DNA of 54,673 bases, from the NCBI GenBank assembly GCA_037447655.1, contig JBBHKE010003125.1:35948-90620 (forward strand), read 5' to 3'. The position numbers and the translations under genes are program-made. Positions 1-54,673 of this stretch are shown here, in pieces. Position 1 is the stretch's first letter; each line of letters starts with the position of its first letter. The stretch comes from Zygnema cylindricum. Lineage: Eukaryota > Streptophyta > Zygnematophyceae > Zygnematales > Zygnemataceae. The notes beneath the pieces are model-generated. The model was not told the DNA's origin, did no database searches, and worked only from the letters and a program-made list of their open reading frames with translations.

Positions 1-255
1 AAGTTTTTAGTTTTTTACCACTTTGACGAGTCATAATGTTTCACTTGCTTTCGTATCGGTGAGCTTTCGTTCACTTTGTAATACTGAGCAGTTTCACCAT
101 TTTTTGATTTTTGAAGTTCGTTTTGGATTGTAGTTTTAAGAGAAGCGATAATGCTATTGTCCATTTTAGTGTATGACTAGGTTTTGTTTGAATTGTGGTC
201 AAGTTTTTCTAACTTAAATAGCATTCCCATTTATCGATTTACTGTTTGAAACATG

Positions 256-545
256 TGAGTAAGCTAATAATTAGGATTTGTCTTGGGAAATTGACGTAAT
301 AATTTGATTTCCACTGATTTATTAACTAATAATGACTACATGTCGTGTGACATTGACATAATAATATGATACATTTGTGGAAACGCGGTATACAATGCAT
401 AATTAGCACTTTGCAATAATGTACGATGTATGAGTAAGCCAATAATTACGATCTGTCCCGTTATATTGATATAATAATTTGACATATTTTTGGAAACACC
501 GCATAAAGTGCATAATTAACACTTTACAATATATTACGATTTGCG
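256..545. repeat. Imperfect tandem duplication, period about 175 bp
   Basis: TGAGTAAGC(T/C)AATAATTA recurs at about 256 and 431. Each is followed by a TTGA..TAATAATTTGA block, a TTTGGAAAC block, GCATAATTA and CACTTT(G/A)CAATA. The second copy lacks about 60 bp of the first. It could be the remains of a short satellite or of a duplicated non-coding element. No protein is implied. Confidence 0.6.
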
Positions 546-1144
546 GCCCATATCTTTTTATAAGATTCGCAAATTGAATAGTGTTAGTACTGTGTCAGAT
601 TTGCGACGCTAATCATGATCCCACGTACTTCCACAATACCAAAAGCACAAAGAACAATAATGTTGGAAAAAAAAGTACAAAATTTTCATTTTTTTTGGTT
701 TTTTGTTTGACTGACAGGAACCGACCGTTTTTTTTTTCCTGGTGAGTCAACCGACCGTAACCGCCCGACCCCCAAAATTTGACAACCAAATTCGTTTCTG
801 ATCCGGCGCGGGCAGTAGGTTAACGGTCGGTCACGGTTTTGGTTGTCCGTTTGCAACCTCTGCCTACCAACAATTGATATATCGTTCTGATATATCGTTA
901 AGAAAGTTATTACGAAATTTCGGCGATTTATAGGCTCGATATGTCAATGAATAATTACCGCAACAACTTTAGTTTATTTTTGTAGGGTTTCATTGGTAAT
1001 ATTATTTTATACGGAGGTGTTGCTCAATCTGTTTTGGAGGTCAATACTTTCATGCTACAAAGTATGAGAAGGTTGTTTTATGTGACACATACTAAACACT
1101 ATATACATTACTATAAGTACCGCCCGGGTACCTCAAATTTTTAG

Positions 1145-1235
1145 GGTTATATGTTTAGGGTTTTTTATTGGTTCTGTTTTTTTTTATATAAAAAAACACA
1201 ATTGATAAAGAACCCTAAACATATTTATACATACG
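1145..1235. repeat. Inverted repeat (long hairpin)
   Basis: TATGTTTAGGGTT near 1150-1165 is the reverse complement of AACCCTAAACATA near 1210-1225. The arms flank a T-rich stretch running into TATATAAAAAAAC. It could be a small foldback or MITE. The TTTAGGG core also equals the plant telomere unit, but only single units occur. Confidence 0.5.
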
Positions 1236-1533
1236 ACGCGCCGCACAGTGGGAACCGTTGTAAAGCAAAATGAGAGGGGGGGAGACGTGGACACTTCACA
1301 AGAGACCTTAACCCCTTCACACTAAGGGTGAAGTTCCATCAGGCAAAAAGTGGGGTAGTTAACAGAAATCCGCGACCCTCCGTACCAAATCGTATTGCCT
1401 ATTTTGTTTTTATACGAAAAACTACATTACAAAGAATCTTAGCGATACTCTCTGAAGGTCTTGGAGGTAATACTGGCTGTCGGATGTTTATCTGCGAGGA
1501 GTTTGCTTCATTTTTTTCTATAACTGTCAACCC

Positions 1534-1560
1534 ACCTGGAGGAGGTGGGTTGGCAGATAT
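1534..1560. repeat. Palindrome in left arm of element X
   Basis: CAACCCACCT and AGGTGGGTTG form a near-perfect stem with a short loop. The equivalent position in the right arm (about 12826-12852) keeps the same hairpin with changed loop bases. Confidence 0.6.
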
Positions 1561-3844
1561 AGAAAAAAAAATAGTGCCACGCTGGACGATTAAGCTACAT
1601 GTCATGATGGAAAACCAATGAAAAACCTTAAGATTTTCACATGACACGCAGTTTCCAAAATACAACCGAAAAATAAAAACGAAATTTCGTAACATTCCCT
1701 CGTCATGCTATTTTCGGTAACTTTTGTTCGTCACACTATTTCTCTCAAAAGACTTTCGTTATGTTCGAAAATTGAAACCCTAAAAAATGAGCTGGCGTAC
1801 ACATTGGCGTTTGCAAAATGTACAAAAGTTTTGTCGTATGATTACTTCGTACGCAATTACATGGTACGCAAGTGAAGATTTGAAGTTAAGTTTGGCGATG
1901 CTAAAAATCTAAAACATACTCAATATCGGATCGTAGCTTGTGTTGTTTGTGAAGATTTAGTTTCGTGCGTATGTGAAATTTGATGCGCACGCGACGTTTC
2001 GTGCGTATATATATTTTACATGATGTATTGTGGAGTTTTGAACAGTTTGCGGGTCGGGGGAGTTAAATGTACGAGTAGATTTAATGGGGTAATTGAGTGG
2101 CGCGAAATGTGATAGGAAATGGACGGCGGATCGCGAATCGATCCAACGATTAATGTTCGAAATGTTTTTTAAAATGTTCGCCGTAAGTAAGGACCATAAT
2201 GGGACAGGCGACATTTATTAAAAGGGACGTCGCCGGTACGGTTCGTCTTATTTGACAGGTGTATTCTAATTTCGACGTGCGACATTTATAACGAAGTACG
2301 TGATTTCGGTACGGACAGGATTTGGATGGTACGTGTTATTTCGTTAAGTGATTCGAGTTACACGTGGAGGGCGGACGACGTCCGCTGATATTTCCAAGGG
2401 ATCGTATTGCTTGATGACGTGCTATTAAGTGGACCGTACATATGCGATGTCGGTTCACTATGTGGATTTATCTGCAAGTGACTAAACGAGTTGTTGCTTA
2501 TGACGCATATTTTGCGGACGCGTCGGTGTAAATATTTGAAGAAACATTTTTTTGTCGTATGCGTAATAATAAATTAGAGTTGATTATGATGTTTACATTT
2601 AAGTGATCAATTAGGGTTTCGATAGTTTAATTTGTGTGTGTACGATGTCGTACTTGTAGACAAGTGTACGCTTACGATTGCTTGACTCTCAAGTGTATGC
2701 TTAACGATTAGTTTACTCTTACTAACAGGTTATTATGCGTAAATAGGATTAATTGACAGTTGCGTAATTTACGTTGGTTATTTTGACACTTAGTGATTCT
2801 TTGACAGCTCACAAGTGTATATATAGGAATGAGCTTTGTTAGGAATAGATTATCAATGCTTGTTAAAAAAGTAGGGACCAAAGATGTAGTATTTTAGGGT
2901 TGTCGATTAGGTTATGCACTTTGAATGATATAATGATTATTTGATTATACTTTTGTTTATGTGTGATGCATTTGTTTGTTATTATTTATTTATGTTATTT
3001 TTTATATGTTTGATATGCATTGTTTATGCATTTCATAGTTCAAAAGTAGGTGAAAGTAGGCCCATACAGTATGCCTATTGTATGGAAAACATACAATATG
3101 CCCTTAAGACCCATATTGTATTGGTCGAAAAATGAAAAAAAAGGTTAAGAGGGTTGAGTTGCACATCGATCGATAGAGAATTAAACGGCATGTCTAAATT
3201 TTGAAAACAAATCGGACAAAAAAGATTTTTTCTGTGAATTTTGAGGTGCTTTTTATTTCAACCGTCAGATTTGGACGATCGGACGGTCGCTGATCAAAGT
3301 AGCGATCTTAAGAAGATCACATGAAAAGCCCATAACACAACTTACGATAGGACAATTTGTCATATTAGCGTCTGCAATTTTGAAGGCAACACTAAATAAA
3401 GCCCCAAATTGACAAACCAGAATGCCCGTCCGCGTTTTTTTTTTTTTTTTCTTGGTTTTTTTTCCGGCGGAATGTCATCATACGCCGCGTCAGTTCGCTA
3501 AATAATTTCGTCAGGTGGCGTGCGCTGTACTATGATCATACATCATATTCGTACGATCGTACAAGAGTGTTCGCAACTCACACCCATACAATATGCCTAC
3601 TCTACGCGATTTTAGTGCCAAGTTTAGTGCGCCTACTGTTGAAATAAGTAGTTTTTGTATTTTCTAGTTTAAAATAAATTAGCGGAAACATATATAAGAA
3701 ATGATGGCAGCCTGCCTCCATCTCTTCTCTCTTTCCCCCATACTTGTTGTAGTCACTGAAGGAGAGAGAGAACGATGGAGCCATGGCTGCCTCAGCTCCA
3801 TAGGAAGGACTAAAGAGTGACTTAAGTCACTCTCAACAAAAAGG

Positions 3845-3915
3845 TTGAGTCCGGCAAGACTCGAACCCCCGACCGGTAGAGCGCGGCGTAGCCGTTAGCC
3901 CTAACCAGTCTGTCG
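3845..3915 (-). other. tRNA-like block, antisense, in Copia A1 left LTR
   Basis: Read on the minus strand it shows a D-arm-like stretch (GGTTAGGGCTAACGG) and a Pol III B-box-like T-arm (GGTTCGAGTC) about 35 nt later, ending CCGGACTCAA. The acceptor stem does not close, so it is not a functional tRNA. The right LTR copy is at 9189-9259. Confidence 0.55.
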
Positions 3916-4274
3916 TAGAAGTCCGTTAGATGATATAGGGTTTCATTTATATATAAACTATTGTATAGTACCGAAATGGTCTAACTGGAATATGAAACGA
4001 AACGAACATAGAACTTGTTAAGGTTTAGTGCGAACGTCATTTCGCACGAAACAAATGAAACAGACACGTTGAACGGTCGACATTTAATGTCAGATTTAAA
4101 TCCGACGGCGCACGTCGTCGCCGAGATCGCGGAATGGTCACTTTGGATTTTATGGACGTGGCATGACGTGGCGCCGCGTGGAAAGATGACATTCGGTCGC
4201 GGATATTCCGAAGGAAATACGGTCAAGTGGAAAAATGACACGCGTCCACTCAAGAGCCTTGTCGTACACCGGCC

Positions 4275-4311
4275 GTACAGAAAGTACATCGGCCATAGTA
4301 CCTTTCTGTAC
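4275..4311 (+). promoter_or_regulatory. Conserved LTR hairpin
   Basis: GTACAGAAAGTAC pairs with GTACCTTTCTGTAC across a 10-nt loop, with one bulged base. The same hairpin, with different stem bases, occurs in every A-type LTR here (9619-9655, 13931-13967, 31113-31150, about 36539-36576, 41054-41091). It sits about 110 bp upstream of the TATA box, so it may be an enhancer or binding site. Confidence 0.5.
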
Positions 4312-4418
4312 TTTACAGTAATACGATTGGTTCGTACTTTAGTAGATAGGGGTTGTGAGAGGGATTTAGGACTTAGAAAATATTTGGTAGATAGACACCT
4401 CTCTCTAAGAGAGCTTTG

Positions 4419-4425
4419 TATAAAT
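4419..4425 (+). promoter_or_regulatory. TATA box of A1 left LTR
   Basis: TATAAAT lies about 215 bp before the LTR end. Counterparts are 9763-9769, 14071-14077 (TATAAAC) and 41197-41204 (TATAAAAG). In A3 the site reads TACAAAT, which may weaken it. Confidence 0.55.
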
Positions 4426-4619
4426 TGGCATTTTTGCCGGCTCATAACTTATCGCATGGTTGGCCGTTTTCAGTGATTCTTTTTGCTACGGACTCAGCGG
4501 AGTCCAGGCTACACAGGGGTGCAGTCAAATTGTCAGTTTACCTTCTTGGGCAGAAGTGGTTGTGGCTTAAAGTGGGTTAGTTAAATACTATCTAGAGGCT
4601 TCCTGTATTCTGTAGTCCA

Positions 4620-5800
4620 ATGGAGGACACAGAATTGCAGGTTATGGGCCCACCCTCTAGGGTGCCCACCTTCAATGGATCTGGGTTCATCTATTGGGAA
4701 GCCATGATGATGGGAGCTTTGTGTGAAAAACGATACTGGGGTATCGTCAGTGGACAAGTGAAACGTTCACCTTCGGGAACTCCACCAGGATTTGGGGGAG
4801 TAAGGTTTTCTGCAACAACGGCTGCCTCAACGGAGGAGGCAGATGATGGGGACAGCAGTGTGTCCGAAAAGGAGAAAGGGAAGGAGACACCCCTCACTCC
4901 TATTGCCACAGTATCGGGAACGGCGACCGTGAAAACCGTGGAGAACGATACTCAAATGTGGGAGGATGTAAACATGGCTGTCAAGAACTTCATTTTGAGG
5001 CACCTCACTCAAGGTTTGGCCACTCCTCATCTTCACATTTACAAGGCCGAAGAATTGTGGGAAAGTTTGGTGGAGATTTATAGAGTTGGGACTATTCAGG
5101 AGCTCCAGTTGGTTGAGCAAAAACTATTGAGTTACACTTACAAAGGAGGAAAGATGTTAGATTACTGTAATGATCTTTCTTGTTTGTATATAGAAATGGA
5201 AAGTGCCGGGTAGACAGGTACAATGAAAATGAAAGTGAACACCCTTATCATGAAATTACCAGATGAGTTCGAAAACATAGTGTACCGAGTACAGGGAATG
5301 CCTGATAGGTCATGGAAATGGAACACATTAGTCAGGATGATACTTGTGCAGGAAAACACAATGGAGATTAGGAGAGGAGGAAAGAGCATTCAAGCTCTAG
5401 CAGCAGGAGGGGACCGATGGGGGAAGGATCCGAAGAAACCTTATAGAGGGGAAAGAGATAATTCTGGGGGACAGAGGCCCCCAAAGGGTCTTTGTCATTG
5501 TTGCAAAATGCCAGGACACTTTATTGCAGATTGTGTCAAGTTGTCGGAGCTGAGGCTCCAAGAAAACCGTGGAGGGGGTTCTTCCGAGGGAAGAAAAAGG
5601 CACTTGTGGTTACAAAAGTTTCAGGAGAAACCGAGGATGAGTCATCTCAGGAGGATGGGGAGCTTCTTCTTGACGAGAGTCTGGAGGAGAAGGAGATCCC
5701 TCGGAGGCAGAAGTGTGCCCTTGGAGCAATTCGGGAAGCTCCACAGGAAGGATGGATCATCGACTCAGGTGCATCCAGCATATGTGTCGTGATAAAGAAC
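4620..5800 (+). pseudogene. Copia A1 gag and protease region (broken)
   Basis: The nucleocapsid/capsid precursor starts at the LTR-internal ATG (MEDTELQVMGPPS). A UBN2-type gag core follows, then a CCHC zinc knuckle (CHCCKMPGHFIADC, about 5494-5535) and the retroviral-type aspartic protease active site WIIDSGAS (about 5752-5775). Three lesions are visible against copy A3: a TAG at 5211-5213 where A3 has TCG, a missing G near 5590, and a missing T near 5777. Gag packages the RNA into cytoplasmic virus-like particles and the protease cuts the polyprotein. This copy cannot make either intact. Confidence 0.85.
4640..4654 (+). other. Primer-binding site, initiator tRNA-Met anticodon-arm type
   Basis: GGTTATGGGCCCACC directly abuts the left LTR. 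It resembles the complement of the anticodon stem-loop of initiator tRNA-Met, which holds the CAU anticodon, rather than the tRNA 3' end. Drosophila copia is primed this way by a tRNA fragment. The site lies inside the gag frame and encodes VMGPP. Confidence 0.75.
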
Positions 5801-8800
5801 TCTTCACTAAGCTACGAAAGATTCCTACTGTAGAGATAGAGTATGGGGATGGGAGAGTGGTTACTACAGATCTAGTGGGATCAGTAGATCTGAAAGTCTT
5901 AGTGGAGGGTAAGACCTCTATACTTACATTCTCAGATGTACTTTACATTCCTCAGCTGAGTAAAAATCTTGTCTCTACGTCTGTGTTAGATGACAAAGAG
6001 TTTGATACCTTCACCAGAAAGGGAGTCTTTACAGCTAAGTATGGGAATGAAGTTTACTTCACAGCAGATAAGGGTAGCCAAGGAATGTTTAGGCTTAACT
6101 TGAGTAATGAAAAGAAGAATGCTTACTATGTTGGTGTTCCTAAGGTGATGATTTGGCATAAGCGGTTGGGGCATGTGCATTTTGATAGGTTAAGGGAAAT
6201 GAAAAAGCTTGGGGTAGTAGATGGCATTGAGTTTGGGGATAATGAAATGATGGATGATTGTAGTAGTTGTGCTCAAGGTAAGGCTCGTAGACTTCCCTTT
6301 CCCAAAGCCGCCACATATAGAGGTGAGAAAGTGTTAGATTTGGTCCACACAGATATTTGGGGACCTGCAAAAGTACCTTCGGTTGGAGGAAAGAGGTTCA
6401 TGATGACAATAACTGATGATTGGTCTAGATACTCTACAGTGTACTTTCTGAAAAATAAGTCTGAAGCATCCACTTACTTCAAAGAATATAAAGCCTGGAG
6501 TGAGAAGTTGCATGAAACCCCTATTAAGAGGATAAGGAGTGATAATGGGGGGGAATATACCTCTATCCAGTTTGAGGAATATCTGAGAGATGAGGGAGTG
6601 CAACACCAGAAAACTGTACCATATAACCCGGAACAAAATGGGGTAGCTGAGAGGTTGAATAGAACACTAAGAGATAGTGCATGCAGTATGTTGGCAGACA
6701 AGAAAATAGGAAAGAGATTTTGGGCAGAGGCAATGAACTGTGCCAACTATATTAAGAATAGAGTCCTTACCTCAGCTGTAAAGGGAGTCACACCTTATGA
6801 GAGATGGGTTGGAAGGAAACCAGATATCTCACACCTTAAAGTATTTGGTAGCCAAGTTTACAGTCTTGACACGGATAGGAAAAACTGGAAACTAGATGCT
6901 AAGGGAAAACCTGGATACTTTGTGGGATATGATGAGGATGTTAAGGGATATAGAGTTTATGACTTAGCAAAGAAAGATATCATTCTGGTTAAACACTTAG
7001 TTGTCATGGATGAAGGGAAGTCATTTGGCCCCTTCAAATATACAAAGAAGATAAGGATCAGATTTGAGTCCGAAAGTGAGGAGAACTCGATCGTTCCCGA
7101 AAGGGACATGTGTGAAGCCGTGATTACAGATTCAGGGGAGATCCAAGATACAGGAGACTCAACGGAAACCTCGCATACTCCTATGGACTTCGAGGAGATA
7201 GAAGAGGCAAGACAAGAACCGGTTTCCATGGACAGGGGAGCCGATGAGACAGTGAGAAGAAATCCAAGACTAATATCTATCCCTGCTTCGGAGTTTGAGG
7301 GAGGAAGGAGGAGCAGCAAAAGATTACAGGAAAGACAAGCCGCTCATAAGGTAACTAAGCTATCTCACCCTGATGAGCCTCAGTCGTACTTGGAGGCAGT
7401 GAATAGTCCAGAAAAAGAAAGATGGATTAGAGCTATAAATGATGAGATGGCTTCTATCATGGAAGCAAATACTTGGGAACTAGCAGATTGTCCTCCAGAC
7501 AGAAAACCTATTGGGTGTAAATGGGTATTTAAACTAAAACTGAACCCAGATAATACCATTGAGAGATATAAGGCTCGATTGGTAGCGAAAGGGTTCACCC
7601 AAAAAGAGGGGATTGACTACGAGGAGACCTTTGCTCCAGTTGTTCGGTTCCCATCAGTAAGGATTCTCCTCAGTCTGGCAGCAGCGGAAGACATGGAAAT
7701 ACATCAGATGGACATTAAGACTGCTTTCCTCAATGGTGAGTTAGAGGAAGAAATTTTCATGAGACAACCCGAGGGGTTCGTGGAAGAAGGAGAAGAGAGC
7801 AAAGTCAGCAGGCTCATAAAGTCCTTATATGGACTAAAGCAGGCTCCCCGACAGTGGAATAAGAAACTAGATGAGTTTCTTACCAGTCTGGGATATATCC
7901 GTATCAGCTCTGACCATTCTATCTATATGTTTGAAGATGAGAACGGTGTCATTTTTATTGCAATTTATGTGGATGATCTGCTTGTGTTGAGTAAATCCTT
8001 GGAAAAGATAAAAAAGTTAAAAACAGATCTTAGAAGCAGATTTGATATGAAGGATTTAGGGGAGGCAAAATATATTTTGGGGATTCGGATGGAGAGAGAT
8101 AGGGGGAAGAAGATTATCAGACTTACTCAGAAAGAAGCAATAGGTAATATGCTTGAGAAATTCCAGATGGAAAATGCTAACAGTTGTACCACTCCCATGG
8201 ACTTGAAAAAAGTAAGTGATGGGAGTGTAGAAGGAGGAGTGATGATCTTAGATGATCAAATGAGTATAGAAGAGAGAAAGTTTATGAAGACTATCCCTTA
8301 TAGACAGGTCGTAGGAAGTTTAATCTATTTTATGAATTGTACCAGGCCGGACATAGCGGCAGCAGTTGGAGTACTCAGTAGGAGTCTGAATGATCCTAGG
8401 AAGAGGGATTGGGAGGCAGCCAAGAGAGTCATGAGATATCTGGTAGGAACCAGAGAGTTATGGTTGCATTTGGGAGGGGAGCACACTGACATCACTACTT
8501 GGAGTGATGCTAGTTATAGGGATGCACCTATGAGACGATGCACTTCTGGGTATGTGTTGTATGTTGGGGAAGGTGCATGCTGTTGGAGCAGTAAGCAACA
8601 AAAGGTGGTTGCTCAGTCCACCATGGAGGCTGAGTACATGGCCTCTTGTTTTGCTGTGAAAGAGTTGATGTGGGTCAAGTCCTTGCTGCAAGAACTTGGG
8701 TATATGAAGGAGGGAGTGCATGAAGTGTTTTGTGATAATCAAGCGGCCATAGCAATTGCAGCAAATCCAAAACATCATTTTAAGGCTAAACATATAGACA

Positions 8801-8967
8801 TAAGATTAAGTTTTGTAAGAGAAAAAGTTGAGAATAAAATAGTGAATCTTGTATATAGATCTGATGAGGAAATGGTAGCGGACATGATGACCAAACCTGT
8901 ACCCTCGCCAAAATTAAAATACTGCAGGGAAAAATGTGGATTAAAAGAAAAATTAAAAATAGACTAG
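5713..8967 (+). CDS. Copia A1 Pol: integrase, reverse transcriptase, RNase H
   Basis: This is an open frame of 1084 codons. The real element frame joins at about 5778, so the first 20 or so codons are not native. Domains in order: end of protease; gag-pre-integrase with zinc-binding H and C residues (IWHKRLGHVHFDRL, then CSSCAQGKARRLPF); integrase core with D (HTDIWGP), D (RSDNGGEY) and E (NGVAERLNRT); RT with MDIKTAFLNGELEE and YVDDLLVLSK; RNase H with WSDASY, MEAEYMA and CDNQAAI. It ends at TAG 8965-8967, just before the polypurine tract. It would reverse-transcribe and integrate the element. All catalytic motifs look intact, but it lacks its upstream gag-protease frame, so independent expression is doubtful. 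Confidence 0.93.
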   Translation: MCPWSNSGSSTGRMDHRLRCIQHMCRDKELFTKLRKIPTVEIEYGDGRVVTTDLVGSVDLKVLVEGKTSILTFSDVLYIPQLSKNLVSTSVLDDKEFDTFTRKGVFTAKYGNEVYFTADKGSQGMFRLNLSNEKKNAYYVGVPKVMIWHKRLGHVHFDRLREMKKLGVVDGIEFGDNEMMDDCSSCAQGKARRLPFPKAATYRGEKVLDLVHTDIWGPAKVPSVGGKRFMMTITDDWSRYSTVYFLKNKSEASTYFKEYKAWSEKLHETPIKRIRSDNGGEYTSIQFEEYLRDEGVQHQKTVPYNPEQNGVAERLNRTLRDSACSMLADKKIGKRFWAEAMNCANYIKNRVLTSAVKGVTPYERWVGRKPDISHLKVFGSQVYSLDTDRKNWKLDAKGKPGYFVGYDEDVKGYRVYDLAKKDIILVKHLVVMDEGKSFGPFKYTKKIRIRFESESEENSIVPERDMCEAVITDSGEIQDTGDSTETSHTPMDFEEIEEARQEPVSMDRGADETVRRNPRLISIPASEFEGGRRSSKRLQERQAAHKVTKLSHPDEPQSYLEAVNSPEKERWIRAINDEMASIMEANTWELADCPPDRKPIGCKWVFKLKLNPDNTIERYKARLVAKGFTQKEGIDYEETFAPVVRFPSVRILLSLAAAEDMEIHQMDIKTAFLNGELEEEIFMRQPEGFVEEGEESKVSRLIKSLYGLKQAPRQWNKKLDEFLTSLGYIRISSDHSIYMFEDENGVIFIAIYVDDLLVLSKSLEKIKKLKTDLRSRFDMKDLGEAKYILGIRMERDRGKKIIRLTQKEAIGNMLEKFQMENANSCTTPMDLKKVSDGSVEGGVMILDDQMSIEERKFMKTIPYRQVVGSLIYFMNCTRPDIAAAVGVLSRSLNDPRKRDWEAAKRVMRYLVGTRELWLHLGGEHTDITTWSDASYRDAPMRRCTSGYVLYVGEGACCWSSKQQKVVAQSTMEAEYMASCFAVKELMWVKSLLQELGYMKEGVHEVFCDNQAAIAIAANPKHHFKAKHIDIRLSFVREKVENKIVNLVYRSDEEMVADMMTKPVPSPKLKYCREKCGLKEKLKID

Positions 8968-8980
8968 AAAATAAGGGGAG
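8968..8980 (+). other. Polypurine tract of Copia A1
   Basis: AAATAAGGGGAG directly precedes the right LTR. The same GGGGAG end occurs before the right LTRs of A3 (35872-35883), C (to 26912) and the B-family element (to 20910). It primes plus-strand DNA synthesis. Confidence 0.8.
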
Positions 8981-9983
8981 TGTTGAAATAAGTAGTTTTT
9001 TTATTTTCTAGTTTAAAATAAATTAGCGGAAACATATATAAGAAATGATGGCAGCCTGCCTCCATCTCTTCTCTCTTTCCCCCATACTTGTTGTAGTCAG
9101 TGAAAGAGAGAGAGAGCGATGGAGCCATGGCTTCCTCAGCTCCATAGGAAGGACTAAAGAGTGACTTAAGTCACTCTCAACAAAAAGGTTGAGTCCGGTA
9201 GGACTCGAACCCCCGACCGGTAGAGCGCGGCGTAGCCGTTAGCCCTAACCAGTCTGTCGTAGAAGTCCGTTAGATGATATAGGGTTTCATTTATATATAA
9301 ACTATTGTATAGTACCGAAATGATCTAACTGGAATATGAAACGAAACGAACATAGAACTTGTTAAGGTTTAGTGCGAACGTCATTTCGCACGAAACAAAT
9401 GAAACAGACACGTTGAACGGTCGACATTTAATGTCAGATTTAAATCCGACGGCGCACGTCGTCGCCGAGATCGCGGAATGGTCATTTTGGATTTTATGGA
9501 CGTGGCATGACGTGGCGCCGCGTGGAAAGATGACATTCGGTCGCGGATATTCCGGAGGAAATACGGTCAAGTGGAAAAATGACACGCGTCCACTCAAGAG
9601 CCTTGTCGTACACCGGCCGTACAGAAAGTACATCGGCCATAGTACCTTTCTGTACTTTACAGTAATACGATTGGTTCGTACTTTAGTAGATAGGGGTTGT
9701 GAGAGGGATTTAGGACTTAGAAAATATTTGGTAGATAGACACCTCTCTCTAAGAGAGCTTTGTATAAATTGGCATTTTTGCCGGCTCATAACTTATCGCC
9801 CGGTTGGCCGTTTTCAGTGATTCCTTTTGCTACGGACTCAAGGGAGTCCAGGCTACACAGGAGTGCAGTCAAATTGTCAGTTTGCCTTCTTGGGCAGAAG
9901 TGGTTGTGGCTTAAATTGGGTTAGTTAAATACTATCTAGAGGCTTCCTGTATTCTGTAGTCCAATGGAGGACACAAAATTGCA
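8981..9983 (+). repeat. Right LTR of Copia A1
   Basis: It matches 3637-4639 with about 15-20 substitutions by eye, many of them transitions. It ends TTGCA and is followed by the target duplication CCTAC. It contains copies of the tRNA-like block (9189-9259), the hairpin (9619-9655), the TATA box (9763-9769) and the gag ATG (9964). Confidence 0.95.
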
Positions 9984-10322
9984 CCTACCAAATGCCTACC
10001 ATAAAAACGCTTACTTTTGAACTATGGTGCATTTGTCCTAGGGTTTGTTATGTCGATTATTCCATCAAACCTTAGATGTTGTCATAGGGATTGTTTATGT
10101 TGATTATTCCATGAAACCCTAAATGTTGTTTGTTGCGTCTGTGTACGCATATAGAGGATGCATTTCAAATGAATCTTCATTGGCTTAGCTTCGCTTAACT
10201 TTTTGCATGATAGTTTGGGTGGCTTCTGCGGTCTATTTTAGACCAAAGAACAATAGCTTGCGTGGCGCCAGTCAATTTAGAACTGGTGGCTTACAGACTC
10301 TTCGTGATGGAACTTGGACTCA

Positions 10323-10795
10323 TAGCCTATACCCAACGGAGCATATGTAATTTTTTGCCCATTTCAATGATTTTCCAAAAACTCATCGGAAAACGGGTCT
10401 TGTTCACACCAAAATTTTGGCACATAACTCCGATTGAAGGTGTTTCTGTGACACTTCGCATGCTTTGACGTCATGAAATAAGGTCGCGAAAACAAACGTG
10501 CAGATTTTCAAACTTACTCCTTTCAGCAGTTGCCTCTTCTACTAGATTATTGGCCGATGAAGTAGCCGTTCGGATGTTTTTTACCCTATGTCAGTTTTTT
10601 GGGTTACCGTTGGTATGTTTCACAAAAAGACGCAACTTTTACCCTAATTCTATATCCGGCAATATTTTGAAGAAGTTCGTTTGTACGATTTTTCCCAAAA
10701 ATTCCGAAATCTACAAAGTCGGTGCTCGAAAAGTCGTACATTATTCGAACATCCGTCTGTTGGAAGTGATTTTTTTTTCCGGTGGGAATAGGCTA
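10323..10795. mobile_element. Small TIR element in left arm of element X
   Basis: It begins TAGCCTATACCCAAC and ends with the near-complement GGTGGGAATAGGCTA. TCA flanks both ends (10320-10322, 10796-10798). The right arm of X at about 12370 lacks it and reads straight through GACTCAATCGACC, which confirms a 473-bp insertion with a 3-bp duplication. No coding capacity is seen. A 3-bp target suggests a PIF/Harbinger-like MITE, although that superfamily usually duplicates TWA. Confidence 0.7.
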
Positions 10796-10862
10796 TCAAT
10801 CGACCCAATTTGTAGAGTTTGCCGTACAATTACAGAAACGTATGATGGAACTTCACCTTAAG

Positions 10863-12307
10863 TACATTACATTGCGAATCGTAATTAGAGCAATGAAAAA
10901 ATTAGAGTAAAAAAAGAAAAAAAAAATAGAGTTATGAACTCTAATTTGTGTGATATAACTTTTTCAAAAAGGAAATTTACTCTAATTTATCAATAAATCT
11001 AATTTGGGGGTAAATTTGGCCGCTGAATGTATCCACCGTAAATTAAGTACAAGTATAGAATCTGAGAAAACGTACAGTCTCACGTCGTTTGACGTTTGCA
11101 TTACGTGGTTTGTTAAAACCCAATTACATGAAAACGACCTGTACTAAATTATTATTTGTACTTTTTTACTTCATAAAGTACAATTTTGCACGGTCAAACA
11201 CTGACCGTATGCCACGCTGTTTAAAACGACATTATATTAGAGTTATTAACGCTCATTTAAAAAGTACCTTAAATAACGTAAATAATAATTTAGAATAATA
11301 TACTCTATTTAACGTGGTAGAGTCAAAATTTAGGGGGGCCGAATAAGCGTACAAAACTCTAATTATGATTCGCGGTGTACCGTGCAAATTTACTTATACA
11401 TCGCGATGGTAGCGTAGCATCGGGACCGATATTGCATCCACTTGCCGCTCAATAACCGATAATATCGGTTATTGGAATTATCGCGATAGGGAATTTACGA
11501 TACACAACCCTACACTGCCCGTCGTTACTATAGTATCGTTAAGGATTTATTAGTGTTGATGCGAAATTAAAGTTAACAATATTAATTTAGTGCAAGATAG
11601 TGTGGCATAGTAGTAGTCTTCCAAAAATAGAGTGATTAACACTCTTTTGTGATTTTGGCCAAAAAAGTAACGACCGAATTAGTGTTATCAACTCTAATAA
11701 CGATCGGCAGTATTCGTGTACCAAAATTGCTCGTGAATATTTTGTTTTCAAGTTCTTAACCGTCGGAAAATGAAAACTGATTTGTCCTCCCCGTAAAAAA
11801 ATATGACGCGTAAAACCGTAGGATTTTTATTTTTTCATGTCTATATTTTCTTCCCATATCTTTTTTTTTGTTTTTAATGGCGACGAGACTAATTGTTAAT
11901 GTCCAAAATTATGATGCGCATCTTGCACTGGTTATCGGGCAAAAGAAGCGTGTTACAGGCCCAGTCCAAAGAGCTCGTTGCTTTGGCACCCCACGAGAGC
12001 GTTGCAAACCGAACTAAATCGGGTTTTCACCAGTTCGGATTCTCAAATTCCATAACGGTTTGTTTTGGTTTATGCAATCGTACAAATGGCTTCATTCGGC
12101 TCAGCATGCTCTGATTTGAATTATGTATGGACGAACACTATGAAAATACATCATTCTAAAGGATGATAGGACGGGGAGGTACAGTACAGTTCACCACCAA
12201 TCGCTATTAGCGTACAAGTTTCATTAGCGTTTAGGAATAATTACAGTGATTTACGCTAATTACGGAATTTCAAAATTTTCAAAATAAACATTCATTCCAA
12301 TTGTATA
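10863..12307. other. Core of element X, no gene seen
   Basis: AT-rich sequence lies between the two arms. Short open frames (for example 11089-11298, 11893-12114) show no recognisable domain, and no transposase signature is visible. A poly-A/AAAAAAG tract lies at about 10905-10925, and a GATAATATCGGTTAT-type short palindrome at about 11457-11475. Confidence 0.5.
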
Positions 12308-13049
12308 CTTAGGGTGAAGTTCCATCATACGTTTCTGTAATCGTACGGCCAACTCTACAGCCCGGGTCGATTGAGTCGAAGTTCCATCACGTAGAGTCTG
12401 TAATACACGTGTTCAAAATTAACTGGCGCCACGCAAGCTACGATCCGATATTAAATATCTTTCAGATTTTAAGCACCGACAAACTTAACTTCAAATCTTC
12501 ACGTGCGGACCATGTACATGCGTACGAAATCATCCTACGACAAAACTATTATACTTTTTGCAGACGTCATTCTTGTACGCTAGCTCATGTTTTAAGGTTT
12601 TTTATTTCGGACATAACAAAAGTCCTTTGAGATAAATAGTGTGACGAACAAAAGTTAGTTAGTGAAAATAGCGGGCCAAAAAAATGTTACGAAATTACAT
12701 TTTAATTTTTGGGTTGTATTTTTGAAAGCGCGTGTCCTGTACAAATCTTGTGCTTTTTCGTTGGTTGTGCATAGTGACACATAGCTTAATCTTCCAAGGT
12801 GTCATGATTTTTTTTTCTATATATGCCAACCGACCTCTTCGAGGTGGGTTGAGAGTAACAGAGAAAATTGAAGTGAACTCCTTGAAGATGAACACTTGAC
12901 GGCCAGTATTACCTCTAAGACCTTCAAAGAGTATTGACAAGACTCTTTGTAACTGCTTCTCGTATAGAAACAAAATAGGCGGTACGATTTGGTACGAAGA
13001 GTCGCGGATTTTTGTAAAAAACGCTACTTTTCGCTTAAAAGAACTTCAC

Positions 13050-13288
13050 CCTTACGGTGAAGTTCCATTATACATTTCTACAATCGTACGACTATCTCTA
13101 CAGACCGGGTCGATTGAGTTGAAGTTCCATCAAGAAGAGTTTGTAAACCACGTATTCTAAATTGAATGGGGCTAGGCAAGCTAAGTCCCATAGTGAATAT
13201 CTTTCATATTTTTACCTTCGACAAACTTAACTCAAATCTTCACTTTTGTACCATGTACCTGCTTACGAAGGTAAAATACGACAAAACT
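13050..13288. repeat. Extra partial copy of element X terminal region
   Basis: From ACGGTGAAGTTCCATTATAC it follows the same order as 12308-12560: second GAAGTTCCATCA, GGGTCGATTGAGT, GGCAAGCTA, AACTTAACTCAAATCTTCAC, then ACGACAAAACT. It abuts the right end of X in the opposite sense, giving a CTTCACCCTTACGGTGAAG palindrome at about 13041-13059. It is truncated by the A2 LTR. Confidence 0.7.
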
Positions 13289-16200
13289 GTTAAAATTATT
13301 AGATTTATATGGTATTTTCTAGGTCTAAATAGATCAGTACAATAGGAAAAGAATAGGTCGGACAACCTGCCTCCACCTCCTCTCTCTACCCACCATACTT
13401 GTTGTAGTCAATGAGGGATAGAGAAGGTGGTTGACCCATGGCTGTCCTAGTTCAGCAGGCAGGATTAAAGAGTGACTTATATCACTCTAAACAAAAGCTG
13501 GAGTCCGACAGGACTCGAACCTCTAACGGGCAGAGCAAGGCGTAGCCGTCAGCTCTAACAGATCTGTCGTAGAAGTTCGTTGAAGTATACAGGGTGTCAT
13601 ATCTATTTAAACCGTGTTTTAACCATGAATCCGATTAACAGAAAGACGTATGAAACAACATAGAACCAAGTGATATATAGTGCGAACATTATGTCGCACG
13701 AAACAAATACATCGGAAATTTGTTTCTACGGCTAATATTCAATGTCGATTTGTGATCCGACGGCACATATCGCTGCCAAAATCGCGAAATGGTCACATTG
13801 GAGGTTTGTGGACATGGCGTGACCTGGCAACACGTGGAGAGATAACATTCGGTCGCGGAAAATCTGGAGAACGGAAGGACGAGTTAAAAGTGGACACGCG
13901 TCCACTTAACGACCTTGCCGTATACATGCCGTACAGAAAGTACATCGGCCGTAGTACCTTTTTGTACCCTACGGTCATTTGATAGGTTTGTACATCAGTA
14001 GATAGGGGTTATGAGAGGGGTTTATGACTTAGAGAATTTGGTAGGTACCTCTCTCCCTTAGAGAGTTTTGTATAAACTCGACATCTTTGCCACTTCATAA
14101 TTAATCTGCTGGTTGGCCGTTATCAGTGTTTTTTTTTGCTACAGAATCAAAGGAGTCCAGGGTGCTCAAGGGTGCAGTCAGACTATCAATTTGCTTTCTT
14201 TGGCAGCAGTGGTTGTGGCTTGAAGTGGGTTAGTTAAAATCTATGGAGAGGCTTATTCAATTCCGTAGTCCAATGGAGGACACATAATTGCAGGTTATGG
14301 GCCCACCCTCTAGGGTGCCCACCTTCAATGGATTTGGGTTCATCTATTGGGAAGCCATGATGATGGGGGTTTTGTGCGAAAAACGATACTGGGGTATCGT
14401 TAGTGGACAAGTGAAACGTCCACCTTCGAGAACTCCACCAGGATTTGGAAGAGTAAGGTTTCTTACAGATTTTATTGCTTCAGCAGAGGAGGTAGATAAT
14501 GGGGACAACAGTGTGTCCAAAAAGTGGAAAAGGAAAGAGACACCCCTCACTCCTATTGCCACGACACAGGGAGCGGCGGCCGTGAAGACCGCGGAGAACA
14601 ATACTCAAATGTGGGAAGACGTAAACATGGCTGCTAAGAAATTCATTCTAAGGCACCTCACTCAGGCTTTGACCACCCATCACCTTCACATTTACAAGGT
14701 TGAGGAGTTGTGGGTGAGTTTGGTGGAGATCTATAGAGCTGGTACTTTTCAGAAGCTCCAGTTGGCTGAGCAAAAGCTATTGAGTTACACTAACAAAGGA
14801 GGAAAGATGTTAAATTATTGTAATGATCTTTCTTGTATGTATATGAAGATGGAAAGTGCTAGGTGGACATATACAATGAAGATGAAAGTTAACACTCTTA
14901 TCATGAAGTTACCAGACGAGTACAAGAACATAGTGTACCGAGTACAGGAAATGACTAATAGTTCATGGAAGTGGAATACGGTTGTCCGGATGATACTTGT
15001 GCAAGAAAACACATTAAAGATTAGGAGAGGAGGAAAAAACATTAAAGCTCTAGCTGCAGGGGGGGACCGATGGGGGAAGGACCCAAAGGAACCGTACAAA
15101 GGGTAAAGAGATCACTCCGGAGGACAGAGTCCTCCGAAGGGTCTTGGTCATTTTTGCAAAAAGCCGGTACACTTCATAGCAGATTGTGTCAAGCTGTCGG
15201 AGCTGAGTCTCCAAGAGAACCTTGAAGGGGGTTCTTCCGGAGGGAAAAAGAAGGCACTTGTGGTCAGAAAAGTGAATGGAGAAACCGAGGACGAGTCATT
15301 TGAGGAGGAGGATGGGGAGCTTCTTCTTAGCGAGAGTGTAGAGGAGAAGGAGATCCCTTAAAAACAGAAGTTTGCTCTCAGTGCAATTCGGGAAGCTCCA
15401 CTGGAAAGATGGATTATCAAATCAGTTACATCCATGCATATGTGTCGTGATAAACATCTATTTACTAAGCTAAGAAAAATCCCTACTGTAAAGATAGACT
15501 ATGGGGATGGGAGAGTGGTTACAACAGATCTAGTGGGATTGGTATATCTAAAAGTCTTAGTGGAGGGAAAAACTTCCATACTCACTTTCTCAAATGTACT
15601 CTACATTCCTCAGCTAGGTTAGAATCCTGTCTCTACGTCTGTGTTAGATGACAAAGAGTTTGATACCTTTACTAAAAAAGGAGTCTTTACAGCTAAGTAC
15701 AGGGATGAAGTTTACTTCACGGCAGATAAGGGTAGCGAAGGAATGTTTAGGCTTAACTTGAGTAATGAAAAGAAGAATGCTTATTATGTTGGTGTTCCTC
15801 AGTTGATTATTTGGCATAAGCGATTGGGGCACGTGCATTTGGATAGGTTGAGGGAAATGAAAAAGCTTGGGGCAGTAGAAGGCATTTAGCTTGGGGATGA
15901 TGAAATGATGGATAATTGTAGTTGCTGTGCTCAAGGTAAGGTTCACAAACTTCCCTTTCCCAAAGCCGCCAAATATAGAGGTGAGAAAGTATTAGATTTG
16001 GTCCACACAGATATCTCGATACTTGCAAAAGTACCTATGATTGGAGGAAAGAGGTTTATGCTGACAATAACCGATGATTGGTCTAGATTCTCTACAGTCT
16101 ACTTCCTAAAAACAAAGTCTGAAACATAAACTTACTTCAAAGAATATAAAGCCTGGAGTGAGAAGTTGCATGGAACCCCCATTAAGAGAATAAAGAGTGA

Positions 16201-17210
16201 TAATGCGGGGGAACATACCTCTAACCAGTTTGAGGAATACTTGAGAGACGAGGGAGTTCAGCACCAGAAAACTGTACCATATAACTCGGAACAAAATGGG
16301 GTAGCTGAGAGGTTGAACAAAACACCGAAGATAATGTATGCAGTATGTTGGCCGACAATAAAATAAGAAAGAGATTTTGGGCAGAGGCCCTGAACTGTGC
16401 CAACTACATTAAAAATAGATTCCTTACCTCAGGTGTAAAAAGAATGACACCTTATGAGAGATGGGTTGGAAGGAAACCAAATATCTCTCACCTTAAAGTA
16501 TTCGGTAGCCAAGTTTACAGTCTCTCGACACAGATAGGAAAAAATGGAAACTATATGCTAAAGGGAAACCTGGATACTTTGTAGGATTTGATGAGGATGT
16601 CAAGGGATATAGAGTCTATGACTGAGCAAAGAGAGATATCATTCTGGTCAAACACTTAATTGTCATGGATGAAGGGAAGTCATTTGACCCCTTTAAATAC
16701 ACCAATAACATAAGAATCAGATTTGAGTCTAAAGGTGAGGAGGACTCCGTCCTTCCCAAAAGGACGTGAGTGAAACAACGATTGCATATTCAGGGGAGAT
16801 CCAAGACACAGGAGATTCAGCGCAAACCTCACATATTCCTATGGACTTCGAGGAGATAAAAGAGGAGGAACCGGAACCGGCTTCTATGGATAGGGGAGCC
16901 GATGAGACAGTAAGGAGAAATCTAAGACTTCCCTCCATCCCAGCTTCGGAGTTTGAGGGAGGGAGAAGGAGCAGCAAAAAGATTCAGGAAAAACAAGCCG
17001 CTCACAAGGTAACTAAGCTATCTCATCTAGATGAGGCTCAGTCATACTCGGAGGCAGTAAACAGTCCGGAGAAAGACAGATGGATTAGAGCCATAAATGA
17101 TGAGATGGCCTCCATCATGGAAGCAAATACATGGGAACTAGCGGACTGTCCTCCAGACAGGAAATCGATTGGCTGTAAATGGGTGTTTAAACTAAACTAA
17201 ACCAACATAA
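13289..17210 (+). mobile_element. Copia A2, 5' part, degenerate
   Basis: The left LTR (13289-14292) starts TGTTAAAATTATTAG and ends AATTGCA. The PBS GGTTATGGGCCCACC follows at 14293. The internal region parallels A1 through gag, protease, integrase and the N-terminus of RT, then stops within RT at 17210, where the Copia C LTR begins. The rest of A2 is not found after 27873, so the far side was deleted or rearranged. The LTR keeps the antisense tRNA-like block (13499-13569), the hairpin (13931-13967) and the TATA box (14071-14077). Confidence 0.85.
14273..17205 (+). pseudogene. Copia A2 gag-pol remnant
   Basis: The LTR-internal ATG at 14273 is followed by TAA at codon 5. The gag core stays readable to 15106 (FIYWEAMMMGVLCEKRYWG, then CNDLSCMYMKMES). 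A knuckle region near 15150-15200 has lost its first Cys positions, the protease site is gone (WIIKSVTS at about 15410), and integrase fragments (HTDIS, KSDNAGEH, NGVAERLNKT) are separated by several stops and frameshifts. The last readable piece is GCKWVFKLN at about 17170-17198, the start of RT. This copy is clearly dead and older than A1 or A3. Confidence 0.85.
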
Positions 17211-17929
17211 TGTTTTTTTCAAAGCTGTCTTCAGTAGATAGAGCTGTGAGAGGAGACTTAACACTTAGAATATTTTTGGATAAGTTAGATGTAATACTTA
17301 CCTTAAATAGTGTGATAGTGAAGTTTTACTTTAGAGTATTTTGTACGGTCATATAAGACACGCGTCGGCGTTTTAGATATCTCAGAAAGTGTGGAATGGA
17401 CCAGGACACATGTCGCCTATCAAACGGATGACTTCGGTAGATAGGGCGGACGCGAAATGAACCGGACATCTGAAAACACTGTTGTGAATGGCAATACCTG
17501 ACGTCGGATTTCATATGGTTAACGGTTGAGATTCGAGTGGGGACTACAAGTGACGAGATGCCTCGTAAGCACCCCAGATATCCGTACGAAATCACCACAA
17601 CAGATTTGTTGTTTTTGAAGATTTAGTTTCGTGCAAATGTGAAATTTGATGCGCACGCGACGTTTCGTGCGTATATATTTTACATGATGTACTGTGGATT
17701 TTTGAACAGTTTGCGTTTCGGGGGAATTAAATGTACGAGTAAATTTACTTGGGTAATTGAGTGGCGCGAAATGTGATAGGAAATGGACGGCGGATCGCGA
17801 ATCGATCCGACGATTAATGTTCGAAATTTTTTTAAAGTGTTCACCGTAAGTACGGACCATAATGGGACAGGCGACATTTATTAAAAGGGACGTCGCCGGT
17901 ACGGTTTGTCTTATTTGACAGGTGTACTC

Positions 17930-19027
17930 TGTTGTTTTTGAAATGTTAGTTTCGTACTTACGCCACATTTTGTACGCACGCGACGGTTCGTGCGTAGATT
18001 ATTACCGGAAATATTGTGGTGGTACAAATGGAGGTTCGAATAGATTTGTGGATTGGGGGAGTAATTGTATGATTGAAATTAAAGGGATTAATTGAGTGGC
18101 TCAGAATACGTTTACAAATGGACGGCGGATCGCGAAGCGATCCGATGTGAAATTTATGAAATGTTGAATATGTACACCGCCGGTACGAAGCGTCTTATTT
18201 GGACAAGTGTACTTTATTTCCGAGAGGCATATTTATTGCAAAGGACGCAAGTTCGGTACAGTTGGTCCGTGGTACATTTGGAGGGCGGACGGCGTCCGCC
18301 GATATTTCCAAAGGATTGTATTTTGATAATGTGGTATCAAGTGACTAATCAAGTTGATACTCAGTACGCGGATTTTACGGAAGCGTCAATGTAAATATTT
18401 GGTTGAACATTGATGTGTCTTTTTGTGAATTAATTATTAGTGTAGATTTACTCACTTTGACATACCTTGAAGTATTCGGGTATACCGATATTAATAGAGG
18501 TAGCTGGTAGATAGCGTACGGCTAATATGCCTCCGTACATTCAGCAGTAAGCTCCTGTATATATTTGTAGGACTTCGATATTTTAGGATATAGGAACTTT
18601 TTGGACCAAAAGTTGTTTATGGTTATTTTTGGTAATTTTATCTAAGGATTACTCTCAGATCTGCAAGCGGAATTAACTAAAATTCTGCACGTGTGTTCCT
18701 ATTTATATTTTTAATATTCTCACAGAATTTCAGGTCTATTTCGAGCCTGGTCTGTGTTTTACTTCATTGTGAAGTTAGTTTGTCTGATCAAAGTTCTGGC
18801 AGACAGTTATTCTGCAACTTTGACTAGATGATGTGATCAATCTGTTTATTATTTTTGTCTGAAACTTTGTGAGGTCATTTAATATCCTAGATAATATCTG
18901 TAAATGTAGTTTCAGCTTGTTTTGTTAATTCTGTTGAATTCTGTGTGTATCCAAAGTACGCTATTTTTAAGGTAGTCTGTGGTGCTTCCTAAGGTGAATC
19001 CATGGCTAGAAATGGCTATGGACAACA
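17930..19027 (+). mobile_element. Solo LTR B2 nested in family B LTR
   Basis: It starts TGTTGTTTTTGAAATG, ends ATGGACAACA and is 1098 bp. TACTC flanks both sides (17925-17929, 19028-19032). The undisturbed right LTR of the host element reads straight through at about 21229. Its first 100 bp resemble family B (TTTCGTGCGTA motif) and it keeps the GGCGGACGGCGTCCGCC palindrome (18284-18300), so it is a diverged relative. Confidence 0.9.
18284..18300. promoter_or_regulatory. Conserved GC-rich palindrome in B-type LTRs
   Basis: GGCGGACGGCGTCCGCC also occurs at 19136-19152 and 21336-21352, and in altered form at 2370-2386. Each is followed by GATATTTC. It stands out in AT-rich LTRs and may be a transcription-factor site. 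Confidence 0.5.
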
Positions 19028-19999
19028 TACTCTAATTTCGGCAGGCGACATTTATGACGAAGTACGTCATTTCGGTACGGACAGGATTTGGATGGTACAG
19101 TTTATTTCGGCAAGTGGTTCAAGCTAGACGTGGAAGGCGGACGGCGTCCGCCGATATTTCTAAGGGATCGTATTGTTTGATGACGGGTTATTAAGTGGAC
19201 CGTACATATGCGATGTCGGTTCACTACGTGGATTTATCTGCAAGTGACTAAGCGAGTTGTCGCTTATGACGCGTATTTTGCGGACGCGTCGGTGTAAATA
19301 TTTGAAACAACATTGTTTTGTCGTATGTGTAATAATAATTTAGTATTGATTATGACAATTTTTATTTAGGTGATCATTTAGGGTTTTGTGTGTATGTAGT
19401 GTCGTACTTGCAGACAAGTGTACTCGTATGATTGGTCGACTCTCAGGTGTACACTTACAGTTAGGATTATTTGTCGTAATAGGTTCTCATGATGTAATAC
19501 TACTTAGTGGAAGTTACGTTGGCTATTTTGACATGTAGCGATTCATTGACAGCTCACAAGTGTATATATAAGAATGAGCTTTGTTAGGAATAATCATCAA
19601 TGCCGGTTAGTAAAGTGGGGACCAAAGATGTAGTATTTTAGGGTTGTCGATTAGGTCATGCACTTTGAATGATATAATGATTATTTGATTATACTTTTGT
19701 TTATGTGTGATGCATTTGTTTGTTATTATTTATTTATGTTATTTTACATATGTTTGATATGCGTTGTTTATGCATTTGTCCTAGGGTTTGTTTATGTCGA
19801 TTATTCCATCAAACCTTAGATGTTGTCATAGGGTTTATTTATGTTGATTATTCCATGAAACCCTAAATGTTGTTTGTTGCGTCTGTGTATGCATATGGAG
19901 GATGCATTTCAAATGATTGTTCATTGGCCTAGCTTTGCTTAAAATTTTGTTTGATAGTTTGGGTGGCTTCTGCGGTCTATTTTAGACCAAAGAACAACA

Positions 20000-20910
20000 A
20001 GTTATGGGCCCACACCCCATCTATCACATGTTAGGTAAAGTCGAGATAGGTTTGTGTCACACGCATTGTAGCGGGTTAATTTTGTTCTTGTTGGTTGTAT
20101 TGCAGTAATGGTGTCTGTGTAGACATGAGATCCACCTTATCATAGTGTTGGTATGTGCCGAGTTTAATCTTGTATCGCCCCGAGGGTTAACTTAGTGACA
20201 GCGCCGAAATGTCTACCCTCAATGAAAATGATTTATTTTTAGAATCAATATTTTAGTTTTGGAAAAAAAAGTTTATTTTTAATGAAGCATTTCAAAATGT
20301 GGAGATGCGGAGGGTGGAGTTTCGACGTTTGGGGGAGAGAGATTCGAAAGGTGGAGTTGTGGCATTTGGTGAAAGATCCGAACTTGTGGATCTATGATTA
20401 TGAGATGTTATGAGATTTTATTTTTCGGCTGATTATGGTTGTTAGAGAAAAATGTGGTAATTTTGTTGGAATTTTGTTTATTTTTGGTAGAATTGATTTT
20501 GGGAAAACAATTTATTATTTACGTATTTTTAATAGGAAATTTTCGGATTTAACTATTAAATGAAAAATTATATTTGATATAGTTGAGGTAAGAATTTTTG
20601 AGTTGGGTTGTATTATTAATGTGATCGTGTAGTTTTAATTTTAGTTGATTTGAGGTAGAATTTTGGGAATGTAGATCCGAATTTAGATATTGGAAGGAAT
20701 TATTTTTGTTGTAATCGAAAAATGAATATATATATATATTATGTATTATGAAATCTGGACAGTATGTGGGGGCAGCGGAAGCGATGGTGGAACAAGTGGG
20801 AAAATTCTGGCGGAGGCATTTGGCAGATTCAGATGGAGGAGACAGCAAGAGGTGACAGTATGACAGCTGATGACGGGCATAATGGATGCACAAAACTAAA
20901 TTTTGGGGAG
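20000..20910 (+). other. Internal region of the non-coding B element
   Basis: This 911-bp stretch lies between the LTRs, with a PBS at 20001-20012 and a polypurine tract at 20898-20910. No frame resembles a retroelement protein. An AT-rich section at 20400-20750 contains a (TA)n run near 20730. Confidence 0.8.
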
Positions 20911-22707
20911 TGTTGTTTTGAAGATTTAGTTTCGTGCGAATGTGAAATTTGATGGGCACGCGACGTTTCGTGCGTATATATTTTACATGATGTACTGTGG
21001 AGTTTTGAACAGTCTGCGGTTCAGGGGAATTAAATGTACGAGTAAATTTAATAGGGTAATAGAGTGGCGCGAAATGTGATTGGAAATGGACGGTGGATCG
21101 CGAATTGATCCAACGATTAATGTTCGAAATGTTTTTAAAGTGTTCGCCGTAAGTACGGACCATAATGGGACAGGCGACATTTATTAAAAGGGACGTCGCC
21201 GGTACGGTTCATCTTATTTGACAGGTGTACTCTAATTTCGGTAGGCGACATTTATGACGAAGTACGTCATTTCGGTACGGACAGGATTTGGATGGTACGG
21301 TTTATTTCGGCAAGTGGTTCGAGCTAGACGTGGAAGGCGGACGGCGTCCGCCGATATTTCTAAGGGATCGTATTGTTTGTTGACGTGTTATTAAGTGGAC
21401 CGTACATATGCGATGTCGGTTCACTACGTGGATTTATCTGCAAGTGACTAAGCGAGTTCTCGCTTATGACGCGTATTTTGCGGACGCGTCGGTGTAAATA
21501 TTTGAAACAACATTGATTTGTCGTATGTGTAATAATAATTTAGTATTGATTATGACAATTTTTATTTAGGTGATCATTTAGGGTTTTGTGTGTATGTAGT
21601 GTCGTACTTGCAGACAAGTGTACTCGTATGATTGGTCAACTCTCGGGTGTACACTAACAGTTAGGATTATTTGTCGTAATAGGTTCTCATGATGTAATAC
21701 TACTTAGTGGAAGTTACGTTGGCTATTTTGACATGTAGCGATTCATTGACAGCTCACAAGAGTATATATAGGAATGAGCTTTGTAAGGAATAATCATCAA
21801 TGTTGGTTAGTAAAGTGGGGACCAAAGATGTAGTATTTTAGGGTTGTCGATTAGGTCATGCACTTTGAATGATATAATGATTATTTGATTATACTTTTGT
21901 TTATGTGTGATGCATTTGTTTGTTATTATTTATTTATGTTATTTTATATATGTTTGATATGCGTTGTTTATGCATTTGTCCTAGGGTTTGTTTATGTCGA
22001 TTATTCCATCAAAACTTAGATGTTGTCATAGGGTTTATTTATGTTGATTATTCCATGAAACCCTAAATGTTGTTTGTTGCGTCTGTGTATGCATATGGAG
22101 GATGCATTTCAAAGGATTGTTCATTGGCCTAGCTTTGCTTAACATTTTGTTTGATAGTTTGGGTGGCTTCTGCGGTCTATTTTAGACCAAAGAACAACAA
22201 GATTGGTCATACTAGACGGATGCTGACTAAGCAAACAACATTTTGAGTACGGAGTCAGATTGTAAATAACTGAAAAAATAGTTTTTGTTGCTTAGTGCTT
22301 TATCAAATAGTGTTTCACTATTTAGTTTTTAGGGTAGTTGCAATTAGGGTTTGGAAGTACATTAGAGTACCTTGTCTTACTATAATACAGTACTACTATT
22401 CAAGGTATTGTCACCTTATTAGCTAATGAGCAGAAAGAGCTCACTTAGAGTATAAAGTTTAGGACTTATGATTATTTTGGTATCCAGTTTTGGGAATATG
22501 GGAAACTAAAAGGCAGTTTTTGGAAACTTGCAGCTCTCATATCTTATGGTTTACTATGTCAATTATCCTATAATTTTGGGAATTGACAACGTGTGAGCTA
22601 GTCTGCTTATGTGCCAATTCTTAGAGTAATTGGATATGTGAGTCAGGATTTACAGTGTGTCAAAAGGTGGTGTTTCTGAGGGATTCTTGTAAAGCTTCTC
22701 TTTAAGT

Positions 22708-25700
22708 ATGTCTACTTCTAATACTACTGCTGTTGCTCCACCTACACCTGTTGTCATAGAACAACAGGTTATGGGAATGTTTTCAAGAATTCATGTGTTT
22801 AATGTACAGAAATATGTTTAATGGGCAGACATGGTTGAGTCTTACTTTGAAACTGCAAGTTTATAGGAAATTTTGGATGGATCACTTCATGAAGCTGATC
22901 CAACTTGGGGGAAAAAGAATTTGCAAGCTTAGAATGCTCTCAAAATATGTCTTTCGGAGAACATGGTTATGTCACGAATCAAGATGAAGAAGGCGATTGA
23001 CATCTGGAAATCACTCAAGGCGTCTTAAGAGAAAGGCAAATGTTCAAGAGGAACTTCTGTTGGCAGGAAAAATCTGGGACTACCAATACTCAGGGGAACA
23101 ATGGCCGAGTATACAGATAACTTTAGAGCTCTTATTGATGCTCATGCTTGTGCTGGTGGCTCCTTCTCTAAGTTCCAGCAGGCTGTTTTAATCATTAGAG
23201 GTCTTCCTAACAGCATGAAAGAAACGTCTGCTAAACTGAAAATTCATGATAAAGCTAGCTGGACACTCAATTAGCTATTATTATTATTCTGGAGGAGGAG
23301 TCTACGTGAAAGATGCTTAATGGAGAGAAAAAAGTAGAGGCATTTAACACAGACTTTGACAGAGAAGTACAGTTTAATCAGGCAAAAAATCAGTTTAATC
23401 TACAAAGGAATCAAATTAACTCAAATCAGGGTCAGTTTAAACAGTTTAATCAAGGGCCAAATAGAAAGTCTTTTACTGCTTGCTTTTATTGTTCAGAGAG
23501 AGGTCATGGATATAGATACTGTCTTGAACTCAAAAAGGCAAATGAGACAGGATTATATCGGCCAGGTTGGGAACAAAGCTTGTATAACCAAGGATTTTCA
23601 GGTCATCGGTTACAAAACAACTCATTGTTTTTCTTCATCTGTCACTAAGGAAGATGAGTCTTTGACCTTCAATGAACAAGATGACTCGGTGTTATATTCC
23701 ATAGCGGCAGCAATGGAGGGCTCAAAGGACGTTGGATGGATCATGGACACAGGGGCATCGACCCACATGTGTTGGAACAAGGGACTTTTTTCCAATCTGC
23801 AGACAACACGTGCAAAGAATATCTACTATACTTGTGGCATGAGTGTATAGACTTGTGCTCACGTTGATATTTCATTGCTGGTAGATGTAGGCGGAAAGTT
23901 TGTTGAGGGAACATTTCATAATGTCTTATATGTTCCGAACTTCAAAAAGAATTTGTTTTCCACTTCTTTGGTTCAAAGCAAAGGATTTGAAATCACCCTT
24001 AAGAGGGGGTAGGCAGGTTGTAAGCAAGCTAGGAAAAATAGCAGTGACAGGAACTGGAGATGCAAGCAAAATGTATCGTATGGACATGGCTGATTCTAAG
24101 GAAAATGATGTTCTCTACTCTTTTGTAGTATGTGAAAATGAATTATGGCATAAAAGGCTAAGACTTGTTCACTTTTACAGTTTAACAAAAATGGTGAAGG
24201 CTAGGAAAGTAGAGGGTGTTTCTCTCACAGATCACTTAGTCAAAACTTGTGATGGCTGCTCTTTAGGAAAGATACATAAACTGCCTTTTCCACAAGAATC
24301 GGATCATATATCTACAAAAGTCTTGCAGCTAATTCACTCGGATGTTTGAGGACCTGCTCAGGTGCCATCTGCTGGGGGGGTTCGTTTTTTGGTAACGTTT
24401 AGAGATGACTTCTCCAGATTCACTAAAGTTTAGTTCATGAAAGACAAGAGTGAAGTGTCCGGACACTTCAAACTACAAAGTTTGGGCGGAAAAACTTCAT
24501 GGTGTTTCGCTTTTGGAACACAGATCAGACAATGGAGGAGAGTATATGTCAAAAGAATTCGAAAATTTTCTGTTGGATGAGGGTATAAGTCGCTAACTCA
24601 CTGTTCCTTACACTCCTCAGCACAATGGTTTTTCGGAAAGATTAAACAGAACCATTACAGAATGTGCTAGATCTATGCTAAGAGATTAAAATATAGATTT
24701 GAAATTCTGGGATGAGGCCCTTAACTGTGCAATTTATATCAAAAATAGAATTGGTTCTAGGTTTGTCACTACTACACCCTTTGAACTTTGGACAGGTAGA
24801 AAGGCTGATGTTTGTCATTTCAGAGTTTTTGGAAGTAAATGCTTTGTTTTGAACACCTCACCAAGCACTTGGAAAATGGAACCAAAAGGTTTATCGGGTA
24901 TCTTTATCGGGTATGATGATACTTCAAAAGGCTACAGAGTATATGTTTTTGATAAGCAAAAAGTAATTGTGTCAAGAAATATTATTATAAAGGATGAGGA
25001 AGTTTGAGCATATCTATTTAACATGACAGAAAAACAGGCTGAGGAAAAGTCAATAGAATATGTTATACACAAGAAACAATTTATTTTCCAGCTGTTTGAC
25101 AGCCTCTTACAGATCTAGTGTCTTGTGATCCTCAGGTTCCTCTTCAGACTCAGATGGAGCAAGCTGAACCGGTCTAAGAGTAACAGCAACAAGTCACAAT
25201 ACAAACGAGGAACGTCAAGGATCCATCGGTCTCCGCCTCAGAATTTCCGGGGGGAAGGAGATCTAGCAACCGTTTACAATGTGGATCACACTTTGCCAAC
25301 TCTGCTAACTCGTGAGAACCTCTAACTATTCCGGAAACCTTCTCTTCACCCAAAAGAAACCACTAGACTGAGGCGGCAAACAATGAAGTGAAGTCGATAA
25401 TGGAAGCTCAAACGTGGGAGTTGGTTGATCTTCTTCCGGACGGGAAAGCCATCTGCAGCAAATGGGTATTCAAACTGAAACTAAATCCGGATGGCACCAT
25501 TGAAAGATACAAAGCGAGACTTGTGGCGAAATACTAGAATAAGAAAGAAGGAATTGAATTTGAGGAGACTTTCTCTCCGGTGGTAAGGTTTCCAACTACC
25601 AGAATTTTATTAAGTCTAGCTGCAATTGAAAACATAAAAGTCGTTAAATAGATGTTAAAACAACTTTTCTTCATAGAGAGCTTGAAGAAACTACTTATAT

Positions 25701-26884
25701 GCAACAACCAGAAATGTATGTAGAGAAAAGAAAAGAAAAACTAGTTTGTAAACTGATGTATTTTTTGTATGGGTTGAAGTAGGCCCCTAGACAGTGGAAT
25801 TTGAAGTTAGAACAATTCTTCACTAAATAATACTTTAAAAGAATCAGTTCAGATTATTCTGTGCAAGTTCTGTAAGGGGAGGATGGTGTACTTTATATTG
25901 CTGTTTATGTAGATGATCTGCTGCTTATTAGCAAATCTATGGATGAAATAAATCGCATCAAGAGAGCCTTAAGGACCAGATTTGAGATGAAGGACCTCAG
26001 TGAGGCCAAATATATTTTAGGGATACAAGTCGAGAGAGATGGAAATAAAAGATAGATCATGTTAACTCAAAAGGTGGCTATTGGTTCCATGCTTGAAAAT
26101 TTTGATATGAAAGAGGCAAAAGGATGTGTCACTCCTATGGAAAAATGACAAAAAATAGAAGTTCATTTTGATTTTGGTATTCTAGTTGAAGAGAGCTTAG
26201 AGTCAAGGGAGGAGGATATCATTACCTCAAAACCATACAGACAAGTAGTAGGTAGTCTCATCTACTTTATGAACCGCACGAGGCCCGTTGTAACAACTGC
26301 TGTGGGAGCCTTAGGTAGAAGTCTGCATAATCCAAAAAGGGCAGACTGGGAAGCTGCAAAAAAAGCCTTGAGGTATTTGGCAGGGACCCGAAATCTTGAA
26401 TTTGACCTTGGAGGAGGGGGAGTCAAGCTGCAAACCTGGAGCGATGCGAGTTATGACGATATGCCCAGCAGGAAATCAACCACTGGTTTTGTCTTGCAAA
26501 TTCGAATCGGAACCGGCTGTTGGAGCAGCAAACTTTAAAAAGTCCTACCCAATTAACTACGAAGTCACAATATATGGCAACAAGCTCTACCCTCAAAGAA
26601 CTCTTATGGGTAAAGGCACTTCTGCACGAATTGGGACACATGCAAACTAGTCCTCAAGTCATCTGGTGTGATAACCATGCAGCTATTGCCATTGTTTCCA
26701 ATCTCAGCCACCAGTTCAAGATTAAGCACATGGATGTCAGACTGCATTTTGTCCGGGAAAATGTGCTTGCCAAAGTCATCAAATTGTGCTACTTACCTGA
26801 TGAAAACATGGTTGTAGATATGCTAACAAAAGTTCTACCTGCACTTAAAATTACAGTTTTGCAGAATGGCTATTGGGCTAAGTG
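22708..26884 (+). pseudogene. Copia C gag-pol remnant
   Basis: The ATG (22708) lies inside the left LTR, 59 nt before its end, and reads through the PBS (IEQQVMG). Readable pieces in order: a gag core from about 22790 to 23280; a zinc knuckle CFYCSERGHGYRYC at about 23490; protease WIMDTGASTHMC at about 23735; integrase fragments at about 24310-24700 (SDNGGEY present); RT fragments at 25400-25990 with VYVDDLLLISKS; and RNase H pieces (WSDASY, CDNHAAIAI) at 26269-26884. Many stops and frameshifts separate them. This is an old, dead copy diverged from the A families. Confidence 0.85.
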
Positions 26885-26912
26885 AATAACTGAGTCTAAA
26901 GCTTTAGGGGAG

Positions 26913-27873
26913 TGTTGTTTTCAAATCTTTGTCCTCAGTAGATAGAGTTGTGAGGAGAGACTTAAAACTTAAAATATTTCTGGATAAGTAAGATATAATA
27001 CTTACCTTAAATAGTGTGATAGTTAAGTATTACTATAGAGTATTTTGTACGGTCATATAAGATACGCGTCTGCATTTTAGATAACTCATAAAGTGCGGAA
27101 TGGACCTGGACACATGTCGCCTATCGAATGGATGACTTTGGTAGATCGGCGGACGCGAAATGAACTGGACATCCGGCAATACAGTTCTGAAGGGCAAATA
27201 CTTGACGTTGGATTTTATCAAGTTAACGATTGAGATTCCAGTGGGGACCACAGGTTACGAGATGCCTCGTAAGCACCCCAGATATACGTACAAAATCACC
27301 ACAATAGATTGGACAAACTAGACGGATATTGACTAAGCAATTAACATTTTTAGTACGGAGTCAGATTCTAAATACTTGAAGAAATAGTTTTTTTTGCTTA
27401 GTGTTTTATCAAATAGTGTTTCACTATTTAGTTTTTAGGGTAGTTGCAATTAGGTTTTTTGAAGTACATTAGAGTACCTTCTTGTACTATAGTACAGTAC
27501 CATTATTCAGGGTATTGTCACCTGATTTGCTAATGAGCAGTAGGAGCTCACTTAGAGTATAAAGTTTAGGACTTGTAATTATTTTTGTATCCAGTTTTGG
27601 GAATATGGGAAATTAAAAGGCAACTTTTGGTAACTTGCAGCCCTCATATCTTATGGTTTACAAAGTCACTCGTACTGTAATTTTGGGAACTGGCAACGTG
27701 TGTGCTAGTCTGTTTATGTGCCAATTTTTGGGGTAATTGGATCTGTGAGTCAAGATTTACAATGTGCCAAAAGGTGTTGTTTGTGAGGAATTCTTGTGAA
27801 GCTTATGCTTAAGTATGTCTACTTCTACTACTACTGACGCAGCTCCACCTGCACTAGTTGTCATAGAACAACA
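26913..27873 (+). repeat. Right LTR of Copia C
   Basis: It matches the split left LTR, including CAGTAGATAGAG, GGTCATATAAGA, CGCCTATCGAATGGATGAC and the terminal MSTST-type coding start (ATGTCTACTTCTACTAC). It serves as the intact reference that proves the family B element interrupts the left LTR. Confidence 0.9.
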
Positions 27874-28244
27874 CTCGTTTCAATCAATGTCTTCTCATTC
27901 TCAAGAAATTTTGTAATTATGTGCGCAGAATTTCACCTTTGTGAATGTTCCCACTTACTGCTTCCTTTGCCATGTCTTCGTTCTGCTCCTCCTCCGTTGG
28001 TTCTGGAACAGTTTTCTTGGTGGCCGGATTCTGAAAAACTTGAGGTTAGTTCCGTTGAGTTTGTTCCTTGTGTTTGTTCTCAAGCATGTTCATCGTTGCT
28101 TTTTTTCCACTGAAATCTACTAATAATACATCTTTAAATGTCTTAAATTTCATTTTCCCTCCTTCTCCTAGCTCTTATATTTCTAATGTTTCTAACATCT
28201 TTGTTATTTTTCCAATGTTCCTAACATCTTGAAATTATGTGCAG

Positions 28245-28331
28245 GCTGATTTTATGTGCCAGCTGATTGATGGATTTGAAAGTGATGGACTACGCTTCTC
28301 CCACTATCTTTGTGCTCTTAGTCTTGATATG
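28245..28331 (+). other. Exon-like segment of unknown gene
   Basis: An open 29-codon segment is bounded by an acceptor-like TTATGTGCAG and a donor-like GTGAGT. It would read ADFMCQLIDGF followed by ESDGLRFSHYLCALSLDM. I do not recognise the family and find no convincing neighbouring exons, so it may be a gene fragment or chance. Confidence 0.25.
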
Positions 28332-29639
28332 GTGAGTTTTGATCTGTCCCCTCCCTTTATCCTTGACATTTGTGGAAATTGAGTTGCATTTCTATTTGGT
28401 GACTTCTATTAGAGGGGTCTCTAAATTCCTCCTTCCACCTTTCTCCATCTTACAAATTGTGATTTTTGTAAAGATTCTCTGTAGTGCAAAAGATGCCACT
28501 TCTCTGAGCTATTTTTTGCCATGGACCATTTCGGTCCATCTAGATTCCCAATCTGCTCTTCCCTTAATTGAAATGTGGAGCTTTGAGTTTTTGTTGCCTC
28601 CTTGAGGCCTTATTTATTCTCTTAATTTCTTGTTGGTCTCCTTTGTCAGTTCACCTCTCCCTCTTCTACCGAAAGAGTGGTGTTTTCCCCTCCCTTAAGT
28701 GAGTTTCCGAGTATTTTGCCGGCTGCATTTTTTTTTGTCACATTTGCAGCTTTGTTTCTGTCTCTTCTCAAATTTTTTTTTGTCACATTTGCAACTTTTT
28801 CTTTGTGTCTCTTCTCACATTTTTGATATATATTTGGGGAGTCTCTTGCTAGCTTGCTGGCTACACCATGATTGCTAATCATTTTTTGTGTTTTAATTTA
28901 ATTTCCTGCAAGTTTTGTGAATTTTTAGGTTTTAAGACTTGATTGTGGGATGTTTGTGGATACACGCGTGGAGATGGGAAATGGGGGATATGCTTGACTT
29001 TTGTGAAAATCTTGCTACTCCTTGCTTGTTCCTTTTGTGGTAAGTCATTTTGACCATCCTCAACCTTTTTGTCTACTTTCCCACTATCTTGTACTGCTTT
29101 CAACTTAAGTTCTCTATCGTTTTGTTGACCTTAACTCTTGCTGTTTCTAATGCATCATCATTTCCCTTTTGTGATGCCCATCCACTTTTTGCCCGTCCAT
29201 TTATGCTTCCGATGCATGATGATTGTGTTTTGGCTTCTAAAAATAGGTTTTGTTTTTCTAACATATTATCACTATGTTGATTGTTTCGGTGGACCTTGCC
29301 TTTCTGTTGTGCCAAGTGCACAACCTTTGGGGAGATTTTGAGAGTGTCGATGTTGGAGTTTGCATTTGGAGTTGGGGACTTCTGATCGTCGGGTGTGGAT
29401 GCGACGGTGCATCCTTCGTTGACGAATCTGATGTCGACCGCTTTTGGTAAGCACTAGATGCTTTTTTATGGTCGCTTCCAATCCTCCTACTGCATTGTAA
29501 CTCCGTGAACCTCGTTCTATTGCTCTCTTCCTTCTGTTCCCAACAAGTCCCAAAATTTGTCTTATCTTGTAAAACGATGTTCGTATGCTTTTTTGCTTCT
29601 GTAGCCATGCTTCTGCTTGCATCACAAGTTCTTTCTTTT

Positions 29640-29780
29640 GTCATGCCGCATGATATCGGTAGCACGCATGCATGATATTTCGCACACTTGCACAATATCC
29701 TGCACGCACGGGAGTTATTTGACTCGCGCGCACGATATCATGCACGCACGCGCGATATTTCGGCACGCATATATAAGTCC
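29640..29780. repeat. Degenerate short tandem repeat, GCACGC..GATAT units
   Basis: Units of about 20-30 bp built from (T)GCACGCACG and CGATATTTCG or GATATC recur about five times, with a local rise in CpG. It could be a decayed minisatellite. Confidence 0.5.
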
Positions 29781-30652
29781 CGTTCGAACGTGCGGAGTCA
29801 TGTTGGTTAACTTTTTGTGACGTGTGAGCGATTCGCGTACGCGTCTAATTGAATACATACTAATTTTGTGCGTACTGTTTGTTTTGTTTCATTTCGTAGG
29901 TACACGATCTCCATGGTACTTTCGCAAACATCGTTTGGGCGACGCGTCGCGATTTTCTAGAGTATTTCGTGCGGTATGTTTCGTTTCGTGCGTACGTACG
30001 CGATTTTGGAGTATACACGCCAAGTATCGTTTGGCGACGAAGCGCAATTTCCGGGAGCATTGGTGGCGCTTCAATGTACTTTTATTCCTTAAAGTCGTGA
30101 ACCCACGTAGGTTCAAACATACATGTAGATAGGGAGGGTTTTTACCCTCGGACGGTGGATTTTGTTAGGCGTACGGCAGACAATGTTGGTCGCCTATTGG
30201 CCAAACATCTTAAGTAGGTCGTTCATGTGAACTAGCCTAGACTTAGGTTAAGGTTTGCGTAGGCGTAGCGTAGCTAATACTTAGTCTATTTTCAGACTTA
30301 GAATTGCTAGCTTTTGGACAAGAATTTTCTCTTGGCGGCCGAGCTTTTCTCTTGCTCTCTCTCTCAGCGATTGCTCAAGTTTCTTCCTTTCTTTTGCTAG
30401 CTAGCTATAGAGGCTAGATAGTTTACATACATTATCCCTTGTAATTCTGCCCACGCTCTTGAAATTCATAGATTTCTATAGTATTTTCTAGGTTTAAATA
30501 TGTTAGGAAAAACAAAAAGGACAGACAGCCTGCCTCCACCTCCTTTCTGTAGCCCCCATACTTGTTGTAGTCACTGAAGGATAGAGAAGGTGGTTGATCC
30601 ATAGCTGCCTTAGTTCAACATGCAGTTATTTTTAGAAGGTTACTAAAAATAG

Positions 30653-30739
30653 TCTTGACGGACCCAGGATTTGAACCCGGAACCTGCGGCTCGTCAAGTT
30701 GGCGGATAGCGGTCAGCTTTATCCTACTAGACTAGGACC
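30653..30739 (-). other. tRNA-like block, antisense, in Copia A3 left LTR
   Basis: On the minus strand it starts GGTCCTAGTCTAGTAGGATA (A-box-like) and reaches CCGGGTTCAAATCCTGG, a complete T-arm with a 5-bp stem and 7-nt loop. It then ends GTCCGTCAAG. The 5' acceptor half does not pair, so it is a tRNA-derived relic. The right LTR copy is 36081-36167. Confidence 0.6.
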
Positions 30740-31457
30740 AATGCTAAATGCTATAGAGTATGATAGATATATATACATTTAGGAAGTAAGAAATCCATTT
30801 AACTAAAACTAGATACGGCGTGCATAGATACAGTTTTAGTACGACATCATTTCAGAATGAATACCTCGCATTTGGTTGACAGCGAAACAAATATCTCGCA
30901 AGTAATTACAACGGTTAAGATTACGTCTCATTACGAATCCGATGGCGCACGTCATCGCCGAAATCGCGGAGTGGTCACCTTGGTGTTTTGTGACGTGGCA
31001 TGACCTAGAGCCACGTGGAGAGATGACATTCGGTCATAGGAATTTCCGAGGAATGTACGGACAAATAAAAAGCAGACACGCGTCCACTTAATAACCTTGT
31101 CGTACATAGGCCGTACAAAAGGTACACCGGCAGTAGTACTTTTTTGGTACGGTACAGTAATTTGATTGGTCCGTACTTCAGTAGATAGATGTTATTAGAA
31201 GGAATCAGGACTTAGAAAATTTTGGTAGGTAGTCACCTCTCCCTTTGGGAGTTTGTACAAATTGGCATTTTTGGTGCCTCATAACTTATCGGCTGGTTGG
31301 CCGTTTTCAGTGATTCTTTTTTGCTACAGACTCAGGGGAGTCCACGCTACATAGGGGTGCAGTCAAATTGTCAGTTTGCCTTCTTGGGCAGCTGTGGTCA
31401 TGGCTTAAAGTGGGTTAGTTAAATACTATCTAGAGGCTTCATGTATTCGGTAGTCCA

Positions 31458-34400
31458 ATGGAGGACACAGAATTGCAGGTTATGGGCCCACCCTCTAGGG
31501 TGCCCACCTTCAATGGATCTGGGTTCATCTATTGGGAAGCCATGATGATGGGAGCTTTGTGTGAGAAACGATAATGGGGTATCGTCAGTGGACAAGTGAA
31601 ACGTCCACCTTCAGGAACTCCACCAAGATTTGGGGGAGTAAGGTTTTCTGCAACAACGGCTGCCTTAATGGAGGAGGCAGATGATGGGGACAGCAGTGTG
31701 TCCGAAAAGGAGAAAGGGAAGGAGACACCCCTCACTCCTATTGTCACAGTATCGGGAGCGGCGACCGTGAAGACCGTGGAGAACGATACTCAAATGTGGG
31801 AGGAAGTAAACATGGCTGCATAGAACTTCATTCTGAGGCACCTCACTCAAGGTTTGGCCACTCCTCATCTTCACATTTACAAGGCCGAGGAGTTGTGGGA
31901 GAGTTTGGTGGAGATATATAGAGCTGGAACTATTCAGGAGCTCCAGTTGGCTGAGCAAAAGCTATTGAGTTAAACTTACAAAGGAGGAAAGATGTTAGAT
32001 TACTGTAATGATCTTTCTTGTTTGTATATGGAAATGGAAAGTGCTGGGTCGACAGGTACAATGAAAATGAAAGTTAACACCCTTATCATGAAATTACCAG
32101 ATGAGTTCGAAAACATAGTGTGCTGAGTACAGGGAATGCCTGATAGTTCATGGAAATGGAACACAGTAGTCAGGATGATACTTGTGCAGGAAAACACAAT
32201 GGAGATTAGGAGAGGAAGAAAGAGCATTCAAGCTCTACCAGCAGGAGGGGACCGATGGGGGAAGGAGCCGAAGAAACCTTATAGAGGGGAGAGAGATCAT
32301 TCTGGGGGACAAAGGCCCCCAAAAGGTATTTGTCATTATTGCAAAAAGTCGGGACACTTTATTGCAAATTGTGTCAAGCTATCAGAGCTGAGGCTTCAAG
32401 AGAACCGTGGAGGGGGTTCTTCCGGAGGGAAGAAAAAGGCACTTGTGGTTACAAAAGTGTCAGGAGAGACCGAGGATGAGTCATCTGAGGAGGATGGGGA
32501 GCTTCTTCTTCACGAGAGTCTGGAGGAGAAGGAGATCCCTTGGAGACAGAAGTGTGCCCTTAGAGTAATTCGGGAAGCTCCACAAGAAGGATGGATCATC
32601 GACTCAAGTGCATCCATGCATATGTGTTGTGATAATGAACTCTTCACTAAGATAAGAAAGATTCCCACTGTAGAGATAGAGTATGGGGATGGAGAGTGGT
32701 TACTACAGATCTAGTGGGATTAGTAGATCTGAAAGTCTTAGTGGAGGGTAAGACTTCTATACTTACATTCTCAGATGTACTTTACATTCCACAGCTGAGT
32801 AAAAACCTTGTCTCTACGTCTGTGTTAGATGACAAAGAGTTTGATACCTTCACCAGAAAGGGAGTCTTTACAGCTAAGTATGGGAATGAAGTTTACTTCA
32901 CAGCAGATAAGGGTAGCCAAGGAATGTTTAGGCTTAACCTGAGTAATGAAAACAAGAATGCTTACTATGTTGGTGTTCCTAAGGTGATGATTTGGCATAA
33001 GCGGTTGGGGCATTTGCATTTTGATAGGTTGAGGAAAATGAAAAAGCTTGGGGTAGTGGATGGCATTCAGTTTGGGGATAATGAAATGATGGATGATTGT
33101 AGTGGTTGTGCTTAAAGTAAGGCTCACAGACTTCCCTTTTCCAAAGCTGCCACATACATAGGTGAGAAAGTGTTAGATTTGGTCCACACAGATATTTGGG
33201 GACCTGCAAAAGTACCTTCAGTTGGAGGAAAGAGGTTCATGATGACCATAACTGATGACAGGTCTAGATACTCTAGAGTCTATTTTCTGAAAACAAAGTC
33301 TGAAGCATCAACTTACTTCAAAGAATATAAAGCTTGGAGTGAGAAGTTGCATAAAACCCCCATTAAGAGGATAATGAGTGATAATGGGGGGGAATATACC
33401 TCTAACGAGTTTGAGGAATATATGAGAGATGAGGGAGTGAACCACCAAAAAACTGTACCATATAACCCGAAACAAAATGGCGTAGCTGAGAGGTTAAATC
33501 GAACATTTGGAGATAGAGTACGCAGTATGTTGGCCGACAAGAAAATAGGAAAGAGATTTTGGGCAAATCGAACATTAGGAGATAGTGTACGCAGTATGTT
33601 GGCCGACAAGATAATAGGAAAGAGATTTTGGGCAGAAGCAATGAACTGTGCCAACTACATTAAGAATAGAGTCCTTACCTCAGCTATAAAGGGAGTGACA
33701 CCTTATGAGTGATGGGTTGGAAGGAAACCAGATATCTCACACCTTAAAGTATTTGGTAGCCAAGTTTACAGTCTTGACACGGATAGGAAAAACTGGAAAC
33801 TAGATGCTAAGGGAAAACCTGGATACATTGTGGGATATGATGAGGATGTTAAGGGATAAAGAGTCTATGACTTAGCAAATAAAGATATCATTCTGGTCAA
33901 ACACTTAGTTGTCATGGATGAAGGGAAGTCATTTGACCCCTTTAAATATACAAAGAAGATAAGGATCTGATTTGAGTCCGAAAGTGATGAGAATTCGGTC
34001 GTTCTCGAAAGGGACATGAATGAAACCGTGATTACAGATTCAGGGGAGATCCAAGATACAGGAGACTCACCGGAAACCTCACATACTCCTATGGAATTCG
34101 AGGAGATAGAAGAAGCGGGACAAGAACCGGTTTCTATGGACAGGGGAGCCGATGAGACAGAGAAAAGAAATCCAAGACTTCCATCCATTCCAGCTTTGGA
34201 GTTTGAGGGAGGAAGGACGAGCAGCAAAAGGATACAGGAAAAATAAGCTGCCCATAAGGTAACTAAGCTATCTCACCCAGATGAGCCTCAGTCTTACTTA
34301 GAGGAAGTGAATAGTCCAGAGAAAGAAAGATGGATTAGAGCCATAAATGATGAGATGACTTCTATCATGGAAGCAAATACTTGGGAACTAGCGGATTGCC

Positions 34401-34629
34401 CTCCAGACAGAAAAACTATTGGATGTAAATGGGTATTTAAACTAAAACTAAACCCAGATAATACAATTGAGAGGTATAAGGCTCGATTGGTAGCGAAGGG
34501 GTTCACCCAAAAAGAGGGGATTGACTATGAGGAGACCTTTGCTCCAGTTGTTTGGTTCCCATCAGTAAGGATTCTCCTCAGTCTGGCCGCAGTGGAAGAC
34601 ATGGAAATTCACCAGATGGATATTTAGAC
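31458..34629 (+). pseudogene. Copia A3 gag, protease, integrase and RT N-terminal remnant
   Basis: It starts at the LTR-internal ATG 31458. Stops include TAA 31572-31574, one near 31821, and others in gag. The zinc knuckle CHYCKKSGHFIANC (about 32330-32370) is intact. The protease site is mutated from DSGAS to DSSAS at about 32600. One base is lost near 32690. Integrase keeps MSDNGGEY and NGVAERLNRT but carries an in-frame 69-bp tandem duplication (33497-33634). The RT start carries a stop at 34625-34627. No functional Gag or integrase is expected. Confidence 0.88.
33497..33634 (+). repeat. 69-bp in-frame tandem duplication in A3 integrase
   Basis: The segment starting AATCGAACATT and ending GATTTTGGGCA occurs twice (33497-33565, 33566-33634) with four or so differences. 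It repeats the stretch just after the catalytic Glu (NRT..MLADK..GKRFWA). A1 and A2 have one copy. Confidence 0.92.
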
Positions 34630-34829
34630 TGCTTTTCTTAATGGTGAGTTAGAGGAATTTTTATGAGGCAACCCGAGGGGTTTGTGGAAGAAGGAGAAGA
34701 GAGAAAAGTCTGCAGGCTCATAAAGTCCTTATATGGACTGAAACGGGCTCTCGACAGTGGAATAAGAAACTAGATGAGTTTCTCACCGATCCGGGATACA
34801 TTCGGATCAGCTCTGACCATTCTATCTAT

Positions 34830-35870
34830 ATGTTTGAAGATGAGAATGGTGTCATTTTTATTGCAATTTATGTGGATGATCTGCTTGTGTTAAGTAAGTC
34901 TTTAGATAATATCAATAGGCTAAAGAAAGATCTTAGGGGCAGATTTGATATGAAGGATTTAGGGGAGGCAAAATATATTTTGGGGATCCAAATGGAGAGA
35001 GATAGAGGGAAGAAGATTATCAGACTTACTCAGAAAGAAGCAATAGGTAATATGCTTGAGAAATTCCAGATGGAAAATGCTAACAGTTGTACCACTCCCA
35101 TGGACTTGAAAAAAGTAAGTGATGGGAGTATAGAAGGAGGAGTGATGATCTTAGATGATCAGATGAGTCCAAAGGAGAGAGAGTTTATGAAGTCTATCCC
35201 TTATAGACAGGTCGTAGGGTGTTTATTTTATTTTATGAACTGTACCAGGCCGGACATAGCGGCAGCAGTTGGAGTACTCAGTATGAGTCTTAATGATCCT
35301 AGGAAGAGAGACTGGGAGGCAACCAAGAGAGTCATGAGATATCTGGTTGGAACTAGAGAATTATGGTTGCATTTGGGAGGGGAGCACACTGATATCACCA
35401 CTTGGAGTGATGCCACTTATGGGGATGCACCTATGACAAGATGCACTTATGGATATGTTTTGTATGTGGGGGAAGGAGCTTGCTGTTGGAGCAGTAAGCA
35501 ACAAAAGATGGTTGCTCAGTCTACTATGGAGGCTGAGTATATGGCTTCTTGTTCTGATGTAAAAGAACTAATGTGGGTGAAGTCATTGTTGCAAGAACTA
35601 GGATATATGAAGGAGGGAGTGCATGAAATCTTTTGCGATATTCAAGTTACAATCGCAATCGCAGCCAATCCAAAACACCATTTCAAAGCAAAACATATGG
35701 ACATAAGATTAAGCTTCGTAAGAGAAAAAGTTGAAAATAAAATTTTAAATCTTGTGTATAGACCTGATGAAGAAATGGTGGTTGACATGATGACCAAACT
35801 TGTGCCCTCTCCTAAATTAAAATATCGTCGGGAGAAATGCGGGTTAAAAGAAAAATTAAAATTAGACTAG
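34830..35870 (+). CDS. Copia A3 RT C-terminus and RNase H open frame
   Basis: This is a 346-codon open frame in the element frame, starting at an internal Met that is not a native start. It shows the RT catalytic box IYVDDLLVLSKS near its start and RNase H motifs WSDATY, MEAEYMA and CDIQVTIAI (A1 has CDNQAAI, so the conserved Asn is changed). It ends in AKHMDIRLSF..MMTKLVPSPK, then TAG before the polypurine tract. The upstream RT part is frameshifted and has a stop (34600-34830), so no complete enzyme is made. Confidence 0.85.
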   Translation: MFEDENGVIFIAIYVDDLLVLSKSLDNINRLKKDLRGRFDMKDLGEAKYILGIQMERDRGKKIIRLTQKEAIGNMLEKFQMENANSCTTPMDLKKVSDGSIEGGVMILDDQMSPKEREFMKSIPYRQVVGCLFYFMNCTRPDIAAAVGVLSMSLNDPRKRDWEATKRVMRYLVGTRELWLHLGGEHTDITTWSDATYGDAPMTRCTYGYVLYVGEGACCWSSKQQKMVAQSTMEAEYMASCSDVKELMWVKSLLQELGYMKEGVHEIFCDIQVTIAIAANPKHHFKAKHMDIRLSFVREKVENKILNLVYRPDEEMVVDMMTKLVPSPKLKYRREKCGLKEKLKLD

Positions 35871-35883
35871 AAAATAAGGGGAG

Positions 35884-36904
35884 TGTTGAAATTCATAAAT
35901 TTCTATAGTATTTTCTAGGTTTAAATATGTTAGGAAAAACAAAAAGGACAGACAGCCTGCCTCCACCTCCTTTCTCTAGCCCCCATTCTTGTTGTAGTCA
36001 CTGAAGGATAGAGAAGGTGGTTGATCCATAGCTGCCTTAGTTCAACATGCAGTTATTTTTAGAAGGTTACTAAAAATAGTCTTGACGGACCCAGGATTTG
36101 AACCCGGAACCTGCTGTTCGTCAAGTTGGCCGATAGCGGTCAGCTTTATCCTACTAGACTAGGACTAATACTAAATGCTATAGAGTATGATAGATATATA
36201 TACATTTAGGAAGAAAGAAATCCATTTAACTAAAACTAGATACGGCGTGCATAGATACAGTTTTAGTACGACATCATTTCAGAATGAATACCTCGCATTT
36301 GGTTGACAGCGAAACAAATATCTCGCAAGTAATTACAACGGTTAAGATTACGTCTCATTACGAATCCGACGGCGCACGTCATCGCCGAAATCGCGGAGTG
36401 GTCACCATGGTGTTTTGTGACGTGGCATGACGTGGAGCCACGTGGAGAGATGACATTCGGTCATAGGAATTTCCGAGGAATGTACGGACAAATAAAAAGC
36501 AAACACGCGTCCACTTAATAGCCTTGTCGTACATAGGCCGTACAAAAGGTACACCGGCAGTAGTACTTTTTTGGTACAGTACAGTTATTTGATTGGTCCG
36601 TACTTCAGTAGATAGATGTTATTAGAAGGAATCAGGACTTAGAAAATTTTGGTAGGTAGTCACCTCTCCCTTTGGGAGTTTGTACAAATTGGCATTTTCG
36701 GTGCCTCATAACTTATCGGCTTGTTGGTCGTTTTCAGTGATTCTTTTTTGCTACAGACTCAGGGGAGTCCAGGCTGCATAGGGGTGCAGTCAAATTGTCA
36801 GTTTGCCTTCTTGGGCAGCAGTGGTCGTGGCTTAAAGTGGGTTAGTTAAATACTATCTAGAGGCTTCCTGTATTTTGTAGTCTAATGGAGGACACAGAAT
36901 TGCA
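35884..36904 (+). repeat. Right LTR of Copia A3
   Basis: It matches 30457-31477 and keeps the canonical TGTTG start. It contains the tRNA-like block (36081-36167), the hairpin (about 36539-36576) and the gag ATG (36885). Confidence 0.93.
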
Positions 36905-38525
36905 CACGCTTTTAATCCACGCGGCTCAAAGCCAAGTCTGGAAGGTTACCCTCCAACTTGTGTCATTTTTGGGAAGTGGTGGATTGGAGTTCGTGTGGAG
37001 AAGCATCCGGATCCGGCTACCCTTCCCACGGACAGCGGAACGGTTTGGGTGTTTGTTTTTGTGTTGTTTATATTTTCTGTTGGGAATGGAAGGGTGAATT
37101 TTGGCCGAATTTTGAGTTTTCCTTGTTTTTGGTTGGAATTATTTATTTTGCTTCGTTGCTTTCGTACGATATAACTCTTGTAGAGAATACGTCGAAGACC
37201 CAAGAGCCTACAGGCTACCTTGTGGCTGAGTATAGGGTCACTTCACGCTAGGGGAGTATTCTTCTCTTTTATTCATTTGGTCATCTTCACCATTATTCTT
37301 TTACATCTTGTATATATATTTTTCCCTTCTCATTCATTTTCGTTTCTATATATGTCTGGAGCATGACTTTGCCGGTTATAATGCATGATTTCCTGGCTTC
37401 TCTCTCATGCACGACACTTTGCTGCCAATGCAAATTTTGTCCATGCTCATGTTGCAGATTCTAATTTTGGAATAAGACTCTCTTTTAACATGTCAATTTT
37501 TTACGTCCACCTGTTTGCTTGCCATTTTTAGATCGGCGTTGTGTGAACACATCTATGGAAAGTCTTCTTTTACCTCGTCGTCATTCTTGTCCCTCTAACT
37601 TCCATTGCCGTGGTGAGTTCCTTCGTTCCTCGAGTCTACTCTGTTGCTGTTGTTTGTTGTTGAACTGGCTATGGTTTGTTGCACTTGTTTGTTGTTGAGC
37701 TGGCTATGGGTTCTTCTCTATCTGTAGCCTAATAGTTGTTTCCTGTTGATTTTTGAGACATCCCATTTGAGTGGGTGCCCTGATATCTCCTCTTACCACT
37801 GTTGTGGCTACTGATCCTCTGTGGTTTCTTGTGCCTTTTCGACTCGTCTGACTCATCTTTCTGCCTTGCCTGATCTATTGTGACATACAAATCATGAGTG
37901 GAGATTTGTGGAGAAGTGCTCGTTGTGGCATCAAAGTTTTCTTTATCTCTGTCTATTTCTGCTCCTCCTTGGTCATGTGCTGCACTTGAACGTGCCCACT
38001 GGTGAGTCTTAACTTGAGTGTCTTGTTTATCTGCTCCTTAGAGGGGCGGATCTCCTTGCACCTATTGTTGACTGCTTCCCACGTGTCCTTTGCTGCTATC
38101 TTGAAGCTCTTTCCGCTCGTTGCTGACTCCTTCATTTTCTTGCAGTTTTTGTTAGTAAAGTCGACTCTTTCATTTTCCTGCAGTTCTTGTTAGTTATGTC
38201 GATTACTTTCACTGAGGCAGGAATCTTGGTGCTATCTGATCTGTCCTCGCTATCACCTGCTTGGTCGTTTTTTGTCATTCTCCTTCTTGCTTGGTCATTT
38301 TTGACATTTTCGTTGTTGCTGTTTGCACGATTTGCGACCTTTGTCACGCACCTCGCGTTGCTTTTTGGGTGAAGGCATGTTGACTTTTGAAGGTCTTGAG
38401 GCAGTATAGTCGGTCACCTCTTCTCTCTCATTCCGCCAATAGCAAACTGTTTATGGTAAGCTCTACTTTCCCACCCCCCCCAAATTAGAGGAGATACCAA
38501 TACTTTGGGCTTGACTAATGGAATA
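36905..38525 (-). other. Debris, probably inner part of minus-strand Copia E
   Basis: Lysine/serine-rich broken frames lie on the minus strand (for example 37953-38135 and 38132-38347). No integrase, RT or RNase H motif is visible. It continues from the E protease region downstream in the E direction, so it may be a degraded internal region. It resumes the sequence interrupted at 30456. Confidence 0.35.
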
Positions 38526-38529
38526 TATG

Positions 38530-39178
38530 TTATGGAGTGAGTTTGGGACAAAATGAACATTTGTGAGGGTTCTCTCTAGACTTTTCCCTTTTACGACTAT
38601 GTCTGTGGTGATAATGCCTAGGCCTTGAGCTTATAAGGTCCTACCATCTACCATCAGTACTCGTTTGGGTGGGATGCTTTTGAAACGTGTGAACTGTTCT
38701 CGCGTGAATGTTATGTGTGTTAGGGTAGTATGGTCAATGACCTAGTCATGATCTAGAGGTTTTGTGTTCGAGACTGTCGTTGTGTTTATCATATCTTTCC
38801 CCTCTCTATGGCTGTTTCCTAATCCCCTTTCGCTCGTTTGAAGCGTGGAGCTAATGCCTCTCACACAGTCCATGAGATTTTCAACCTCACCATTTTTGCC
38901 AGTTCGGGATCTGCTCGAAGATCTTTGAATTGGCCTATGATTATCCACTTCGCTTCAATCTCCCTTAGATCCCAGATCTCTATTGAATCGTTCTCATCCT
39001 TTGTCTTTGCTCCTTGTGATGCAAGAACACGCCGCAGCTCTTCTCGGGTGGCGATTCGTAAGAGGCTTCCCTCCACGAGCAATCCGGTTACTCGTATTCT
39101 CCACTCTTCGTAGTCCCATACCTTGAACCTATCTAATGGCCTCTGTGGGGCAATAACCTGTTTCTTTTGGACAACCAT
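38530..39178 (-). pseudogene. Minus-strand Copia E: gag N-terminus and protease-region remnant
   Basis: Reading from 39178 leftwards, the ATG lies 20 nt inside the LTR end and runs through a PBS-like GGTTATTGCCCCAC (MVVQKKQVIAPQRP). A UBN2-type gag stretch follows (DYEEWRIRVTGLLVEGSLL, then IWDLREIEAKWIIIGQF) to about 38870. After a frameshift, 38760-38530 reads like the Copia protease region (THITFTREQFTRFKS, VLMVDGR, LTNVHFVPNSLHNIYSIS). The zinc knuckle and the DSGA site itself are missing, so there is an internal deletion. Stops interrupt it. Confidence 0.7.
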
Positions 39179-39701
39179 CAGAGCGATCGGAAGAATCCCC
39201 GGCAGTCACAGACAAATTTGACTTAGCACAGGCAATCACGGGATGGACATTGAGATAGATCACAAAGGTATTAATGGGAGATTGAGAGAGGAATAGAGAG
39301 GATTCAATCACATCGACATTAGAATAGACAACATAGTTGTAATTCAACTTATAATAGAAAACTTGTAAAGGGGTCACTTAGGAAAAGCTAAGGTGAACCC
39401 CCAAAGAGATTACAATGAAGTTTAGACACTTTTAATCCCTAATCTCAAGTGAGACTAGAGCTGAGTTCTACACTACTCTCTAAGGCTATTCTGTACAATG
39501 AATGTAATAATTTGAAATGTTTATGAAGTCTACACCTTTGTACTCTCACTAAATAATGTGTAACAATGTGTTCTCTCTGAAAGCTTCTCTTGTGCATCAT
39601 AAGCCCTTTGCTTCGATTCCTTAAGCCTTAATGAGATGCTTGTCTTCCATGCCATTCATCCATTGGACCACAATCCACCACTTCATTAGGATATCACCAC
39701 A
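39159..39701 (-). repeat. Copia E LTR, minus orientation
   Basis: Read on the minus strand it starts TGTGGTGATATCC at 39701 and ends GTCCAAAAGAAACA at 39159, directly followed by the PBS-like GGTTATTGCCCC. It is the left arm of a long palindrome with 39704-40223. Confidence 0.75.
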
Positions 39702-39703
39702 GA

Positions 39704-40223
39704 TGTATTCAAAAAGGGATAAATGGGCATGGAAGACAAGCATATCATTAAAACTTAAGGAATCAAAGCATAGGGCTTATGATGCACAAGAGAAGCTTTT
39801 AGAAGAGAACACATTGTTACACATTATTTAGTGAGAGTACAAAGGTGTAGAATTTTTAGACATTTCACATCATTACATTCAGTGTACAGATTAGCCATAG
39901 AGAGTAGTTAAGAACTCAACTTTACTCTCATTTGAGATTAGGGATTACAAGTGTCTAAACTTTATTGTAATTTTTTTTTGGGGCTCACCTTAGCTTTCGC
40001 TTAGTGACCCCTTGACTAGTTTTTTATTGTTAGCTGAACTACAACTTTCTTGTCTATTCTAATGTCGATGTGATTGTATCCTCTCTATTCCTCTTTCAAT
40101 CTCCCATTAATACCTTTGTGATCTATCTTAGTGTTCATCTTGTGATTGCGTACGCTAAGTCAAATCTGTATTTGGCTGCAAGGGGATTCTTATGATCACT
40201 CGGATGGTTGTCCAAAAGCAACA
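39704..40223 (+). repeat. Copia E LTR, plus orientation
   Basis: It is an inverted copy of 39159-39701, starting TGTATTC and ending ATGGTTGTCCAAAAGCAACA. It lacks about 30 bp near its start relative to the other arm. No PBS or gag follows (TGAGGG instead), and no target duplication is seen. Only 2 bp (GA) separate the two LTRs. Confidence 0.75.
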
Positions 40224-40430
40224 TGAGGGTTCTCTCTTGTGTTGGTTTTGGACGATCTTTGCCGATATTATGTACGGAAATCGGATCGCCGATATTGTAC
40301 GGATGGCAGGATCAAATCGTAGAGAATCGAGGGACGATTCCACGGTATACATTTTTTGGATGAAATACTGACGCATTTTGGGCGCGGCCACTGACGGTTG
40401 ACATTGTATATTTTGGCGAGTAGTCATTCG
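40224..40430. other. Short unassigned spacer
   Basis: No gene or known repeat was recognised between the E LTR and the C-like LTR. It contains two CGCCGATATT(G/A) motifs. Confidence 0.5.
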
Positions 40431-40435
40431 TGTTG

Positions 40436-41427
40436 TGTTGAAATAAAAGGTATTTTCTAGGTTAGTTAAAATATTTAAATAAGAGTAGGAAAAAGCAGAG
40501 GCAGTCTGCTTCTAGCTTCTCTCTCTAGCCCCCATACTTGTCGTAGTCATTGATGGTTGGAGAGGAAACTAGAGCCATGGCTGCCTATGCTCCTTCTAGA
40601 GTCAAAAGGCAGATCCTTAGTAAACTTACCAAAAGGATTGACGGACCCAGGACTTGATCCTGGTACCTACCATCTGTCAAAGTAGCCGTTAGTCTTACCC
40701 TGTAGTCTAAGACCAGTGCTGAAGTATATAGGGTACGATAGCTACTTAAAGATGACGAAAAAGAAAAGTTCGACTTACTGACAAACGGACCACAATCACA
40801 CAGACACACTTAAAAATAGAATTACACCGGAAATGTACTATTTGTATTTTTAACGACTATAAATTAAGGCCGACATTAATCTAACAACGGAGAAAGAAGC
40901 CAGCATCGCGGAATGGTTGATTTGGCGGTTTTCGGTCACAACCACAACGGGTGACACGTGGCAGCATGACATTGGATGACGGCATCTCCGGGACATACTA
41001 TGGCGAAACCGGATATGGCAAGCGTCGTCTTTCTAGCCATATCGTACAATGGCCGTACAAAAAGTACTTCGGACCAAGTACCTTTCTGTACTGTACACTC
41101 AATTGATTGGTTCTGTACATCAGTAGGAGAGGGTTTAGAGAGGGGTTTAGGACTTAGAAAATTAGAGGTAGCTGCCACTCTCTCAGAGAGCTTATGTATA
41201 AAAGGGTCACCTTTGACCATTGATAATTAACTGCTCAGGGGAGCAAATTCAAGGATTCTTTTTGTGGCAACCTCAGGGGAGTCAGCCCTTCCAAGGGGTG
41301 CAGTCTAGTCAGTCTCTATTCTGTCAGGGTGTCAGCAATATTCAACAAAGCTTAAAGAACTGGGGTTATCCTAGAGGCTTCTAGCAAGCTGCCTACTTAG
41401 AGTACCTATGGAGGTCTCAGAGTTGCA
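40436..41427 (+). mobile_element. Solo LTR A4 (A-type)
   Basis: It starts TGTTGAAATAAAAGG, ends GAGTTGCA and is 992 bp. TGTTG flanks both sides (40431-40435, 41428-41432). It keeps the A-type features: antisense tRNA-like block (40637-40714), hairpin (41054-41091), TATAAAAG (41197-41204) and a gag-start ATG 20 nt before the end (ATGGAGGTCTCAGAGTTGCA). It inserted into the first five bases of the C-like LTR. Confidence 0.88.
40637..40714 (-). other. tRNA-like block, antisense, in A4
   Basis: On the minus strand CCAGGATCAAGTCCTGG is a perfect 5-bp T-stem with a 7-nt loop. It is preceded by GGTCTTAGACTACAGGG (D-arm-like) and followed by GTCCGTCAAT. The acceptor stem is absent, as in the other copies. 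Confidence 0.55.
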
Positions 41428-42272
41428 TGTTGTTTTTAGAAAGCTTTAGTTCTCTCTATGCCATAGCTGTGAGGGAGAGAGAGTTGTCCAAAACTTAAGA
41501 TTATTTTTTGTTGAGTTCGGTTCAGTACTTACCAAAATTAGTGTGACAGTGAAGTTGGGAGTTCATTGTTTATTCACACTTGGGACACGCGTCGTCAGTT
41601 GAGAGAAATGCGTGAGTATGTCCTCCGTGGACGTACGCAAATTCGGCAGGACCACGGGACTTCATGAAGTCACATCTACGGTGCCAAATCCTCTAATCAT
41701 ACGGCTGACAGCCGCCAACAAATACTCACGGGGCATGACTAGATCACTGTCACTTTATGTTCTTTGAACTTCGGTGTAAATATTTGGTAGAACAGAATTT
41801 TGTCTGTAGTTAATTAGTTGTTTAGTGTTGAAAATGTGGTTTATGACATACCTTCAGTACACAAGTATACTCACAATATTTGTTGTGTTAGATTATTAGA
41901 TGTACGGCTGGAATGCCTCCGTACAGCTTAGTGTAGTTTCAGTACAAAGAAGTAGGAATTAGTGAATTTATTCATTAGGAAAAAATTATATGAAAAATTG
42001 TACACTAAGTTTTATGAAAAATTCACCTCTAAATATCTCACACATATGTGAGCATAATTAAGTGAAATTTTATGTGTGTGTTATTTTTTATGATATCTAC
42101 ACTGTGGTAGATTTGTAGGACTATAGTTTCCCTGTGTTGAAAGTCATTGTCTATCAAATTTGTTGTTTTGCCACTGGTATTTGTGGAAGCTTCCTCTCTT
42201 GTTTTGATCTAGAATGACTAGTAGTGCTGCTTCTTTTTCATCTTCAGTACTAGAAGTTGTCTTAGAACAACA
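41428..42272 (+). repeat. C-like LTR (family C2), 5' LTR of a truncated Copia
   Basis: It starts TGTTGTTTTTAG and ends TTAGAACAACA, followed by the PBS GCTCATGGGCCCGCC. Its first five bases are duplicated around solo LTR A4. It shares the GTGTAAATATTTGG motif (about 41771) with B2 and, partly, with B. The element was cut by the Gypsy insertion at 42424, and its 3' half is outside the window. Confidence 0.8.
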
Positions 42273-42423
42273 GCTCATGGGCCCGCCTTCATGAATTCTA
42301 GTCTTTGATGGATGTGAATATCTGTATTGGGCAGATTTGGTTAAGTCTTACTTCAAGCAAGTGAATCTTATTGATGTGTTAAATGGATCCCTGACAGAAT
42401 ATGATGCCAGCTTTGATCAAAAA
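42214..42423 (+). pseudogene. C2 Copia gag N-terminal fragment
   Basis: The ATG at 42214 lies inside the LTR (MTSSAASFSSS) and reads through the PBS as QQLMGPPS, then hits a stop at 42294. Downstream FDGCEYLYWADLVKSYFKQ is the gag core equivalent of FNGSGFIYWEAMMMGALC in A1. It is truncated at 42423 by the Gypsy LTR. Confidence 0.8.
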
Positions 42424-43611
42424 TGTCAAGCGCGTGTGCATCTTCGGCACATTTGCACTCCTAGGAGTTCCGGGGCTTCATTCCACTTGGGACGGACTCT
42501 AGCATACTGAGAAGGAAGAGGACAATCAGCCAGATCAGATCTTTCTATTTTCATCCTGGAACACTACGCAATTTAGTTCACCTTAAACGGAGGTCGACCT
42601 GAGGAGTTAGTCCGGTGCAAAGTGTCTGATCCATTATAGTGTGTGTTCTATGTAGCTCTAGTAGAGGGATACCTTAGAGAACGACACGTCACATTTGGAA
42701 ATTATCCCGTAGATCTTACTGTTAGCTATCAGTATGATGTTAGTTCAGGCCCAACCACCGGGCAAAGCATTTATGACGTTGGGACAAAGTTAGGCGGTTT
42801 CACGTCGAGTCAGAACTTTGTTTCCATTTTGTGTATTATAGAAGGACCTTCGGCCGCCAATTCAGCCAAAACCAGTCGTCTATCTTTAAGCCCTGAGTGT
42901 AGTACAGTCTGTTTTGTCTTATGTCAGGACGATAAAAATTGCTGGCCGCTGATTGGCTTGTTAAATTGCTTTGACTTTGGAACTTGCAGTAGGACAAACT
43001 CAAATTGTATAAGGCACTTGGGGCCGAAAGAGACAGGTTGCTTTTCAGTACTGTCTCTTGAGAAAACCCCCAGAGAATTAAAATCAATCTTTCTGTTGGA
43101 GAACGGTTGCATTGTGTCGTGGACTCTATTGACATCTTTGTTTTGGATTGTCTTTTGTGGAGACCGTAGCACGGGTGGGTAGTTGGCACTATCTCCTCTT
43201 TGGGCGGTTTGGACTTTCGCTGATTGAAACTAAGAAGAGTCTTGTCGGATCCTTGCGGTGGAACCGGGAGGGTTGAAGGAGACTCATACCGGTCTTCGGG
43301 GCCATTGGGAGAGGTTTCTTCTGCTGAGTTTGGCCATCGTTGCACTCTAGGGTATGTGAATTCGCTTCACCATTATCATTCATTTCTATCTTTAATTTTA
43401 TTCTATGGGGCAAGGTGATATTGTTTAATCTGAAAAGCCGATATTTATTATTTCTATATATCTGCGTGGGAGTTATTTGCACACTCTTGTGGTCATCCTT
43501 GGGTTTGTCCGGAGTTTTCGCGGAAAGGATCGGACGACTCTCATTTCCTTCCTATTCTTTGGAGAGTAGCTGGGAGTGTGGCATTTAGTGGGCTCCCAGT
43601 GGAGTAGCACA
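42424..43611 (+). repeat. Left LTR of Gypsy G
   Basis: It begins directly after the Copia C2 gag fragment. Apparent frames within it (for example 42643-43182, 43340-43588) recur in the right LTR and show no domain. A clear TATA box is not seen. Confidence 0.9.
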
Positions 43612-43708
43612 GTACTGAAAAGCCACCTGTCCCCTTTTGTTTAAGAGGATAGCTGCTTAGGGTGGTGTATTTTATCCGAGAGATCTAGCTCATCTGCTCG
43701 TGTAAGTC
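43612..43708 (+). other. Gypsy G leader, PBS not identified
   Basis: GTACTGAAAAGCCACCTG follows the LTR. No TGG-type tRNA 3'-end complement is obvious. The core CTGAAAAGCC also occurs inside the LTR at about 43429, in direct orientation. The priming mode is open. Confidence 0.4.
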
Positions 43709-45670
43709 ATGGGCGGAGGAGAATCTCCGGATAGGGATCCTTCCGGTGTTAGTCCGGAAGAACAGGAAAGACAAGAAGGGGTGGCACAAGAGGAAGAGTC
43801 CCAGGTGCCTGAGGAATCGGTCCCTTTCACCTCTGCTTTGAACATTGAACAGTTTCTTAAGGGGATGATGCCCCAGCCGGTTGTCGTCGAGACTCCTCCG
43901 AGGCCGACAGAGAGGCAACCCTCACCTCCACCTCCTCCAGTCTTTTCCCCTGAAAACTTTCCGACGTTGTCCGAGGCCGCTAGGGCTAGGGCCACGGGGA
44001 AGGAAGAAAAACAACCTTTATCTCCCCGATCTCGTAGAAAGGGTTTGGCTCACAAGGAAGCGGTCCCAGGCCACCCTCCCGAGGTGGTACGTTATACCAG
44101 ATCTAAGGCTCCAATAGTGGAGACATATATGGATCCTGAACTCTTGTCGGACCCTAACCGACCCGGTCGTAAGGAGATTCTAGCCCTTCACAATATCCAT
44201 GAGTTGAAGGTTAAGAAGGAGCTGGTGCAGCGGGTTGCCAGAAGTGACCGAGCCCGGATCATACGCCCCGTGGGAGGAGTAGTGGAGATCCTGAGTAGCT
44301 CGTCCGAGAGTGGCTCTCCCATCTCAGCCCGAGAGCAACCGGAGATGCCGTCCACTTCACGACAACAGCCCACCATATCTCAGGAAACTGCTACCAGTAG
44401 ACCTTCTAGGGGCATAGCAACTTCCCGGGGCCGGACCAGGGAAGGGAGTAGCAAGCGGAAGATACCTGAGCCTAAGAGAGATTTCCGGTTCAACCATCGG
44501 GACAGCAAAGGTCGATTTGCTCCCTTAGTCAAAGAAGAGACGTTCTTTCCTTCTGCCTCAGTTTCCCCAAGCTCTATGTCTCCTTCCGCACCAGTTGTCC
44601 GACCATCCGAAGGACTATGGCGTTCAAGGCCTACGGATCCTGAGGTACCCGGTTTGGGGATTGCGGATCTCTCGGGTGTGGTGAGCAGCACCCAGAAATT
44701 GGTTGAGATTCTGCGACGCAGGATAAGGCTACGGCGGGGGCCGCACCCGTCGCAATAGATTGGGATGCCCTGGAAGAGGAAAGGAAGAAAGCATTGGAAC
44801 AAGAGCTAGTCTTGATACGGGAGGCTAGATGGAGATCTGGGGGAATCCTTAGTGGACAGGTAGCACCTCCCCGTAGAACAGGTCCCGCGACGGAAGTACC
44901 ACCTCTGGATCAAGCAACTCCCCCTACCACGCGAGATCTCCGAAATTCACCAGAACCAAGACCAGAATCTCCTCTTCAGCGAGAATGGGAGGAAACAACA
45001 AGGCCTAACAAAAAGGTGTTGGGTGCAGATTTGCCGAGTGATCCGGTAGGCGCGGCTACAGATCTCCATACATTTGTCTCGGTCGAGGGATTTTTTACCG
45101 TGGAGGCCGTGGTGCAGCTACAACCAGACCGGAGACTACACATTTCCCTCGGACTTACTACTCCTCCTCCATCGCCACCTCAGGCATCCTCTCCTTCGCC
45201 TTCTGTTTCTCCGACCGCTGCAGTCCGTGGGTCACCGGGACCACCAGTCTTACCCTACAAGTACGACGTTCCTGCCTACTCTCCTCCTCACCGACGTTCT
45301 CCTCGGTTCCAGCGAAGGAACTCCTCCACCAGAAACCTCCACAAGGCGTACACGGAGACAGACACCTTTCCCTCGTAGCCCTCCGTCATCTCCATCCCTT
45401 TCTCCACCAATCCCTCAACGACCATCGGTAACTAAACCCATTCTCCACATTCCCTCGGTGGAAACACTTCAACGGGAGGAACGGGCCTCTCCTTGGTATA
45501 GAGGAGCAGGACTTCGAGCAGCTTTTCCCAAGACCGCTCCCTCTACTGGAGAAGGAGGTGAGCCTGAGCCAGACAACGCAAATCCAGGGGTAATTTCACC
45601 GGTCCAGTTTGTTAGCCCAACCGGACCATCCTCTTCACAGTTCACCAACCTTGCAGAAAAAGAAAAATAA
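43709..45670 (+). pseudogene. Gypsy G ORF0: Pro/Ser-rich protein before gag (frameshifted)
   Basis: The first segment is 43709-44758 (349 codons, starting MGGGESPDRDPSG). The coding sense then moves to another frame (DKATAGAAPVAIDWDALEEE from about 44717, open to 45378) and back again (45300-45670, ending FTNLAEKEK). Together this is about 650 residues. It is rich in Pro, Ser, Arg and Glu with PPPPP and SPSPS runs, predicted disordered, with Arg/Lys patches (RSRRKG, RGRTREGSSKRK). I recognise no domain. It stops with TAA at 45668-45670 exactly abutting the gag ATG. It could be an N-terminal Gag extension or an accessory nucleic-acid-binding protein. The two frameshifts are probably decay. Confidence 0.65.
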
Positions 45671-47272
45671 ATGGGAGACGTCCAGATCTTCACCGGGGAC
45701 AACTCAGGAATTGCCTTCTCTGATTTTGAGCTGCTATGGAAATCCTTCACGCAGTCTGAAATTAACAAATACAGGGGAGGGGCCATTCCAGCAGATTTTG
45801 AAACAACCCTGTTTCTGATGATCGTAAATTATCTAGCCGGAGGAGCTTTGGCCGATTATAAGGAGTGTCAACCTTTGTTAATTGCCCCCAGTATCAAAAT
45901 ATCGGATCCGGATCTGGACGCCGAGGTTCTTCAGGCAGCAGCTGACTTGGCTGCCGCAGCCGCAACTCCTCTCACCGCCATTTTCACCATGGATATGAAA
46001 CTTCAGGCCCAAGGCAGGGCCTATTTCAACCACCTTCAGGCTGTACAGGCAGTCGAAGCAGCCACCAGGATGGTTGCCAATCCTAATCCCTGTACCACTC
46101 TTCTGGACGCTTGGAGACTCCTTTACACCGAAAGGAACGAAACTGCAATCAAGGAGTTCACAGACTTCCGCTGTTTGAAGAATGAAACTCCCCAGACGCT
46201 GTTCAACCGCCTCTCCAGCCTCTGCCAGAAGACCAAACTGTCCACCATCGAAACACCAGCTATGGCCACCAAATATTATGTCGCTGTTCGAAATTCCTTC
46301 GGGCCAACAGGACAGGCAGCCCTGGACAATTAGAGCTCGAGTCAGGCTATACACGATCGGAATCCCACAGCTCAAGAAATTTCATTGGCTGCTATGAAAT
46401 TGTATGATCATTTTGTTAATAGCGAGGCACGAGAAAAGGCTGTGACCGGGAAATCCAGAGCCAACTTTGTAGGTTTCGCCGGAGAAACATCGCTAAGCCA
46501 CAAAGAACAGACAGAACTGCAAGCTTTGCGGAAGCTTAAGGGGAAACAGGAAGCGGATGCCCGACCAGAACTTGCAATGGGGGGAGATGAAAAAGTTTTT
46601 CTTTATGACTGCCTGAACTGTAACCAGCCGGGTCACGGATGGAAAAGGTGCCCCAGAAAGCTCAAACCAGAACTCGCCATCAAGCAGAAGGAGTTTGAAA
46701 GGGAGCGTGCGCAAAGAACAAGGAAACAGCAAGAACGCAAGCAATGAGGCGAAGGAGGAGACCGAACCCCGGTCACTAAGGAAACCTATAAACCTACTCC
46801 ACGCTCTGAAACCTCCAAAATGTCTCAATCCCAGTTGAGACAAATCCGACTTCCGAAATTCGATGACGCTCAAATCTCTAATGGGCTAAGGGGGAAGTAT
46901 ACTTCTGAAGGGTCAAAATGTGAAGCTTGTGGGTTCATGGGCCACAAAGAAGGGCAATGCTTTCGGAAAAATGGGGTTCCGAAGGAGATGATGCAATATA
47001 CATTGTTTACAGGCGAAGGGGAAAATGCCGTTAATCCTCTGCCACTGCAACTTTTGTATCCCTGGGGACGATCTCCAAATGAACCGGGGTTCAGCAGACT
47101 GACACCGGAACATATCATTCATCAACAAAGCACTCAGTTGGCCGCTTTGGCAACAAAACTAGCCGCTCTCCGACTGCGATCCTCTTTCCGCACTCCTCCA
47201 CCTCTTACGCCGGCTCTAAAACTACAGAAACAAAAACAAGAACTGCTACAAAAGCTAGCGGAGCTGGAGTAG
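45671..47272 (+). pseudogene. Gypsy G Gag with two CCHC knuckles
   Basis: The ATG at 45671 starts MGDVQIFTGDNSGIAFSDF. 45671-46333 is alpha-helical capsid-like (WRLLYTERNETAIKEFTDF, then LFNRLSSLCQ). The frame continues past TAG 46331-46333 into a nucleocapsid part with CLNCNQPGHGWKRC (about 46609-46650), past TGA 46745-46747, to a second knuckle CEACGFMGHKEGQC (about 46918-46960). It stops at TAG 47270-47272. Both knuckles fit C-x2-C-x4-H-x4-C. All three stops lie in one frame, so a single ancestral Gag is likely. Gag assembles particles and binds element RNA. Confidence 0.82.
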
Positions 47273-47281
47273 CAAACCACG

Positions 47282-48570
47282 TTGGGTGGAGACGATGATG
47301 ACCCGATAGGTTGGGATATGGAGCCTCCAAAGGCTCAGCATGCTAGGACATTTCTGTCCGGAGCATGGAACGTTGGTGTAGGGGACAGTCGCAGGCAACT
47401 ACGCTCTACAACGTCCTCCCAAAGAAAAGACAAACAACCGATGGAACAAAAGGACCACAGTCGCAAAACCACCGGCCCCTTATCCTTTACCCCGCGAGCA
47501 GTACTTCTAAACAGTGACGTTCGACTGGGACTCAAGCCGACTAACCCGCCTCCTCCGGCTCCTAAGAAACTTCCTCCCGGTTTTGAAGATTACAAGAAGA
47601 CACAGCCGAAAGAAAATACTTCAACCACTGAAACAGATCAGGAGTGGTTCGACAGATACATGGCAGAGAGACCGTCCGCAGATCCGCCAATTACACCTCC
47701 TACGGGGAATTCTGACGCAGAAAGTGAGGAAGAAGGGGGGGGGGGGACAGGAGAAATCGGAAGACGAGGACTCACCCATTTCATCGCCTAAAGCTCTCCC
47801 TCCTTTCTCCAAACCGGCAGTTATGCTAGTACGACACTTAATGCCCTACGCCTTGACGCATGTCAAAACGCTGGCTTCCTCCCACAATCTGCCCGAAAAA
47901 AACCCTCATTCAGGCATTAGGGGAAGAAATTCACACTAGGAGGAAAAGGGTCGCGTTGGCAGAACCGCCCAAGATAGTCTTCATGTCGGCAGAACCAAAA
48001 ACCTCTATGGCAGATAGGGATTATAAGGCCCTTTCGGTGGCTCTTATTCTCAACAGGACGGGAAATTTTAAACTTAATGGATACGGCGGGTACCAGGATG
48101 CAGTGGTGGATACCGGAGCTCTTCGAAACTTAATAACTACATCAGCGTTACAACAAATGCCCGAGGAACTCCGGCCAAAAATCAGTCCAAGTGACATATG
48201 CTTGAGCACAGTCAGCAGTGGCAGCCAACCCGTATATGGGATCATAAAAGCCATGGAAATCGAATTTGCTGACGACGCAGGCCAGCACGTGCAGATTCGG
48301 CTTCCCTTCCTAGTGGTGGAAGGTAAGCAATTTGAGATTTTGCTAGGTATGGCTACGTGGACAAGGTTGAACATGGAGTTGAGCGTATGGAAGGAACAAG
48401 TTACAGTCTCAGACCCTAAGGATCCGGAAGGAACAAAAGTGGTGGTCCCCTTGGATATGTGGAACCGGGGAAAAACGACTGTTCCGGTGTCTAGATGCTA
48501 TCGCGTCTACTCTGCCTCAACCCCCTCGGAGCTGTTCAAATTCTCCAACGATATCGCTGATTCTATCTAG
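47282..48570 (+). pseudogene. Gypsy G linker and aspartic protease
   Basis: 47282-47740 is an acidic/Pro-rich linker. The frame shifts at a 12-G run (47735-47746) and again at an A-run near 47897. From there a single frame runs on through protease, methyltransferase and RT. The protease spans about 48000-48400, with the active site AVVDTGALRNLIT (about 48100-48140) and the later strand FEILLGMATWTRLN. It would cleave the polyprotein and so release the methyltransferase. TAG at 48568-48570 separates it from the next domain in the same frame. Confidence 0.82.
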
Positions 48571-49710
48571 CAATTCCCTATTTCCAAGCGGTGGGAAAAG
48601 GAGTATCAGAACCGATTGGTACAGATGGCCACACTTTGGCTGGAAGTGGACAGGAGCTTGGCTGCAATATCACCCGGAGCAGCAAAAGTCCCCCGGTCGG
48701 AACTACCAACGGTTCCTAACAAAGGGAAAGACTTTAATCGACAAGTGGTGTCACTACAAATCCCGCTTTCAGGACTTAGGATTCTATCCCTATTTTCTGG
48801 CATTAGTTCCGATCTGGAAGCCGTCCTGAAAGCTGGATACCAAATAGAAACTTACTCGGCAGTCGAGATAGACCCGGAAGCCCGTGCAGTCAGTGAGTAC
48901 CGCCTGCAACAGCTGCACCAACTTTACCCACAGCAACTCCCGGTGACCGCCATGTCTAACTCTCATCGCACACTTCCCCAGAATGTGGATAATATCACAG
49001 AGTCTCATCTGGAAAAGCTCGGAAGGGTAGACCTGGTGGTCAGTGGATGGCCATGCCAGGGGTATTTGTTAGCAGGACAGGGCCAGGGACACCAAGACGT
49101 CCGTAGCAGAACTTTCTTTCAAATGACCAGACTAATAACAAGGTTACAGGAACGCCAGGACACACCAGTGGGGTACGTCTTGGAAAACGTTCACCCCACA
49201 AATAATAAGAGAAAACAGGTGGTTAGCAGCTGGAACCAAGTTACCAAGGTTCTAAGGACTCCCATAGTTTTTGATGCAGCTCAGATCGGATCAAGAGCCC
49301 ACAGAGTTCGGGCATATTGGACCAACTTGGTTCCTCTTCCAATCCTCCAACTGCTGTTGAGAACACAGGTTACAGATCCCAACATAACGGTCCAACAGAT
49401 CCTCGGTCCGGGGCGAATGGCCACACCGGTGATCACAGCCAACAAATCACCCTTCTTCTGTTGTAATAAGCCTGGGTATCCACGGAGGGCCCTCCCAACA
49501 CTGGTATCTTTTCCTAATAGCCATGCTTACCGGAAGGGCGCACCAGGAATGATCTTTGACAGTACAACCGCCACGTGGACAGCGCCGAATATTACAGAAC
49601 GGGAACAAGCAATGGGGTTTCAAGAGGGAACCACAGCTGCGCCAGGGGTATCGGCTTCAAAAAGGTGCAGTTTAATCGGACAAAGCATGGATTTAAATGC
49701 AATTTCCTGA
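48571..49710 (+). CDS. DNMT3-like cytosine-5 DNA methyltransferase domain in Gypsy pol
   Basis: About 380 codons without an internal stop, in the same frame as protease and RT. It would transfer methyl from S-adenosylmethionine to C5 of cytosine in DNA. Motifs run in canonical order: I, LRILSLFSGISSDLEAVLKA (from about 48772); II, YSAVEID; IV, VVSGWPCQG with the catalytic Cys at 49054-49056; VI, GYVLENVHP with the Glu at 49183; VIII, QIGSRAHRVRAYWTNL (from about 49282); a target-recognition stretch; IX/X-like REQAMGFQEG and CSLIGQSMDLNAIS. FSGIS (not FGGxG) and AHRxRxYWTNL favour the DNMT3 side over DNMT1 or CMT. The order is not permuted as in plant DRM. No PWWP or ADD domain is attached. 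No native start exists: it is part of a polyprotein. A host DNMT3 or a viral/bacterial enzyme are possible sources. Activity is inferred, not shown. Confidence 0.92.
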   Translation, partial: QFPISKRWEKEYQNRLVQMATLWLEVDRSLAAISPGAAKVPRSELPTVPNKGKDFNRQVVSLQIPLSGLRILSLFSGISSDLEAVLKAGYQIETYSAVEIDPEARAVSEYRLQQLHQLYPQQLPVTAMSNSHRTLPQNVDNITESHLEKLGRVDLVVSGWPCQGYLLAGQGQGHQDVRSRTFFQMTRLITRLQERQDTPVGYVLENVHPTNNKRKQVVSSWNQVTKVLRTPIVFDAAQIGSRAHRVRAYWTNLVPLPILQLLLRTQVTDPNITVQQILGPGRMATPVITANKSPFFCCNKPGYPRRALPTLVSFPNSHAYRKGAPGMIFDSTTATWTAPNITEREQAMGFQEGTTAAPGVSASKRCSLIGQSMDLNAIS

Positions 49711-51645
49711 GTGCTGAAACATTCTCTTGCATTCTCAAGCCTTCAGTCTCCAAAATCACGGACAACATACCTTCAAGCTCCACAGTTGTTGGCCATGCAA
49801 GCAACTCTAAAGCTAGAGGGGGGGAGAGAGACAAGGAGGGAAAAATTCACATTCACCAAATTCCCAAGAACTTCCTCAGTGGGGGGGAGCAATGCCACAC
49901 TGGACCCAGGAGTTCCCTTAGTGGGGGGGGGCAGAGTCCCAGAACAGGACAGCTTAGAGGAAGTTGTCAGTAGCAGCGTTTTAACAGCCGAACAAGGGAT
50001 CGACCCACAGGTAGAGCTGACCTTCGACATCTCTCTTTTGGGTAGACCACCGGAAGCCTTGGCGGCAGTGGAACCCGAGAAGATGGACTGGACTCTAGGT
50101 GAACAGCTAGACCCACAGCAGAAGGCCCGGCTCTCCAAGCTGTTAGAAGATAACGAGCAGGTGTTCGCCTGGTCGGACACCGATGTAGGGATCTATAAAG
50201 GGTCTCCTTTTCGGATTGACTTGATCGACGAGACGGCTACTGTTTGGCAGAAACAGTACCCTCTCAGTTTCAAGGAGAAGGAGTTCATCACTTCAAAGGT
50301 GCAGACTTTGGTGGAAGTTGGGCTAGTTCAGAAGAGTACAGGACTACATGGGTTTGCCTCACCAACTGTGCTCCCGCCAAAGAAAGACTCCTCCAAAAAA
50401 ACTGTAGATTTCCAGATGTGTGGGGACTATCGGATGCTCAACGCGGCAACTGTCTCCGACCGTTATCCTATGCCTACCCTGGAAGAGATCTTTGACTCTC
50501 TTGCTGGGGCCACCATTTACTCCACTTTGGATATGAAAAATGGATTTCACCAGATTGCAATGGAGCGGAAACACCGAGAGAGGACTGCTTTTTGGGCCGG
50601 ATCCAGGCTATATGAATGGCTGTACATGCCATTTGGCCTCAAGAATGCACCTGCCAAATTCCAACGGGCCATGGACGAGGCTCTCCAGGGAATTCATTTC
50701 GCACGGTGTTATATCGACGATGTTATCATTTTCTCCAAGACCTTCGAAGAACACTTCGAGCACATATAGATCGTTCTCCGGGCACTCCAAGCAGCGGGTT
50801 TGAAGTGTCACCCGGGGAAGGGCATCTTTGGGGTGCAGAAAATTATTTATCTGGGTCATGAGGTGACTCCCGGGACAGTGGGTCCCCACATGGTTAAGGT
50901 GGCAGCCCTAGATGCTCTTCCACCCCCGCAGGACATCTCTGCTCTTCGTACTTTCCCCGGCCTTGCCAACTATTACCGGCGGTTTATTCGTGAATTCAGT
51001 AGCCACGCTCAGCCATTGAACCAATTGTTGCGAAAGGACCAAGAGTTGCAGTGGAAGGAAGAACAGCAGATAGCGTTCCAATTCCTGAAGGATTCCCTCA
51101 AACAGCATCCTGTGCTCCGGATGCCCGATCACCAGCGGCCTTTTCTCCTTTATACAGATTGGAGCAGGTTCGGATTGGGAAAAGTTCTGGCTCAATTGGA
51201 CGATGCAGGGGTTGAGTACGTAGTGGCCTACGCAAGCCGGAGTAATAACAGAGCAGAGGGGAATTACAGCAGTTACCATGGGGAATTACTCGCCGTGGTT
51301 TGGGCCATCCAGCACTTCCGGCCTTACCTCTATGGAGTACACTTCACCCTCATTACGGATCACCAGCCCCTCAAATGGATCATGGAGAACAGTAAGCTGA
51401 CTGGAAAGCTAGCTAGATGGGTTCTCATCTTGCAAGAATATGATTTCAGCATTATCCATCGAGCCGGGGAGATTCATGGAAATGCCGACGGACTCAGCAG
51501 GAATCCGGACCCTCCACCAGAGACTCTATTGGGGCACGACATGACGAAGACCCTGAGCTCAGCCTGGGACTCATCCGGGCTTCCTCTGCTTTTATTTGGC
51601 TGCCTCGAGCCGAAGGAGTACTGTCAACTTTTGCTACAGATGTAG
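49711..51645 (+). pseudogene. Gypsy G reverse transcriptase and RNase H
   Basis: A linker of about 130 residues with two G-rich runs leads to RT. The motifs are LVQKSTGLHGFASPTVLPPK, MCGDYRMLN, YSTLDMKNGFHQI, FWAGSRLYEWLYMPFGLKNA and the catalytic CYIDDVIIFSK (YIDD 50710-50721; Ty3/Gypsy usually has YxDD). TAG 50767-50769 interrupts the frame, and the RT thumb continues as GLKCHPGKGIFGVQKI. RNase H follows, with LLYTDWSRFGLGKVL, GELLAVVWAIQHFRPYLYG, ITDHQPLKW and GNADGLSRNP, so the acidic residues are present. A frameshift near 51565 leads into the integrase frame. Apart from these two lesions the enzyme region looks complete. Confidence 0.9.
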
Positions 51646-52906
51646 AGGGGCATGCCCCCATTGGAGCCGGCTGGAAGGATATATGGAATGACAGCGATTC
51701 CCTCCAATCTATCCAGAAGGGCTCTCCTCTATCCCACCTTTCCAGAAGTCAATTGTCCCGTGTTCAGAACCGAATGGCGGCTTATGAATGGGACCGAGGC
51801 ATCCTTCTCCGGAAATGGGCCGATGGGACGAGGAAAGTGGTTCCCCCTCCGGCAGATCGAGAAACGCTCATTGTTCGGCTTCACCAGCAATGCGGGCACT
51901 TCGGACAGAAACCAACAACCTCGCTAGTCACAGGGTCGTATTGGTGGCATGGGTTGCGGGCCCAGGTCAATCGTGTGGTGCAAATGTGCCCTTCCTGTGA
52001 CCGGATAAAAGCAGCTTTTGAAAAAAAGGGTGGGACTGAGCTTCATTCCCTCCCCATCCGGGGGATGTTTTACAGATGGTCACTAGATCTGCTAGGACAA
52101 CTTTCTACGAGCCGGAGGGGGAACCGTTTTGTTCTGGTCATGATTGAACACTTCTCTAAGTGGATTAAATTGGTGGTTCTTCCCCGAAAGGAGTCCAAAG
52201 CCATCGCGGACTCATTCTTGCAGAGAGTGTTGTCTTAATTTGGAGCACCAGCCGAAGTTCTGACGGATCAAGGGTTTCCTAATTTGCCGGAGAATTTTCT
52301 AACCTTCTGGAGAAGTGCCTCATTGACCACCGGTTAACCAGCAGAGACCACCCCCAAGCCGACGGCTTGGCCGAGAGGTGCGTACAGACAGTGAAGGGGT
52401 CACTACGGAAATATGCGGTTGAAGAGGATTTGGGGGAGTGGGACACACAGGTGCCTTCGATTGCTATGGGTTACAAGTTCAGCAGGCAGGCATCTCTCCA
52501 CTCCTATAGCCTTTACTTCATTCTCTTCGGCCGACATCCCATCGTACCAGGGGCTGCGTCGGCTCAGGCAGTTGTTCTTCCGGAGATGGACAACCGGGGT
52601 ACTGTAGAGAAACTGATTGCCGACCGGGCTAAGGTATTTCAGCGGGAAATACCTCTGGCCATGGGCAATTTACAGGCTACTCAGCACAGAGATCAACTCT
52701 GGTATTCCCAATGACGGAGCGGCAATTATGTCCCCCGGCAACGTGGATTTGTGCCCGGGGATTTTGTGTATCGCATGCAACAGAAGAAGGATACTTTGGA
52801 CATTTCAGCCAGACGAATGATTTTGAAAGTGGTGGAGGTCTTGAACAAAGGGGTTCTTACCTTGGAAGGGAAAGATGGCCGCAAAATTAAATAAAATCAG
52901 ATCAAT
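51646..52906 (+). pseudogene. Gypsy G integrase
   Basis: The frame starts upstream of 51753 (YEWDRGILLRKW). The zinc-binding HHCC domain is LHQQCGHFGQKP..CPSCDRIK (about 51877-52010). The catalytic core has D in WSLDLLGQL (about 52080), D in VLTDQGF (about 52262) and E in ADGLAERCVQTVK (about 52370). TAA 52236-52238 and a frameshift near 52275 fall inside the core, and TGA 52712-52714 lies after it. The C-terminal domain reads RGFVPGDFVYRMQQKK..LTLEGKDGRKIK, then TAA near 52892, then NQINVAPCHL, as in the GPY/F-like ends of Gypsy integrases. The PHD finger follows in the same frame. Confidence 0.87.
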
Positions 52907-53140
52907 GTGGCCCCTTGCCATCTGCGAGGGTTAGAGGAGGAACCCACTTTCCACCTCACATATTTTGCAGACCCTCCTGCCTGTTCCTCTGCCTGCCATG
53001 TGTCCTCCGTACCCTACCTCCTATTGGTGTGTGAACGCTGTCACCAGGGGTGGCATGACTGCTGCCTACCTCTGAATTGGGAGCCCCGCTCTCAACCCGC
53101 AAATCCGTGGTTCTGTGGGGACTGCGATTTTGGCGGCTAA
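52907..53140 (+). CDS. PHD-type zinc finger at integrase C-terminus
   Basis: A 77-codon segment is in frame with the integrase C-terminal domain, separated only by the TAA near 52892. Zinc ligands are arranged as in PHD fingers: CSSAC, about 12 residues, CERC, HQGWHDCC, about 19 residues, then WFCGDC. The Trp before the last Cys pair is the usual PHD Trp. PHD fingers read the histone H3 tail, so the likely role is to steer the integration complex to chromatin of a given state, as chromodomains do in chromoviruses. The first pair has three spacer residues where two are normal. It ends at TAA 53138-53140. Confidence 0.8.
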   Translation: MAPCHLRGLEEEPTFHLTYFADPPACSSACHVSSVPYLLLVCERCHQGWHDCCLPLNWEPRSQPANPWFCGDCDFGG

Positions 53141-53393
53141 TCTGTCTAATCCTCTTAGTCACGTGGGACTAAGAGGGGGGGGAAATCTGGGAAGGGGGGA
53201 ACAGGGTACTTTTCTTTTCCACTCCATTCCTCCTTACTCTCTATGCATATCCCTGGGGGGGGGTAATGAACAAAGATGGGCATTATCACGGATCCAAGGG
53301 AGCATCAGCATTTGGGGTGGATTGCAGGTTTCTCATGCACACATCGTTGGACATATAACCTGGACATCCCGGTTACCAGGCACGCTCGACAGC
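53141..53393 (+). other. Gypsy G 3' tail with polypurine runs
   Basis: AAGAGGGGGGGGAAA (about 53171-53185), GGGAAGGGGGGAACAGGG and GGGGGGGGG near 53255 are polypurine-tract candidates. They lie 130-220 bp before the LTR boundary I assign, instead of directly next to it. The 53183-53275 segment is repeated after the right LTR. Confidence 0.55.
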
Positions 53394-54580
53394 TGTCAAG
53401 CGCGTGTGCATCTTCGGCACATTTGCACTCCTAGGAGTTCCGGGGCTTCATTCCACTTGGGACGGACTGTAGCATACTGAGAAGGAAGAGGACAATCAGC
53501 CAGATCAAATCTTTCTATTTTCATCCTGGAACACTACGCAATTTAGTTCACCTTAAACGGAGGTCGACCTGAGGAGTTAGTCCGGTGCAAAGTGTCTGAT
53601 CCATTATAGTGTGTGTTCTATGTAGCTCTAGTAGAGGGATACCTTAGAGAACGACACGTCACATTTGGGATTATCCCGTAGATCTTACTGTTAGCTGTCA
53701 GTATGATGTTAGTTCAGGCCCAACCACCGGGCAAAGCATTTATGACGTAGGGACAAAGTTAGGCGGTTTCACGTCGAGTCAGAACTTTGTTTCCATTTTG
53801 TGTATTATAGAAGGACCTTTGGCCGCCAATTCAGCCGAAACCAGTCGTCTATCTTTTAGCCCTGAGTGTAGTACAGTCTGTTTTGTCTTATGTTAGGACG
53901 ATATCAATTGCTGGTTGCTGATTGGCTTGTTAAATTGCTTTGACTGTGGAACTTGCAGTAGGACAAACTCAAATTGTATAAGGCACTTGGGGCCGAAGGA
54001 GACATGTTGCTTTTCAATACTGTCTCTTGAGAAAACCCCCAAAGAATTAAAATCAATCTTTCTGTTGGAGAACGGTTGCATTGTGTCGTGGACTCTATTG
54101 CCATCTTTGTTTTGGATTGTCTTTTGTGGAGACCGTAGCACGAGTGGGTAGTTGGCACTATCTTCTCTTTGGGCGGTTTGGACTTTCGCTGTTTGAAACT
54201 AAGAAGAGTCTTGTCACATCCTTGCGGTGGAACCGGGAGGGTTGAGGGAGACTCATACCGGTCTTCGGGGCCATTGGGATAGGTTTCTTCTGCTGAGTTT
54301 GGCCATCGTTGCACTCCGGGGTATGTGAATTCGCTTCACCATTATCATTCATTTCTATCTTTAATTTCATTCTCTGGGGCAAGGTGATATTGTTTAATCT
54401 GAAAAGCCGATATTTATTATTTCTATATTTTTGCGTGGGAGTTATTTGCACACTCTTGTGGTCATCTTTGGGTTTGTCCGGAGTTTTCGCGGAAAGGATC
54501 GGACGACTCTCATTTCCTTCCTATTCTTTGGAGAGTAGCTGGGAGTGTGGCATTTAGTGGGCTCCCAGTGGAGTAGCACA
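53394..54580 (+). repeat. Right LTR of Gypsy G
   Basis: It matches the left LTR from TGTCAAGCGCG to GTAGCACA. It is followed directly by a second copy of the 3' tail, which suggests a tandem unit of tail plus LTR. Confidence 0.9.
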
Positions 54581-54673
54581 AAATCTGGGAAGGGGGGAAC
54601 AGGGTACTTTTCTTTTCCACTCCATTCCTCCTTACTCTCTATGCATATCCCTGGGGGGGGGTAATAAACAGAG
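54581..54673 (+). repeat. Second copy of the Gypsy G 3' tail, runs off the window
   Basis: AAATCTGGGAAGGGGGGAAC through CCCTGGGGGGGGGTAATAAAC repeats 53183-53275 with few changes. The expected next unit would be another LTR, beyond the window end. Confidence 0.85.

What the first reader, a model, noticed from the sequence alone, without database searches (positions are those of the whole stretch)
48571..49710. Gypsy retrotransposon carrying a complete DNMT3-like DNA methyltransferase inside pol
The sequence shows all main C5-methyltransferase motifs in canonical order (FSGIS, WPCQG, LENVHP, AHRVRAYWTNL, MGFQEG) in the same frame as protease and RT. Captured methyltransferases in retrotransposons have been reported in charophyte algae and dinoflagellates, where self-methylation of the new DNA copy was proposed. 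Here the enzyme would be cut out by the element's protease. Such an element could mark its own cDNA, hide from or alter host silencing, or change host methylation.
Basis: partly seen in the sequence, partly recalled or inferred. Interest (0 to 1): 0.95.

Follow-up and report, generated by a model that had tools for sequence, protein, structure and literature searches.

The report
Jumping gene carrying DNA-methylating enzyme
A retrotransposon family in what looks like a green-alga genome carries a DNA-methylating enzyme inside its replication polyprotein; one such element was described in 2018, but here the enzyme is selected in many copies, sits behind a conserved, probably leaky stop codon, and belongs to a larger group of such elements.

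Summary
Window 48571-49710 encodes a C5-cytosine methyltransferase (PF00145, E 1.3e-10), closest by sequence and predicted fold to DNMT3A/3B, between protease and reverse transcriptase of a Ty3/Gypsy element. It is no chance insertion: at least 108 places in the genome encode it, two copies read methyltransferase-RT-RH-INT-PHD in one frame, and it is under purifying selection (dN/dS 0.16). The kind is known: KnitGypsy-Dnmt3 of Klebsormidium (2018).

What my searches did not find in print: (1) a UAG separates protease and methyltransferase in 34 of 34 places inspected, mostly as UAG-CAA-UUC, so the UAG at 48568-48570 is probably a readthrough stop, not decay. (2) Related methyltransferase-bearing Gypsy elements, including Closterium and Haematococcus, have two domain orders; catalytic residues never vary, but the motif IV proline is Glu in 46 of 59. 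(3) The repeats are A-coding-B-A-B with a DDE integrase, and the A/B joint differs between copies, sometimes with microhomology, as if cDNA ends were joined in a circle before integration.

The window copy is itself broken. Self-methylation of cDNA is plausible but untested; CpG depletion gives it no support.

The parts
42424..43611 (+). repeat A1 (5' terminal repeat, begins TGTC); 97.2% identical to A2
43706..45670 (+). ORF1, proline-rich, no Pfam match in the piece scanned (43706-44758); broken in this copy
45671..46747 (+). ORF2, gag-like with a CCHC zinc knuckle (read by eye); interrupted in this copy
47857..48570 (+). aspartyl protease (PF13650 E 1.1e-4, 23.3 bits, just under its cut-off of 24.3)
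48568..48570 (+). UAG followed by CAAUUC, conserved in the family I and II copies inspected: probable programmed readthrough stop
48571..49710 (+). DNMT3-like C5-cytosine methyltransferase; this copy ends in a stop that most other copies lack
49048..49062 (+). motif IV WPCQG with catalytic Cys
49711..50769 (+). reverse transcriptase (RVT_1)
50770..51645 (+). RNase H
51444..52716 (+). integrase (H2C2 zinc-binding plus DDE core; frame broken in this copy)
53027..53137 (+). C-terminal PHD-like finger
53171..53182 (+). polypurine tract directly before B1
53183..53391 (+). repeat B1 (ends GACA)
53388..53397 (.). palindrome GACAGCTGTC at the B1-GC-A2 junction
53394..54580 (+). repeat A2
54581..54673 (+). 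repeat B2 (runs 116 bases past the window, ends GACA)

Best explanation
This is a defective copy of a multi-copy Ty3/Gypsy retrotransposon family, probably of a green alga, whose pol carries a DNMT3-type methyltransferase. Shown: between protease and methyltransferase stands a UAG conserved with its context; behind it, in some copies, lies one open frame for methyltransferase-RT-RNase H-integrase-PHD; the catalytic residues are kept and the domain is under purifying selection. Inferred: a minority of ribosomes read through the UAG, so the methyltransferase is packed with RT and integrase and methylates the element's new DNA (cDNA or circle) de novo before integration, and the PHD finger helps the integrase complex find chromatin. 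Also inferred: the DNA goes through a circle formed by joining the cDNA ends, and integrase opens that circle at an internal GACA-GC-TGTC site, leaving A-coding-B-A-B.
For: PF00145; DNMT3A best in PDB by sequence; the 50 structural matches listed (of 1638) are all entries of DNMT3A, 3B or 3C, some with 3L (on a medium-confidence model, pTM 0.70). At least 108 places; open frames of 1520 and 1525 aa spanning the downstream domains (only the first was scanned with Pfam). Methyltransferase dN/dS 0.157 between those two copies, above their other domains (0.06-0.10) but far below 1. Catalytic Cys, ENV Glu and Asn, both Arg of RxR, Trp and Asn of motif VIII identical in 60 of 60 rows. UAG in 34 of 34 places, CAAUUC after it in 32. 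Methyltransferase and RT distances correlate, r 0.78 over 44 elements and 0.95 over 18 of order alpha, so the enzyme travels with its element. A2/B2 joints differ between copies, three with overlaps of 14, 2 and 1 bases.
Against: No activity data; de Mendoza 2018 expressed the KnitGypsy-Dnmt3 domain in yeast and saw no methylation, which they call inconclusive because human DNMT3B also failed (PMC5890265). CpG depletion is weaker than in Copia ORFs without the enzyme. The window's A1/A2 repeats show C-to-T-type changes enriched at CG and CHG sites (P 0.001), but a second copy does not (P 0.77), and host enzymes would do the same. Target-site duplications are unconvincing. No A-B-A-coding-B form was seen. 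UAG-CAA-UUC departs from the recalled TMV consensus UAG-CAR-YYA in its last base.
Confidence: 0.5

Rival explanations
1. The enzyme acts on host chromatin rather than on the element's DNA, for example methylating the insertion site or host genes so that element and host tolerate each other.
For: A PHD-like finger ends the same polyprotein (below Pfam's cut-off in this family), and PHD fingers commonly read histone H3 (recalled); de Mendoza 2018 discusses host-directed effects (PMC5890265, section 11).
Against: Position beside RT, and co-inheritance with RT, suit action on cDNA; no host methylome here.
Confidence: 0.2
2. The domain is kept for a role other than cytosine-C5 methylation of DNA (RNA methylation, DNA binding, scaffold for RT), most likely in the relatives in which motif IV is ECQ.
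For: 46 of 59 rows have Glu for the motif IV proline; no CpG-depletion signature.
Against: Catalytic Cys, ENV and RxR invariant; the window family keeps PCQ.
Confidence: 0.2
3. The stop between protease and methyltransferase is bypassed by re-initiation or a separate transcript rather than readthrough.
For: The 19th codon after the stop is Met.
Against: Same frame on both sides; UAG in 34 of 34 and CAAUUC in 32 of 34 places across families I and II; the residues right after the stop (QFPIS) are kept in nearly all of them.
Confidence: 0.15
4. Chance insertion, contamination or assembly error.
For: The window copy alone is broken.
Against: Over a hundred copies on many contigs, further families with the same order, relatives in other collections.
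Confidence: 0.01

Closest known systems
KnitGypsy-Dnmt3 of Klebsormidium nitens (de Mendoza et al. 2018, PMC5890265; abstract, passages and sections 9 and 11 read)
   Same: Dnmt3 domain, not rearranged as in DRM, in Gypsy pol; purifying selection; repeats arranged as in DIRS although the domains are Gypsy's (their Fig. 4 legend).
   Different: The parts I read mention no leaky stop, PHD finger, second Gypsy domain order, motif IV Pro-to-Glu change or variable joint; they describe an acquisition independent of that in Symbiodinium, in the K. nitens lineage. Sequence relation not tested, because no K. nitens sequence was to hand.
SymbioDIRS-Dnmt3 and SymbioLINE-Dnmt (same paper)
   Same: DNMT captured by a retrotransposon; SymbioDIRS enzymes shown to methylate CG in yeast.
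   Different: DIRS with tyrosine recombinase, or LINE; dinoflagellates.
PAT/Ngaro-type retrotransposons with split direct repeats (recalled)
   Same: A-coding-B-A-B repeats.
   Different: Tyrosine recombinase there, DDE integrase here.
Spumaretrovirus integrase on 2-LTR circles (PMC1180852; abstract and outline read)
   Same: Integrase cutting a palindrome at an LTR-LTR junction is the nearest precedent for the proposed opening of a circle.
   Different: There the palindrome arises where two LTR ends meet in the circle; here an equivalent palindrome is carried inside the element.

Membership tests
DNMT3-class C5-cytosine methyltransferase | PF00145 with motifs I, IV, VI, VIII, X in canonical, unpermuted order | tested here: met
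DNMT3-class C5-cytosine methyltransferase | closest to DNMT3 rather than other C5 enzymes | tested here: met
   sequence; fold (medium-confidence model); no tree with host DNMT3, DRM or CMT was made
DNMT3-class C5-cytosine methyltransferase | methylates DNA de novo | not testable with these tools
   needs an assay
Ty3/Gypsy | PR, RT, RNase H, DDE integrase in that order | tested here: met
   methyltransferase inserted between PR and RT
Ty3/Gypsy | two identical terminal repeats as the element's ends | tested here: not met
   A-coding-B-A-B; so Gypsy by domains, not by repeat form
Ty3/Gypsy | 4-6 bp target-site duplication | tested here: inconclusive
   six left/right flank pairs of five copies; own pairs match slightly more than shuffled (248, 185 and 430 of 5000 shuffles as high for 4, 5 and 6 bp)
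DIRS/PAT | split direct repeats | tested here: met
DIRS/PAT | tyrosine recombinase | tested here: not met
   none in the nine window pieces scanned or the 1520 aa frame, which has a DDE core instead
KnitGypsy-Dnmt3 | Dnmt3 in Gypsy pol with DIRS-like repeats | tested here: met
   their description; ours
KnitGypsy-Dnmt3 | common descent with it | not tested
   no K. nitens sequence available
TMV-type leaky UAG | UAG-CAR-YYA (recalled) | tested here: inconclusive
   UAG-CAA-UUC: all but the last base; readthrough itself not measured

The most novel reading that the evidence does not exclude
A deep group of Gypsy elements of green algae lives with a captured DNMT3 and integrates from circles: cDNA ends are joined by end-joining, each genomic copy keeps that scar at its A2/B2 joint, and the DDE integrase opens the circle at an internal GACAGCTGTC that the element carries as a copy of its own circle junction. 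The methyltransferase, expressed by UAG readthrough, marks that circle, and in most of the group it does so with an acidic residue in place of the motif IV proline.
Probability: 0.25. Interest if true: 0.85.

Novelty: new variant of a known kind. Interest (0 to 1): 0.6.

Why it matters
It turns one published curiosity into a group of elements in which the enzyme has been carried along with the reverse transcriptase, which argues for a use in the element's cycle. The conserved stop suggests when and in what dose the enzyme is made, and the variable joints offer a readable record of the DNA intermediate. If ECQ enzymes are active, a residue thought fixed in cytosine methyltransferases (recalled) is not required.

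Tried and rejected
Rejected: chance insertion; stop codons as sense codons (a 2322-codon relative and the 1520-codon frame contain none); CpG depletion as evidence of self-methylation (two Copia ORFs without the enzyme are more depleted); post-insertion deletion as the only cause of the variable A2/B2 joint (one copy carries 337 bases of internal sequence there, which a deletion cannot add). The model 'a 2-LTR circle is cut at random' predicts A-B-A-coding-B copies as often; none was seen at the six left ends that I could read (window, C1374, C1920, C1662, C518, C665), so the choice of site must be biased or the model is incomplete.

Led nowhere: two IMG/VR scans (no relative). Eight paper searches listed no title or abstract reporting a leaky stop, PHD finger or ECQ motif in such elements; I read only five papers, in part; subscription journals are mostly not held, and supplements were not readable. 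A ribosomal RNA look to name the host, a count of RT copies without the enzyme and a genome-wide look at the junction did not complete. The host is therefore unnamed. A chromomethylase-like exon (my reading from memory) suggests Viridiplantae. Size (353 Mb), the median contig length of 30 loci (about 228 kb) and the Copia elements of the window resemble Zygnema cf. cylindricum SAG 698-1a (359.8 Mb, N50 213.9 kb, Copia 29.8%, PHD count at least 9-fold larger; PMC9915684, passages), but its 3,587 scaffolds are not our 2,689 contigs, and this is a guess.

Full report
Observation. The stretch 48571-49710 is one open frame of 379 codons. It matches Pfam DNA_methylase PF00145 with E 1.3e-10, and its best solved relatives are DNMT3A chains, then DNMT3C and DNMT3B, then bacterial HhaI at much weaker scores. 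The upstream frame matches aspartyl protease (just under Pfam's cut-off), the downstream frames RT, RNase H and integrase. A predicted structure (9-row alignment, mean pLDDT 69.5, pTM 0.70) has, as the 50 listed of 1638 PDB matches, only entries of DNMT3A, 3B or 3C, some with 3L. The model is of medium confidence, but the class is consistent.

Not one copy. The window lies in an unnamed 353 Mb genome. The methyltransferase is encoded at 108 distinct places (110 matched rows; 108 candidates scored of 1945 in the first look, so a lower bound) at 61-100% identity; 22 of the 110 rows have no stop inside. A Pfam search of the same genome gives 123 matches, all over the cut-off. I read three families: I (the window's; copies from about 94% down to about 66% identical to it), II (two loci, L046 and L048) and III (five loci, L041-L045). 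One family III element is a single 2322-codon frame, gag-protease-methyltransferase-RT-RNase H-integrase (Pfam, the protease there by my reading). Two family I copies (C1374, C544) have one frame of 1520 and 1525 codons from methyltransferase to a C-terminal PHD-like finger. Pfam finds methyltransferase, RT, RNase H, H2C2 and rve in the first, and a PHD finger below the cut-off (17.5 against 24 bits); the second was not scanned.

Selection. Between those two copies dN/dS is 0.157 for the methyltransferase (361 codons), 0.100 protease, 0.063 RT, 0.095 RNase H, 0.078 gag part. Between them and two copies of the more distant subfamily (C161, C665) synonymous change is saturated while nonsynonymous differences are 0.17-0.20 per site for the methyltransferase and 0.04-0.11 for RT. 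Between C161 and C665, which are partly decayed, the ratio is 0.75 for RT, 0.93 for RNase H, 0.49 for protease and 0.23 for the methyltransferase. The enzyme is thus selected, though it changes faster than RT.

A conserved stop. The UAG at 48568-48570, which the window alone would suggest is decay, stands at the same place in 30 of 30 family I loci (the 30 best matches), in C161 and C665, and in both family II loci: 34 of 34. In 32 of 34 it is followed by CAAUUC; the exceptions are L008 and L027. The family III element L041 has no stop there. From memory, the tobacco mosaic virus leaky stop is UAG-CAR-YYA, so this context agrees in all but the last base. I infer programmed readthrough, which puts the methyltransferase at the start of the minor, polymerase-containing product. 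By contrast the stop at 49708-49710 is shared by two of 19 other copies in which I can read that codon, and the window copy has further stops and frame breaks in gag, RT and integrase. It is a dead copy of a family that has open ones.

Relatives. A search with a full-length relative gave 40 proteins with the enzyme, most of them nameless, two named Haematococcus lacustris. A search with RT listed 120 of 3687 matches, 117 of them new, of which 16 carry the enzyme, among them Closterium NIES-54 and NIES-53. Two domain orders occur: alpha, methyltransferase before RT (the window genome's families, Closterium and others), and beta, after RNase H and before integrase (34 rows of the tree against 20 of alpha and 5 unassigned; one Haematococcus protein is beta), often with a PHD finger. 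Matches shorter than about 240 residues were left out of the tree. In the methyltransferase tree each order is one side of a branch (SH-aLRT 99); it is a quick tree with one distant, partial outgroup, long branches (P0135 joins the outgroup) and five rows of odd composition. In the RT tree (46 rows with the enzyme, and the 45 best-scoring of 81 without, nearly all animal; plant elements were not among them), 42 enzyme-free RTs lie on one side of a branch (99), beta is one clade, alpha is not (4 changes), and three enzyme-free proteins lie among the bearers. One of these (P0157) has a methyltransferase remnant (E 1.1e-6), and two have only 41 and 177 residues before RT, too few to show a loss. 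Distances of methyltransferase and RT correlate: r 0.78 in 44 elements, 0.95 in 18 alpha elements. One capture with one relocation is the simplest reading; two captures from related sources are not excluded, and the set was chosen by similarity to our queries.

Motif IV. Over 60 aligned rows (59 from elements or unassigned relatives, one DNMT3A) the catalytic Cys, the Glu and Asn of ENV, both Arg of RxR, and Trp and Asn of motif VIII are identical in 60 of 60. The proline before the Cys is Pro in 13 (12 without DNMT3A), Glu in 46 and Asp in one, with five changes on the tree; some rows are near-copies of each other. The window family keeps Pro. That such a residue should vary surprised me; the claim that it is near-invariant in C5 enzymes is recalled, not tested.

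Repeats. The window element is A1 (1188 bp) - coding - polypurine tract - B1 (209 bp) - GC - A2 - B2, beginning TGTC and ending GACA. C665 of the distant subfamily has the same layout with an identical core at the junction, GCACGCTCGACA-GC-TGTCAAGC, although its repeats differ strongly otherwise. Of ten further family I copies looked at only near their expected ends, six show B1-A2-B2, one (C1920) shows B1 followed directly by flank, and three gave no readable right end. With the window and C1374 this makes eight joints, and they differ: A stops at 1188 (window, C2216), 1185 (C1374), 1179 (C224), 987 (C1718), 806 (C1042) or 431 (C518), or runs 337 bases into the internal region (C507); B starts at 1, 1, 1, 13, 22, 12, 59 and 25 in the same order. 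Overlaps of 14, 2 and 1 bases occur at C507, C1718 and C518, an insert of 6 at C1042, and about 20 unaligned bases at C224, whose repeats are only about 80-88% alike. This looks like end-joining of cDNA ends. The polypurine tract lies directly before B1, so a normal reverse transcription product would be B-A-coding-B-A; joining its ends and opening one B|A site gives what is seen, and a one-repeat circle gives C1920. I found no tRNA-like primer site after A1 by eye and did not test for one. Integrase cutting a palindrome in LTR circles has a precedent in spumaretrovirus (PMC1180852, abstract). Against it: no A-B-A-coding-B form was seen, and flanking duplications are only weakly better than shuffled flanks.

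Does it methylate itself? CpG observed/expected has a median of 0.63 in the 30 family I loci, 0.70 and 0.68 in family II, 0.87-1.01 in family III, and 0.33 and 0.37 in two Copia ORFs of the window that lack the enzyme. So there is no signature tied to the enzyme. In the window's A repeats transitions favour CG and CHG over CHH sites (14 of 181 against 6 of 352, P 0.001), but not in C1374 (5 of 200 against 7 of 340, P 0.77). Host methylation explains this equally well.

Known and new. De Mendoza et al. 2018 (PMC5890265; abstract, passages, sections 9 and 11) reported Dnmt3 in Gypsy pol of Klebsormidium, purifying selection, and DIRS-like repeats, and suggested that retrotransposons could methylate their own cDNA. 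That is this kind of element. New here, as far as the searches show, are the conserved stop, the PHD finger, the second Gypsy domain order, the spread to Closterium and Haematococcus, the ECQ motif and the variable joints. PMC12344493 (passages) mentions DNMT3 in retrotransposons as reported before in streptophytes and dinoflagellates; PMC6338049 (passages) reviews accessory domains, says that methylase-bearing Gypsy and DIRS elements occur in green algae and charophytes among others, and suggests antiviral defence, so the spread to green algae is not wholly unreported.

Noticed in passing
window 5674-8967: Near-intact Copia pol frame of 1097 codons (named by eye), with decayed relatives around 14288-17200, 23338-24349 and 32127-35870; the two ORFs measured are strongly CpG-depleted (0.33 and 0.37).
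   Followed up: partly
L041-L045: A separate Gypsy family in the same genome whose methyltransferase has ECQ for PCQ and little CpG depletion; one element is open over 2322 codons.
   Followed up: partly
L047:1178-1477: Chromomethylase-like exon (PPCQG...ENVTDL, read from memory), probably a host gene; suggests a green-plant-lineage host.
   Followed up: no
window 43706-45670: A long proline-rich ORF1 before gag without any Pfam match in the piece scanned; its stop is directly followed by the ATG of ORF2 in the window copy.
   Followed up: no
L034:2408-2732 and 6449-8184: In copy C1374 a first B repeat ends in flank-like sequence, and about 4 kb further a second end-of-coding-B-A-B block follows, as if two insertions lie side by side.
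   Followed up: partly
P0002, P0014-P0046: Gypsy polyproteins with the methyltransferase between RNase H and integrase where both can be seen, a few within that range being exceptions or partial (P0021 is of the other order), often with a C-terminal PHD finger; one is Haematococcus lacustris.
   Followed up: partly
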